DNA of 64,000 bases from Cladocopium goreaui. Taxonomy: Eukaryota; Sar; Dinophyceae; Suessiales; Symbiodiniaceae. Below are positions 1-64,000 of the stretch, in pieces. Each line of letters opens with the position of its first letter. The stretch's first letter is position 1. The stretch is taken from the NCBI GenBank assembly GCA_947184155.2, contig CAMXCT020002713.1, positions 309,501 to 373,500 of the forward strand, in the 5' to 3' direction. The notes below the pieces were generated by a model that saw nothing but the letters and a program-made list of their open reading frames with translations, was not told where the DNA came from and did no database searches. The translations under genes were made by a program, and so were the position numbers.

Positions 1-2724
1 TTTACACAGTCGAAATACGAATGCAAGGAGGTCATGTCCAATCCAACTTCGTCCTAGTAAGAGTTCCGTTGCTGCCGCGCGTAGCATTTGAAGATCTTCC
101 GTGGCAGCACCAAAATAGGATGTAGTGTATAGTACCACACTTTGTGCAAACGTATTGAAAGCAATGCTCTTAGAGACAACTGAGAGGACTGGTTGCCGAA
201 ACAGCCTGAGCCGATGTATAAACTTTTCGGCAGCTTTAGGATTAATTTGTTTAAGGGTAGTAGGGTGTGTAGTTACTGTCCATAAGTCACGATCAGACAA
301 TTGGGCGCGCCCTAGCAATAATAGTCCGAGAGAGGTCGCAACACCTTGGATGCAGTGTGCCCCGAAACCTGACTGATCTAACTGACGGAGCACCCAGCTT
401 GGAAGCGGGCTGTTGATTACTAGAGCTGTTTTACATCTACAGTTACACTCTAGTGCCAGCAAGGAGCATATGGGTGTATAGTCAGTTCCATTAAGGATAC
501 CGCAAGCTTCTCGAGGGGTCAACCCTATACACTTGTCAGCTCGTGCAAGTAGGAGTGTCTTTTGGGAAAGGATAGCCGATAAGATCGCTGCTCGTGCGGT
601 GGGGTATTTCTTTTGCCGGAGAATAACTTCACTTTCGATCCGCCCAGGCAGGGATTGGACTGAAAAGGGGGGACAGTCAGTGCTGATAGCTTGCCAACAG
701 GCATGCTGGTCAATTTGAAAACCTGCCGACCAGCAACATTGATAGCATTTGTGGACTCTACTAACCCAGGTAATGTCATGTCCTGGTCCTGCAATCGTGT
801 TGTCGTCAATGTATCCCTGAACACTAAGGACCCGGGGGATACGATTCATATAGTGATATATCGGGTCCATTGCCAAGCAGAATAGGAACACTGAGAAAGA
901 CCTTCCCATGTCAACTCCCACATGCACCGCCCTAGGCGGCAGAAGTCTGCCTTGAACTTTATGGCGGATGAGCCTTCCAAAGAGGATGTATTTGGCATAA
1001 TTACAGACCCATGTCGGCGCGTTACGCATTCGCAGGATATGTAAGATCCAATAGGGATTAACCCGCTCAAAGGCCTTTGATAGATCAACTAGTAGTGCAG
1101 CCACGGGAGTATTGCTATCCAGTAAGGCTTGTATGGCATGGACAGCATGCTGCGGTTCTTTAAAGCAATTCATGACGACCTGCGAGGGATGCATATAGGC
1201 ACAAGTTGCTTTCATGACTACAGCAGCAATGGTGCCATCAACAAGCCTATCACAAGTATTGGGCATTCCTAAGGGCCTGAAATAGTCAGCAGTCGGACCT
1301 ACTTTTGCCTTGGGTATCCAAACCCCTACTTGTACAGGTGCAGCTCGTAGGCCTGCTAACATTTTCATCATCAGCTGATCTAGGACTGGGTAGCTATCTT
1401 CAGGGGAAAGCCTCCATGCAGAGTAGGGGATTCCATCAGGGCCAGGGGCTGAATCTTTTGTGCCAAGGAGTGTATGGAGAAAGTCCTGTTTCTGGGGAAG
1501 TTCAATACTCGGCCACGACGAAACAGTCTGGTACTCCCGTAAAATGGGTTCCCATTCTTGAAGAGAGTCTTGAGGCTTTACAAACCAAAAGTTCCGCGTG
1601 TCAAGCATGGCTTCGTCCAACATCTGGGAGGTGGTGCACTGTTCTCCCTGCTGATTGAGGATCGGCCCATTATAAATGACGCCCTTGGGGCAAATAGATC
1701 GCAAACGGTTCCAGAACGTAATGTTATTGCCGATACCTCTGGCTTGTTGATTTACCTGCTCAAGAGCGGGATATTGCCGAGTCATCGTGATCTGGTCTAG
1801 AAAATCAAAAATCTGTTTCAACAGATCACTTCGAATTGTTATTTTTCCTGGATATAGCTCACTAACCCCGTTGGAAGTAAATATATGGTAAGTGGCAGCC
1901 TGGAGTGCATGGAAATGCTTTGCAGGTACGTGTAACACCTCAGCTCGAATTTTAAGGAATTTCCGCAGAAGTTCATGCTCAGGAATTCGAGGGTGATCCG
2001 ATGGAATAGGTTGTTGTCTCCACCACGACCAAAGGGTGGACACAAACTCAACTTCATCTGTTTGGGGTAGTCTTTGTATCCTTCTTATCAGCTCTTGTAG
2101 GTCGTTAGGAACCATATAGGGGTCAGCCTCGTTCTTTCCAGGGCAAAACACGTTAGTTGGGATGGTTTGATGGACTGGGTCTTTCATGTCACTTTTGACT
2201 CTTGGTCGAACTACAAAGGTCGCGGTGAGCTGGTAATGTCCACTTAGGTGATGTCGCCTATTGGCTGCTACCATAACATCTATTTGGGCTGCAGCTATAT
2301 AATCAGTAGGACATAATACTCTATCGAGTGCTGAACTTCCAGTAGGGCTTTCAAAGGTGTGAAGTTGCGGATGCGTGTCGAGAACTTGCGCGTGGACTAA
2401 TAATTCATTCCAAAGGTCCGGGCAGCTGGCATCCACTTGGTTAAAATCTCCCCCCATATAAAGGGGAAAGTCGACTCGACTGGTCTTGACCCAGGTGATT
2501 AATTCTTTCAGCTCAACGACCTTGGTTTGTGGATGTAGATACACTGACAAGAGTCCGATGGTAGAATATCTGTCTTGGATTACGGCAAGGACAATGCGAC
2601 CTGGTATGACAACTTCTGTTCGGTCAAGTTTCCACCCAGGTGGAATTAGGGCTGCTGAACCACCCGACACTCCACCTCTTTCTGTTAACAATCCTTGGGT
2701 GTGTGCAACTTGAATCCTGGTATA
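1..2724 (-). CDS. Apurinic-type endonuclease (C-terminal part) plus LINE reverse transcriptase, partial
   Basis: I checked every codon of this frame from 2724 to base 1. It has no stop, about 908 codons, and runs off the window. It carries the endonuclease core MGGDFNQVD (about 2433-2459), then SALDRV, and a downstream SGHYQL-type histidine motif. The reverse transcriptase follows: LLVDLSKAFERVNP (motif A, about 1050-1092) and GYIDDNTIAG (catalytic YIDD, about 790-815). This is the target-primed reverse transcription enzyme of non-LTR elements; the endonuclease nicks DNA and the RT copies the element RNA from the nick. The endonuclease N-terminus lies upstream in another frame (2685-3242), a -1 relation near 2700. 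The YIDD box and GGDFN are intact. Confidence 0.9.
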
Positions 2725-3242
2725 TTATGGTGCAAGACCTGATGGGTTTCAGCATGCCATCTGGTTTCTTGTAGTAAAACCGGGCCTGTTCGTAGCAGTC
2801 GTTTAATGAGTCGCATTTTGGCATCCCCTGCTCTAGTTGTGAGTGTCCACCCTGATACATTCCACACGTGTAATCGTTTAAGCCTGAATGGAAGGTCTTG
2901 TCTGATAGCTTTTCGATATTCGAGAATGCTTCGTCCTATTTCTTCTACTGCAAGAGAAGGTAATGTTCGTGAGTCACACATAAGTTGCTGATAAAAATCA
3001 TCAACACCCTGATGGAAAAGTGTGGCAACATGTTGTAGGGTTAACTTCCACCATGGTGTTCGGACATGGAGTATATGGGGCAATATTGATAGGTCACGTA
3101 TCTTTGATAGATATGGCGGGCACTGAGTCCCTGTTTCGAATAAGTAAGTCGTTTTGACACATCGCGTAAGCATCTTGAGCAGTGTACGGAGCAGTGGAGC
3201 AGGCAAGTTCCGCAGAATCATCATCATTGCAAGTAACAAGAA
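2685..3242 (-). CDS. Endonuclease N-terminal segment, in frame with the methyltransferase after a UGA
   Basis: This frame reads through WNVSGWT and LLQETRWH, the start of an exonuclease-endonuclease-phosphatase domain; the QET box supplies the metal-binding Glu. It then stops 40 bases into the overlap with the long EN-RT frame. The overlap contains the dinucleotide run cacacaccc, and a one-base slip there would join the protein as ...HT-QGLLTERGG. Upstream, the frame is identical to that of the methyltransferase ORF; only the UGA at 3243-3245 separates them. There is no strong ATG at the start: the first Met codons are at about 3228. Either a methyltransferase-EN-RT polyprotein is made by readthrough and frameshifting, or the copy has mutated. 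Confidence 0.75.
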   Translation of the reverse strand, partial: FLLLAMMMILRNLPAPLLRTLLKMLTRCVKTTYLFETGTQCPPYLSKIRDLSILPHILHVRTPWWKLTLQHVATLFHQGVDDFYQQLMCDSRTLPSLAVEEIGRSILEYRKAIRQDLPFRLKRLHVWNVSGWTLTTRAGDAKMRLIKRLLRTGPVLLQETRWHAETHQVLHHNIPGFKLHTPKDC

Positions 3243-5954
3243 TCAGTTTAGTCCCTCCGTTGGGGCTTCTCCCAGTGCGAAGAGCAGCCTGCTCCACTCC
3301 TCCGTGCCTGCAAAGATAAGATATTCTCCTGATGGGTCCAGTGTATGCGATTGTATGAGCTGAGTTCCAAGTTGCCTGGGCATTCGCCGCATGGACGATG
3401 ACTGCGTATACCACATTGGTGACCATACAACAGGGGTGGCAACTTTGTACGCAACAAAGGACTTAGATCTTGTAAGATCTTGAACTTGGTGATTGTCAAC
3501 AACATGTACAGCGATCCATTGTGGAGTGGCACCACTAACATCTCGTGCTAATACACCTAGAATACTTAAGCCGCCTGTGCCATCCAGACCACCGAGTAAA
3601 TGGATGACAGTGCTAGCGGGCGAGGCGTTGTGCATAAAGCACTGCGGGGCACCAAGTGTGTGCAAATAACACAAGGCACAAAAGGGGCACTGTAAAGCCG
3701 CAAATTCACTAAGATGTATATAGTGCTGTCCATTATCAATTCGAGCAAGTATCGGGTAGGTCGCAAATGTATGATAAGAAACTTGCACCACATCAGCAAA
3801 TATCTTTGGCATGTTGGCATGAATGAGAAGGTCTTTACTTTGTCGGTAGTCGAATGCGACCGTTCCAAAGCGAAACGGTTGATCAGGCTCATGAGAAAGC
3901 AACAGGAATAGCAGGCAAGGTCGCTGTACCCCAACATAGATAAGGGGAGGTTGCATAATTTTTGGTGCCCAAATGATAAAACCGTAGGGAAATTGGTGCT
4001 TTACACTAAGCGTTGCAATCTGGAAAACAACAAATAGTTGTTTGATAGCAGTAAGTTGTTCAGCACCCGTATATTCTCTCAACAGTTCAATATGCTTTGC
4101 TTTGATCTCTTGAGCTTCAGCATGAAATCCAAGACCATTTTTAACAGCCAAGTAAAGCATGTGCGCTGATAGGGTAACATTTTCATATGTGTTTGAGGAC
4201 TCTAGCACCCAATCAATCCGAGTTTGGGTCATAATATTGCTCAGCTCTTTATCCCCAAAGGGGGGTTTATCCTCACTGTGGGTTCCTTGATACTTCGGAG
4301 GTTTGGATCCTTGTAAAAAGGCGAAAACTGTCGGCTGGTGCAATACTGGAGGGCAAGCTAATTCGACACTGTCATTAAGAGTATAGTGCCTCCATTTCGC
4401 TTCAAAGTCAACTTTGTCATCTTTGAGTTGAACTCCTCGAGCGGCTGCTTGTTCCAAAACCAGTTTCAGCAAGTCTTGGTATTTGGAATAGACTTCTTGG
4501 ATACTCGGTAGGTCTTTGTGGTACGGCTGCGCATCATTGCTTCCCTCAACCCACTGTTGTAGCTGATTATCAGTACCGAGAGCCGCACTGATGAGAGATG
4601 GGTGAAAGCTATTTCCACAAAAGTCTCGAATCACTTTATCCGTGAGAAGAGAGGGCCCATGTCTTTCTGTCGTTAAGATATTCTCAAGTCCTGCTAATTT
4701 GCGTACTTCTTGGACCGTCAGAATTCTCATTGGCAGCACAATATTTGGGTTATGAAAGATAGGCACTAGTTGTTCAATGAGTTCATCTTTTTTGGATGTG
4801 GTCGCTCTGTCTGTTTGAAGAGTAATAAGGAAGCTTTTCCATATGGGGAGAAAGTGAGCAGGGATGAAGCTTGCCCATGGCAGGTTTGGGACCCTAACTC
4901 CCTCAGCCATTTGGGTTAACAACATGAAAGATTTCCTCCCACCAAAAAAGGAATAATCCCATAGGAGTGCACTGGGCTGGTAGCCTGTCCAGGAAAGCTT
5001 CAGGATTCCATTGTTTGACAGCCCTCTTGTTCGGAGTAATGGAGCCAATGGTAAGTTTGCACCGTTTAAGGTCACTAAAGGGCCCCATTCATCGATAAAT
5101 GCGAGCGGAACACTGGCCAGTTTCTCTGTGTCCATGTGACTCCGTAGAAATACCCTTTTTCGCTGAATGCCATAATAGGGACCAGTGTCCCATACCCACC
5201 GATTGGTTGGTTGTTTACTAGGAAGTCCAAGACAATATAGAAACATTTGGAAGTGTTCAGACTGCTCAAGGCGCTGCATGCCTTTAGGTTTGCGGTCAGT
5301 TTGTACAATTTGCATGCTTCCAGCATTCTCTGTCAAATATCGGACCGATTCTGGTCCAAAGAGCTTCTGAAGATGCAGAATTACAAGGTAAACAACAAAA
5401 AAGAGCATACTTCGCTGACCTGTCAGCCCAAGCAATCCATTTAAGTAACCTGCATAAGTAAGATCTTGACAGGGAGATCCTGCAACAACAATCCACTTGA
5501 TTGTAGGGTACATTGCCTTGGCTTGACGAAGGATCAGAGAGTCACGGGCAACTAGATCCCATACATCTTTAACGTAGATGGTAGCAACCCCTTCAATCGT
5601 ATATGCCCACTGTTGGTCTTCACGCAGCCCTATTTCGGCAGCAACAAGCCGACGTAAGACAGGATCAATTTCTGCTGCGATGAAGATAGTAGGGGGTTTA
5701 CCTAGTTTTTTCTTAATGATGTGATAGACCGATCCGACTCCATCAAACATCGAGATAACACCAACGTTGGCCAGCGTTGCATGTGCGATAATCCTAGGTA
5801 ATCCTTCAGGGTCAATCTCTTCCGCTTGTGTGCTTTGGCCTCCCGGTGCAGGGCCACGCCAAAAAGGCAAAAACCATGCAGAAGCACGGCCCTCCGCAAG
5901 CACCAGGCGCAGCCGGCGGCGCACACCTTTCCACACCGTGTGACCCAGGCCAAC
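3243..5954 (-). CDS. C5-cytosine DNA methyltransferase carried by the retroelement
   Basis: Counting from an alternative start at 5936, all core C5-methyltransferase motifs appear in order. Motif I is ISMFDGVGS (residues 61-69, SAM binding) and motif II AAEIDP. Motif IV is GSPCQ with the catalytic Cys at 156; motif VI is TENAG (Glu203); motif VIII is QRKRVF (258-263). Motif IX is LTVQEVRKLAG, and motif X is CGNSFHP (GNS at 441-443). The enzyme should methylate C5 of cytosine in DNA. Residues 460-897 form an unassigned tail with a Cys-rich CPFCALC patch. The frame opens just after a stop at 5955-5957 without a convincing ATG; the first Met of the domain is in motif I, so the true N-terminus may be spliced or displaced by the neighbouring hairpin block. 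The ORF ends with a UGA that continues in frame into the endonuclease. Confidence 0.9.
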   Translation of the reverse strand, partial: VGLGHTVWKGVRRRLRLVLAEGRASAWFLPFWRGPAPGGQSTQAEEIDPEGLPRIIAHATLANVGVISMFDGVGSVYHIIKKKLGKPPTIFIAAEIDPVLRRLVAAEIGLREDQQWAYTIEGVATIYVKDVWDLVARDSLILRQAKAMYPTIKWIVVAGSPCQDLTYAGYLNGLLGLTGQRSMLFFVVYLVILHLQKLFGPESVRYLTENAGSMQIVQTDRKPKGMQRLEQSEHFQMFLYCLGLPSKQPTNRWVWDTGPYYGIQRKRVFLRSHMDTEKLASVPLAFIDEWGPLVTLNGANLPLAPLLRTRGLSNNGILKLSWTGYQPSALLWDYSFFGGRKSFMLLTQMAEGVRVPNLPWASFIPAHFLPIWKSFLITLQTDRATTSKKDELIEQLVPIFHNPNIVLPMRILTVQEVRKLAGLENILTTERHGPSLLTDKVIRDFCGNSFHPSLISAALGTDNQLQQWVEGSNDAQPYHKDLPSIQEVYSKYQDLLKLVLEQAAARGVQLKDDKVDFEAKWRHYTLNDSVELACPPVLHQPTVFAFLQGSKPPKYQGTHSEDKPPFGDKELSNIMTQTRIDWVLESSNTYENVTLSAHMLYLAVKNGLGFHAEAQEIKAKHIELLREYTGAEQLTAIKQLFVVFQIATLSVKHQFPYGFIIWAPKIMQPPLIYVGVQRPCLLFLLLSHEPDQPFRFGTVAFDYRQSKDLLIHANMPKIFADVVQVSYHTFATYPILARIDNGQHYIHLSEFAALQCPFCALCYLHTLGAPQCFMHNASPASTVIHLLGGLDGTGGLSILGVLARDVSGATPQWIAVHVVDNHQVQDLTRSKSFVAYKVATPVVWSPMWYTQSSSMRRMPRQLGTQLIQSHTLDPSGEYLIFAGTEEWSRLLFALGEAPTEGLN

Positions 5955-6790
5955 CTAAGGTAAGTGGATCCACACACCGGGTGGTAAGTAACCGTGACCA
6001 TTCATTTCCCAAGTGGATCCACTCACCGAGTGACGTGGGAACCACAAAGGTACCCATTCATTTCACCCAAGATGATCACCACTCAAGGGACGTGGAACAC
6101 GGACACCCACCACCACACAAGGTGTTCACCACAATCACCGAAGGTGAAACCATCACACGATGCCCCCATTGGTTCCCGGACTCCTGCTCGTACAGGAGAA
6201 GAACGACCAAAAAAGGAGTGGTCGAACTAAGTCACCTTTTCAGTGACCCCAGTCCCAATGGAGCACAGCTCGAAACTTGGATTAGGTCCTTACTGTGGCC
6301 AGACTGTACATTGAGCCCACTCTCCCCGAAGGTTGAGAGTGGACCGGTCGGTGACCCAGTCGTTAGCGATCCCATGCATCCCCGGAGGGATACACCTGTC
6401 TCACGACAGGACCCTAACACTGTTAGGGAGGAACCGACGGTCTTGTCCACCGTGAGCTTGGCTACCCACGATGAATTTTGACCGTTAGCCAACGGGTTGC
6501 CCCATTGACCCCTCCTCGAGACGAGTCACCAAGTCTCTAAGAGGTTCACCGACCTTGCCTGTTCCCCCATGTCATCATAGGGTGTTGCTACCCTAGACAC
6601 GAGGTAAGGTGAGACCCGTCGGTCCCGTACCACGTGTGTACCGATCGGTCCGGGAGAACCCGAGATACCGCACGATCACCCAAGGATGTGCGCAAACACA
6701 AACGAGGGTGTGACATGAGGAGCAACCCAACATGTCAACACACGCCGACTAGGGGGTACGAAGGTACCGTGTCCGTTCACGGTTCGTTAG
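5955..6790. repeat. Dense array of perfect short hairpins between protease-like and methyltransferase ORFs
   Basis: There is no convincing protein here. Perfect inverted repeats follow each other closely. The 10-bp palindrome GTGGATCCAC occurs at 5964 and 6013. Stems are CACTC/GAGTG (6020-6032), TTCACC/GGTGAA (6125-6148), CTCCTG/CAGGAG (6181-6198), CGACCA/TGGTCG (6204-6224) and GTCAC/GTGAC (6231-6247). Further stems are CCACTCTC/GAGAGTGG (6317-6342), ATCCC/GGGAT (6378-6391), CCTGTC/GACAGG (6395-6410) and CCCTAACA/TGTTAGGG (6412-6428). The last ones are CCGTT/AACGG (6482-6495), GAGAC/GTCTC (6518-6537), TAGGG/CCCTA (6578-6595) and ACCGTG/CACGGT (6766-6783). It could be a structured RNA region of the element, a nested non-autonomous insertion, or an organelle-type double-hairpin island. 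Confidence 0.65.
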
Positions 6791-8102
6791 GGACGGGGGC
6801 CTTCAGCAACTCCCCTGCGCTATAGAAAAGTTTAACGTCCCCCCGGACCCTCACGGGTCCACCTCCCCCTCTTGTAGCCATGCCTCTTGGCGGGCCGCAA
6901 CCTCCGCCCGGGCTAACTACATTCTCATTCTTACCATCTTTAGGGGGTCCATGTCTGGTCACCTTCGCCCTCTTCTTGCTCGACTTGGTTTTCGCATTGT
7001 TCTTGCATGAAGGGGGAGAGAGCTGCGAGGTTCGCGTTCTTTTCTGCTTCCGAGGCGTTTTGAGAAAGCCTTTGACAACCTTTAACTGTCTTTTGCGATA
7101 CTGCGCAACTTCACCTCCTCCTGCTGCTTCAGAAAGTTGCTTTGTCATTAGGATTGCTTTGGGTGACTTAACTGGCAGTATGACAAGCCCACTGATGAGG
7201 AGCTTCCCGCTGACATGCTTACAGTCCGCAACTCGTATACCATTGTTATGGTCGTACATACTTATCATTCCAGGCTGACTAGTATGCAGGACTATGAGCT
7301 GGCTGTCAAAGTCAAGCCTAGTGGTGGCTATGAGACACTGGATTTCGTACTCTCTTTCTTGGAACATGAATTTGTGCCCGAGCGGGAGTCGTTCTTCCTC
7401 GAGCTTCGGAAGGGAGCATCCTGGAGGTACTTTGATTCGAACGATAATCAAGGGGCCAAATTTGCCGCATTTCCACTTGGCATTGGCAGTGTCTAGACAT
7501 GAACAAGCTTGACACTCTGTCAATTCATTAGTATTCCAGATCGGAACTAACAAGTCACAAAGTTCATCTATACCTGTATTAGGCTTGACTGCGGCAGTGA
7601 AGGTGTCAATTGGTATTGCGCTAGACTGTAAGCACGCCTGACATTGTAATACAAATCTTGAGAAAAGAAAGTTACGAGTACTCTGACTAAGGTTTGCGCA
7701 TATGATTGAGTATAGTTCATATACAGCAATTTGTGCAGTGCCGTTAGGGGGAATGGTGCTGAGTGTCGCTAGGGACAAGCAGGCATCAAAACATGTAAAG
7801 GGAAAAACCGTGGGTACTTGATGGACCCAACTCCACCCTACCCCTACTGCTGCAAGGGCTGCCTGTCGCACATGTATACTAACATGTGTTGGGATCCACG
7901 GCCCTCTTGATAGGAGGTACAATGCAGTATTCATGCTAGACATGTGACCACAGTTAATCGCAATGTCTTGGGCTTTATTAGCTAAGGCCGCAATAACGGG
8001 AGCATCAAGGGTCGGGAACCATTTGCGGCTGGATTCAGCAAAAGGAGAGAGAGAGGCAAACTGAGCTGGTTGGGACTGACTTTGAGTTTCATAATAGGGG
8101 CC
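6777..8102 (-). CDS. Ubiquitin-specific-protease-like protein with basic RG-rich tail
   Basis: The frame is open from 8102 to a stop at 6777. Numbered from the Met at 7943, two CQAC pairs (101-104 and 144-147) sit as in the zinc-binding fingers of USP (C19) proteases. The second pair is followed by KWKCGKFGPLIIVRIKV, which resembles the fingers-to-palm strand of that family. I could not find an intact cysteine box, and the expected GHY histidine box appears replaced (SQLIVLHTSQPGMIS), so catalysis is doubtful. The tail is Lys-rich and then GGGG/RG-rich, suited to nucleic-acid binding. It overlaps the end of ORF1 by about 120 bases in the -1 frame, so it may be expressed by frameshifting from ORF1. 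The family assignment is an inference. Confidence 0.45.
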   Translation of the reverse strand, partial: GPYYETQSQSQPAQFASLSPFAESSRKWFPTLDAPVIAALANKAQDIAINCGHMSSMNTALYLLSRGPWIPTHVSIHVRQAALAAVGVGWSWVHQVPTVFPFTCFDACLSLATLSTIPPNGTAQIAVYELYSIICANLSQSTRNFLFSRFVLQCQACLQSSAIPIDTFTAAVKPNTGIDELCDLLVPIWNTNELTECQACSCLDTANAKWKCGKFGPLIIVRIKVPPGCSLPKLEEERLPLGHKFMFQEREYEIQCLIATTRLDFDSQLIVLHTSQPGMISMYDHNNGIRVADCKHVSGKLLISGLVILPVKSPKAILMTKQLSEAAGGGEVAQYRKRQLKVVKGFLKTPRKQKRTRTSQLSPPSCKNNAKTKSSKKRAKVTRHGPPKDGKNENVVSPGGGCGPPRGMATRGGGGPVRVRGDVKLFYSAGELLKAPVPNEP

Positions 8103-10861
8103 TTAGAGGCAAGATCTGGAGGCTGACATTGACTTGGAAGTGTAGGTACAATGGGGTCACTGCACTCAGGTTTCGCATTGTCATTTGGTGAGGAAGGGGA
8201 GACACCAGGTGGGGAGGACGGAGTGACAACAGGGTCAGAAGGTTCATTAGACAGTCTGCCTTTGCTTGCAAGCCCACCTTTCACTTCACCACAAGTAGGT
8301 TTGAGCTCTTGGATGCTAGTTTTCTGACTGCTAAGAGCTTCTCCTTCACGTGTGGGGGGTTTCTTGACGGGGGTGGAGAGAAGTGCAGGTTGGGGAGGTA
8401 GCATCTCCTTATCTTCCTCCTCGCTTTTGCGTATATTATTTCCGTGATGGTCTTGATCAACAACCATTTCAGTAATCTGTTGCTCACCGGTGTCAGTTGG
8501 GTGACTAGCAGGTAGGTTGGTCCATGGGATGGTTGGGCTGACAGTAGGGGGGTCAGTGCGTGCATCCCCATGTGTTAATTGCCCTTCTGGAACGTTACCA
8601 GCACGCTGAGCACCATTAAGTTCACCTTGACTGCCTGACCGCTCTGCATTTGACTTCGCAGTGTCATGGACGCTTGCCCCAGCGACAGCATCAGTGAGGG
8701 GGGGACTGTTTTGATACGGATTGACCTGCTGGGAGGGCGGAGTTGGTGGGGGGGTGACGCCTAAAACTGCGTAAGCCGGAAGCTGGTCAATTGCTTTCTT
8801 GCTGCTGGGGGGGGCAGACGGGGTCCTAAGCAGTTTGGCACCCTGGTCAGTTCGTTTGTCCTTCATGAGCGGCTGGTGCTGTGTGGAGCTTGTCGAAAGT
8901 ACCGCGGTGGTTTTCAAATTGGTTCTGTTGTTGTCGAATGTACTAAATTTCCATGCAGCAATGGCTTCAACTTTAGTATCAGCAGTTAGCATGGTACTGA
9001 AGTCAAAGTGGGGAGGCACGAGCATGACAAGATAACAAGTTTTGAAGGGGTATATTTGTAAAGCATCGACCTTAGTAAGGTATAATGAGCTTTCGAGGCC
9101 ATCAACTCGATTGATTTGACATTGCCTTCCTGACGGGATTTCAAACATCATGATTCTGGTAAATTTGGACACTTGTTCAAACCTAAGGAAGTTTTGCTTG
9201 CAGAATTCTCCTTTTGCACTGTTCACTGCTTCAAAATGACTAAAATGAGTCAAAAAGATGTCCAGTGTATCTATTACAGGAATAGATTCCAGGAAGAGAA
9301 TCCACGGGTAGGTCTCTTCAGAATACGTATATGATACCTGTTGAGTCTGCAAGTCAACTGCTGAGTCCTTCAGAAGTCCGAATCGTCGCTTCTGAGAAGC
9401 ATTCTGGGTGCTGACAGGGGCAATGACAGTGAGTCTGTTTTTGAAGCTTGGATTACACTTTTCACCAATTCTACGCCAATGCTCTCCTTTGGTCTCGTGC
9501 CTGGGTGGTTCACCCGGTGCACCAGTTTGTGGCAGTATGTTTCCACAATGCTCAATCGTGCAAACAATATTGTTTCCTCTTTTGTCCTTAACTGAGAAAG
9601 AACATGGGAAGTTCTGCTTAACTTCATGAGGGATCCAAAAAGTGAGCATTGTGACATTGACATTGTCTTCATTAACGATTGTTTGGAATTCAAATTTGGA
9701 TGCTGAAAATGCGTTGGTGAGTGCACAACCGAGCTCTGAGTCAATGACTGCTACTTCATTTTCCAGGAGTGGGGTGATGCTACTCTTTGCAATTTGAAGT
9801 GGTATAAAGGGCATACTGCCTATTGGTGCATACCTTACTTCAATTCGGTACCAGTTGCTGCCGGTGGCAGTCACTTGACTAAGGACAAATTGTGTCGATT
9901 GCTGGCGTTGCCCAAAGGGCAAATACGTTGTAGAACAATGCAATAAATTGCGGAGCACTTCGATTTCAATGCCTTCTAGTTTCAGCATTACTTGAGCTTT
10001 AGATAGGAAGAAGTACTTAATTCTAAAGGACATGAGCTCCAGCGCAAGTGCATTTCGTTCTTGATCACTTAAGTGCCGAGTGGACATGACAGTGAAAGTA
10101 GCAGCCTCCCGCAGTTTATGTAAACGAGTCCAGTCAATGCCTTCTTTAATCTGAAACTGGGTGTCTTGTGCTGTGTTAATTTCTTTCTGTAACGATTCGA
10201 TTGCTTCACGGATTTTGGTTCTTTGTAAGCAAGAGTTCTTTTCATATTTGATGGTAAGCGGCACGCTTCCTTTTGACTTGTCAGAATTATAGCAGCCATT
10301 TGGTGATGTACTAGTCTCACTGACTCCTGGATACTGCCCTTGTCGTAGTTCTTTGCCAACAAAATTTTCAAAGGCGAGACGGGCAGGCATTATCAGCTCA
10401 TCAGTTATCGTGTCAGGGATTTGCCATTCAATTACGGCTGGACTGCTTGACAGGCTATCCATTTTGACAAGATATAGTACAGTAGGATATTTTTGATATT
10501 TGAGGGTTCCAGTGAGCTGCTTTATTTCTCGAATGGCTGCAATGTGTCTCTGGCAAGTGTCAAAAACTTTTGCTGCTATTTCGACTGGGCCAGTGTTGGC
10601 ATGACACTCATAGATAAGTATAACAGTCTGTTGCATCGTTGCCAGTGTTTTCATAGCACTTTGAGCCGCTCCAAAAGAGGGAAACGCATAAGCAGTAGTC
10701 TCTTGCTTCGCTATCTGTGAATGCAGCTGATCATAGGTGGTCAGAAGTATGCCTTCAGGTGCTTTGATCTTACTCGGAAAATGTACCATGAGAGTGGCAT
10801 GCAATCCAAGTGCACCGAGATATTCCGCAGCAGCCTGTTGAGCCTCGATGTGTTCAGACAT
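7982..10861 (-). CDS. LINE ORF1 protein, 959 aa, unrecognised
   Basis: It begins with ATG (MSEHIEAQQ) directly downstream of the repeat-rich leader and is the first ORF of the element. The N-terminal two thirds look globular and the residues near 215-260 (RTKIREAIESLQKEIN) may be helical. From about residue 690 the protein is disordered, rich in Pro, Ser, Thr, Gln and acidic residues (for example VTPPPTPPSQQ), and it ends in a hydrophobic Leu-rich stretch. No zinc knuckle or RRM was seen, so an RNA-binding nucleoprotein role is assumed only from its position. The last 120 bases overlap the protease-like frame in the -1 register. Confidence 0.7.
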   Translation of the reverse strand: MSEHIEAQQAAAEYLGALGLHATLMVHFPSKIKAPEGILLTTYDQLHSQIAKQETTAYAFPSFGAAQSAMKTLATMQQTVILIYECHANTGPVEIAAKVFDTCQRHIAAIREIKQLTGTLKYQKYPTVLYLVKMDSLSSSPAVIEWQIPDTITDELIMPARLAFENFVGKELRQGQYPGVSETSTSPNGCYNSDKSKGSVPLTIKYEKNSCLQRTKIREAIESLQKEINTAQDTQFQIKEGIDWTRLHKLREAATFTVMSTRHLSDQERNALALELMSFRIKYFFLSKAQVMLKLEGIEIEVLRNLLHCSTTYLPFGQRQQSTQFVLSQVTATGSNWYRIEVRYAPIGSMPFIPLQIAKSSITPLLENEVAVIDSELGCALTNAFSASKFEFQTIVNEDNVNVTMLTFWIPHEVKQNFPCSFSVKDKRGNNIVCTIEHCGNILPQTGAPGEPPRHETKGEHWRRIGEKCNPSFKNRLTVIAPVSTQNASQKRRFGLLKDSAVDLQTQQVSYTYSEETYPWILFLESIPVIDTLDIFLTHFSHFEAVNSAKGEFCKQNFLRFEQVSKFTRIMMFEIPSGRQCQINRVDGLESSLYLTKVDALQIYPFKTCYLVMLVPPHFDFSTMLTADTKVEAIAAWKFSTFDNNRTNLKTTAVLSTSSTQHQPLMKDKRTDQGAKLLRTPSAPPSSKKAIDQLPAYAVLGVTPPPTPPSQQVNPYQNSPPLTDAVAGASVHDTAKSNAERSGSQGELNGAQRAGNVPEGQLTHGDARTDPPTVSPTIPWTNLPASHPTDTGEQQITEMVVDQDHHGNNIRKSEEEDKEMLPPQPALLSTPVKKPPTREGEALSSQKTSIQELKPTCGEVKGGLASKGRLSNEPSDPVVTPSSPPGVSPSSPNDNAKPECSDPIVPTLPSQCQPPDLASKAPIMKLKVSPNQLSLPLSLLLLNPAANGSRPLMLPLLRP

Positions 10862-10956
10862 TCTGGCTTTGTCTTCTCACCAAGAGAAAGGTTGTATGTG
10901 AGAGGTGTGTGAGTGGTATGACAAGTTACTCAAGATAAGATAGGGGGGGGGGGGTA

Positions 10957-11725
10957 CCTGCCACGTCTTTGGACAGATAAACCCGTAGAGCAGGGAGAGA
11001 GAAACGAAACAAGAAAAGAGAGTGTAAAGAATGGAGTCACTTCAAATGGTTCGAAATGGAAGTAACGAGATCCGATTTAACAAATCAAAAAAAGGGGGGG
11101 ACGAGGTGTCTCGAAAATCAAAACAGAAAGGGGGAGGGTAGAGGCAACAGAGCACCTGTCACGTCTTTGGACAGATACACTGTGTAATCAGGGGCAGCGG
11201 TGGAGAGAACAGCGACCTGTCACGTCTTTGGACAGACACACTGTGTGAAATAGAGAGTAGTCCAGAAGAGGCAGAGAAGACGAGAGGAAACAAACCAAAA
11301 AATTCAGGTTAGACGAGAGACCTTGGTAAAGCGGTGGAGTAGAAGGACAGTGACCTGTCACGTCTTTGGACAGATACACTGTGTGAACTCACACTGGTAA
11401 AAAGAGAGAAAACAAAGCAATCAGATCAAAAGAGGACCTTGGTAAAGCAGTGCAGTGAAAACGACAGTTACCTGTCAGGTCTTTGGACAGATACACTGTG
11501 TGAGCGTCAAAACTGGTAAAAAGGGGAACTTGGTATAGCAATGTAGTAAAAGAACAGTGACCTGTCACGTCTTTGGACAGACACACTGTGTGAGTGCAAA
11601 AATTCAAGAGGAAAAATGAAAACAGTGAGCCTGTCACGTCTTAGGACAGACACCCTGTGTGAAAACAAATTGTCAAAAAGGGGTGAGTGTAGGTTGCGCA
11701 AGGTGCCTGTCACGTCCTTGGACAG
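10957..11725. repeat. Eight dispersed copies of a palindromic 34-nt repeat in the LINE leader
   Basis: The core cctgtcacgtctttggacag recurs at 10957, 11155, 11216, 11354, 11471, 11561, 11630 and 11706, each with at most a few substitutions. Six copies (11155-11630) are followed by a form of acacactgtgtga; the outer two lack it. Each core is an inverted repeat (CTGTC...GACAG), and the flank has a second one (CACAC/GTGTG). The gaps between starts range from 61 to 198 bases and the spacers are A/G-rich and unrelated in length. The array lies directly upstream of the ORF1 start on the minus strand, where LINE promoters and 5' UTR monomers sit. A G12 run precedes the first copy at 10944-10955. Possible roles are promoter monomers or structured 5' UTR elements. 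Confidence 0.85.
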
Positions 11726-12491
11726 ACACCCAGGCAACAAAGAAAACCAAACCTTAAGATCTGAAGCTCGATGCCAATCACAGAGATTTAAGCAAGCAAA
11801 AAACAGAAACTAAGGTTCGCACACTTTCTCAACCAGTTGCTCTATATCTAAGGGCCAGGCGAAAACCAAAAGAGAGCAACAAGACTTAAACACAATCTAA
11901 CCTTAAAAAGGGGGGGTTCCGACAGCACAGGAGGAATCGAGCACAGTAAGTCGCCCCAGCAACAAACTACGCAACAAGTCCCTTACCCCTGGGCTAACTA
12001 CGCAGTTACCAGTACTCTCCTCTGCAACAGGTGTGCTCGGCTACTGGTAACTTGAACCGAAAACTTGAGCCAAAGCTACGGAAAGTGATAAGTCATGTCA
12101 CGACAGAGAGCATGATAAGCAGCGGTACTCATGAGTACACTTGCCCACCTTGGTCAAGTTCTGCAGATTGAGATCTGTCAGCAATATTGTCTACCCTGCC
12201 GCACTTCTGTGGCTCAAACCACCTTCCCATTTGCAGGGTTCCCACTCCTCTGACTAAAGACTGTCAGGGGAGTACCCTCTCTCTATTTTACTTTCCCTCT
12301 CTTCGCCTTCTTCATCGTTCCCCTCCCTTTGGCTGTCTCTTTTTCTGCTACTCCATCTGCATCGTCACTGTCTGTACTTCATGTGTGCTCCCTGGTCCGT
12401 CCCTGTCCGTCATTTGTGACTAATTCCTCTTTCTCCCTTCCTGCTCTCTGTCTCTACTCCGCCATACCCTTGTAAACCCTGGTGGGCAGTC
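11726..12491. other. Non-coding stretch; pyrimidine-rich leader before the 12492 ORF
   Basis: No credible ORF. From about 12250 the plus strand becomes strongly pyrimidine-rich (repeated ctctct, ttccct words) up to the ATG at 12492. A similar pyrimidine-rich stretch precedes the ORF1 at 44791, so it is probably the 5' leader of a related retroelement. Confidence 0.4.
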
Positions 12492-13031
12492 ATGGCGCAG
12501 TGGATCGGTGATAAGGTCACGCTAAAAGCAGGCCCACTGACTGGGCCTGACCAAGCGGGCCCAGCTGGAGGCAATAATGATACTGAGGCTCACAGTGAAT
12601 CCCAGCGACCTGGGTACAAAGAGTCCTACATTACGGAATACGATGGCATCCAGGTATATCGGCAGCAGGGCTTTTATGAGCACGCCAAGCAGCTCCATGC
12701 GTGGTCTTTCTATGAATATAGAATGTGCATCAATGGAGAATGCTGGAATATTATCCTCAATGACGACATGAAGAGCCCGCCGGACTGGGCCTACCCAGGG
12801 TCCAGCTCCGCCAAATTGTCGCATGATTTCTGTCACGTAGATACTGAGGCCAGTGATGACGTCTATACCAACTTTTGGTTTGTGGAAATGGGAGGCCGAC
12901 AGATATGGCCCTTCTATGCCACAGATTCCTTTCAGGAAGATCTATGGATTTGGGTTAGCCCCAGAAGATTTGCAGTCATCGTCAAAAAAAAAAACAACAA
13001 CTGCAATACTCTCTGTACTCCAGCTCCTTAG
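12492..13031 (+). CDS. N-terminal fragment of a LINE ORF1-like protein, 179 aa
   Basis: It starts with ATG (MAQWIGDKV) after a pyrimidine-rich leader. The pattern FYEYRMCINGECWNIIL resembles YNF-HIGEYHLHIDEVPWIIF of the ORF1 at 44791, and both continue with Trp-rich strands of similar spacing, so I regard it as a diverged relative. It stops soon after a Lys/Asn homopolymer tract (aaaaaaaaaa near 12985), which may be a frameshift. Downstream DNA is repeat, not ORF. It is probably a truncated element copy. Confidence 0.4.
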   Translation: MAQWIGDKVTLKAGPLTGPDQAGPAGGNNDTEAHSESQRPGYKESYITEYDGIQVYRQQGFYEHAKQLHAWSFYEYRMCINGECWNIILNDDMKSPPDWAYPGSSSAKLSHDFCHVDTEASDDVYTNFWFVEMGGRQIWPFYATDSFQEDLWIWVSPRRFAVIVKKKNNNCNTLCTPAP

Positions 13032-13129
13032 CAAACACAGGCATCGTAAAGCATCGTGTGCAACATTTTGCCCTGAAAGGATGGATTAGAAGTGAGATCA
13101 TCGCTATGTAACTGCCATACGACCATCTC

Positions 13130-13156
13130 TGTTCCCAAGGGTACCTTGGGTAATGG
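13130..13156 (+). repeat. Copy of the CCCAAGG-gta-CCTTGGG hairpin motif
   Basis: A 27-base sequence ending in taatgg contains a perfect 7-bp stem with a 3-nt loop. It recurs at about 14182, 43361, 43658 and 44132 with few changes and marks the end of a dispersed repeat unit. Confidence 0.7.
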
Positions 13157-13499
13157 AGAAACATTTTCAGTGACCCGCATCGAGTTGCTGAGGCTCCTTC
13201 GGACCGATATAAAATACGTCAAAGGCAGTTGTAGCTCGTTGCTGCCCTTGAATCCCGTTTGTCGTCTGTCCGTAGATAAGTCCTGTACCATACTATATCT
13301 TCGACCCTCTGATCTACCTGCGCATTGTTTCCACGGCACATGAAGTTTCAAAGTGCGTTTTTGGAGTCATTAGCTTCGGGTCGTCCTACTCGAGTGCCAT
13401 ACTCATGGTAAGGTGCAGCAGGTCACGCTGAGTAATACTACTCTTCGGCGCTACTTGCCACCTACATTGTTTCCCCTTCGAATGAAGCATTCGTAATAA

Positions 13500-13945
13500 T
13501 AATGAATGGATGACCTTTCCCTGTTCACGCTCAGACGCCAATTAATGCTGGGTAGTTACTGATGACACGCATGTCCCAGGAAAAGATATATCTTCTCCGC
13601 TTTAACCAGCATGGTTACCCTCAACGCACTACCCAAGCGTTTAACCCCTCATCTCCCACATAGTAGCTAACCCTGCGAGTGGATGTGGTAAACGGGCCCA
13701 ATGGATAAAGGATGCTCCCAGAAAGAACTGTTGCCCACTTGTCGCTAGTCTAGACTATCGCATCAAAGAAGGCATTGTTCCTGATAGTTATTGCCCTGTT
13801 GGCAGCATCGCTAGGCTGAGCAACACTTATGCTTAAGATCCTTTTTCATAATATCATCCTGCCAACTGGCGCACGATCTTAATAGAGTTGTAGCATTACC
13901 AACCACGTGGCCATAAGAAATTCCGCAGAATACTCCAATCCATGA
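13500..13945 (+). repeat. Dispersed repeat X, copy 1
   Basis: This stretch is recognisably similar to 15640-16112 over its whole length. Shared blocks include gctgggtagtta, cactacccaagcg and ataagaaatcc. Divergence is substantial with small indels, so this is an old duplication or two copies of one repeat family. No ORF is supported. Confidence 0.65.
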
Positions 13946-13947
13946 AG

Positions 13948-14210
13948 GTTGCTCCAGGGTGATGGACTTCACTTCCCACATGCCACTGCTGAAGATCCTG
14001 AGCCATGTACCACCGACGCAGAACAGAGAAGTACCACGCTGACGCCCCCCTCGCGCAGTGTGATAGAGCCGGTAGGACATTATGTGCTGCCAAGTTAAAG
14101 TAGATAGTGCTCTCGCCGCCCATGGCACCTCGTACCCAGAGCTGGATAGAGCCTCGAGTGCTAGCAGTTTAGGACAGCCGCTGTTCCCAAGGGTACCTAG
14201 GGTAATGGCG
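13948..14210 (+). repeat. SINE-like dispersed repeat S, copy 1
   Basis: About 260 bases align by eye with 43129-43390 and, over the second half, with 43490-43690. Shared blocks are ggtgatgga, cacttcccacatgccac, ggtaggacat and tagtgctctcgccgccca. The unit ends with the CCCAAGG/CCTTGGG hairpin. There is no internal tRNA-like promoter that I can identify. Confidence 0.7.
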
Positions 14211-14414
14211 AGTCTCCAACTACCACTTTGCAATGCGGCACACTGTTCCGAACCGGCGTCAGCAAGTCCTAGCGCGGGTGTCCTGGACGGAGTTTAACCA
14301 GAGCAGCAGGCATTGGGTTGCGATGGCGCGCATACATGTGCGCCAAGTAGGCAGCTCGTGAACAGGCTTCCTTGTGTCTGCCAAGGCCCATGGCCTAATG
14401 ATCCGGGTTGTGGG

Positions 14415-14660
14415 CTACAAGCGTAGCTCCAAAATCCATTGGAACGGAGCAGCGCTAACTCCGTGGGCTTCAACGATCAGTGAAAAGTAGCTGGCCAGAT
14501 TTTCTGGCAAATAATTTCTTGCACAAACCAGCCTCTCGGATAAGCCACCTTTTTGGACATCGCAAGATTTCACAACGAGGGTCAAGGACCATTTCAAATG
14601 TTGATGAAAGTACTTCCGCGCATCGATGAACTCAGGCCCTTTCGGATTGGTACAAGGCAC
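14415..14660 (-). pseudogene. Decayed fragment of LINE ORF1
   Basis: The minus-strand translation contains YFSLIVEAHGVSAAPFQW, which matches LLPLIVEAHGLLPPKPLFW in the ORF1 at 44791. Flanking sequence is less conserved. It is an isolated fragment within repeat DNA. Confidence 0.6.
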
Positions 14661-15151
14661 AGAAAGGAGCGGTGGCTACGGTGAGATCTCCAGTTGCCGC
14701 AATTGAATCGGAATCGCCATCTATCCGAAAGGAAGACGTGGAAAAACCTACCTTCCTAGACCCTCTGTTGTACTCGACAATTGTTTTTACCACATGGTCT
14801 CAATGTTCTTACCATATTTCGGGCATCCCAGTTGGATGGTTTTGACTGCGAACCCTGTGCAAATACTGAGTGACCATTTAATTATTCAATGATTTTCAGA
14901 GGTTGATGCACTCTGTAGACATGCTGAAAGCAGTGGCTGCACTGGCTGGTGCTTCCTTGTTACTGTTGCCATGGTTCCTGCTAGCATCTTGACATTAACT
15001 ATCACTGCTTGTCTACTTTTTTGGTTGCAAAGCTCAACAAATTGACCGCAAAATAATTTATCTCCCTGTAACCTAGAGGGACTAGACAGGACCTCAATTA
15101 CTGAACACTGCTAAAGACCAAAAGTCTGCGTGAGATGGAAAGTCCACTCCC

Positions 15152-15406
15152 TTAGAGCAGCCCATTGTGCGTTAAGTAGGCAGCTCGTTCACAGGAGTGC
15201 TTGTTTATGCCAAGGCCCAGGGACCAAGGGAACAGTCTACTGGATACGAGCGGGGCATCTGATGGAATTACGTCCCAGGGTCCAGACAACAGAGCAGCAC
15301 TACCTCCAGGGGTTTTCACAATCAGAGCATGGTAGCTGTTAGTTCCTGTCTGTACAGGTATATTTTTTCCATGCCAGCCATTATCCCCCCTGCCTAAATT
15401 ATCCAA
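15152..15406 (-). pseudogene. Second, more diverged ORF1 fragment
   Basis: SYHALIVKTPGGSAALL aligns with the fragment at 14415-14660, and the surrounding DNA (about 15165-15345) is similar to 14320-14470, including aagtaggcagctcgt. It therefore comes from a duplication of the same remnant. Confidence 0.5.
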
Positions 15407-15639
15407 TTGACCAGGGGATGTATCTGATTAGGGCCGCCCACTATGCTTGGCAACCGTCCGACATTCTAAGGTAATTATACCCCATCGGTGTACCCTCATC
15501 CCTGGTTCTGAGCCAAAGGGGTGCCTACCTAATCATTGGCTGCCCGTAAGTAGTTGTCTGGTTGATGGCACGGCACTAATACTACTACAGTATAGTAACG
15601 GCTTAAACATTTGACCCTTTACTGCCACAGCCCAATCTA

Positions 15640-16112
15640 GGTCCCCCAGTATGATGGACGACACTTCCCTGTCCACGCTGTCAGATGCCCACAAATGCTG
15701 GGTAGTTATTGCTGACTCGCACGTCCCAGGGAAAGACATATCTTCTCTACTCTGACCATAATAGTATCCACCAGCACACTACCCAAGCGCTCAACTCCTA
15801 ATCTCCCAATATCGTAGCTAATCCTATTGGTGGATGTTTCATTAAACTGGCCAAATGATTAGCGGTTGCTCCCAGGGATAATTGTTGCCCATTTGCCCTA
15901 CGTCCGGTTTACCACATTGAGTAGGGCCCTGTATAACGATCTACATGACACACCCTGCTCTTGATAGTATTGCCGTGTTGAAAGCAGCGCCATGCTGAGC
16001 AAACGCCTATGCGTAGAGTTGTTTCTCACTATCACTGTCCCAGCCAGCGCACTACCTCTGCCTAGTTATAGAACTCCCATCAATGTGGCTATAAGAAATC
16101 CCGTGGAATCGT
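15640..16112 (+). repeat. Dispersed repeat X, copy 2
   Basis: Second copy of the repeat at 13500-13945, in the same orientation. It ends just before a T-rich tract. Confidence 0.65.
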
Positions 16113-16139
16113 TAAATAAATCATTACAAAATTTCCCAG

Positions 16140-16932
16140 GTTCAGATCAGCCCAGATTAGATCAGCACCCCCTTACCTTTTTAAATCTTTTTATTTCATT
16201 TTTTTTCTTTTTTTCTTTTTTTGCATTATATATATTTTTTCTTTTTTTGTTTTGTTTTTCCATTTTTTTTTCATTTATTTCATTTTTTTTATTTTATTTC
16301 ATTTGTTTCATTTTTTATCATTTTTCTGGAAAAAAATGAGCCACTGACGAGGTGATGACGAAGAAGACGTCAAACATGGACGAAGGAAGGACACCAAGAT
16401 GATTTTACCAATCAACAAAGTAGAAGCCAACAAAAATAGAACCACCGATGCGCTGTCATCAGAGTGTGCCGCCAAGTATACAGCAAGCTGTGAAGAAACC
16501 TGGGCCAAGAATCCAAGCTAACAGAAGATACAACAAGTTGAGTCAGGTTCAATCAAGAAACACAATTTCAAATGACAACTGGATACAAGCGCCTATAACA
16601 GCAAAGTCGCTGAGGCAAACACTCCAATTGATCTTGCACCTCAAAGAGTCATGTTGTCATGTCAACTGTCACTGTGCTCACTGTCAGACATTCAAATGAA
16701 AAGTGGAAATTGCGGATTTGACATTTGCACATCGCATGCCGTCAACTGTCAGTCAATGAGTGAGTTTGCAGGCAAAGGCAAGTCAAGCCGAGGTGTTTTT
16801 CTGCTTCGAATTACAAATTGTCAGGTTGATTAGTCAGCTAGTGACCGCTTTGAATTACAAACTGTCAAGTCAGCTATAGTGACTGCGCAGCGTTTCCCAA
16901 CACTCAGACTACATCAGACAACAAATGACGAT
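16140..16932. other. T-rich tract and non-coding spacer
   Basis: From about 16178 to 16325 the plus strand is almost only T with scattered A/C (attttttttc-type words), possibly a degraded A-tail of a minus-strand retrocopy. From 16330 to 16932 I see no gene; the sequence is rich in short tgtca/tgaca words like the introns that follow. Confidence 0.4.
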
Positions 16933-17860
16933 TTAAACTGGCTGGTCCTCCCACTCAGCATTGCACATCTCCATGACAGCACGGCCAAAAGCACGGGTAT
17001 ACTCTTGGCTTTCCATCAGCCGGTCCTTGTGACCAGTGAATTGATCTCCATGCCGCCTCACCAAAGGCTCACTCATCATGTCTACTGGGCGTCGGCGTTC
17101 CAGCATGGAAATGCGATTGAAAGGGCTCCACAACTGAAGGGGCTTCTGGCTAGGGCCGCCATATGATCCCATGTATGTTTGGCATTTGATGGATCGAGTG
17201 AATTGGAGCACAACTTTCATAGCCATGCAGTCAGGCAGAACACTCGAGGTGGGTTGTTCGATCACTGGCCACAATCCAAGTAGAAATGCTAAAAGATACA
17301 GCAGTGCCGAAACTTCCATTAGCCCGTTGCCATTGCGCACAAAAGCACGAGTCACATCGCCAAGAAATTCATTGGCTGACGACCGCTGACTTTGACATCT
17401 GCAAAGCACCACGAATGACGAGCATTTCGTCGCTATCCAGACTAGTCCAGCATACTTGAGGCAACTCAAATTGTCAATTAGCAGCCGCAAGCCACGGCTT
17501 GACAAAGCATCCTGCGCTTCATCAAACACAATGTCATAGGCAGATCCGTGGAAGTTTCCCTGGATCATCTCCAGAGAAAGGTTTGCACAGCCAGCAAACA
17601 CTTCCATAAAATCCTGGACACCTGACCTCATTTGGTTACGCCGCCCTCGCAGGATCAGTATGAGAAGTGACTCGCAAAGACTCTTCCCAGCTAAGAACTT
17701 GTAGGACAATGACAAAATCAAAGGCCAAACTTGGGCTGCGTGGCCACCATGCAAATCAGCATCCATAGCCAGGAATCGCCTGATCATTGTCTCAAAGAAA
17801 ATGATGTCAGCGACATAGACATCAGCAGGCATCACCAACCTCAACTCCAGCTCACTGACA
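16933..17860 (-). CDS. Last exon: methyltransferase-like (Rossmann) domain of dinoflagellate type
   Basis: The exon ends at a stop (16933-16935) after AEWEDQPV. It contains FMEVFAGCANLS (like a SAM-binding motif I, about 17580-17615), then GLRLLIDNLS. VWIATKCSSFV stands where C5-methyltransferases have their PPC motif. IEQPTSSVLP stands where they have the ENV motif, and MGSYGGPSQKPLQLWSP follows. The same order of motifs is seen in the methyltransferase-like region at 51.3-51.9 kb. It looks like an expanded dinoflagellate family whose catalytic residues differ from true DNA methyltransferases, so activity is uncertain. The upstream edge may be an acceptor near 17860 (gttcgtgtcag). The N-terminal MPADVYVADIIFF segment is unassigned. 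Confidence 0.6.
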
Positions 17861-17953
17861 CGAACAAAATGGAAAGAGTGAAATCTTTGGGGAAAAAAGA
17901 GCAGAATCCTTCAATTTCGGAATTGTTCAGATCAAAACGAAAATCTAAATTGT

Positions 17954-18326
17954 TTAATCACTCCCAGGGTACGATGTCAAAGGAAATGAGGACCATTCGA
18001 CAAAATCCATCAGCTTGCGGTGGCAGGCTTCTTTGAGCTTCAAGAGAATCTCAGGGTCAATTGAATCCACTGCCACTGATTCATCTCGTTGGCTGTCTGC
18101 AGGAAAAGCGGCAGCAGCATCAGGGAATACATCACCAGGTTCTGTAGGAAAGGCCAGGTTGTCACTGTCAACAACATCTGACTTTGGTCAGTGACACTTG
18201 TAGACAGCCGACGTTGCTTGCGCTTCTTCTGCTTCGTGTGGATCTTCACAACTCTGGTGGGGTTGCAGGGTGCCACCATCATGGTCAAGGGAATCATCAT
18301 TCCCAGGAACGGATTGAAAACCATGG
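17954..18326 (-). CDS. Acidic exon with an in-frame UGA
   Basis: After an acceptor gaaaattgcag at 18327, the frame reads an acidic sequence (SVPGNDDSLDHDGG...AVYKCH). It meets UGA at 18188-18190 and then continues open as PKSDVVDSDNLAFPTEPG... through ILLKLKEACHRKLMDFVEW to a UAA at 17954. The similar composition on both sides suggests one exon broken by a nonsense change, or a tiny intron. Its place in the order is just upstream of the methyltransferase-like exon. Confidence 0.4.
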
Positions 18327-18793
18327 CTGCAATTTTCAATGGATTGGATTCTTGAAATGATCCAATTCAAATTGCAAACTTTCTTGCACCAGTCAACTGT
18401 AATGTCAAATGTCAAATGTCGAGTCCAATGGCTAAATCGTGGAGCTACCGCATGAGTGTCAGGCTGTCAGTCACTTGTCTTACAATTTGAGCAAACTGTG
18501 CACTGAGATCTCACAGTAGTCAAATTGAACTTACACGGACACACAAATGAGTGAATGACTGAATGAAAATCTTCATCCGACTGGACATTCAACCGACCTT
18601 GTAATGTCAAATGAATGTCAGTAAATCAAGAAAGGCACATTTAGCTGATTGACTGAGTGCAAACAGTGACGACAATGGACTCAATCATTGATTGACAGTC
18701 GATTGGGCATCACAACTGACTGCACATTTTTTGTAGCACGCATCGCAGTTGGGATCCCAAGATCAAAACCAGAGTGAACCTTCATTCACTCAC

Positions 18794-19037
18794 TTGAGTG
18801 TTTTTTCTTTTTCTTCTTAAACGTTTTGTCCTTCTTTTTTTTGGACTTTTTTTTCCTTCCTTTTCAGGCTCAGCTTTAGCCTCAGCTTTCTGCTTCTTGC
18901 CGTAGCTCTTCTTGGGCGGCAACGATTCAACATCCGACTTCAAGGATTCGATGACAGAGTCTGAAACATCACCAGGGACTTGAACTTTATCAGGTGGCAA
19001 AGAATATTCACCTTGGAGTTGGAACTCATTATTATTT
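18794..19037 (-). CDS. Lys/Arg-rich exon
   Basis: Bounded by an acceptor gtggttag and a strong donor caa|gtgagt at 18793. It encodes an acidic start (PGDVSDSVIESLKSDVES) followed by a very basic stretch of Lys/Arg clusters, a likely nuclear or nucleic-acid-binding tail. No family recognised. Confidence 0.4.
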
Positions 19038-19123
19038 CTAACCACCATCATGCGAAACAGAAATTTCAGAAATGGGAAACATCTGACAGTTCAAAAAGCT
19101 GCTAATTTAAAAACAGACTGACT

Positions 19124-19318
19124 GAGTTGAGATACTGCTGTCCTTTGAATATTGTTTCCACCTTTCCCATGCAGTTTTGTGCACAGCCTTCAGCACATGT
19201 GACCAGTTTTCCTGCGACTCCTTCTGGAAAGATTTGGAACTGCTTCTCAGTCCGAGGGCGCCAGAAAATGAGGCCACCCAACGGTGATCATTGCCTGGCT
19301 TGACGGGCAAAAACATTT
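19124..19318 (-). CDS. Small exon of the multi-exon gene
   Basis: The acceptor cttccctttcag precedes an open segment (VKPGNDHRWVASFSGALG...ENWSHVLKAVHKTAWERWKQ). The donor ca|gtcagt is at 19123. It is probably helical and of unknown function. The reading frame is one of two possible. Confidence 0.4.
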
Positions 19319-19449
19319 CTGAAAGGGAAGCCTCTCAAAATCACTAAAAACAATCAGTCCAGCAGTCCAAAATTTACCGCCACACAAGTTCAGCTTAAAC
19401 AAAATTTTGACTCAATTTGGCCAAGCAACAGTACAGAAGAATGCTGCAC

Positions 19450-20111
19450 CCAGGTGGTGAAATTGATGCCAAGATTGGTGGCGTGTGATGCACATTGGGG
19501 CCCCTTACCACGGAAGTGCTTGGTTCAGCAGCAAGAGCATCTACTGGCACAGGGCCAGCCAGTGATGACGACGATGGTGCCGAATGCAAGCCATTGTCAA
19601 CATCAAGACTTTGTTGCACCACCAGCCTCGATTCCAATCCACCTTCAGATTCAGTGACTACAACAGACGGACAATGGGTCTCCATCTCAGTGCTGGAAGC
19701 GGCACCGCCGCATGAAGACCCCGGTGGTTCCATCTCAGCAGCGGGAGGAGCGTTGTCATCATCTCCTGCCGCCACTGTCGGTCCCACAGAATCTGGGCGC
19801 TCTGTCGCCTCTCCTGTGTCACCAAATAGATTTTCCATGTTGTCTGCAGCTGTGGAGGTATCAAGTTCCACTGGGTCAACGACTGGGACTTCTACAGTGT
19901 GCTGCTCCTGCTCTGCATCCACAGTGGAAAAACTCAACCTCCTTCGAACTGATGGTGGTTCTTCATCAATGACTTCGCCTTTCTGTTTGGCTTTCCCTCG
20001 GCCCTTTCCATGGCCTCTGCCACCTTTGCCTTTCCCTTTGCCTTTTCTGCCTCTACCTCTTCCTCTGTTGAACTTGGTCTCTGCTCTGAGCTTTTTCGCC
20101 TTTTTTTTCTT
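19450..20111 (-). CDS. Exon with RG/KG-rich basic block and acidic Ser/Thr-rich tail
   Basis: The acceptor ggcaattcag at 20112 starts a frame with AAG-rich codons (KKKKAKKLRAE). A striking KFNRGRGRGRKGKGKGKGG block follows, and then RRRLSFSTVDAEQ. A long disordered region rich in Ser, Thr, Val, Glu and Asp follows, up to a donor near 19449 (gtgcag). The RG/KG repeats suggest RNA or DNA binding. Confidence 0.5.
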
Positions 20112-20171
20112 CTGAATTGCCTTAGATCAACCAAGCGACAAAAGCAGAGTGTGAGTGGGAGTTGGAGGATG

Positions 20172-20262
20172 CCCATATAGAGGTCCTAAAAGGGGCCGTA
20201 GAGGTCTTCAACAGGGCCCGTAGAGGTCCTACAAGGGCCCGTAGAGGTCATACAGAGGTCCT
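20172..20262 (+). repeat. Short minisatellite (gtagaggtc unit)
   Basis: About five imperfect copies of a ~20-base unit built on gtagaggtcctacaagggcc lie between two exons, in an intron. Confidence 0.7.
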
Positions 20263-20264
20263 AC

Positions 20265-21062
20265 AAGGCGTCCAGAGAGCTCCTACTGCCATGGACGGCA
20301 TAAACTTGTTTCAAACTTAAAATGTCGATTGTGAAATTCATCCAAGATGCGTCGATGCCATCTTGCCTCATTTGCTGCCATTTCTTTTTGCGAGCCATCT
20401 TGTTCATGTTGCCGATCTTCATGTCCTTCTGGAATTCTACGGCATCCTCCTTGTCCATGTTTTCAAGCAAAATTTCAGCAAACTCCTCATCTTGCGCGCC
20501 CTGCTCCTCAATGTCTTGCTTTCGCTTCTGCCTCTTTTTTTCGTTGGCAACCACTGACTCAGCAAAGTCTGCATGGCCATCAGATGCACTAAGTGCAATT
20601 GTACGGAGCAGGTCGTTTCTTGACATTGACGTTGGTTTCTTGATTTCAAAGAATGTAGCCAGCGTCACCAGCTCACGGAAGACAAGGTCTGACGAGTAGC
20701 AGCCAAGACAGCACATTGCCACAGGTTGAAAGTCAGTCTCTTTTATGACAATTTGCTCCGAATCAAGTAGTGGCTCGGCAACACCAGCTTCCCACTGATC
20801 CAATCGGAACACAAAATGCCACTCCAGCTGTCCGTTGACATCAAGCTGCAATTTTCCATCATGACGAGCAACCAACGGCCAAGCCAGAACTGCCCAATCC
20901 AAGTTTGCAACACAAAGCAAGATTGAGTGATTGCCGTCACCTTCGCCACCAGCAGTGAGGTTCAGACGCGGGCGGAAAACCATTCCAGGTCGCAAGACCA
21001 AAGATAGCCGAGCATCCTGATGCAAAAACCGTTGGATCTGAACAGTCTTCAAATAACCACTT
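20265..21062 (-). CDS. Exon, 260 aa, partly charged-helical
   Basis: Acceptor gcttgaaattag at 21063; donor candidate gtagga at 20264. The frame reads SGYLKTVQIQRFLHQ..., then beta-rich segments with LDWAVLAWPLVARHDGKLQLDV. A charged, probably coiled-coil stretch follows (ANEKKRQKRKQDIEEQGAQDEE and then MARKKKWQQMRQDG). The sequence looks codon-like throughout with no stop. No family recognised. Confidence 0.5.
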
Positions 21063-21116
21063 CTAATTTCAAGCCGACAAAAAAGAAGTTAGCCGGGTCA
21101 AGCAAACAGTTTTAAA

Positions 21117-22414
21117 TCAGGGCCAAGATTCAGAGAGTTTGATCTGTCTCCTCCCCAACTGGTTTTTGGCAAAGTGCCGCACCAGCTGCCAAGCAGCAGC
21201 AGACCTGTGGAGGGACTCCTCGCTGACTGTGCCCCACCTCTTCGAACCAAGCAGCTGGCTGTAGACCTTCGGGAGCTTGGAGGATCTCGGGATGAAGCAA
21301 GCTTTCGCCTTGCCTTTGCCATTTGTCCTTTTCCACTGGCGTCTGAACACATCCTTGCTAAGGGCAGCAGGATGGTTTACACCCCGAGACTCCAGTGCAG
21401 CACTGCCATTGATCACTTGTTGGATCTGGAAGTTGCTTTGTTTTTTGTTGATGTTCATCCGGGCGTCATTTCTAACCCGCCCATGGATATCCTCAATCAG
21501 TTTGGTGTCCGGAAGCACATGGACAAGCGATCTGAGGAGCTTTTTGGCCCTGACATGATCGCCTCGTTCACTCAGTTGAAAAACCAAGCGCATCACTGGA
21601 GGAACTGACACTCTCAGGTCACCAGCCAGTGTCTGGTTACATTGGGTTTGCTCGATAATGACCAGACTTTTCCAATCAGAAAGCAAGAGATCCAGTGACG
21701 GCTGGGCAACATCTTCATTGTCTGAAAGCAAGCCAGAATAGACGTCTGGTGGCAAGTTCATTTTGCTCAAACTGCTGGCCCTTTTGTCAAGAAGACTCAA
21801 AACGTAGAAGAATAGCTCCTCAACAAAGGAGTCCATGTTGCAAGTTGAATCCTGCTCCACGTGTTGAAGTGACATCTCCAGATAGGAACCAATCTTTGAA
21901 AAATTGGTCGTCGACAAGACGAGAATCAAATCTTTGAACTGTTTGTCACCAAGCCAGCCCTGGGCCAGTGATATTGTTCGTGCCAAGCCCTGGGCAGGCG
22001 ACTTCACTTTTTTCACCAAATCTGCATACCAGCTCCACAGTGGCCTCCCTCCAATCCAAAGAACATTCACCGAAAGCCATGTTCTCCAAGACAAACAATG
22101 AAGAGCAAGCTTTATACCACTGTTTTCGCTCCGCAGCCTAGCCCAAGACTTGTCAGATTTATCAACAGATGGCTCATGTGGAAATTCATGCTCCAAGAGC
22201 ATCCTCAAACTCCACCATTCACCCAATTGGTCGGAACAGCATTGGTGCCATGAAAACCATCTGCTTGTTTTCACAGGCGCCAACTTGTTGTGAGTTGACT
22301 TCAGCCGATCCACCAAGCTCTGAAAGACATGAGCCAAGTCATCATGAGAGCGAATGGTGATGCCCATGTCCAGGCCAATCAGCTCCGAATACGCCTGGAA
22401 GATTGTTGTCTCCT
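21117..22414 (-). CDS. Long exon, about 430 aa, unknown function
   Basis: The acceptor ttcacggctccag precedes ETTIFQAYSELIGLDMGITIRSHDD. The join from the 23277 donor is in phase 0. The segment is open to a UGA at 21117; a GA-type donor (ccct|gattta) is possible, since dinoflagellates use non-GT donors. It is mostly helical, with a Trp-rich SRWFSWHQCCSDQLGEWWS patch and a basic FRRQWKRTNGKGKAKA segment near the end. No recognised domain. Confidence 0.5.
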
Positions 22415-22516
22415 GGAGCCGTGAATGGGTGAATCAAGTCAAGTCAGTCACATAAGATAAAACAAGAAACAGTCAGTCATTAGTACATTACGCACACATC
22501 ATATGATAATAAAATT

Positions 22517-23301
22517 ACTTCACTTCGAATGATCCCCACCATGACATTTATACATTTTCTTACTGGCAAATCTTCTGACATTCTATCTGGCATATCTTCT
22601 GACATTTTTCTGGCATTCTATCTGGCATATCTTCTGACATTCTATCTGACATATCTTCTGGCATTCTATCTGGCATATGTTCTGGCATTCTATCTGACAT
22701 TCTATCTGGCATATCTTCTGACATTTTTCTGGCATTCTATATGGCATATCTTCTGACATTCTATCTGACATATCTTCTGACATTCTTTCTGGAATATCTT
22801 CTGACATTCTGTCTGGCATATCTTCTGACATTCTTTCTGACATTCTTTCTGGCATTCTATCTGGCATATCTTCTGACATTCTATCAGACATCTTTTCTGA
22901 CATTCTTCCCGTTGAGGTCCGGCAGTGCCCACTGAGGTCCGGCAGTGCCCACTGCGATCTGGAAGTCGCAGTTGGGGTCCGGCAGTGCCCACTGCGATCT
23001 GGAAGTCGCGGTTGTGGTCCGGCAGTGCCCACTGCGACCTGGAAGTCGCGGTTGAGGTCCGGCAGTGCCCACTGCGATCTGCAACTCGCGGTTGAGGTCC
23101 GGCAGTGCCCACTGCGATCTGCAACTCGCGGTTGAGGTCCGGCAGTGCCCACTGGGATCTGGAGCTCGCGGTGGAGGTCCGGCTGTGCCCACTGGGATCT
23201 GGACTGCGAGGAGGAGGCAGCGGATGAGGAGGCGGAGGAGGAGAACAGCTCTGATAAAATCTAACAACCCTCACCTGGCAGGTGGGGAAAAATATGTTAT
23301 A
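22517..23301 (-). repeat. Repeat element copy 1, fills an intron and carries its donor site
   Basis: On the minus strand it begins tttttccccacctgccag|gtgagg and ends ggtggggatcattcgaagtgaag. It is an inverted copy of 30597-31153. Internally it has a 40-bp tandem repeat (seven to eight units of the ggcagtgcccactgcgatct type, about 22920-23200) and a 24-bp repeat (tctgacattctatctggcat, about 22570-22905). The intron of the minus-strand gene runs 23276 to 22415, so it consists almost entirely of this element. Short CCCCACC/GGTGGGG inverted repeats lie near the two ends. Confidence 0.75.
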
Positions 23302-25032
23302 TACAGACAACTCTCCCAGTTCAAAAGTTTTTTGAGCATTTTGAATCAGTGATGGCTTTTGAAAAAACTTGGGCCCACAAGACTGGTGAACATTTACCGG
23401 AGACCTACACCCACCCGACCAGCACTCCTCATCTTCCAGGGACAGGAACCCTTCAAGCAGTTCGAGCTTATTCTGAGAAAACCCAGCACTTCCATAAGGC
23501 TTATAGTTTATGGACCACAAAAATGAGGATGCCAACTGAGCACGCTGCAAGTTGGTTTTGACACGGCTTCTCTGGTCAATGTGGCACAGAGCTTTCATGT
23601 TCATTGACAGCTTCATATCACGTGCACACCGGTGGAAAGGGTCCCAGGTGAAGGAAACAGTATGGCAGGACTCGGTGTTGGTGCCACTCATGAAAGAGGC
23701 AATTGCCATGCCACTGGTCCCCTGGTCCATGCCCAGCATCAAAACCCGAAGATCGTCGATACCAGTCAGATCGATTTTCACAGAGTCACCAGTGAGTTGC
23801 TATCCCTGGTCACAACTCTCAGCTGGCTCGGCGTCAAAGGTTGCATAGCCTTGGCAAGGCCACTCTTCCCAAAGTCAAAGCTGGCGATTGTCATTTTCCC
23901 ATCTGACAAATGTTTCAACTGGTTGTTGATTGCTTCGAGTTGTGCATATGCAGCAATGCGTTGCACCTTGCGCTGTGCAACCAGCATATCCAATGTCCCT
24001 TCGAGCAGCAAATCTTCTGGGCCCACATGCCTGCCACTGCGAAGAAATTGGTTGTTGAGGTACACAGCAACATTGTTCTCGGGGCTGTAAGCCACACTGA
24101 TCAAAGTCTCTCTGCCAGAGAATCGGCTAGCATCTGTGATGACATTGACCTGCTGCACATCAAGAAAGCTCAGGGAAGACCTGGTTGCATACATCTTGTG
24201 TATTTTGCGAAGCCACATTTGACAAGTTTGGGCGTGGCAACCTCCATGTCGATCCCGTTCCTTTGTTTGGACATAAGCAGGGAGTGAAAGTCCAATCTCA
24301 TTTGCATGTTCATGCATCTCCCAAATCGTGTTCATATCAACCTGCACTCGGCCTTTACGGGCCTTGCTGCTACTTGGATTTTCCTCTGCTTCTTCATCAC
24401 CATCCACTGCAGGTACAAGGGCATCACTTGATCTTCTCCTCCTGCGTCCACGTGATGGAATCTGCCGCTGCTCAATGTCACCATTGACTTGAGCTTGCAT
24501 GACCAGAACGTCAATGGAGGAAGCCAAGAATTTCACCACCGCATTCCGAAGCAAATTTCTGAAAGCAAGTCCATTGGAACTTAGGGCATGTGCCTTCCTG
24601 GATCTTTTGAACTTGACACACTTGGCCAGGAAGACTGTCAGGTCCATGAAAGAAGCAGCATCAAACGCAGACGAAAGGATGGTTGCAGTTTTCATGTCAG
24701 CCCAAAGCTTTGAAAATGCCACCAGCACATTGCCATGTGTATCATCGTCTTCATGCATGAATCCCCTCAAATTGACCACACCAGACCCTTGAATCTGCAG
24801 TCGGCGGGACTCAGTGAGATAGCAAAAGCCACCACCGTCATTGTTCAACCTGCCCACGGCAATCAGAGCACATTTTTTCAGATGACTCAGTGCAAAGCTT
24901 GACTTGGCATCAAGACGGGCAGTCTCAGCAAGGTCGAAGAGATAGTACATCAGACCACAGGTGCTTACAACAGACGCATCCAATTGCTCCAGCCTGGCAG
25001 AGATTGGCAAGATTGTGGAAACCATGGGGGGT
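23277..25032 (-). CDS. Long exon with possible RNase-H-like (transposase-type) core; one frameshift
   Basis: It follows the 77-bp intron at 25033-25109. After a basic linker (RGRRRRRSS) it reads VITDASRFSGRETLISVAYS, then AYAQLEAINNQLKHLSDGK. After the frame break near 23787 it continues with VLMLGMDQGTSGMAIASFM and SFTWDPFHRCARDMKL. The spaced Asp residues in strand-like contexts recall an RNase-H-fold transposase, but this is my inference. The break is consistent with an extra CT (actctgtg instead of actgtg). The exon ends at FFPTCQ with donor cag|gtgagg; the codons for FFPTC lie within the flanking repeat element. Confidence 0.55.
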
Positions 25033-25109
25033 CTAAGAACCATTGGGAAAAACCATTTCAAATCAAACTAACATTTTTGAAGACACAATGTTTTTGAATT
25101 CGAAGATAC

Positions 25110-25437
25110 CTCGGGTTTGACGGCTTCATGTGAAGAGAATTGTCTCCCAGCAGTTCCTTCGCATCTGCTTGGTCAAGCCGACTCTGGACTGACTTGGTGA
25201 ACTTGTTGAGCTCAGGCTGATTAGTTGGGCTGGCATTGTCCCCACTCTCAAGTGCCTGGATCATCGTGTCAAAGAAGTAGTCCAATGACCAAAAATACTT
25301 TCCAAGCGACTCCACATGGTAACACACACATGTGGGCAGACTGTCTGCTACCTCCACTACGTACAGCGGGGCAAGGTCAGCACGAAAATGCAAGGCATGC
25401 TGCATCACTTTGTGATTGTGCTTGCCATGCCGCCCCA
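25110..25437 (-). CDS. Exon joined across a 77-bp intron to the 25032 exon
   Basis: Acceptor ccaactctag; donor cccgag|gtatct at 25109. It encodes HFRADLAPLYVVEVADSLP, CYHVESLGKYFWSLDYFFD and a charged end (SRLDQADAKELLGDN). Joining to 25032 keeps the frame (NPR-PPMVST). No family recognised. Confidence 0.6.
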
Positions 25438-25763
25438 CTAGAGTTGGTGCTTGACTGACACATGACGTTGGTTGAATTAAAATGCCCTGCTGGCAACTCC
25501 CTTAAAAGTGAACGCATGAAAGCAGCAGTGGCGGTTATAGAGTCGCTTGATTGTTTCTGAGGCAGCATTGAAAGTGACAACATGACTGGCAGCTGACAAC
25601 AAATGACATGACATTGACTATTTGAGCCAGGCCATGAATGAATGAACATGACAATGACATGACATTGCAAAGTGTCAGTGGGCAGCAGGCACTTCCTGAC
25701 TCACTGGGCCACCAGACACCGAGTCTGCAGCATTTGACCTGCAGGCAGGTTCCAGCAACAAAA

Positions 25764-25876
25764 TGATGTGGAAAAAACAGTTGAAAAACAGTTGGAAAAA
25801 CAGTTGAAAAAACAGTTGAAAAAACAGTTGAAAAACAGTTGAAAAACAGTTGAAAAACAGTTGAAAAACAGTTGAA
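25764..25876 (+). repeat. Tandem repeat of cagttgaaaaa
   Basis: About nine copies of an 11-14 base unit (aacagttgaaaaa), intronic. Confidence 0.85.
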
Positions 25877-26696
25877 TGACTGAGGGGTTAATTGACTCAA
25901 TAGAACGAACAAACAGAACATGTTGAACCTAACCCGTTTTTTCGGAAGTATGAGGTTAACAAATTCATATGAATCATGGCTGGTGCTTGGCACTGGCATC
26001 GGAACACCTCAGCCACGAACTTTTGTCACTTCGCATGTAAGTCATCACTGACATGATGCCCTCTAACTTTGACATCCCAGTCTGACTTTGTGAACTGGTT
26101 TAGTCGTCGTCATCAAATTGCCAGCAGGTTCTTGACTCCCGCCAGCCCCCAAACTCCACATAGCGAGTGGAAATTATGGATTGCCAAAAATATCAATGGG
26201 GCCGAAAGCCAAAATCTTATTGCCCTGCATCACGGAGTGGTCACTAAGACTGACTGACATATCATATGACGTTTTTCCACAACCATGTTGGCATTGGAAT
26301 AGCCATGTTGGTATTGGTATTTGAGGACATCACTTGGTTAGGCCAGTCCACCACTACAGCAAGGCCACAAAGAACAGACCATTGATAAATTGATAAAAGG
26401 ACACACCCTAGAGAATACTGCCAAGTGTGGCTGACAAGCTCATCATTTCATCGTTGATTACTTTGACTTGAGCTGAGAGATACACGATTTCATTTGGTTG
26501 ACAAGTTGAAGAAACCATTGGCAGAGCTTGCCCAACAGCCCATGACAGCACATGTCGCCCCAGCACCTCATGATTGCATTGTTGCTGCCAGCAAAACAAA
26601 TTGAATAGTTCCAGTCCAACTATGTTTTCAAACGTAAGCATGACCTTTCAAGTCAGACATGACTAACAAGGCAAAGGAGGCACTCAAAGAAATCAC

Positions 26697-26895
26697 TCAG
26701 TCCATGTCGCCCTCAGTGGCACCACCTCCAAAAGATTCAATCTCGGCTCGAGCTTCACCAATGGCATCAGCAGGTGGGGAATCAGAATCAGCACGCCCAA
26801 CAGGCCCCGAAGCCACATCACCAGGACCTTCCCCACCACGAGGAGCATCATCAGCGACAGGAGCCATGCCCCCAGCGCCATCACCCACAGGAATC
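26697..26895 (-). CDS. Acidic low-complexity exon
   Basis: Acceptor taactaag at 26896; donor candidate gtgatt at 26696. It encodes a Gly/Ala/Asp-rich stretch (PVGDGAGGMAPVADDAP...GEARAEIESFGGG). The UGA just at the end could be a true stop if no splice occurs. Confidence 0.4.
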
Positions 26896-27000
26896 CTTAG
26901 TTATAGTTGGTTGCAGCATGAGGAAAAGCAGGTTTCAAAACTTGCTCTCACTCACTCAAAAAATGTTTGTCCAAGTTTTAAAAAACATCATCCAAGACAC

Positions 27001-27314
27001 TCAGGTTCGAGGGCGTGCGGCGGCACACATCGGTAAGGACAATCCATCTCCGTTTTGTTCGCACACTGTCTCCAATCCAGCACGCATGCACGGTGAAATG
27101 CATGTGTGCACCACAAGGCCATGGTGTCATCCCCACGGCGCATGTGGTCCTGGCATATGCAGCAAGTTGGAAGATCTTCCTCATGATCAGCTTCCCCATC
27201 CTGAGAACCATTCGCGGCAGTTGGAGCAACTGGAGCTGGTGCTGGTCGAACTTCCTCAGCAACAACACGAGCAGCCACTGACGTTGAAACTGGAGCCTGT
27301 GGAGGGCGATTGAC
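27001..27314 (-). CDS. RING-H2 zinc-finger exon (E3 ubiquitin-ligase type)
   Basis: After a Pro/Ala/Val-rich start (VNRPPQAPVSTSV) and an acidic linker, the frame reads CCICQDHMRRGDD, then WCTHAFHRACVLDWRQC, then MDCPYRC. This is a RING-H2 pattern (C-x2-C, C-x-H-x2-H-x2-C, C-P-x2-C), with aromatic Phe and Trp at the usual core positions. RING domains bind two zinc ions and recruit E2 enzymes. The acceptor ggttgag at 27315 follows in phase from the 27482 exon (PSSA-VNRP). The donor is near 27000 (gtgtct). Confidence 0.7.
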
Positions 27315-27481
27315 CTCAACCATCACACCGGAAAGGGCAGCGGCTGGTGGAAAAGCAGCCTTAGCTGATTACTGCTGCAGTTGCTTCGAAAACGTTGAAG
27401 GGTACAATTGGCAGTATCATATATCTGTTCAATGTTAAATTAAAAGCACAGGAAAGAAGTATTGGCAAAATCACAAATCAC

Positions 27482-27759
27482 TGCACTTGAAGGAACAGGG
27501 GCAACATCAGCTCCACCAGCTCTTGCTGGTGGTGGCACAGGGCGACCATGCTGGCGACCCAGCAACACAGCAATGTCCGGAGCTGCCACTTCATTGGCTG
27601 GAACTGGTGGGGCACGACGCTGCAACCAAGTGGCGCACCAGCCCAACTCAGCTGCCAAGGCAAAGAGAGCTTCATCTGTTGCCACAAGTGGAAGTTTCTG
27701 CAGGATCGCTTGGAAAGTCTGAGGACCAAGACCACTCACAATCCTCAATTTCCAAGAAA
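27482..27759 (-). CDS. Exon upstream of the RING exon
   Basis: Acceptor ttggcag at 27760; donor gca|gtgatt at 27481. It encodes SWKLRIVSGLGPQTFQAILQ, then a helical segment (DEALFALAAELGWCATWLQ), then a Pro/Ala-rich tail. The helical part could be a small protein-binding domain; no firm match. Confidence 0.5.
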
Positions 27760-28230
27760 CTGCCAATGAATGCAATGACTGTCCGTCTATTGTCAACAAT
27801 TAGTTACTTGTCAACCCCAATGTGCAAGTCAAGAAGCATCATTCATGTCATGGCGTGTGTCATTGTCAGTCATTTGTCACGTCATGCCAACATTTTATTG
27901 TGAAGTTAAGTAAGTTAGTGTGGCAAATCATATTATGTCAAACTTAATGAGTGTGTTGCTGTTGCTCATGTCATTGATGGCCAGCGTCGTCTTGTGGCGG
28001 CTCAGCATTTTCTCATTGAACTCCGAGTACCGGGCAACCCCTGGGCGGGCAGAGGTATGTGAAGAAATCATATTTCCAAAGACAAAACTTATTTATCATA
28101 CCAAGAGGAAATGTTAGTTAAAACCTTTCCCAACCAATCTATCAAATTTTGGGTTGGATTAAACACAAGACCCCAGAGGAAGTAACCAACTCATGAAGAT
28201 TAATGATCAGAGGATTCAGATTAGATTAAC

Positions 28231-28579
28231 CCTCCGCACCACTTGAATCCCGGATAAAGAAGCATGGTCAACAAATGTTGAGCTGGGTCACTTAGGTCAC
28301 AGATTCGGACACTGGGTTTGATCCTTGTAAAGATCCAAAGCAGGCAAAGGAGGCCGTTTGTGGAGCACTCCGCTGTGTACCCACTCTCCAACCTTTTGTT
28401 CACGTACTCCATGCACTCGGACAACCTGTTTCGTGGCACCTGCCGGACGCAAGTGCATCCTCTGCCAATGAACTTGTCATCCAATGCAAAGCCCTGATCA
28501 TCGTAGAAAGCTGCAGTACCAGTAAGTGCTGGAGGTTGAGCAGGTGGATGGCGGTTCATGGAATTCTGTGGGGTGGCGA
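28231..28579 (-). CDS. Exon, about 115 aa, Cys-containing
   Basis: Acceptor gttaatgcag at 28580; donor gttaat at 28230. It reads ATPQNSMNRHPPAQPPALTG, then FYDDQGFALDDKFIGRGCTCVR and a compact segment with several Cys (ECSTNGLLCLLW). No family recognised; it looks like a small folded domain with a Pro-rich N-terminus. Confidence 0.5.
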
Positions 28580-28685
28580 CTGCATTAACATCTTCCAGAT
28601 CTGGCTGACCTCAGGGATTTGTCAATGTGATTCAATGAGTGATTGGTTTGATTATTTCCCAATAGGTGCACACAGGCTATTTTAG

Positions 28686-29375
28686 TTAGTTTAGGGGCAA
28701 AAAATTGTAATTAGCCATGGTTCCACACCCCCGTCCTGCTCCTTCATCAAGCTCTTCATCATATTCGTCCTCAGACAGATGCACCCCATTGGCAACCATG
28801 TGCTGTGGGCCTTGGTGAAGGTTCTGCGCAGCCATGCCCATGCCCATGCCCATGCCCATCTGGTTTTGAGCGACACCCATGCCCATCATCTGGTTTGGAG
28901 CGTTGCCCATCCCCATCATCTGGTGTGGAGTGTTACCCATGCCCATGCCCATCTGGTTTTGAGCGACACCCATGCCCATCATCTGGTTTGGAGCGTTGCC
29001 CATCCCCATCATCTGGTGTGGAGTGTTACCCATGCCCATCATCTGGTTTGGAGAGTTGCCCATGCCCATCATCTGGTTTTGAGCGACACCCATGCCCATC
29101 ATCTGGTTTGGAGCGTTGCCCATGCCCATCATCTGGTTTGGAGCCAGGCCCATGCCCATGATTTGCTGAGCATTGCCCATGCCCATCATCTGCTGAGAAC
29201 CACCCATGCCCATCGTGTGCTGCTGAGGCCCCATCATCGGCATGCCCATGCCCATGCCCATGCCCAGTCCAGGCTGAACCATTCCCACTGGTGCACCCAT
29301 GCCCATCATTTGGTTTGACTGCTGCTGCATGACACGAGCACGCTTTGTGCGACGAGTAGCTGCTGCGACAGACAT
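28686..29375 (-). CDS. Met/Gly/Asn/Gln-rich repeat protein
   Basis: It starts with ATG (MSVAAATRRTKRARVMQQQ), basic and possibly a nuclear signal. More than 10 copies of MMGMG-(N/V)A-(P/Q)NQ follow, and the acidic end EDEYDEELDEGAG. The DNA under it is a tandem array of catgcccatcatctggtt units, with a longer duplicated block at 28866-29030. Low-complexity proteins of this type often phase-separate or act as transcription/RNA-binding partners, but nothing specific can be said. It may be a first exon or a complete small gene; UAA ends it at 28686. Confidence 0.55.
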   Translation of the reverse strand: MSVAAATRRTKRARVMQQQSNQMMGMGAPVGMVQPGLGMGMGMGMPMMGPQQHTMGMGGSQQMMGMGNAQQIMGMGLAPNQMMGMGNAPNQMMGMGVAQNQMMGMGNSPNQMMGMGNTPHQMMGMGNAPNQMMGMGVAQNQMGMGMGNTPHQMMGMGNAPNQMMGMGVAQNQMGMGMGMGMAAQNLHQGPQHMVANGVHLSEDEYDEELDEGAGRGCGTMANYNFLPLN

Positions 29376-29734
29376 TGCTCAGATAGACGACACAAGACAA
29401 CAGAGTGACACCCTGATTGATAGACAATTGACACCTGCGGTGACATAGATTTGTGCTCAAAGGTCCTACCCACGCCACACTTTTTCATCTTTTCCCACAT
29501 TTTCCCACTTTTTCACATTTTTCCCACACATTCAAGAGATTTGGAGCATCTCTGCCATTTTTGCCATAAATGATACATAATGATACTTAATGAGGTATAA
29601 AATGCACAAACATGATCCAACATGGAAAAAAATGAAAAAAAATGAAAAAAAATGCAGAAGGGACGCCATTGGTGTGCCAAAACCCTGCTGATGTAGTCGG
29701 TGGATTTCCCAAACCCTTCCGATCTGTTCGGGGC

Positions 29735-29960
29735 CCCCACACAAACCCCTCCGATCTAATCGGCACCCCTACACAAACCCCGCCGATCTATTCGAGGTCC
29801 CACAAACCCCGCCGATCTATTCGAGTGTCTTACAAACCCCGCCGATCTATTCGAGTGTCACACAAACCCCGCCGATCTATTCGAGTGTCACACAAACCCC
29901 GCCGATCTATTCGAGTGTCACACAAACCCCGCCGATCTATCCGAGGGTTCATGAGAGAAC
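29735..29960 (+). repeat. 30-bp tandem repeat
   Basis: Six to seven units of tcgagtgtca + cacaaacccc + gccgatctat, the outer ones degenerate. A trace of the same motif (gccgatcta) occurs at 43074 and 43091. Confidence 0.9.
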
Positions 29961-30299
29961 CCCCCCACAAACCTATCTATTCAGGCGACCCCTGAAAAAC
30001 TTCCCCCAAGTAAGCGGAAGCCATTTGAACCCCCCTGAATCTGGAGCCCTGCAAGCCCATGGGGACCTGGACCACACAGTGAAGATCCTGGCTTCACGCA
30101 ATAGACCTGCAACAGATGCAGGGGCAAGATGACTGCAGGGGGATGGTTAAGTTGACATTGACAATGATACAGTCGTGTTTGGATTCTCACAGCTCCAACT
30201 CGCGAGCGATGTGGTTTTCAGCAGTGGCCCTCAGAATGGATGCCAGAATAAATGCAATCAACAATCGTTTGTGAACTAGGTGGGTGTAAACTTACCCTG

Positions 30300-30580
30300 T
30301 CAACATGTGACAACAATTGACAACAATTGACAACATGTGACGACGACTGATGACAACTGATGACAACTGATGACAACTGACGACATGTGACTCAGTGACA
30401 TGATGCCAAAAGATACTGATCTTGAACTCACTGCTGAAAAGTGTGACGATGACAAACGACAACATGATGACAACTGACGACATGTGGTCAGTGACATGAT
30501 GCCAAAACTGAGACATTTATTGGAGCTATGTTTCTTGAACTCACTGCTGAAAAGTGTGACGATGACAAACGACAACATGA
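30300..30580 (+). repeat. Simple tgacaac repeats and a ~100-bp tandem duplication
   Basis: From 30300 to 30390 there are reiterated tgacaacaattgacaac / tgatgacaac units. From 30392 a block (tcagtgacatgatgcc ... gacaaacgacaacatga) is repeated starting at 30488 with a short insertion. Confidence 0.75.
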
Positions 30581-30596
30581 CACATATATTACTGAT

Positions 30597-31153
30597 ATGG
30601 CAATTTTTCCCCACCTGCCAGGTGAGGGTTGTTAGATTTTATCAGAGCTGTTCTCCTCCTCCGCCTCCTCACCCGCCGCCTCCTCCTCGCAGTCCAGATC
30701 CCAGTGGGCACAGCCGGACCTCCACCGCGAGCTCCAGATCCTAGTGGGCACTGCCGGACCTCAACCGCGAGTTGCAGATCGCAGTGGGCACTGCCGGACC
30801 TCAACCGCGACTTCCAGGTCGCAGTGGGCACTGCCGGACCACAACCGCGACTTCCAGATCGCAGTGGGCACTGCCGGACCTCAACGGGAAGAATGTCAGA
30901 AAAGATGTCAGATAGAATGTCAGAAGATATGCCAGATAGAATGCCAGAAAGAATGTCAGAAAGAATGTCAGAAGATATGCCAGATAGAATGCCAAAAAAT
31001 GTCAGAGGATATGCCAGATAGAATGTCAGATAGAATGCCAGAAGATATGCCAGAGCATATGCCAGATAGAATGCCAGATAGAATGCCAGAAGATTTGCCA
31101 GTAAAAAAATGTATAAATGTCATGGTGGGGATCATTCGAAGTGAAGCAATTTA
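30597..31153 (+). repeat. Repeat element copy 2 (inverted relative to copy 1)
   Basis: It starts with the same ttttccccacctgccaggtgaggg and ends with ggtggggatcattcgaagtgaag. It has fewer tandem units than the copy at 22517-23301: about five 40-bp units and about eight 24-bp units. Flanks beyond the ends are unrelated to copy 1. With copy 1 it forms a long inverted pair about 7.3 kb apart. Confidence 0.75.
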
Positions 31154-32318
31154 ACTAACAATCCCGAGTCCCGAGAGCAAACATTTTGGACTGACCCACC
31201 TGAAGCACCTGCCTGCTCTAAGACTTGGACTTGAAAGTCGCTGCACGGTCGTATTCCCTTTCACCTGAAATAGGCAGGCTTGGAAACTCCCTTCTCATGG
31301 GCTGATTGCAAGAAATAATTACATCTTGCTAGAAATGAATTTCAGAAAGCCGAGCATGCAAGGCACATCAGCTGGCAGCATTGCAGGTGCGTGAGTCACT
31401 GTCAATCACCTTGCTCAACAGCAGTCAGTGTCCACTGGTCAAGTGTCAAGTGTCAGCCAAGATCAGGGCCCCAGACCCAGTTCACCGTCACCCATCAAAA
31501 GCAATGACTCCTGAAAGATGCAAACAAAGCCACCCTCAAGTCAAATCACCACTGGACCACATCTGTCCATGCCACGTGTTTCTTCGACAGAATTATTAGG
31601 CGTTTTTATTGGGGTGGCAAACCTGAAATTTGACAATTGTCACACATTGAAATCACACTGGGTCAAAGCATTGAAAGTAAACCCTCACAACATCTCGCGA
31701 CTCACGACGACATTCAACTGTTACTTACATGTCACCTGAAGCCTATCGTGAGTGAGTCATGGTGCCATGTTTTGCCATGTGATCATCTCCACTTGTGTCC
31801 TTGTCTTGTATCGTCTCTCAACCTCAGTCAGAAAAAGGTGGACAGGTGGCTCATCCAATAACAGTGGACAGTCAGTCGTAAGCTTTTTGGCAGCAGGCCA
31901 GTGACATTTTAGATGATGCTAATCCCTGCATGACTGACAGCTAGTGTGGATTCAAGCAGCAAGTTGCCATTTTGTCAAATGGTCACTGCATTGAGTGAGG
32001 GGGTCTTGCAGATTCAGCCGCTCCGATTGGATTGGCTTAATTGATTATAGTGATGATCTGATTCGATCACGGCCAAAAGCCAATCAAATTAAATTGGGGC
32101 TAGAGCTGATCTGTGGCTCAGCATGGCATCGATCTCATCAAGTGGTTGTCAAATGAAAGTGATAGTGGAGATCAATCTGGATCTGAAACTGCTTGGTGGT
32201 CTTTGAATGTCTCATGCCGTCAAGCCTCTTCAGCTCAACCACTCTAGCCTAGTAGCTTTGAAAAATTTACCTTGTCTTAAGGTACCACGCTTACTCTAGG
32301 CCAAAAACACATGGTCAC
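31154..32318. other. No gene seen
   Basis: AT-leaning intron-like sequence with frequent tgtca/tgaca words. No convincing exon or RNA gene. A short direct duplication (ggtaccacgctt at about 32281 and 32324) straddles the next donor site. Confidence 0.4.
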
Positions 32319-32588
32319 CTTAGGTACCACGCTTTGCTCGGGCGGTACGTCCTGGTAGGTTTGATGATCTTGGCAATCGGCTTGGCCGCCTTCTTCTTGG
32401 GCGTTGCTTTGAAAGGCTTACGTCTGTGGGTCCATGGAATCAACCTGTCCCACTCCACATCCGATAATGCCCATGACTCTGACTCTGAGTCGGACGCATC
32501 AACTTTCACCACTTCCTTGACCTTGACATGGCTCTGAGGAGGTCGAGGTGTTGACCTGACGGGAGTGAAATGACTTCTGCATTCTGGG
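32319..32588 (-). CDS. Exon with acidic-to-basic domain
   Basis: Acceptor gtaagtag at 32589; strong donor ctaag|gtgacc at 32318. It encodes SPECRSHFTPVRSTPRPPQ, the acidic VDASDSESESWALSDVEWD, then the Lys-rich KATPKKKAAKPIAKIIKP. The layout resembles a chromatin- or nucleic-acid-binding linker. No family recognised. Confidence 0.6.
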
Positions 32589-35459
32589 CTACTTACTACC
32601 ATCATTTTCGATTCGAGTTGTCATTTTTGAATGGAGTCAAAAGAAACTTTAATAATAATATAACTTCGACATCCACTAGTGAAGTTAAAACCCTCCAACC
32701 ACTCCGATCCATCGGGTCGGCAGGTAAAGCCAAGCCAAACATGTTACATCAAGCAAAATGCACATTGACTGACACAATGATTGATGTCGAGACACACATG
32801 AATCATCTGAAGATTCAAGGAATGCGCGTTCTGACGCAACCACATGTCAAAAGTCGACATTATGCAGCGATGGAGTTGGTGATGCCAACCAGGACTAGTC
32901 ACACCTCAGGGCACTTGCTGTCAAATGGCCATGAGACAGCGAATGAGAACACAGTTTACCTTTTCATACAGAAAGTGAAAGACATCTTGGACTTCCAAAA
33001 TTCAATGGTCACTTTCACAGCTAAGCACTCCTTTGTGAGGATTGATCCTGCAATCCCTTTTTAAATTAAAAAAATAACTGCAGGGGTCAAGATTTGGGAG
33101 TAGCCGTTCAAGGGATTCTGTGGATCACTCAGAACCTTACATCACTGCTGTTTGATGCCACCCCCCACCTGCAAAAGCGCCGCACCAATAGTCAAACCGA
33201 AAGCTCTGAAGCGGCACGAAGAGTCAGTCACACCTTCACGACCAGGATCGATTTGCGCGAGCTTGTGCCACAATGGCTAGAAAGCACAGTCACACTCCAC
33301 ATGTTCACATCTCGTCATTGTTCTAAAATATCACTTAGTAAGATTCTCAGAGTCTTGACAGACAGATGACAACCATGAATGACAAATATTATTCTGTCAA
33401 TGTTTGATACACAAGCGTCTTCAAAGAACAGGACATTAACCGACCAATCAAATTTTTGACTTTGAATCATCGAATCAATAGCAGCTCTTGTGAGCCTGTG
33501 GTGCTTGCCCAGTTCATTCATGCAATGTTTATTGACAATGATCCAGTCAGTGACTCACACTGAACCTTGGACCCCCAAACAATATCGCCATTGGCTCGTC
33601 CCTGGCACTCAAAGAGCTTGTCAGTCTCTCAAATGGGACATAGCAGCTGGACACTTGTGCAGTTTGCTAGGTTGATTGAAGGTCACTTTGTGCAGATTGA
33701 ATGCTTGACTTGATTCAACTGATGGATGGCTGGTTGAACTGATTGATTACTCAGTTGATTGGTTGATTCAAACAAGTGAGGATACCACTCATGTGATTGA
33801 TTGATTGATTGATTGATGGATTGATTGATTGAGGACTGATGATCACTGAGATTGATTGATTAGTTGATTGACTGACTGACTGACTGACTGGCTGACTTAG
33901 ACTGACATTATCATGACTGCCACAGTGCTCTTGCAGCACCACGTCCCTAACCACTGAACCCACATGGCCTCGGATGCCCAGTTGGCAATCTGCAATGGGC
34001 AGTGCCTCAGTCTTGTCAAAGCTTTCATTTGTGTTTCAGGGCTGTGAGCACTGAGACAGTAGACGACTAGACAACAAGAGGTCACACATGACTCAGCAAG
34101 GCCTTCGAAAAGTTGCTGACAGTGAAACAATTCCGATGCCAACATTTAAACAACAGCCAGGATAAAAATACTCCATGATTGATTGACTTGCCAACCTACA
34201 CGCCAGAGGATTGCCAATGTCATTTGTCGGATTTTGTTTCCTTCAATGTTTCGAAATTCAAATGTGACTGAAAAAAACACGTTGCAAACACAACACCCTG
34301 GTTCCCTTGAAGGCCTGAGGCAAAGGCTGAAACCATGACTCGGAAATAAAGCCTTAGTCGGCGATTCCGTTGACTAACAGGACAATGGTCTCAAATGTGT
34401 CTCAAACATTGCTCAGGCAAGCCCCTGGTCTATTGACTGAAAGCAAAGCTCAGTAGTGAGGATATGCATGAAAAAGAAAAAGGTCCCGTACCAATGATGC
34501 ATTTTTTCTCGATTTCATTGGTCAATCTAGGTTCAGTGATGCTGTGCGAGGCTTCACACATCGCTCCCTTCAGAATGCCCAGTGGCACTTGGGAGACATT
34601 GTTGTCACTGTCAATCCAAACTCAAAACCAGTGCATTATTTGTAAGATAATTAATAAATGAGAGCAAGTTAGTGAAAGAGAAAGAAAGTAAGTAGGTCGG
34701 CAAACAGGGAAGTTTAGCAATTATTTTTCGCTTACTTACTCTTTGGCTTCACTGGTTGACTGACAACAGACTACAGCGGACATTGTCCCCTATCACAGCA
34801 TCACTAGGTCACAGGTCGCCGCAAAAGTTCAAGGTCGTTACCTTGGCTGCTGGTCAGATTGGCTGGGGATGGGTTTTGAAGTCTCAAGCTGTCAAGGCTG
34901 AAATCAATCAAGATCCTTTGTTTGAATCAAACAGACTGACACTTGGCAAATGGATCACCACTGGCACTGATAGTAGTTGATGCAGTGATCATGCTCTGTC
35001 AACAGTCAGTCAAGCAGTTACGTCGTAGTGAAACAATGCAGCAATGACTGTGGTGATGCTGTGGTGACCTGTGTTGGGATTGCAGAAACAAATGTCGATA
35101 CAGTAATAAGCCATAACTAGAACCCTTTAATAAACAATAATGAATATGCGTTCTCCCACTCAGGTTTGTCATCAGTCAGTTGTTTGTCTTTTCATGCCAT
35201 GCCCTGTCAATATTCATGATGAGACTCGCAGATCTTCGCGACTAGAAAGGAAGAAAGGCTGGATAAATGACAGCTCTCACAAATGTGAAAGCTGCTCAGT
35301 AAGAAGATGTTGACAATGGGCAGGATGAGTCAATGACTAATAGAGCAAGGAGCTGAATGAGAAAGTTTTAATCAATGACCACTGTGAAGTGAATGATGAA
35401 CATGCCAAAAGAAATGAATGAACCAAAACAACTGACAGACTGACTGGCTGACTGACTCA
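32589..35459. other. Long non-coding stretch
   Basis: Small ORFs here have no codon-like composition. Simple repeats (gattgattgatt, gactgactgact) occur at 33725-33900. I see no RNA gene. Confidence 0.4.
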
Positions 35460-36480
35460 TGACTGAATGAATGAAAAACTGAATGAACGAAATGAATTGG
35501 AATGAAATGAAATGAAATGACATGAAAATGAAATGAAATGAAAATGGAATGAAAATGAAATGAACTTATGAATGATTGAATGAATGAATGAATGACTGAA
35601 TGAATGAATGAATGAATGCATGCATCAATGATTGAATGAATGAAATGAATGAATGAATGAATGAATGAATGAAAGAAAGGAATGAAATAAAGGAATGAAT
35701 GAATGAATGAATGAATGAATGAAGGAAGGAAGGAAGGAATGAATGAATGAATGAATGAATGACATGAATGGATTGGTGGATGAAATGAAATGAAATGAAA
35801 TGAAATGAAATGAAATGAAATGAATGAAATGAATGAATGAAATGAATGAATGAATGAATGAATGAATGAATGAATGAATGAATGAATGAAATGAATGAAT
35901 GAATGAATGAATGAATGAATGAACGAATGAATGAATGAATGAATGAATGAAATGAATGAAATGAATGAATGAATGAATGAATGAATGAATGTGAATGAAT
36001 GAATGAATGAATGAATGAATGAATGAATGTGAATGAATGAATGAATGAAATGAATGAATGAATGAATGAATGAATGAATGAATGAATGAATGAATGAATG
36101 AATGAAATGAAATGAAATGAAATGAAATGAAATGAAATGAAATGAATGATGAATGAATGAATGAATGAATGAATGAATGAATGAATGAATGAATGAAATG
36201 AATGAATGAATGAATGAATGAATGAATGAAATGAATGAATGAATGAATGAATGAATGAATGAATGAAATGAATGAATGAATGAATGAAATGAATGAATGA
36301 ATGAATGAATGAATGGATTGGTGGATGAAATGAAATGAAATGAAAGGAAAGAAATGAATGAATGAATGAATGAACGAACGAATGAATAAATTGAATGAGT
36401 GAATGAATGAATGAAAGAAAGAATGAATATGAATGAACAAATGAATGAATGAATGAATGAAAGAATGAATGAATGAAGGT
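35460..36480 (+). repeat. One-kilobase (GAAT)n/(GAAAT)n microsatellite
   Basis: Almost uninterrupted tgaatgaatgaa with patches of tgaaatgaaatg and rare substitutions. Because neither the GAAT nor the GAAAT unit creates stops on the minus strand, it gives long spurious reading frames of Ser/Phe/Ile/His. Confidence 0.98.
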
Positions 36481-37212
36481 TCGAAAGAAGGAATGAATCA
36501 AGGCAAGGAATGCATGAATGAAAAGAAGGAAAGAAGGAACAATGAGTAAGGAAAGAAGAATGGTAGATATGTGGGGAGAAGGTTCGAGGAAAGAGCACCA
36601 CCATACCGGCAGAGAAAATGCAGACACAGACAGACCAATAAATAAAGCACAAAGACAATACATCAACTAATACTAAGCGCAGGCCAGGACTGAGTGAGTA
36701 GCACGAATAGGAACCCAAAGGCACTGGCACTGACTGACAGAGAACCCAAGTACAATGACCGCCCCCAAACTGCATTTTAAATAGGTGATTTGGGGGCCTT
36801 TTTTTGGGGGGAGACCATTGCCATGTGCAAAACTAGAATGGGGGTCTCAAAGAATCTTTATTGACATTCAAAACCCCAGAATCCAACAGCCAAATTACTT
36901 TTACTACCCAGCCAACCCGTTTTTCACAGTCAAGTCAAGCCACGGACACAATCCTCAAGCCACGCCGGGGTCAGCACACTGCGGTCATTGTTCAACAGGA
37001 TTTTGGTCCTTATCGCCAGTCAGTCATTGACTTCAGCATTACTGGTGCCAGCTTTGATAAGTTCAAGGTGGAAATAGCAGATTTTTTTTTTGACAGTAAC
37101 TTCGTTTGAGCAAATTGCACTTTGAATTGAATCAACCTGTGAGTCAGGCCAGTTCTCAATGGTCCAAGTCTGTCTGAGATGTCCAAGTCAAGCCAAGAGA
37201 CAGAAGTCTCAC

Positions 37213-37326
37213 CTGTCTGCAGCGGCCTCTCAGCTGGAACCCCCCGAGTTGAAAAAAGAAGCATTGCGCACGCCTCGACATGCCGATGTCATTCAAGATC
37301 TCCGCCCTTAGGATGGCCGACAGTGT
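37213..37326 (-). CDS. Short exon
   Basis: Acceptor gacatgcag at 37327 and donor cag|gtgaga at 37212 bracket an open 38-codon segment: TLSAILRAEILNDIGMSRR followed by AQCFFFQLGGFQLRGRCRQ. The sharp splice signals on both sides make it one of the best-supported exons. Confidence 0.6.
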
Positions 37327-37489
37327 CTGCATGTCAAAACTTTTTGAATAGTCGTTGATGTTTTGATAAGCGTTGATTGCCGTTTGAAAGTTGAAGCCAA
37401 TGTCAATTGTCAGTTAATGTTGCCCGGCACTTACATTGTCAATTGTCCATCAAATTGAATGATTCCTCCAAAACTTGTCATGATGAATG

Positions 37490-37893
37490 CCTTCCATGGG
37501 ACATGACTTCGTCTCTGTTCTGGCTCACGGCAAAGTCATCAAACAGCGATTCTGCTTCCTCGTCGATGTACTCGAAATCATCATCATCATCCACCACTTC
37601 CACCACATTGTCACCTCGCCGACCTCGCCGCCATGGAGGAATGGCCCAGTCCGGTGGAGGGTGATCTGGCTCAGGAGGTTGATTGGGAGGTGGTAATGGT
37701 GGTTCAGTAGTCGGAGGTGATAGTGGTGGTGCAGTAGTCAGAGGTGGTGGTGGTGGTGGCAACGGTTGTGGTGGAGGGGAAGGTTCAGGTCGTCGTGGTT
37801 GCAAAGTGGAAGGCTGCTGTGGTCTAGCCTCAAAGAGCAGTTGACAACACCGGCGAAAATAAAACGGGCACACCCCACTGTTCCCAAAAGCCC
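37490..37893 (-). CDS. Proline-rich then acidic exon
   Basis: Acceptor catgcag at 37894. It encodes FGNSGVCPFYFRRCCQLLFEARP, a long Pro-rich stretch (PPPPPLTTAPPLSPP) and the acidic VVDDDDDFEYIDEEAESLFDD. The likely donor is of GC type (ggaag|gcattc), allowed in dinoflagellates. The role is unknown. Confidence 0.5.
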
Positions 37894-38126
37894 CTGCATG
37901 AACACAAGGCCACAAACTCCAAACACTCAGATTGACCAACTAAAATGCACTATAAATAAATTTGATTAACTTCAGATACCCAGCAACCTTTTTGAGCGGA
38001 GGTTGGTGGGTCGTAGGGTCAGCTGGAGGCTGCATCATGACCGGGCATACCAAGGTCCTGAGAGTCAATCGCCTTAGTCCCAACGGGTCAGAGAAGGAAA
38101 ATACGCGATTATGGATTGGCCACCAC

Positions 38127-38341
38127 TTGGTCCAAAAGAAACATGCATGAGTTGACAAAACGCCGTTGGCCAAGTGACAGCGTGTCGGTCATGGACTGGC
38201 TCACTGACCTCAACATCTCTGACAAAGCCCCATTGCACATGTGCTCCCACTCGTCTTCCCAGAACCCATGGCTGTTCAAGATTTGGTTGTGCACATTCGT
38301 CCTGGCAATTGCAGGACACAGAAGTAAAGAATCTAGGTCCT
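38127..38341 (-). CDS. Exon, helical, about 71 aa
   Basis: Acceptor tttgcag at 38342; donor accaa|gtggtg at 38126. It reads EDLDSLLLCPAIARTNVHNQ, then ILNSHGFWEDEWEHMCNGAL and SEMLRSVSQSMTDTLSLGQRR. It is amphipathic and codon-like; unknown family. Confidence 0.55.
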
Positions 38342-38450
38342 CTGCAAACACTCTTTATCAAGTGTGAAGTTTGAGGGAAAACAAATAAGTGAAAAAAGCT
38401 GAAAATGTCCAGAACATTTTAAGGCAAGCCAAGTATCCATGTGCGATCAC

Positions 38451-38538
38451 CCCGGAGGAATTGTCCCAGCATGGCGACGTCTCTGTTGCGATTCTGCGAT
38501 TGCTTCTGCAGAGTCATCGCCACTTCGATGCCACATGC
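38451..38538 (-). CDS. Short exon
   Basis: Acceptor actgcaacag at 38539, donor gtgatc at 38450. It encodes ACGIEVAMTLQKQSQNRNRD followed by VAMLGQFLR. The opposite strand is also open here, so the strand is not certain. Confidence 0.4.
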
Positions 38539-39351
38539 CTGTTGCAGTGTTTAGGTGGCCCACTGTTGTTTATATGACCCTGAACCCAAGTAAGCAACCT
38601 TTAATTGTTGGTGGCTTCTTGGTCTGATGACTTGCATGGGTGCAAATGTCAGTTTTTATTAGTGCAAATTGTCTTTGAAAGAAGCCAAGCTGAGGCGCAT
38701 AAAGGATCGCAAAGACGATCACACACATTGCGCCAGTCCTGTGCCAACCAGCCAGACAACTGATCCTCAGAAACATTGAGGAAGCAGCTGGAAAAACTAC
38801 TGACAGTGACAATGCTTTGTAACCAGTGACAGCTAGTTGTACCCAGTGATGACACTGACATAACCCAAAGACTGCCAGCAAAATGGAACATTGGCCATCA
38901 TGAATGGGCAATATAAAAAACACGAATCAGACTACGATTCAATGTATCTACATCATCGACAACAGTGACCAGTTTCTATTTGTTATAATCGAAATTAATC
39001 CAAGAGTCTTAACAACCTGAGCTGGCACTGAAAGGATCGTCTTGAGCGCATCGCCAAAGAAAGGGTGGGAACAGATCTCAGTCAAATCAGCCGGACAGAA
39101 GCTGGCCAGTCATTAGGGGAGCCAAGGAGCCAGGGTCTTAGAGGTATCCATATTCCCTTTTCAATTAACTGTGGAGGTAATGGTTACGCAAGAGACCCCC
39201 TACTACTATACCTGCCTACTACTGCTGCTGCTGCTACTACCTCCCTTCCCATCATTAAACTCAGAATTCATGTCTGTCTTAACGTGGTGCTATTGACAGG
39301 GGTTCACTGACAACTTTTACTAATGACTTGACAAGGTGCTTGCTTCTGAAC

Positions 39352-39504
39352 CTCCCTCACCAACCCACTGTCACTGCCACCACGGCCGCCACCCCGGCCA
39401 CCACGGCCCTTGCCAGTGCCCTTGCCATTGCCGTTGGCGTCTACGTTCCTCCCCTGCTGGTCCAAGATCCTTGGATTGAAATGGGACTGTTCGAAGAGCT
39501 GAAA
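39352..39504 (-). CDS. GRG-rich exon
   Basis: Acceptor cttgtcag at 39505, donor gag|gttcag at 39351; exactly 51 codons. It reads FQLFEQSHFNPRILDQQGRN and then a Gly/Arg/Lys-rich block (GKGTGKGRGGRGGGRGG), typical of RNA-binding RGG regions. Confidence 0.55.
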
Positions 39505-39737
39505 CTGACAAGATAATATACCCAAATTTCTTTCAAGTAAGTCATTGTAAACTAAGGAAGTTCGCAGTGCACTTTGATTTGCCAATCCAAGGCTCAATGA
39601 TTTTTTTGGTTGTCAGTCAAGTGTTGACTCGGCACACTTTTCCAATGACACACAAATGACCTCACTCAGATGAAACAATGACAACCTAACTACAAATGTT
39701 GTTTTCAAATCAAATCAAAATCAAATCAAATCGAACC

Positions 39738-40037
39738 AAGGGTCTTCGAAGGCAACAAGTCGAGCAAGTCGTGGTGGATCAGCTGCAATCCTTTCCACTG
39801 TCCCCAGTCTTGGAAGCTAGAAGACTTGTCGAGGCCAACAATTATGACCCGAGCTGGCCATTGGACCCAGTCAGGAGGAACCAGCTGGGCCTCGCCTGCT
39901 GCAACCTGTTGCTACAGCCAGGAATGCTTGACAAAATTCAAACAACAATATCAACAATAATTTATAAAGCGCCCCAACAGCAAAAGCCTGACTTGAACAC
40001 CCTGGCCAATCAATCAAACCAAGCAACTGCTTGTTGA
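39738..40037 (+). CDS. Possible plus-strand coding segment
   Basis: After a possible acceptor (gaaccaag) the plus strand encodes GLRRQQVEQVVVDQLQSFPL, then SPVLEARRLVEANNYDPSWP and QLGLACCNLLLQPGML, and ends at a UGA. The composition looks protein-like, while the minus strand has stops in all frames here. It may be an exon of an opposite-strand gene or chance. Confidence 0.3.
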   Translation, partial: KGLRRQQVEQVVVDQLQSFPLSPVLEARRLVEANNYDPSWPLDPVRRNQLGLACCNLLLQPGMLDKIQTTISTIIYKAPQQQKPDLNTLANQSNQATAC

Positions 40038-40302
40038 GCCGCCACCTTGTACATCGGGTCCCTGCTTCGGCGCGTCAGACATCTGCTGCTTGCACCGCTG
40101 CTGGCAGCCATTGCCACTGACACTGTAGTCAGGAAATCCGAGACTGACGTTCAGCCTCAAGCAGCATTGACAGTCAATAAACAATGAGCCATCTTCGCTT
40201 CTATGAAAAGCCCTTGAATTGGATATTTAATGCAACTGGATTGTGATTGTCACAAACCAACCCTTCATAAACCCAATCAAACTTGTCAAGGCACAGTTCT
40301 AC

Positions 40303-40420
40303 CTCTTTCTTCACTGCTTTCAAGGTCCAGCCAGAGCGGTTTTTCCAGGTAGTGGGATCCCGCTGCTCTGAATGGTTCCTCAATGCTGTCATTGGGAATG
40401 ACGAGGTGCAAGTCAGCTGA
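40303..40420 (-). CDS. Short exon
   Basis: Acceptor ttttcattcag at 40421 and donor agag|gtagaa at 40302 frame SADLHLVIPNDSIEEPFRAA followed by GSHYLEKPLWLDLESSEER. Unknown function. Confidence 0.5.
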
Positions 40421-40921
40421 CTGAATGAAAAGGTGCCCAAAGAAAACCCAAACAAATTCAGCTAATCTCAACCTGCTCAAGTCTTTTGCCAATCCCACAC
40501 ACCAGACAGACACAGGTTTCCGCCAAGCATCCAAAGTTCACGGGCGGTGTGTGGATCCACCAGCTTCAGCAGATAGAGACCCTGGTCGAATCAGAAGATT
40601 CGGAGGAAACAAATTTCACAAAAGCTTGAGCTGGCTAAAATACAGGAGTGAAGCAAATAGCCTTCCAAAAAAAGACAGAAAATTAATAAGTCCAAACAGC
40701 AGACATGAAAACGCAATTAACTGCCAACCAGTGACTTGTTGGGCTGTCCTTAGAATCATTGCCCATCATCTCAATCAAACATTTGAAAACCTTTGGACTG
40801 ACTGACTCAGTCAGTAGTGTTGTCATGGTCGTCATCGGTCACTCATTGACTTGACAACAACATCACAGCGACAAACACCGACAACTAACTGTAACTGTCA
40901 AACTTCAAGTCACGCAAATCC

Positions 40922-41066
40922 TGGAACATTGAATGTTGACAAGATTCCTGGTCAGCTTCGAGTCGATGTCCTTGAACTCCAAATGTTTCAGAGCGGCAGA
41001 GGGAGTGCCAGGCCGGTTGGACGAAGACAAATTCGTCGCCACCATTGCGCAACGGGCAGCCACGCC
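40922..41066 (-). CDS. Possible exon
   Basis: After a tcacccag acceptor at 41067, the minus strand is open in two frames, one reading GVAARCAMVATNLSSSNRPG. The downstream donor is not clear (possible GA type). Weak support. Confidence 0.3.
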
Positions 41067-41371
41067 CTGGGTGACGGAAACACAATTTGAGCAACATAGC
41101 CCAGGAAACGAACCGAGGCGTGTTGAATTGATGTCAACTGTCAACAGTGACCAGAGGTCGCACGCAATTTAAGTTATCTGAATCTCAAGTCATCATGACA
41201 TTCAGACACTTTAAGGCTTTGAAAGATTCAATCATGAACTGTATCATGACAACCAAATCAAATCATTGAACGAATTGGAAGATCACTGAATGATCAGTGA
41301 AATGCCAAAGGAAAATAAAATCAAAATATAATATAATATCTATTAATGCCAGCTTGTAAACTGACAGTGAC

Positions 41372-41495
41372 TAGAGTTCCAGTTGATCACATGCAGCCAA
41401 GCTGATCGAACCCAATTCCAGGCCCCCAGACAATGCCATTGCGAAGGGAAGGAAAGTTGGTCGCTCAAGCTCCTGGCTGAGAATGAAGATGAAGA
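41372..41495 (-). CDS. Most upstream exon identified
   Basis: Acceptor ccgtggcag at 41496, donor gtcact at 41371. It encodes SSSSFSARSLSDQLSFPSQW followed by HCLGAWNWVRSAWLHVINWN. No exon is convincing beyond it. Confidence 0.4.
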
Positions 41496-41499
41496 CTGC

Positions 41500-43128
41500 C
41501 ACGGAATTACATCATTGTCATTCAAAGGAACCAAGTGCCGATTTGATTTTGACATTTGATTTGAAGAATGAATGAGTGTGGCAGAGTGTGATCAAAACCC
41601 TTTAACCCCTGATGTGTTGCGACCGACAAGACATTTGTGAATTCAAAAGAGGTGTAAATCCAACCCTGCAAACAACCAATGACAACAAATGTCAGCTGTC
41701 AGTCAATCAATTGTAGCCTAATGTCGCCCCCCAGGGAGTCCTTCAGCATTCATCAATGCAATTCATTGGACCTCAGGGGCAGCAGCGTTGACTGACAAAC
41801 AAGGGTTACTCGATTCAATCTAGTGACATTGTCACTAGGTCATTATATGAAATGACGAATTGGCAATTGTCAATGCGTGCTCATTTCGTTGGGATCCAAT
41901 TGCAGGGATTGACTTGCTACTGCTGACAATTGATTATTGGACAAATGTCTCAAGTTAAGATCGGCTTGGTTTTTGATCGGCTAGGTTTGGCCATAGGATT
42001 AAAAATGCAAAAACGTGTCTTGTTTTTTGGTGTTGGAAGAGTGATTGCTCCTACTTGTCAATCTTTCAAAGGGCGATGAAACAATAACAATGGACATAAA
42101 GTCATTCAATCCCAGAGGTCGCCAAGTTTCTACCTGATCATCAGGATGCTTAGAAAGAGTAGTTCCTACATGTTCCTACACAAAGGTTGCCCCTTTCAAA
42201 TTCACAACCACTCATGGCCAATCCTTCCGACTGAGGAAAAGACTTGAGCCATCCTCATCACCAGACCTGGGCCATTTCACTGTTCTGACTATGTCAATGT
42301 AATTTACATGACAGTTTATATTGTCATAATTCTGACTCACAAGGTGGCCTGACAACACACAAGTGTCAAAGTCAATTAGTCAAATGTCGGTTAGGAAAAA
42401 ACCGAAACAACAACACAGAGAATACCTGTCACTCTGAAGTCAATATCTGCCAGTCATTCCCTAGATCTCCTGAGTGCCCGGCACATTGCAAGTCCACAAG
42501 TGAAGCAATCTCTGCCATCACATTGGCCACGGATGGGGGGTTGACAGTTGACAAACATTGACATGACTGACAATGACTGACAGTTGACACCTGAGCTGAC
42601 ACTGGGTTGACACTGACACTGACGACTTACCGAGTAGGATTCGAAACAAAGAAGCCATTGACTGGAAAGGCTGACAACACTTATTAACACTTGAAATATG
42701 GATGAAACAGGGCAGTGACATGATAGCATGACTGGATGACTCACGTGGTGACCCTACTGATTAGTGGAAAACACTAAGCATCATTGCAACGAAAACTGAC
42801 AATCCACCTTTTATCCAAGGCTGAAAGAATCGTGTTTCATCCTTCCCCCCCCTTTGTACTGATCATGGGTTTTCCTTAGTTCTGTGCATGACCTTGTTCA
42901 GCTTCTGTTCTCAATTCCTATCATACTGGTTGAATTTCTCACACTTTTCCATTTTTTGCATTTTTTTTTGCATTGTTTTGCATTTTTTATCATTTTTGCT
43001 CATGTCCTACACGGTCATGTTTTTCACTTTTTCCCATTTTTTTGCATGTTTAATCCTATGCCCAAACCTAGCCGATCTAATACCAAGCCGATCTAAACCT
43101 GAGAAATTTTCCAATGAATAAATGAGGG
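41500..43128. other. No gene seen; ends in a T-rich tract
   Basis: Intron/intergenic-like sequence with tgtca/tgaca words. The T-rich stretch at 42940-43040 (catttttttttgcattgttttgc) resembles those at 16.2 kb and 29.5 kb, which also lie beside repeat copies. Confidence 0.4.
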
Positions 43129-43390
43129 TTGCTCCCGGGTGATGGACATCACTTCCCACATGCCACCGCTGAAGCTCCAGGGCCATGCACCGCCGACGCA
43201 GGATGGAAAAGTACCACGATGACGCCTTCCTCGTGCAGTCTAATTGAGCCGATAGGACATCCGGTGCCGCCAAGTTCCAGTAGATAGTGCTCTCGCCGCC
43301 CATTGCACTTCATGTTCAGTGCGTAATAGAGCTAGAGTGCTAGCAGATTTAGACAGCTGCTGTTCCCAAGGGTACATTGGGTAATGGCGA
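43129..43390 (+). repeat. SINE-like dispersed repeat S, copy 2
   Basis: Aligns with 13948-14210 along its full length and ends in the CCCAAGG-hairpin motif (here with one mismatch, gtacattggg). Confidence 0.7.
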
Positions 43391-43489
43391 GTTTTGTACT
43401 ATTACTCTGGAATGCGATCCTCAGTTACAGGACACTGCCAAGGCAGGGTGTGCAACAGGCCTCGTGACGCAGCGCGTGCAACATGTTGC

Positions 43490-43690
43490 CCGGGGAGAAC
43501 AGAGAAACTCCACGATGACGCCTCGCACGAGCAGGATAGACGAGCTGGTAGGACATCCATAGCCGCCAAGTATGGGTAAATAGTGTTCTCGCCGCCCATT
43601 GCACCTCATGCTCAGAGCTTGATAGAGCCTAGAGTGCCAGCAGCTTCGGACAGCTGCTGTTCCCAAGGGTACCTTGGGTAATGGCGATTC
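43490..43690 (+). repeat. Dispersed repeat S, partial copy 3
   Basis: Carries the second half of the unit (ccacgatgacgcc, ggtaggacat, tctcgccgccca) and a perfect CCCAAGG-gta-CCTTGGG hairpin near 43662. The downstream bases (tctccaactcccactttgaaatgcggcacac) also match those after copy 1 at 14213. Confidence 0.7.
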
Positions 43691-44129
43691 TCCAACTCCC
43701 ACTTTGAAATGCGGCACACTGTTCCAAACCGGTGCTATCCTAGTGTGCTGTCCTTCAGCCGCGCCGAAATAGCCTCTGCATCGCCCTCCAGAGATGGAGG
43801 CATGTAGCTGTGAAGATCTTTCGTTTTTTCAGCAAGTCCCTTGGCGATGTGCAGCATTTCGGACCGTATTCGTGTACAGGGCAGCACGTAGCGCAACTGT
43901 GGACCATGGTCGTGCCTTAAACCAGCAGCTCTCCCTTTCCCCACCTCGTTCAACTTCTGCTTAGAAGTCTGCAGTGCCAGGTGGAGGAAACCATGAATGA
44001 CCTGGACAACATAGGGTTTGATGACAGGGTTTTCCCGCACTCCACCATTCAAGTAGTCCCGCATGCCCTCACCCCCCGCTGTGCCCCTCACATCGCTAGG
44101 AACATGACACATGTGTCTGTTTTTCCTCT

Positions 44130-44160
44130 GCTGTTCCCAAGGGCACCTTGGGTAATGGTG
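44130..44160 (+). repeat. Hairpin motif copy upstream of ORF1
   Basis: ctgttcccaagggcaccttgggtaatgg, the terminal motif of repeat S, about 630 bases upstream of the ORF1 start. Confidence 0.6.
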
Positions 44161-44790
44161 AGGGCTCCATTTTCACCCTACCAGGTACTCATCTTTCATG
44201 GTTCATCCTCCTCATGACTGTCACTTTCTTCCCAATATCCCGGCCCCATCTATGCTACCAACATCTGTACTCCTTGCTTCTGTCCTCCTCATTGTCCATT
44301 GCCTCTTGCCTATCTTGCACAGATTGCCACCTCCTCCTGTCATATGCTGCGGCTCCACCACGTGCCCCGCCCCGTGCTACTCACTCCGGTGTCATGAATC
44401 TCCTACTAAACCACAATACACTGCCCCCCCAATCCTGCCACCGGTCATATGTTGTACATCTTTCCTTCTGTTGAAGTGTCTGGTATTTTGTTGACTGAGC
44501 CTGGACCTAACATGACTCTCTCCGTCAGCAGCCATTGGTTCGAACTGTGAGGACACCGCACCTGCATAAGCCAGTGTTGCTTGGATCCTCACTTTTACTC
44601 AACTTCTAATTGCTCGCCCGTTCATTCTCCCTTAAGCCGACACGGGGTTCCCGTTGTTTGGCCCCTGCCCGTTTCCCGGTGTTTGGCCGCTGCCACGCAA
44701 TAGCGAGTGGTTCCTGTCGTTTGGTCCTACAAGCCGTGCAACTGCCTCCACTCTGAAGAGTGCTGCCACTGCAGGGTACCTGCTGCTGGT

Positions 44791-46361
44791 ATGCCGAAGC
44801 CAAACCCTTTTCCTTCTGGCCTAATCAGTGTTTCTGATCAACACCTACTGGACATATCGGCTGGAATGAATTGGAACATGCCAGCAGCCAGCAGCGTTCG
44901 TTTTCTTGCAGTGAGGGGCACAATATGGGTAGGTGATTGCCAGACAACATATAATTTCACATTGGTGAATACCACTTGCATATTGACGAGGTACCATGGA
45001 TCATTTTTTCGACCCTCGCCGACGCCCTTGAGACAGAGTTTGACCCTGCCTTCTGGGATACCGTCAATTATGGCCGAAAAGAGCGGTGGGGTTTTCTTGA
45101 ACTACCCTGGGATGGAAAAGTCTACGGTGCTGCACCACAGTATGCCCAAGTCCGACTATCCATCTTTAATCGTGACGCTCACACCATGCGTGTTGTGCAA
45201 CCGTTTGTGTGGAACCATACGCACCTAAAAGTTCACCCGAACGGAGCAATGGTTTTCCATGAACAAAAAAGATTAGCCTTCCTGCTGCCTTTGATAGTAG
45301 AAGCCCATGGGTTGCTGCCGCCTAAGCCATTGTTCTGGGTCAATGAAGACAATACCATCCCATTGTGGAGAACCACCCTGTGGACGCATGAAGAAACCAT
45401 CCAGTGGTTAGCTGAGACCGGAGAGACGTACCCGCAGGAACTGCGAGATGAACTCCAGCCGCGCATTGACCAACTTAAGCCTTCACAACATGCGAAACGG
45501 GCACTGCCTCCGCCTCCGCCGGTACCGACCAGGTGGGCGGAGCGATCCGCAGCAAAACAGCCAGCACAAAAAATGCAAACAGATGCTCCACCGGACCCTA
45601 AATGTACTCAGAGCACGCCACAGCAAGTGGCTGACCGAGAGCGGCAATACATGGAATTGCAGTCTATTATTCATCAAGCAAACCAACAAACGTTGGCAGA
45701 TAGCCGACCAGCGGCGACCAGACTGACCCAAAAACCAGCCAATTTGCTGGCCGCAAGTCAACAAAGCACAGACATTGCAGCAACGGCCGCATCGTCCAAT
45801 CCCAGTACAGGCGTAGTGGCGGAAGCTCCAACCCCGCAGCAAAGCAAGTCACCTGACAAAATCAGTGCACAGTCATTATTTCACAGACGACCAGGCCCAC
45901 CATCGGCCCTGCCTGCGAACAAAGCGCAAACGGATACCCCGGGTACCGGCGTGTTATCCTCTGACTCTCACTCTGCAACCCACAGCAAAGATGATGAGCA
46001 ACAACAACCTCCGGAACAGCTCGCAGCCCACGACGACACATCAACAGAAGAATCGTCGCCTGCAAATACACCCAAAGCATCGCCGGAGACTCAAGCGACT
46101 GACACTGCTGGTGCTAGCAGCCCTGAGCCCGCCAGTGACTCCATGCAGGACGTCGACCTCGCCGCAGCGGACATCCCAACGTTGCAGAACATGGAAAAGA
46201 CAGCCTGTGAAAGAGTGGCCTCCTGTGAAACGCGACTCCTCAATGCCCGCGAGCACCTTACTCGCATTAGAAAGCGCCTTAAAAGAATGCAAGATGCCCA
46301 CTCACCAGGCACTCTGCAACCCTCTCCTGTTGCAGATATGGAAATGGAAATCATTGACTGA
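44791..46361 (+). CDS. LINE ORF1 protein with C-terminal coiled coil, one frame break
   Basis: ATG at 44791 (MPKPNPFPSGLISV). The first frame runs to about 44955 (TTYNF) and then the protein continues in the -1 frame (HIGEYHLHIDEVPWIIF) to the UGA at 46361. The N-terminal 170 residues look like a folded domain with strands rich in aromatic residues and a conserved PLIVEAHGLLPP motif that also appears in the 14.4 and 15.3-kb remnants. The middle is disordered (Pro/Gln/Ala/Ser-rich). The end is a charged heptad-like helix (EKTACERVASCETRLLNARE) that fits an oligomerising coiled coil as in LINE ORF1 proteins. No RNA-binding motif was identified. Confidence 0.65.
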
Positions 46362-46415
46362 CCGTACAGACAGCTAGCACTGTGTGCACCTGACTGTGTG
46401 AAATCACCTGATCAG

Positions 46416-46801
46416 GGGTCGCCTCCGTCCGAGGTACGAGGTTAGGATAGTCCCTTTATTCCCTTTAGGTTAACTTGCCTTTGAACTCTGGTTCAAAGGC
46501 ACCTTGGGGTAACTTGGAGTGTTAGCCTTCTAAACTTCCACGCGTTGTTGCGACTCACACGCCCACAAACCAAACAAACAAACAACCAACTTAAACTTGT
46601 CACAGTTTTTTAGTTGTCACTGTTTCACTCTGTTTTATTTGGAACCAGAGTGCTGACAGTATCTGTTCTTATCAGACAGCAGTGCAGGTGCGTGTCGTGA
46701 GGCGGAACTGTTGTGACAACTTGTTTTTATTCTTGTGACATTTTGGTTTAAGTGGTGGGTGGGCGGGAGACCTTTTAGTTGCGGCATCCCAATTTTTCTT
46801 T
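46416..46801 (+). repeat. Split direct repeat A1 (left end)
   Basis: 386 bp, nearly identical to 54688-55073. It contains a perfect 10-bp hairpin GCCTTTGAAC-tctg-GTTCAAAGGC at 46477-46500. Differences seen: gtgctg/gtactg, caggtg/caagtg, tattct/tactct. Confidence 0.95.
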
Positions 46802-46966
46802 GCATGCGGCGTCGTGGAACTCCAGCTGACCGTGGTTACGTTGCAGCTTCACATCAGATTGTGCTGGGTCATTTACAGAAGCATTCACAGTTTTCTTTTT
46901 GCAATTTCTGTGCTGGATTTCTGGCAGCTTGCATTTGCATTGGGTGGCTTTTGTCGGGACCTCTAG

Positions 46967-49272
46967 ATGAGTGACAGCAGCTCTGACACCACACACGAGG
47001 CAATCTTGCACAACTTGGTAAGTCATCAGTTGCGCTTGTCCCGCCAAGTGACACAGGTTCAAAACGACATCCATTCTTTGCAGGCTCAATTGACTCTGAT
47101 TCAATCGCAGTTGCAACTTTTGCTGGTACAACATGGTTGTAAAGACCCCCCTGCCGAACGTCCAGACCAGGAGTCGACAGGCAACACACGACACGCTTGA
47201 GGCCATACCACCTCGAGAAGGGGTAGATGCGGGTATGACCTCAGAACTTGCTGCAGCTGAAGGTAATTTTGATGCCACTTCTTTCACAGACATGTTGAAT
47301 GAAGGAGCAGTTGAAACGCATGACAACAGTGCGTATGATGCAAACCTTTGGAGTGATGAGTTTGGTAATGCTCTGAACCTTTCTGGCATGGAGACGCCTT
47401 CAGAAAACTTTTCTGATGCTGCGGGCTTAGTCAAGAGAGGGTTTGCAGATGTTGTTGAAGGAACGGAAGTTGGCACCTCAACTGTGACCGTAGGACAACA
47501 GCTTGGACCTCAGGACATTGACAAGTTGGACTTGGACGCATGTGTCAATACAGCTTTGTTTTCTTTGCCAACGTGGGCCCCGAAACCTATTTGGGAAGAG
47601 AACATTTGGGCTGCAACTCTTGGTGACGGCATTTTGATGAAATCTGATTTTTGCACAGCAGAGCTTTACAAACCGTCATTTGTCCCCTGCCTGGACGCTT
47701 GGATGGGGCAGATTTCAGAATGCAGTCGGAAGCTCAAAAGATCCATGCAAGATAGTTTGAGTGACAGTTACGCTGATGTTGTCAGACATGTCACTGACCA
47801 GTCCTGGCAAGAGGAAAGGGAATCCTTGTTGCAGGCAGCACTCAAGAGGTGGCTGGTTGTGGTTATCTCGTTTCACCCAGCCACTACAGTTTGGGTGCAG
47901 CTGGCAGCAGAGACTGACGATGTTGGCAAGCTCACTGTTTTGGGTGATTTGTTCAGAGGAAAAGCGCCTACAACGCTTTTGAAAAGGGCAAGAGCAGTTG
48001 AGAAACTTTGGATTTTTTGGCGTGGGTGCGTTCCCCACCAGTGAACAAAAGATCTACCAATTTTTCCAGTATGAAAGATCGAAGAGTGCACCACCATCGA
48101 GGCTGAAGAGCTACCTTGAAGCCTTGGCTTTTTGCTTTCATGTTTTCTCAATGTCAGAACTGAAAGAGGTCGTGGCCAGTAAGAGGTTGCATGGATGTAC
48201 AATCCCCGCTGTGCCCACTTGCGTCATCCAGGCTGCCCCACTGACTGTCGAAGAGCTGACAAGGCTGCATGAGATTTTGCAGGACCAGTGCGACTGGAAC
48301 TCAGCTTTTGCAGGTGCAGTTTTATTTGTGGTTTACTCAAGGGCACGTTGGGCGGATGCCATGCACAGTCACAGCCTTTTGCCAGATCTGGATGAGTCAG
48401 GCATCACAAGGTATTTGGAAGCAACGTCAGCGGTGCACAAAACCATGCATGCGTCGATTTACAGACACAAGATGTTGCCACTGGTGGCACCGGCCGTGGG
48501 TGTGGTGAAAACCCCATGGGTTGACAGATGGATGGAAGTGAGGAAACATCTGAACATTTTGATGCCACCAGACCATGCGTTGATGCCGGCCCCATCAGGT
48601 GGAGGCCAACCGACCCAAAGGCCTTTGTCAGCGACGGAAGCTGGTGCCTGGCTTAGGAAGCTCCTGTTTGGCAACAAAGAACAGTTGGAACACAAAAGAG
48701 TTTCAGCCCATAGCATGAAAGCTACAACGCTTTCCTTTGCAGCAAAATACGGAGTTGACGCTGAGACCAGACTGCAGCTAGCATACCATGTTGGAGGGTT
48801 CAAGATGCTCCACACTTATAGCCGTGATGCAGCTGCCCAACCGTTGTTGGAACTTGAGAAAGTTTTGACCGCCATCAGGGAAGGTCGCTTTCGTCCTGAC
48901 TCCACCAGGAGTGGCAGGTTCATCCAAGAGCCTTCGGACACCCATGCATGTGAGAGCATGGAAGTGGTGGACCTGACTGAACCGAAGGAGGAGGAAACCT
49001 CCATCATCGATGAGGTACAGTCCAGTTCCTCTGATGAGAGCGAGGAAGAATTTCCTGCCTCCAATGGTCGTATCTTCAAGCCACCAGTGGCGCCTGAAGG
49101 TTACACGTTCTGGCAGCACCGTAAGTTGAGGACCCTTCACCTCACCCTGCCAGAATACAAGAGAGTCCTCATGTGCAACCGGATGATTGGGCCGCAGTAC
49201 ACACAAGAGGGCATGATCATAAGATATGACATGCCTGTGTGTCGACAGTGTGCAACGGCGGTTCGAAGTTAA
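46967..49272 (+). CDS. Tyrosine recombinase of the YR retrotransposon, two homopolymer frame breaks
   Basis: ATG at 46967 starts MSDSSSDTTHEAILHN and a coiled-coil stretch (QVTQVQNDIHSLQAQLTL). The frame then shifts at a C6 run (about 47142) to the segment 47133-48044, and again at a T6 run (about 48012) to 47998-49272; removing one base from each run gives one continuous protein. The C-terminal catalytic part has YSRARWADAM (first Arg, about 48334-48360), AHSMKATT (His-x-x-Lys in place of His-x-x-Arg, about 48706) and AYHVGGFKMLHTYSRD (nucleophilic Tyr near 48817). The enzyme should insert the circular cDNA. The tail is acidic (DEVQSSSSDESEEE), followed by a basic end with a CRQCA pair. Confidence 0.8.
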
Positions 49273-49905
49273 AACGGCGATGCATGTGATTTCAAACGTT
49301 TTTTTTAAACGCAGTGAAGCAAATGGAGAGTGGTCGAAAGTTTGATTCTTCGAATGTCAGACACTCACATTGGCTCATGCTCCAAATCATCTGAACACCA
49401 CATGCATGCGCTATCCTCCTACTACCCGATCGCGACGCGTAATGACGCAACACCGCGTTCCTCCTCTAGCGAGCGACATGACATGTATTAGGGGTAAACT
49501 CCCCTAACGCGGTCATGGTAGGATTCATCGAGTGCAGAGAGAATGTCAATAGACGTCATCTGCTGGTGGATCAAAGAATTTTTTCAGAGTGCAACATGTT
49601 CGAACATGGGGCCATGAAAACGAAGATGTCAGTTTGAATATTTCATGGGAGAGTCGGCATGGATCAGGGGTCATGCAACTCACCATAAAAATCTGCGCAA
49701 TCGTTCCGCAGCCAGCATTTTGTTGGCGGAAAATGTGAAGTGAGACAACTGTTATGCAGGCTTCATTTCAATTTTCGCACGATGCAAAGATTGGCTAAGT
49801 TTTTTTTTCAACATGTTGTTTTCAGGTGATGGACTGTTGTTTTCAGGACTCACATGAAGACATGCTGAATCCTCTTCTTTAGTTTGCTTACCGTAGTCAT
49901 CAAAC
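49273..49905 (+). other. Spacer inside the YR retrotransposon
   Basis: 633 bases between recombinase and Gag without a convincing ORF. T/A-rich stretches (cgttttttttaaacg at 49299, and gtttttttttcaac near 49800) lie before the Gag start. It may contain the promoter or leader of the gag-pol mRNA. Confidence 0.4.
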
Positions 49906-51117
49906 ATGAGCATAGTGGACAGTGCGGCAGCATTTGAACGGAAGTGCAAGGAGCTCAAAGGCGGAGATGAGCTGTTTGATGGACTGGAAAAGCTGGGCGT
50001 TTCAGACTTCAGCACATTAGCATTTGCCTTGGGGACTCCACAGAAAGCCCCATCAGATGATCAATTTTCAGAGCTGGCGGGAAAGGTATTTGCTGCTCCC
50101 ACTTTGGGCCAATTGGCTTTACTGCGGAAGCTTCATTTCGAGGCTACAACGTTGATGGTGGCAAGCATCAATGAGCAGGTGAAGTCGGACAGTGGAGACC
50201 CTGCTGGGCTTACGAAGAGGCTACCTGCTGCAGAAAAACAATCTAGATTGGAAGCCCAGTCCAAGCGCTTGGCAGGCTTGAAGATAGCTGGTGAACTAGC
50301 GCCCAGTCACCAATTGCTGAACGCAACCAATGCAATGGTGGAATCTGGAATCATCACTTGGATTGCCCCTTCAAAGTGCTCGAAGCGTGATGACGAGGTG
50401 CAGGCTAATATAAAGCCATCAGCCTCCACCTTACAGATTGAGCAGTCAACCCTTAAAGTAGCACAGGTGCCTGTGGTGACATCAGCCGATGTTGGGTCTG
50501 AATTAAAATTACAATGGGCGCTGCAAAGGCGTGGACTGGCTATGGATCAGTGCAGGCTCCTTGACTGGACCTACCATGAAGACTGGGTCCAATGGCTCTT
50601 ACAGGCACTTACAAAGGATGTGCCGTCTGGGTTTGCCTCCATCAAGCTGGATCAGATCTTGCGTGCTGACAAAGAGTTGTGGACAATCCTTGCTCAGCAA
50701 CAGACGAAGTCACTACGACCGGTCAACGACCAACCAGTGCTCAACGAAGACTTCAAGAAGCTGACAACGGATCCGAGAATCACCATGCTGGTGTTGCCGC
50801 TGCCTACAACAGCAGCCAGACCGCAGACACAAGCTCCTCAGAAGAAGGCTGATCCACCAAAGCCTACAGGGGGCCATGGACCACCAAACAAGAAGAGAAA
50901 GCTGACCAGGGCAGAGAAGAACTGCCCGGAAGAGCTGAAGAAATACAATCTCAGGTTGGAAGGCAAGGGCAACATATGCTGGAACTACAACTTAGCAGCA
51001 GGGTGCTCCAACAGCGCATCCGGTACGCCTGCAAAGTGCATGCGAGGCTTCCACGCCTGTGCTCATTGCCACAAGCCTGGGCATAGCGTCACTGCCTGCA
51101 GGTCGAAGCCGTCGTGA
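49906..51117 (+). CDS. Gag-like protein with C-terminal zinc fingers, ends in UGA-CUA
   Basis: ATG at 49906 (MSIVDSAAAFERKCKEL). The body is helical and charged. A Pro/Lys-rich linker (QTQAPQKKADPPKPTGG) leads to a Cys/His region at the C-terminus: an ICWNYNLAAGCSN-type CCCH segment and a CAHCHKPGHSVTAC zinc knuckle (C-x2-C-x4-H-x4-C), the classic retroelement Gag RNA-binding fold. The stop is UGA at 51115-51117, immediately followed in the same frame by CUA GAG and the open pol frame, so a Gag-Pol fusion by readthrough is likely. Confidence 0.85.
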   Translation: MSIVDSAAAFERKCKELKGGDELFDGLEKLGVSDFSTLAFALGTPQKAPSDDQFSELAGKVFAAPTLGQLALLRKLHFEATTLMVASINEQVKSDSGDPAGLTKRLPAAEKQSRLEAQSKRLAGLKIAGELAPSHQLLNATNAMVESGIITWIAPSKCSKRDDEVQANIKPSASTLQIEQSTLKVAQVPVVTSADVGSELKLQWALQRRGLAMDQCRLLDWTYHEDWVQWLLQALTKDVPSGFASIKLDQILRADKELWTILAQQQTKSLRPVNDQPVLNEDFKKLTTDPRITMLVLPLPTTAARPQTQAPQKKADPPKPTGGHGPPNKKRKLTRAEKNCPEELKKYNLRLEGKGNICWNYNLAAGCSNSASGTPAKCMRGFHACAHCHKPGHSVTACRSKPS

Positions 51118-54100
51118 CTAGAGGGCTTGCATGGCAACAATGGGCCTTTTTCCAGTGTCGCCGAAGTTGTGAACACTCCGGAGCCCAAGCCGAAGCCATG
51201 TGAGAGGATTGAACCTCCTAATTCAAATTTTTGCTTTTCAAAGACTTGCAGTGAGCCACAAGGACACCACCAGAGATTTGCAGGTGTTGCCATAGATGAG
51301 TTGCTGGTAATTGAAATCTGTGCAGGCTCTGCGCGCCTGACAAAGACATGTAGGAAACTGGGTATCAGGGGCCTTGCAGTTGATAAAATAACGAGTCGCA
51401 GCTGTGGCATTGACATCATGACGCTGGATTTGACAGTACCGTCACAGCTTCAACTCCTGCTTGATATCATCAAGGCAGAACGAGATCGATTGCTCATGGT
51501 CTTTATTGCACCACCTTGCGGAACAGCCAGCCGGGCTCGAGGGAGGCCCATAAAGAGCAGCCTCCTCAATGGACGCAAAGCACCTCAACCATTGCGTACT
51601 GACTCACAACCGGATGGCAAAGACAATTTGACAGGTGTTGACAAACTGAAGAAGACAGAGCTGGCAAACCAACTGTACGATGCGGTTTCCCAGATCATTT
51701 TGTTGGCTCACAGCCTTGACATTTGTGTGGTTGTTGAAAACCCTGCGAACAGTCTTTACTGGAAGACATCGTTTGCTTTGAAATTTTTGCAATGCATTGA
51801 AGGCTTCAACATCGATTTTCACAACTGTTGTCATGGGGGAACACGAGATAAATTAACGCGCTTCTGGTCCAACAAGAATTGGTTGGAGCCACTGAGACTT
51901 CTTTGCGATGGGTCCCATCCGCACCAGAGTTGGCGACCGAGAATCCAGAACGGGCAGTTAATTTTTCCTACCGCTGAGGAAGCAGCTTACCCATGGTTAC
52001 TGTGCACACGAATTGTCAATTTAATTTTGGTTGCAGGTAAACAACTTGGTGCAACGGTTTATGAAACCCTGGGGGCACAAATGGAACAGCAAAATTTTTC
52101 AATGATGAACAGATATATTTTTGGAGCCTTGCCACGGTCTACGAAACTACGACCTCTGGTGTCGGAGTTTGCGGATTTCCACCACATCATAACGCCTGCA
52201 CAACATGTTGACCACAGCACGGCGGTTTTGCAAATATGTCCAAAGGGCTCCAAACTGTTATCCCGCAGATTGTGGAGGTGGGGTAATTTTCGGGCGGAAC
52301 AATACGCTGGTGCATGCAAGTTCCTGGGAATTTCAGAAGACGAGCTGCTTGATGATAGCACTGTGGAATGCCATCATGTTGGAACAGTACATGATCCCAT
52401 GAGCTTTGTTGCAAAGGCAGTTGACGCCGGACACCCTAAAGACTTGCGTAGGCACATTGACCAGTCCTTGCACGAGGTGATTTTGGAGAACTTCCACAAA
52501 CCACCACACCTTCTTGCACAAAAGAGGATTGACTTTCTGAAGAAGTATACAGAGGTAGCAAAGAGTTGCAAGGCAGCTGAGCTCAAGTTAAGGTTAAAGA
52601 TGCCTGATCACTTGAGAAAGCTGATGGTCAATAAACGTCTGGTCCTGCTGGGGACTATGCTCAAAGACCTTGGGTTCCCTGACGAGAAGCTCATAGAAGA
52701 TATTTCTACAGGTTTCAAACTCAGCGGTTGGATGCCGGATTCAAAGATCTTCCCAAACCATGTGCGAGGCCCTACTTTGACATTGGATGCCTTGCGACAA
52801 ACAACGGATTCCTTCAACTCCAAGGTGCAAAAGCAGATGCAGTTGAGACAGGACTCAACCTTGGAGACTGACACATGGAATGAAACTGAACACGAACTGG
52901 AACAAGGTTGGATTTGGGAAGATGAGAGCGCAGATTGGACCGGCAAAGCAGTTGCCCGCCGATTTGGGATAAAACAGGGGCAAAAGACCCGTGTTATCGA
53001 TGACTGCACGGTTAGTGGACTCAACCTTACAGTGGGAACCAAGGAGAAGTTCACTCTACATAGCATTGACCAAATGTGCAGCATGATTGACCACAGTTTG
53101 GAATTGGCCGCAGGGCCTCACTGCCCTATTTTGGGCAGAACATACGACCTCAAATCAGCATACAAACAATTTGGTCTATGTGTGGAGGACCGGAACCTTG
53201 CAAGAATCGCTGTCAATAAACCTGGGAGCAAGGTTCCCATTCTGGTGGGTCTCAACGCGCTACCATTTGGCGCCATTGGGTCTGTCGCTGGGTTTTTGAG
53301 GATATCTTTTGCAATTTGGTGGATTGGCGTTTTTGGCCTGGGAATAGCATGGAGTGCATACTTTGACGATTATTCTACTATCACCCGCCCTGAGTTGGAG
53401 GCGAGCACTCACTGGGCTGTAACCACTTTGTTCGAGTTGGTTGGGCTCCTCTATGCCAAAGAGGGGCCGAAAGCTCCACCTTTCAATGCAACTTTCAGAA
53501 TGCTTGGTTTAGTTGTGGACCTTCAGATGATTCCTTACAAACAATTTTTTGTGACCCATACAGCAGAGAGACGTGACGAGCTCAAGCAGTGCCTTGAGGA
53601 CATTGTGCAGAAAGGTGAAATCACGTCGAAAGAAGCAGAAAGGGTCCGAGGACGAATGCTTTTCTTTGAATGCTTTGTATGCGGCAGGGTGGCCAATTTG
53701 GATCTGAAATTGTTTGGAAATCTGTGCAGATCAGGTCGCACGACCAACGTCTTGACCACTGGTGAAATTGAGATTGTGAGGCGTTTGAGTCGAAGGATAG
53801 AGACTGGTACTGCAATTCCACTTGGAATAAAAAACCTTGATACCTGGTTAATTTTTACAGACGGTGCTTGCGAAGGTGAGAGGCCTCGCGGGAGTGTCGG
53901 TGGAGTCCTGGTTTCGCCGAACCACCGCGTTGTCCATCACTTCGGAGAAACAGTTCCTGAAAACCTCATGTCTTTGTTGCTTGGTTTTTCGAGCCACCCA
54001 ATCCACGAGCTCGAAATGATCCCTGTCTTCATACCCTTCCTTCTTTGGCAGCACTTGTTTGGTGGCAGCCAAGTGGTGCACTACATTGACAATGAGTCAG

Positions 54101-54348
54101 TCAGACTTGCGTTACTCAGGGGAAGCGGTGAGACAGAGATTGCTCGCTTAGTGGCGGCAAAAATCATGGATGCCGAATTTACTGCCGGCACCAAATCTTG
54201 GTATGCTAGAGTTGCTAGTGAAAGCAACATAGCAGACGCACCGAGTCGCTTGGATTTCAAACTTCTTGAAACTTTGGGTAGCACCTGCTTTGCTGTGGAG
54301 TGGAATCTTGTGCTTGCGAGTTGCTCACCTCTGAATGGGGGAACGTGA
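51118..54348 (+). CDS. Pol: methyltransferase-like domain, reverse transcriptase and RNase H
   Basis: It is open from the codon after the Gag UGA to a UGA at 54346. There is no in-frame ATG near the start, which favours expression as Gag-Pol. First comes a methyltransferase-like region: LLVIEICAGSARLTKTC, FIAPPCGTASRAR (about 51502-51540) and VVVENPANSLYW (about 51728-51763). Next is a DIRS-type reverse transcriptase: TYDLKSAYKQFGL (about 53141-53177), LPFGAIGS and AYFDDYST (catalytic FDD, about 53356-53380). Last is RNase H: IFTDGACEG (about 53851), YIDNES and NIADAPSRLD. Classical DIRS elements carry their methyltransferase-like domain after RNase H; here it is at the N-terminus. The end overlaps repeat B1 by 8 bases. 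Confidence 0.9.
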   Translation, partial: LEGLHGNNGPFSSVAEVVNTPEPKPKPCERIEPPNSNFCFSKTCSEPQGHHQRFAGVAIDELLVIEICAGSARLTKTCRKLGIRGLAVDKITSRSCGIDIMTLDLTVPSQLQLLLDIIKAERDRLLMVFIAPPCGTASRARGRPIKSSLLNGRKAPQPLRTDSQPDGKDNLTGVDKLKKTELANQLYDAVSQIILLAHSLDICVVVENPANSLYWKTSFALKFLQCIEGFNIDFHNCCHGGTRDKLTRFWSNKNWLEPLRLLCDGSHPHQSWRPRIQNGQLIFPTAEEAAYPWLLCTRIVNLILVAGKQLGATVYETLGAQMEQQNFSMMNRYIFGALPRSTKLRPLVSEFADFHHIITPAQHVDHSTAVLQICPKGSKLLSRRLWRWGNFRAEQYAGACKFLGISEDELLDDSTVECHHVGTVHDPMSFVAKAVDAGHPKDLRRHIDQSLHEVILENFHKPPHLLAQKRIDFLKKYTEVAKSCKAAELKLRLKMPDHLRKLMVNKRLVLLGTMLKDLGFPDEKLIEDISTGFKLSGWMPDSKIFPNHVRGPTLTLDALRQTTDSFNSKVQKQMQLRQDSTLETDTWNETEHELEQGWIWEDESADWTGKAVARRFGIKQGQKTRVIDDCTVSGLNLTVGTKEKFTLHSIDQMCSMIDHSLELAAGPHCPILGRTYDLKSAYKQFGLCVEDRNLARIAVNKPGSKVPILVGLNALPFGAIGSVAGFLRISFAIWWIGVFGLGIAWSAYFDDYSTITRPELEASTHWAVTTLFELVGLLYAKEGPKAPPFNATFRMLGLVVDLQMIPYKQFFVTHTAERRDELKQCLEDIVQKGEITSKEAERVRGRMLFFECFVCGRVANLDLKLFGNLCRSGRTTNVLTTGEIEIVRRLSRRIETGTAIPLGIKNLDTWLIFTDGACEGERPRGSVGGVLVSPNHRVVHHFGETVPENLMSLLLGFSSHPIHELEMIPVFIPFLLWQHLFGGSQVVHYIDNESVRLALLRGSGETEIARLVAAKIMDAEFTAGTKSWYARVASESNIADAPSRLDFKLLETLGSTCFAVEWNLVLASCSPLNGGT

Positions 54349-54687
54349 CGGGAACTCGAAGCAATTCTCCCCGCAGAAAAAGAGTGGCGGCCTGTTTCAT
54401 TCATGAATTCCTGATTTGATTCGAACGATTGGTGCGTCAGATTTATTTTTAATTTTTTTTTGTGGAACTCGGCGAACATCACGAGGAGTTGATCACTCCT
54501 TCCCGAAGGGTTCTCGGCATGTGCACGTTGATGTTTCTCATGTGCGTATGTTTGCGAGCATGTTCGTACGATACATATATACTTGTATGTGTGTACCCAC
54601 ATGTTTGGTTTAGTTGTTGTGAGCGTAGGCCGTTACGCGAGGTTGAAGGCTTCCACAGGTTACCCCTCTTAACCTTCTGAGGAATAA
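54341..54687 (+). repeat. Split direct repeat B1
   Basis: 347 bp, matching 55133-55476 apart from a longer T run (three extra bases near 54450-54460). It contains ggagttgatcactcc, an inverted repeat. Confidence 0.95.
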
Positions 54688-55073
54688 GGGTCGCCTCCGT
54701 CCGAGGTACGAGGTTAGGATAGTCCCTTTATTCCCTTTAGGTTAACTTGCCTTTGAACTCTGGTTCAAAGGCACCTTGGGGTAACTTGGAGTGTTAGCCT
54801 TCTAAACTTCCACGCGTTGTTGCGACTCACACGCCCACAAACCAAACAAACAAACAACCAACTTAAACTTGTCACAGTTTTTTAGTTGTCACTGTTTCAC
54901 TCTGTTTTATTTGGAACCAGAGTACTGACAGTATCTGTTCTTATCAGACAGCAGTGCAAGTGCGTGTCGTGAGGCGGAACTGTTGTGACAACTTGTTTTT
55001 ACTCTTGTGACATTTTGGTTTAAGTGGTGGGTGGGCGGGAGACCTTTTAGTTGCGGCATCCCAATTTTTCTTT
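54688..55073 (+). repeat. Split direct repeat A2
   Basis: Second copy of A (46416-46801), directly abutting B1. The 10-bp hairpin recurs at 54749-54772. Confidence 0.95.
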
Positions 55074-55132
55074 CCCACCCTAAACACGTGGCGTTTTCCC
55101 AACCCTACTTGGGATAGCCTAACCCTACCGTC

Positions 55133-55476
55133 GAACGTGACGGGAACTCGAAGCAATTCTCCCCGCAGAAAAAGAGTGGCGGCCTGTTTCATTCATGAAT
55201 TCCTGATTTGATTCGAACGATTGGTGCGTCAGATTTATTTTTAATTTTTTGTGGAACTCGGCGAACATCACGAGGAGTTGATCACTCCTTCCCGAAGGGT
55301 TCTCGGCATGTGCACGTTGATGTTTCTCATGTGCGTATGTTTGCGAGCATGTTCGTACGATACATATATACTTGTATGTGTGTACCCACATGTTTGGTTT
55401 AGTTGTTGTGAGCGTAGGCCGTTACGCGAGGTTGAAGGCTTCCACAGGTTACCCCTCTTAACCTTCTGAGGAATAA
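55133..55476 (+). repeat. Split direct repeat B2 (right end)
   Basis: Second copy of B, separated from A2 by a unique 59-bp spacer (55074-55132) with aaccctac words. It ends ggaataa, after which host (LINE) sequence resumes. Confidence 0.95.
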
Positions 55477-56064
55477 TGCAATTTCTAATGCCGCCTACTC
55501 CGTAGATGCGCCAAGAGAAAAGCAGCTGTGTGCCAGGCTAACACCCCCCAAACCTGCAGTAAGGGAGAGTACCCACTAAGTATGACCCCCATAAACGGGA
55601 GCAAAGGGATTTATGGGTTTTTCAATCTTTTTGAACTGTCTGCGAAGTCTCCTTGCTAGGTGTGTGTCCCAGGTCCTGTCACCGTTGGTCACCTCAATGT
55701 CTGTCACCTAACATGTGCTTTGGGTAAGTAGGTTGCATAAACTGTTAGTGGCTCAATTGTTCGCACTGCAGCTTTTGTGGCTCCACTAGTTTTCATAGCT
55801 AGGTCAGCCATCTGACATCAATTCGCACACTAAGGTGTAAGACAAACCCTGATTGTTTTGCTTCCTACCTGTTTCACCTCCAACGCATTGGCCCTGTAAG
55901 GGGGAACCCTGACCCCGGGTGCCGGGTGTTCAGGGTTTCCTTAGCCTTGCCAATCCTGTTGATATACTTTTGCACTCGCTGCCCGTATAGCATTCACTAT
56001 CTTGGCTAGTCACTTGGCACCTGACACCCGGGCACCGGCTGTTCAGGGTCAAGCTGGCGTCAAC

Positions 56065-59000
56065 ATGCTGCAACAGCTTATGACACCAAATAGGTTCATT
56101 TCGTTGACGTCGCCTGACCCTGATGAATCAGAAACAGACATTGAACCAGCAGAGCCAACCGCTCCAGATGACACAGTCGAGGATGTGTCAATGCACAGTG
56201 ATACAGAATACTTTGACGCCCTCGAGACGGATGACGACGTTCCATATTTCCAACAAGGGACTGAGCCTCCCCCAAGGGAGAAGTGGGAAATTGCCGCACC
56301 TATCGATTTCTTGAATGTTCACGAGGTCACACAGTTAAGCCACCAGCTTGACCAACTGTTCCTCTCGCAAAAAGAAGTTGAGACCCCGCTCGGCATGGAT
56401 GACATAAAACAGAGGTGGAAATGGGACGATGTCGGCTCCTGTCGAATGCCCCGGTCACCCCTGACATACCCTGCACTCATGGTGGACGAAGGGAACGGCA
56501 TCCAACGACCCGCAGCCAGCCAGGTCCATCATAAAACGCTCTTCCAGTGGATAACAGATAATCTCTCATGGTTACCTCAGTATGCCACCGTATATGTTTA
56601 TGTGGACAACCGCAAACTGTCAGGCACTGACCCTCCAGCCTACTGGCCGCATTTTGCACCCTGGATCCAAGGCCGATGTACAGTGACTGGCCCTTACCAG
56701 GAGAAAACTACTGCGATCCATTTTCCCATTCATGCTGACACAGGTTTGCACCAGGTCCATTATACCTGGGCTGGTGCCGCAGCTCTGGAGGCGCTGTGTC
56801 TAATGTTCCCCACTGTAAATTTTGCTCTCATCGACTCTGACTGCGTGCCAACCTCATTGTTTGAAGTAGCCGAGCTCGTCAATCTCATGACGGATAAGTC
56901 AAGCAGAGCCGCAGCAATGCAACATAACACAATGGCCAGCTCTAACCAGTGCCCTCCAGCAGTACTCCTTGCCACAGAAGCCAAAGCCGAACTTAATGCC
57001 GGCTTGATCATTGTGACAGGGCACATCCCGACTGAGGCACCCGATGTAGAAATGGCCCAAGCAGACATGCCACCAGCCCCTGCCCAAAGCTCCTCTCCGA
57101 GTGCTGCACCTGCCCCAAAGGCACGACGAATAGCCCACCCTGCCAATCGCACAGCAGATGATTGGGTTACCGCACTCCAGGATAGCAGAGCCAGTTTCCT
57201 AGCTACAACCGCTGTGCCAGAAGACCCTGCGGAAGCAATGAGGGGAGGACTGCTTCTCACCCCCCTACTCGGCTGTAGAGCTAGAACCCCACTTGACTGG
57301 ACACATGCATGGGCAATGTTGGGCGAATGGGCAGGAGCCATTGCATTCCCCATCCCGGAGCGAGGAGAATGGCCACGTCACGGGGATGGCCGATACCTTA
57401 GACCGGACTTTGCCGAGCGGACCCCGCCATTCCTTACCTGGGCACGCCCCATTTTTGAACAAGGTGCACTCTCCCCTCTGTCAGTTTTCCCAGCCGACTT
57501 CCCCATACTTTGTCTTCCAGGAGACAAACTGTTCCAAAGCAAGGAGTTAACCATAGGGTATAGTCTGCCACCTATAGTGCACGCCTTCCATGGGAGCAAA
57601 GTAGGCCTAGGACAACAACTCCGACAGTGGCTAAACAAAGGGCTGCAACCGCTTGCTGTGTCGCTCATAGGAGTCGACGAGGCACCACCGTTGTGGACAC
57701 ACCCCACAGGCTGCGATTTTGTTAGAGGGAGTAAACTAATCGCCAAGCCGCATGTCCTGCAAAACAGAAGCCTTACCAAGCTGCAGGTGTTGCTTCTTCA
57801 GAGTCTGTGGACGCCGGTGGAAGCCCCCAACAACAACAATGACCATACACCTTGGTCCAAGACTTGCGATCCTGCCAATGTTTTCTGCGGTCAGCATGCG
57901 AGCCTCCAGCTCCCCAGTGCCCCAATCCTCCCCCTGCTGGAAGCGCTGCAACGGCGACTGGGCATTGACCCTGGCAACGCAGAACTAGCAATCAACGAAG
58001 TGCTTGCTAGCCATGCTGACCCCCAATACACTGCTTGGAAACTCACTGTCATGGATAACACCTCCTGGCAACTCAATGAGGCTGACCCAGGGTCCCTGGA
58101 AGTTCAGTGCACTGGGTTGGGTGGAGGAGAACTCGATGAAGACTGGGACGTACTGCTAGCCTGCAAAAAGGAAGCACATGTTTACGGGCCATCCCTAAGC
58201 AAACAGGACGATTGGAATGCAAGAGCTGGCACAGTAGCAGGCACTGCTCATACACAAGAATATTTGCTCTTGCACATCGCCATGTTTCCCATAGGTGCAC
58301 ACTTCTGGTGCCGCATCTTAGGCATGCCCAGTGCGAACCAATTGCAAGCGCAAATTATCAGTCGGGCCATGAAGCTGTTGCAATTCTGTCCCATCATCCC
58401 AGCACACAGGAAACCACCGTGGCCCGGGTACATACATGGCCTGCGACTTTTCACTAAGTTGCTAGTTGCACACCCGCTAGTCGGAGTATGTCTGCCCCCT
58501 GAAATCCGCCCAGTCGATCTTCTGAGATTAACAGGATACATGGTAGGCTCCATCTACATTCGGGGGCACAGCGCTGGCTCGTACGCAGGAATGGTATGGG
58601 AAACTATCCTCTCAGAATTCCCAGATGTTGGTGGCAAAACCGTGCTAGCAGCCATTGCGCTACCACCATCGCTGCTCACGACATGCAATTTATCTCAGCT
58701 GAGAGAGATCCACCTCATTCACCATGCAGATGACAGGCTCTGCGTATGGAACCCGTCAAACCATGACATCAAGCTGCTTAAGCAACGGGGCTTTAAAATT
58801 ACGCATATCACAGGATGGAGAGCGTACCTCGGTACTGCACAACATAACTACTCGCATTGGACAAGAGTTGCCCTCCCAGAAGGACGACCAGATATGGAGC
58901 AGTTAGAAGGTACCCCTGGAGTGCTCCCCTTCGAAGTGTACTCACAGGCTCCCCTCCGACTGATCTCATGGTGCAGCTTTGAGCTCTCAAGAATTGCCAG

Positions 59001-59606
59001 AAAACTCCTGCGTGAATTAGCGGAAATGTGTGAGCTACCTGAAACCACGACACAGGCACTTGTTACACACATTGCTGCCCACAATTCAGAGGTCAAAACT
59101 GAGCAAGAGGCAACCCAATACTTAGCCACGTTGGCAACAGTCACCATTTCCTCAAGGTCCAAGTTGCTCAACTATACCACTATGGTACAACATTTCCTCG
59201 GCACCTTGCAATTGCCCCTGGCTATCTACATGTTAGACTACTACTTGCCCATGCTCAGTCCCAATGAAGGCTATAATGAAACAGGGTTAACAATGCAAAG
59301 TGCAGGCCCCATCCGGCAACCATCGCAACCCATCGCCCTAGAATTCCTTTTCAAAGGCAGCGAGTTTGGACACTGGAAAGTTAAAGGCGGGCAGGATGCT
59401 TTCACGTTCCGACACCCAAGCCTGGGCAAAACCGAAGTGTTCAGCCTGCTGGCCAGCGATGCGCACCATCACAAAGTCAGCCCCATTGGCACGGGTAGGC
59501 TCATTGCCATGGTGGGTACAGCGGACGCACTAGCTTATGATGGAGATGACCTTCAAATCCTTTTTGGCTTGGTCCTCGCCATCACGCCACGCGCAGCCAA
59601 AAAAAG
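56065..59606 (+). CDS. ORF2 part 1: GT-A glycosyltransferase-like and alpha/beta-hydrolase-like domains
   Basis: First ATG at 56065 (the frame is open from 56002). After an acidic disordered start there is VNFALIDSDCVPTSLFEVAEL (DSD at about 56833-56841), then AELNAGLIIVTG (about 56986-57021). This spacing matches GT8-like GT-A glycosyltransferases (DxD metal site plus the FNAG motif). Further on, RGHSAGSYAGMVW (58561-58599) is a GxSxG nucleophile elbow. It is followed by IHHADDRLCVW (about 58717) and QHNYSHW (58840-58860), which supply plausible Asp and His for a hydrolase triad. Both are fold-level inferences from motifs. The frame breaks at an A7 run (about 59600), after which the protein continues in the -1 frame. 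Confidence 0.6.
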
Positions 59607-60310
59607 GATGAGCTGGCTGCCTCACGCATATACAGACAGTGCAACCCTAAATTCATCGAAGTTGCTTTCCTCTCAGGACCAGCCATTGAGTTTTTTGCAA
59701 AGGAACAACTCGAAGCCCTCCAAGACTGGTATAGTGCCTCCGGCCAGCACCTGGACCCCGTCGACGCGACCGTCCAGGGGCAGAACAGCCCGGTCCCCCA
59801 GACCTTCTTTCTCGATACAATGTGGATGTTCGGATGTACTAAGCCTACCCGTGAGCTTACCGCGGTTGCGCAAACCCCCCCGTGCAGGTACCACCTGGGA
59901 TTAGGCATTTACAATGTCCAAGCAGCAGTAGAAGGAATGGAGGGCAACAAAAGATCGCATTTCTTGCATTTGTGCGGCCAGTTGCTCCGCCTAGTGCTAA
60001 TTCCATGTCACGTGGAGGGCGAGCTTCACCCTTGGACTCGCTCCACTGCACTTTCCTTTGCCGCTGAGCTTGACGGACACGTTTTAGGCACACTCTGCGC
60101 AGTGACAATGGCGTTGCTCACCAACCGGCTAGATCTGTGCATCCAAGGGCTTTTCGGAGCAGGCAAGTCGAAATCGATGGCAATCCTCATCCTGGCCTTG
60201 ATTGAAATCGACACTACCGACAGCCTCAAAATATTGTTCATTTGCAAAGAGAACTCCGGCACTCGATCCTTTGCGGACCTCCTCCTATGGCTCGACCCCC
60301 CGTCGGGGGG
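59600..60310 (+). CDS. ORF2 part 2: start of SF1 helicase (Walker A)
   Basis: The -1 frame from the A7 run reads KKDELAASRIYRQCNPKFIE... and then GLFGAGKSKSMAILILAL (P-loop, about 60149-60200) and LKILFICKENSGTRSFADLL (motif Ia-like). It breaks again in a C6-gtc-G6 tract at about 60297-60308. The A7 tract (c aaa aaa agg) could support programmed -1 slippage, but the second break has no such explanation. Confidence 0.7.
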
Positions 60311-63300
60311 TGTTTGGGCGCATAGGTAGGCTGGTGGGAGACCAAGAGCGCAACAAAAGCAGTTACTCGCACACGCAATTTGATATCCACCCGAGAGAAA
60401 GAAGGCAAATGCTGAACAAGTGTCAATTAATATTAGCCACCGGGGGAACGGTCGCCCAGGATCTTACCATGCAATGGTCCACAATGAGTGGATTCATGCA
60501 AGAGCTCTCCCTCCTTGTCATTGATGAAGGCCAGCAGTACGGCACTGACCGCGAAATTGCAGTTATCAGCCTGCTGAAACAGCAACCCCTGGTCCTGTGG
60601 ACAGGAGACTCGGAGCAGACACCTGGCGGTATTGATCGGGCAGCTCGCAACGCCAAACGGGCACGACAACTACTGTTAGCCAAAAAGCATGGCCTGCGAA
60701 GCGACCGCAACTACTACATGCCCGCCAACCTTGCCGATGCAATGATCCGACTGCTAGATGGTTCGGCAAATGAAGGCTTAACGGCTCTTAGTCAAATCCT
60801 CAAACGAGGCCAGTCCACATTAGGTCAGCTATGGACAAGTCACCTCTCGCCGCAGGATGAGGAAGACCTCAGGGCAGCCAGCACTGTGCTCCCAGGCCTC
60901 AAAGCCGTATTTGAAGCAGCTCAACCAAATATGCAACGACACTCCCGATTCGTAGACTCGGAACTGCTGGCGGGTACCGCTCTCAATTTTCCACGGTCTC
61001 TCGTGCGCCTTGCCTGGATTTTGCAGCATGCCGCTACCCTCCTGCCCATGGCTGGTGACATACAAGCAGTATTAAACTCTCAGACCGCCGGCGTAAGCGA
61101 CATCCATGCCTGGGGGTTAATGCTTCCGTCCAGTTCCAGGGTTAGTCCTGTGACATACCATGCAGTAGTTGCAGTTAGATATCCTAATCTTTGCGGGAAG
61201 ATCAATGGCCTATGGGAACTAGGAAGTTTTGCTTCGGGAGGCCTTCCCGACAAGCCACCCGGGTTCCAACTAGTGCTCTGGGATACTAATGCTAGGATCA
61301 ACGGTTTGGTAGCGACGGATTTAGAAACTCTAGTGTCAGAAGTACTCAGCCCCTTCCCTCACAATGCTGGATTTGCCGATGGACTTTTCACAATGACCAC
61401 AGCAACTGATCATAAGAACAATTTGAACCGCTCCGTGCTCAAAAGAGATTATGTTCGCACCCTGCGTGTAGAAACAATAGCCAATTCGGCAGGAGGAACA
61501 GCGCAGGTATCAATCGTAGCTCAGCCCAGTATTGGATTTCTCAACACTAAGTATTACTCCAATGGCTCTCCTACAGAAGACACTGAAGACTGCCTAGGCA
61601 GAATCACTGTCGGACTCACTCGGTCCAAATCGTTAACCCTGCTGGTCTCCCCGCTAGACATGATGGGGCTCATGGGCATGGCACAGGTGATTGCTGCCAT
61701 TGCATATGGCATCCGGGGCCTACGGAGAGGAGAAACGACATGGAGCATGCCAAAATTTGACCCTGACCCAGTCCAAGAGAATCTAGCACAGCTAAGTCGG
61801 TGGTCACTCAATTCGGCACCAACCTGGGAGTACCCTCCCCTTGCAATTGCCAATCAATACTACGATCAGCAAGCTGACGAAGTGAAGCGAGCAAGATATC
61901 GGCTGATATTGGTGCGAGGGTCAGACCTTAGATGGCTGAACAGGGAGCGCTTCCAAGAAATTCAAGCAGGGTTACGAACTCAACACAAGTGGCTCCCCGA
62001 GCAAAATCTCCCTTTCTCTGAAGTTGTTCTATATGCCTACGCTGCTGATCGCACACACTCTCCCACGTACGTGTGCCTACCCTCAGGACTGTACAAAGCA
62101 CGCACCGGGCACATAATAGCACAGACGGGCCCAGAACAGGAGATCCTGTCCCTGCCTGGCATATACTTCTTTGATGGATGGCGATTACACCCGAAGTTGC
62201 CGATCCCAGACCACTTGCCACGCGCAAAAGAGGCGCCAGTCCAAGGTACCGCTCTCGCTGCACCTGCACCTGATACGGAACCCAAACGGTCGCCAGAAGA
62301 AGAAGCACGAGACATCCTCGCAGTCGCTGCCAAGAACCAGCCCGAAGATGGGCCAAGCACAAGAAGAGCAGCTGTTCGCGCATGCAAGTACTTACGAGCC
62401 ATGGTCAGCCAATATGAAACCACCATCCAAGCCGTGCACAGTGCCGCCCGCACCCACACGCAAAGAAGCAAAGGCACGGTGGGACCTGCAGTTGACTATC
62501 GCCCACAAGGAGAAGCCCTCCCCGTCATCTCGGCGGACCTAACCTCCGAATTGTTGCATTGTCTGTCCACGCTCCCAGACCCATGGCCCCTAGCTAAGAT
62601 CACCATAGACATGGAGAAACCGAGCCAATGGGTCTCAAAGTTGTGCAGACTTTATTTTGCTGACGAGTATGCCAAGCGAACAGTTGGGTTGCCCTCGCGT
62701 AGGCATGTTCCGGACATCGCGGGTGCACTGCGAGCAGTTCAAGCCATCCTCCCTAAACTCGAAGTCAAAATGATTGAGTTCTTAGCTGAATGGATGGTAA
62801 CTCTTCTAATGCCAGCCTCGCACGTATTGGAAGTGAGGGCACCTCACCTTTCCTTTATGATGCTTAAGGAATACTGGTTTAGAGAACTTTATCTAGGCCT
62901 GAAAGTCACAGCGTCCTTCGACCGCTCTGAATCATACACTAGAGTGATCGATGGTCAAGTAAGATGTATCACGCCTGAAGTCAAGCCGCAGAACCTACAG
63001 GTTATCTGGAATGTGCAGTTCATCACAGTCTTTGTGCCGGCATGGATGATCCCGCCCGTCTATCATAGCCTGCGCAGAGAAAGCATTAAAACTACAAGTT
63101 CTGCAAGTCCCATAGGAGTCCAGTCAGTCCGTCCCACCTGGTTTGAAGACACAACACCCAGGGACACTACATCCCAGCAACCTCAAGACCCTCAGAAAGA
63201 GCAACCCCAGCCACTGCATGGACTGAAGTTAGTCATCAAAGAAGAGGTGCTACCAGCGACTGACCAACCACAATTCCAGTCACTTGAGCTGCTGGCTGGC

Positions 63301-64000
63301 AGAGGTCTCTTAGCACCTGACACATGGAAGTGCAAACGTGCACAAGTCAGCCTTAAAGCAACTATCGATGTCCCAATGTTGGGTACAATCATAGAGGAAA
63401 ATGGTGACGGACTCCTGGAAGATTCCCATATGCCTGTGGGATGGCCACTCCACATCGATGGCGCTGTCAGACAATGCTGTATTCACAGAGCTGCTAGCTT
63501 ACAAGAATTAGATGACATGCTCAAAGAATATGACATGAAAAGGGATTCAGTAGAAATCAACCGTGACGCGCCCCAATGGTCCCATCATGCAGTATGGAAC
63601 CGAAAGTATATGGAACCGAACCCAGGATACACACTGGAGCAACTATGGGCCGACTCCGAACCTGCCATAAGCAAAAAAACAACCACGTCATATGATGTAC
63701 AAACAAGTGACGTGCAACGTGCAGTAGCGGCCATTCAGCACTTCCCATCCCCCGTTCCCCCTGATAGCCTCTTCATAAGAACACTAGGGACACCGGCGGC
63801 CCTAAAAGCCCCACCGCAGACGGACACCCTGGCGCAAAGAGCTCTAGAAGAATGGGAACGCACTGTGTGTGAAAATAAGGCAGTGGCAATCCTCGCCGAG
63901 ATCCAAGCTGGCCGACCGACTATAATCCATAAAGATGGGGGTGAAATGCTCATTGCCATTGTCCTTGATAGGCCACTGGCGGAAGCGAAAGCACTAGTGG
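60202..64000 (+). CDS. ORF2 part 3: SF1 (Upf1-like) helicase core and unassigned C-terminal region, partial
   Basis: I followed this frame line by line from 60301 to about 62160 without a stop and sampled it in the same phase up to 64000. It reads VFGRIGRLVGDQ, LSLLVIDEGQQYG (Walker B, about 60511-60549), LWTGDSEQTPGG (motif III, about 60595-60635), RSDRNYYMPANL and DCLGRITVGLTRSKSLTLLVSP (motif VI, about 61591-61655). Together with the P-loop upstream it is a complete superfamily 1 helicase. Beyond 62200 there is a disordered, charged linker and another globular region (about 62560-64000) I cannot assign. A helicase fused into a retroelement ORF could unwind the RNA template or the target DNA. 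Confidence 0.8.
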   Translation, partial: MKSTLPTASKYCSFAKRTPALDPLRTSSYGSTPRRGVFGRIGRLVGDQERNKSSYSHTQFDIHPRERRQMLNKCQLILATGGTVAQDLTMQWSTMSGFMQELSLLVIDEGQQYGTDREIAVISLLKQQPLVLWTGDSEQTPGGIDRAARNAKRARQLLLAKKHGLRSDRNYYMPANLADAMIRLLDGSANEGLTALSQILKRGQSTLGQLWTSHLSPQDEEDLRAASTVLPGLKAVFEAAQPNMQRHSRFVDSELLAGTALNFPRSLVRLAWILQHAATLLPMAGDIQAVLNSQTAGVSDIHAWGLMLPSSSRVSPVTYHAVVAVRYPNLCGKINGLWELGSFASGGLPDKPPGFQLVLWDTNARINGLVATDLETLVSEVLSPFPHNAGFADGLFTMTTATDHKNNLNRSVLKRDYVRTLRVETIANSAGGTAQVSIVAQPSIGFLNTKYYSNGSPTEDTEDCLGRITVGLTRSKSLTLLVSPLDMMGLMGMAQVIAAIAYGIRGLRRGETTWSMPKFDPDPVQENLAQLSRWSLNSAPTWEYPPLAIANQYYDQQADEVKRARYRLILVRGSDLRWLNRERFQEIQAGLRTQHKWLPEQNLPFSEVVLYAYAADRTHSPTYVCLPSGLYKARTGHIIAQTGPEQEILSLPGIYFFDGWRLHPKLPIPDHLPRAKEAPVQGTALAAPAPDTEPKRSPEEEARDILAVAAKNQPEDGPSTRRAAVRACKYLRAMVSQYETTIQAVHSAARTHTQRSKGTVGPAVDYRPQGEALPVISADLTSELLHCLSTLPDPWPLAKITIDMEKPSQWVSKLCRLYFADEYAKRTVGLPSRRHVPDIAGALRAVQAILPKLEVKMIEFLAEWMVTLLMPASHVLEVRAPHLSFMMLKEYWFRELYLGLKVTASFDRSESYTRVIDGQVRCITPEVKPQNLQVIWNVQFITVFVPAWMIPPVYHSLRRESIKTTSSASPIGVQSVRPTWFEDTTPRDTTSQQPQDPQKEQPQPLHGLKLVIKEEVLPATDQPQFQSLELLAGRGLLAPDTWKCKRAQVSLKATIDVPMLGTIIEENGDGLLEDSHMPVGWPLHIDGAVRQCCIHRAASLQELDDMLKEYDMKRDSVEINRDAPQWSHHAVWNRKYMEPNPGYTLEQLWADSEPAISKKTTTSYDVQTSDVQRAVAAIQHFPSPVPPDSLFIRTLGTPAALKAPPQTDTLAQRALEEWERTVCENKAVAILAEIQAGRPTIIHKDGGEMLIAIVLDRPLAEAKALV

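Follow-up and report, generated by a model that had tools for sequence, protein, structure and literature searches.

LINEs are usually seen as compact elements of only a few kilobases. The dinoflagellate SymbioLINE-Dnmt is described as having two ORFs and no poly-A tails (de Mendoza et al. 2018, PMC5890265). Larger retroelements are described in bdelloid rotifers, where the giant Penelope-like Terminons reach up to 40 kb and carry several accessory ORFs, including GDSL esterases/lipases (excerpts of PMC6431247); and in insects a helicase of viral origin has been captured by TRAS and Jockey LINEs (excerpts of PMC6338049). Here we report that a long ORF (ORF-e) in the window, a stretch of 64,000 nucleotides from contig C2713 of Cladocopium goreaui, combines regions resembling a GT-A glycosyltransferase (GT), a hydrolase and a helicase and is very probably the last (3′) ORF in a giant autonomous LINE of ~30.5 kb (family 1), and that this LINE has a diverged relative of ~34.5 kb (family 2).

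A transposed unit of 30 kb and its relatives

The complete family-1 copy on C2223 is a 30,477-bp unit with an A10 tail, lying between perfect 18-bp target-site duplications. It sits inside another related copy, and the halves of that interrupted copy align contiguously with the element. From 5′ to 3′ the unit comprises a spliced-leader relic, an ORF of 1,090 aa, a methyltransferase-like ORF, the EN-RT ORF, an ORF of 552 aa (ORF-d), ORF-e and the A-tail, the two lengths being counted from stop to stop; the same stop-to-stop length of ORF-d is found in copies B6004, D1405 and E2223. The EN-RT ORF houses endonuclease, reverse transcriptase (RT) and RNase H-like regions: the endonuclease (40 bits against a Pfam cut-off of 24.5) and RT (54.6 against 29.6) both score above threshold, and the RNase H-like RVT_3 match falls just below it (20.3 against 21.6). 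The DNMT profile matches are weak (E 0.076 and 0.073, below cut-off), although a PCQ motif can be made out by eye. An earlier reading of the window from sequence alone had assigned ORF-e to a retroelement, which is borne out by the presence of EN-RT and ORF-e together in one whole transposed unit; its expectation of full-length copies ending in EN-RT has to be reversed, as EN-RT lies upstream (5′) of ORF-e. In a further copy, on C4791, of which the ends were fetched, the spliced-leader start and the A-tail are ~30.5 kb apart with an EN-RT junction in between; a target-site duplication of at least 10 bp was looked for there and none was found. The dinoflagellate spliced-leader relic forms the 5′ start in all three family-1 5′ ends read. 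In the C2223 and window copies the A-run directly precedes the duplication; elsewhere the A-runs are followed by flanks that differ between copies. The idea of a unit without RT that relies on another LINE for its mobilisation in trans was considered and dropped, because the upstream flanks are continuous with EN-RT.

The window itself contains a 5′-truncated family-1 copy bearing two nested insertions (12981..64000, + strand), whose A-tail ends at C2713:375462 (window-relative 65962); the truncation accounts for its lack of RT. The 18-bp target-site duplication at 12963..12980 is repeated exactly after the A-tail, past the window, at C2713:375463-375480 (window-relative 65963-65980), and the target site is seen uninterrupted in a related sequence. 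Neither insertion is part of the LINE. One, of ~27 kb (16122..43116) and absent from copy A5970, is DNA-transposon-like: its terminal inverted repeats are imperfect, and its duplication is the 7-bp AATAAAT. The other (46415..55476, + strand) is DIRS-like, its ORFs looking gag-like, RT-like and tyrosine-recombinase-like by eye; a search of these ORFs for Pfam matches above cut-off gave none. Between the two lies ORF-d (44704..46377, + strand), its frame broken in this copy.

The 5′ part of a family-2 element (C2713:287041-321582) occupies 1..12082 on the minus strand. On that strand are a spliced-leader relic (12064-12081), ORFs of 964 aa (7982-10876) and 441 aa (6777-8102), a methyltransferase-like ORF (3243-5954) and an EN-RT ORF running from 2724 on past the window. 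No match to the spliced leader was found in the window with up to three substitutions and no gaps, and the relic at 12064 was detected only when deletions were allowed. A target-site duplication of at least 10 bp was sought for this element and not found, and none of four predicted family-2 stretches showed a 5′ end. The enzyme ORFs of the two families are in identical order, at 28–39% identity.

Across the genome, an EN-RT junction lies co-oriented and upstream within 30 kb at 14 of 37 family-1 and 11 of 33 family-2 places of ORF-e, giving 25 pairs at a typical distance of ~9.5–11 kb, and within a family no junction was paired with ORF-e in any other arrangement. With 40 junction places scored per family, ~0.02 pairs would be expected for each under uniform placement, an expectation that is too kind because these elements nest in each other.

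Architecture and conservation of ORF-e

The sequence-only reading placed the ORF at 56065..64000. The first methionine of the frame is indeed at 56065, but the frame continues past the window end. Two homopolymer breaks noted in the same reading are real, since the A-run at 59599 (7 in the window, 8 in copy A5970) and the G-run at 60305 (6 and 5, respectively) differ between copies. They divide ORF-e into three parts, all on the + strand: 56065..59598, with the N-terminal, GT-A-like and alpha/beta-hydrolase-like regions, the frame being lost at the A-run; 59599..60304, between the frameshifts; and 60305..64000, which holds the remainder of the SF1-like helicase (motifs at 60511-61653), then a C-terminal region, and is still open where the window ends.

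The GT-A-like region (56305..57567, + strand) contains ALIDSDCVPTSLFE, which includes DSD, at 56824-56865, with the DxD at 56833-56841 and NAG within 56986-57015. Structure prediction and fold comparison give it a GT-A fold. Both Asp residues of the DxD are conserved in 60/60 ungapped rows of alignment A5 (61 rows, P0185 being counted twice); P0020, which lies outside A5, has DSN instead. VIA lists among its fold neighbours the capsid glycosyltransferase of PBCV-1, mimivirus R699, the lysyl hydroxylase LH3, B3GalT6 and blood-group-type transferases; the Foldseek match to glycogenin is not significant, and the fold matches point to no single GT family. An HAFHG..K stretch was at one point taken for a GT8 metal-binding motif, a reading dropped because VIA aligns the stretch with the hydrolase and the family-2 relative reads LHGFGT.

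The adjoining region (57568..58962, + strand) is predicted to adopt an alpha/beta-hydrolase fold, and has HG within 57568-57606 and the nucleophile-elbow motif GHSAGS within 58555-58590, followed by the Asp (58717-58749) and the His (58831-58860). The alignment used here holds the 54 rows that were long enough (53 of 233 fetched proteins and one family-2 ORF, the window included). In it the catalytic triad is kept as Ser in 54/54, Asp in 52/52 ungapped and His961 in 51/52 ungapped rows, and Ser, Asp and His persist across eight sequence groups sharing less than 50% identity. H961 and H965 are both candidates for the catalytic His.

The helicase motifs follow in order: GAGKS (Walker A) within 60147-60176, DEGQQ within 60511-60543, GDSEQTPGG within 60598-60630 and VGLTRSKS within 61600-61653. 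These we take to correspond to SF1 motifs I, II, III and VI. GAGK[ST], DE[GS]QQ and GD..QTPGG are kept among relatives, and VGLTRSKS appears in the A6 consensus. Helicase motifs and weak profile matches are both present in all 12 rows; the profiles match at E up to 0.1 (AAA_30 in 12/12 rows, DEAD in 7/12, AAA_19 in 5/12), below the Pfam cut-offs wherever listed. The motifs named in the sequence-only reading, from DSD and NAG through the GxSxG elbow with its later Asp and His to the helicase set, are all present at the coordinates it gave, and the conservation of the DxD and the triad sets them apart from chance; its proposal of GT-A-like, alpha/beta-hydrolase-like and SF1-helicase-like regions in one ORF agrees with both predicted folds, the helicase motifs and the weak profile matches. 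Searches of PDB sequences with single ORF-e proteins and profiles yielded nothing useful, and no relatives were confirmed in IMG/VR (one peptide pattern from A2, two from A6) or in GTDB contigs (two patterns from A6).

The frame is open over at least 2,700 aa at 13 of the 37 scored genome places, one of which (C536) is flagged with two TAG. Among five open copies (10 pairs) dN/dS is 0.05–0.10 for ORF-e as a whole and 0.03–0.19 over its GT, hydrolase and helicase regions. This purifying selection implies that the whole ORF-e protein is useful to the element.

Possible roles of the ORF-e enzymes

A transposed unit of ~30 kb with at least five long ORFs raises the question of how its RT finishes such a cDNA, and also of what use a glycosyltransferase and an esterase are to a retrotransposon. 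We propose that the element is transcribed and that its RNA would acquire the spliced leader by trans-splicing and then be polyadenylated; copies would insert by target-primed reverse transcription, early fall-off of the RT giving 5′-truncated copies. The 2,735-aa ORF-e protein may act with the element's own RNP, where the SF1-like motor could unwind template RNA or target DNA and so allow a 30-kb cDNA to be finished. With a nucleotide sugar as donor, the GT would glycosylate what is most likely a protein, either of the RNP or of the host; the ester that the serine hydrolase would cleave could sit on that substrate or on a different one. Its spliced-leader relic would tie the element's expression to host trans-splicing and, marking the 5′ end, identifies full-length copies exactly.

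For the GT, a protein seems a likelier substrate than a DNA base. One tentative possibility is that the GT, perhaps of large-DNA-virus origin, adds sugar to a protein of the element or of the host, the esterase aiding release, membrane passage or trimming. The viral enzymes and LH3 among the listed VIA neighbours favour this, as does the precedent of accessory esterase ORFs in giant retroelements (PMC6431247, in part); but fold likeness gives no substrate, and the IMG/VR search, with one peptide pattern from A2 and two from A6, brought up no relatives.

It is unlikely that the GT instead sugars 5-hydroxymethyluracil (hmU) in element DNA, in the manner of base J, and together with the methyltransferase-like protein marks or shields new copies. 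The GT-A fold with its conserved DxD and the methyltransferase-like ORF on the same element are consistent with it. In addition, dinoflagellate DNA is rich in hmU, with enrichment at most repeats other than some LINEs (PMC11071213, in part), and a 2024 study, by its title, connects hmU with transposon silencing. Against it, PMC11071213 states that dinoflagellates did not evolve the further step to base J. Most of the nearest solved folds listed belong to enzymes whose substrates are proteins or glycans, and a Pfam search of the GT part of ORF-e found no domain and hence no pointer to DNA binding there.

That GT and hydrolase form a catalytically dead scaffold, leaving the helicase alone at work, is equally improbable: no sequence match to known enzymes was detected and P0020 has DSN in place of the DxD, but the conservation of the DxD and the triad described above, and dN/dS values of 0.06–0.19 and 0.04–0.13 in the GT and hydrolase regions, count against it. 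More doubtful still is a self-marking LINE, equipped with DNA methyltransferase, its own hmU glycosyltransferase, a matching esterase and a helicase, whose new copies escape or redirect hmU-based silencing through a base-J-like mark; were it true, LINEs reported as not enriched in hmU (PMC11071213, in part) would have their hmU masked by sugar. Whether dinoflagellate transposons write DNA marks is directly testable, since the element carries a methyltransferase-like ORF. Finally, that ORF-e is a separate element or a host gene merely adjoining LINEs is hardly credible: the window copy and A5970 do carry it without RT, and nesting flatters the chance expectation, but the window copy is a 5′-truncated insert, the 25 pairs are co-oriented with no other arrangement seen within a family, and the C2223 unit places ORF-e and EN-RT inside one pair of perfect duplications.

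Relation to described elements

If the base hypothesis holds, ORF-e would have in common with the base-J glucosyltransferase of kinetoplastids that it is a glycosyltransferase; the kinetoplastid enzyme is encoded by a host gene outside any retroelement. Among the papers listed in searches of the open-licence PMC literature, none names the ORF set found here, which does not prove its absence. Terminons differ in having EN-deficient RTs of another clade, telomere attachment and other accessory enzymes, their accessory list being, as far as listed, without a GT or SF1 helicase (excerpts of PMC6431247). The insect LINEs resemble the present element as non-LTR elements with a full SF1 motif set, and the words glycosyl and hydrolase do not occur in the main text of PMC6338049. 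Family 1 extends the SymbioLINE-Dnmt design. Both are dinoflagellate LINEs in which a DNMT ORF precedes the one for endonuclease, RT and RNase H, and both have target-site duplications, many copies and purifying selection (PMC5890265, in part); helicase, glycosyl, ORF3 and spliced leader do not occur in the main text of that paper. What sets the giant unit apart is its A-tail, the spliced-leader relic at its 5′ start, and ~16.5 kb of additional 3′ sequence with ORF-d and ORF-e.

ORF-e and the copy that carries it in the window

The window copy of the family-1 giant LINE runs from 12981 to C2713:375462, where it ends in an A-tail, and is flanked by exact 18-bp duplications (12963-12980 and 65963-65980, window-relative). 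It interrupts a copy that belongs to another element family, an uninterrupted relative of that site also being seen. The copy is 5'-truncated and has received two nested insertions, and for these reasons no reverse transcriptase is joined to ORF-e in the window. One insertion (16122-43116) is a 27-kb element; its terminal inverted repeats are imperfect, and its duplication reads AATAAAT. Pfam gave nothing for three of its minus-strand ORFs and one further ORF. The other (46415-55476) is DIRS-like; a stretch of its 1,076-aa ORF (ICAGSARLT...PPCGTASRARG) looks methyltransferase-like by eye.

A sequence-only reading had proposed a retroelement ORF combining glycosyltransferase (GT)-, alpha/beta-hydrolase- and SF1 helicase-like regions. 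Its start at 56065 and every motif it named were found in place. The ORF occupies three frames in the window, the breaks being homopolymer differences from another family-1 copy, A5970, at 59599 and 60305. A search of the 1.17 Gb assembly yielded 5,724 candidates, of which 37 were scored; an open frame of at least 2,700 aa was listed at 13 of these family-1 places, one of them flagged with two TAG codons. Among five open copies (10 pairs) dN/dS was 0.05-0.10 for whole ORF-e, although these copies were picked for their open frame, which may depress the ratio. Ratios by region, from the same copies, ranged over 0.06-0.19 in the GT part, 0.04-0.13 in the hydrolase and 0.03-0.07 in the helicase. 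Stretch 450-575, which is short and has few changes, spanned 0-0.33. These ratios indicate that the protein is kept up by selection; they do not tell which activity is selected. Three protein searches, with about 8,000 candidates scored in each, returned at least 94, 107 and 100 relatives in overlapping lists, nearly all from ENA and a few from metagenomes, and one cluster among them represents 801 sequences.

Across ORF-e and 66 aligned relatives, helicase motifs I to III are conserved, and motif VI is present in the consensus of alignment A6. Pfam matches fall below the curated cut-offs wherever these are listed, and among 12 rows there was a single NCBIfam match, a weak one. The SF1-like assignment is weak by profile, although by eye the motif set is the clearest.

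The complete element and its 5' end

Five further family-1 copies were compared. A5970 is likewise 5'-truncated; in the stretch C5970:599050-600000 (A5970 positions 1-951) its start immediately follows sequence that by eye looks like the A-tailed 3' end of a family-2 element. Upstream of B6004, C2730, D1405 and E2223 the sequence is continuous with the end of the endonuclease/reverse transcriptase (EN-RT) ORF, which is partly deleted in B6004 and split over two frames in C2730, while D1405 reaches the contig end. E2223 is complete: its 30,477 bp begin with a spliced-leader relic, end in an A10 tail and are bracketed by perfect 18-bp duplications. It landed in another related copy, which it split between the methyltransferase-like and EN-RT ORFs; the alignments of the two halves to the element, at 88-89%, are contiguous. 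The long ORFs of E2223, stop to stop, are of 1,090, 1,344, 2,066, 552 and 2,739 aa. The 1,344-aa ORF is methyltransferase-like, with PF00145 only at E 0.073; in the 2,066-aa ORF, EN and RT exceed the Pfam cut-off and RNase H falls just below. Downstream of RNase H, a region kept in both families (in E2223, L028:7258-8280, about aa 1690-2030 of the EN-RT ORF), for which Pfam lists nothing, has motifs E(I/V)D(L/M).G.FYE and W.HDG that by eye recall motifs A and C of family-A/T7-like polymerases. A copy on C4791, read at its ends, starts at a spliced leader (400130) and ends in an A-tail at about 430608, equal in length to E2223; no duplication was found at those ends.

With up to 4 edits allowed, the spliced leader gave three hits in 310 kb, two of them one window site counted twice, against none in the reversed control; with substitutions only, none was found in the window. 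All three family-1 5' ends read (C2223 and its chosen close relatives C5861 and C4791) start at the relic with differing flanks, C5861 being read at its 5' end. Since the relic stands at these 5' ends, we infer that the RNA copied was trans-spliced; PMC6050394 gives the sequence of DinoSL and describes how it serves to tag retroposition. A second, more degraded relic seems by eye to follow the first. One might conjecture that each ORF of the LINE receives a separate leader.

A second family and the linkage of ORF-e to EN-RT

A family-2 element spanning 34.5 kb (C2713:287041-321582, window minus strand) carries a spliced-leader relic and ends in an A11 tail. A search for duplications of at least 10 bp around it gave none, and at the settings used it had no DNA match to E2223 over 150 bp. 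Its enzyme ORFs nevertheless follow the same order as in family 1, with protein identities of 36% for the methyltransferase, 34% for EN-RT (1,889 columns), 39% for the GT part of ORF-e and 28% for its GT-hydrolase-helicase part (1,514 columns). Outside the enzyme ORFs the match is weaker: 20% for the first ORF, and 26% between a 441-aa family-2 ORF and the methyltransferase-bearing ORF, whose N-terminal half (L030:8166-9998) matches Peptidase_C39 weakly (E 0.0054, below cut-off). At E up to 0.01, ORF-d, the 552-aa ORF between EN-RT and ORF-e, has no family-2 counterpart, and four family-2 ORFs (299, 258, 429 and 336 aa) lack one in family 1. The 336-aa ORF (L029/L031, Wm 26276-27283), between EN-RT and ORF-e, looks ankyrin-repeat-like by eye only. 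In this copy the frame of ORF-e is interrupted; among 33 copies scored from 4,133 candidates, it is open over at least 2,551 aa in 12.

Linkage was followed genome-wide with a 1,401-bp probe spanning the EN-RT end, one base off being allowed. For family 1 it was whole at 36 of the 40 places scored, and for family 2 at 37 of 40. ORF-e lay co-oriented and downstream of the EN-RT end within 30 kb in at least 14 of 37 and at least 11 of 33 places respectively, lower bounds because the place lists are samples. Uniform placement, a model that ignores clustering of elements, predicts about 0.02 pairs per family. No other arrangement within a family occurred among the scored places; across families no pair was so arranged, and three neighbours were otherwise disposed.

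Possible function and comparison with known elements

Our best guess is that the ORF-e protein would be associated with the element RNP, where its helicase may help the copying of the 30-kb RNA while its GT and esterase would act on protein. The bolder suggestion, made from the sequence, that the GT places a sugar on a modified base, as in base J, seems to us improbable. PMC11071213 reports enrichment of 5-hmU over most repeats of Breviolum minutum, with some LINE elements as an exception; such LINEs might lack hmU, or their hmU might be masked by a sugar.

The nearest named element is SymbioLINE-Dnmt, of which we class the family-1 LINE as an extended variant and not a plain member: SymbioLINE-Dnmt is described (PMC5890265) as having two ORFs and lacking a poly-A tail, whereas the family-1 LINE has an A-tail and further ORFs. 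The likeness to SymbioLINE-Dnmt, together with the spliced-leader relics, suggests that the genome is that of a dinoflagellate. Searches of the open-licence PMC literature turned up no account of a LINE carrying this combination of ORFs. Individual components have parallels: esterases are present in rotifer giant retroelements (PMC6431247), and SF1 helicases in insect LINEs (PMC6338049).
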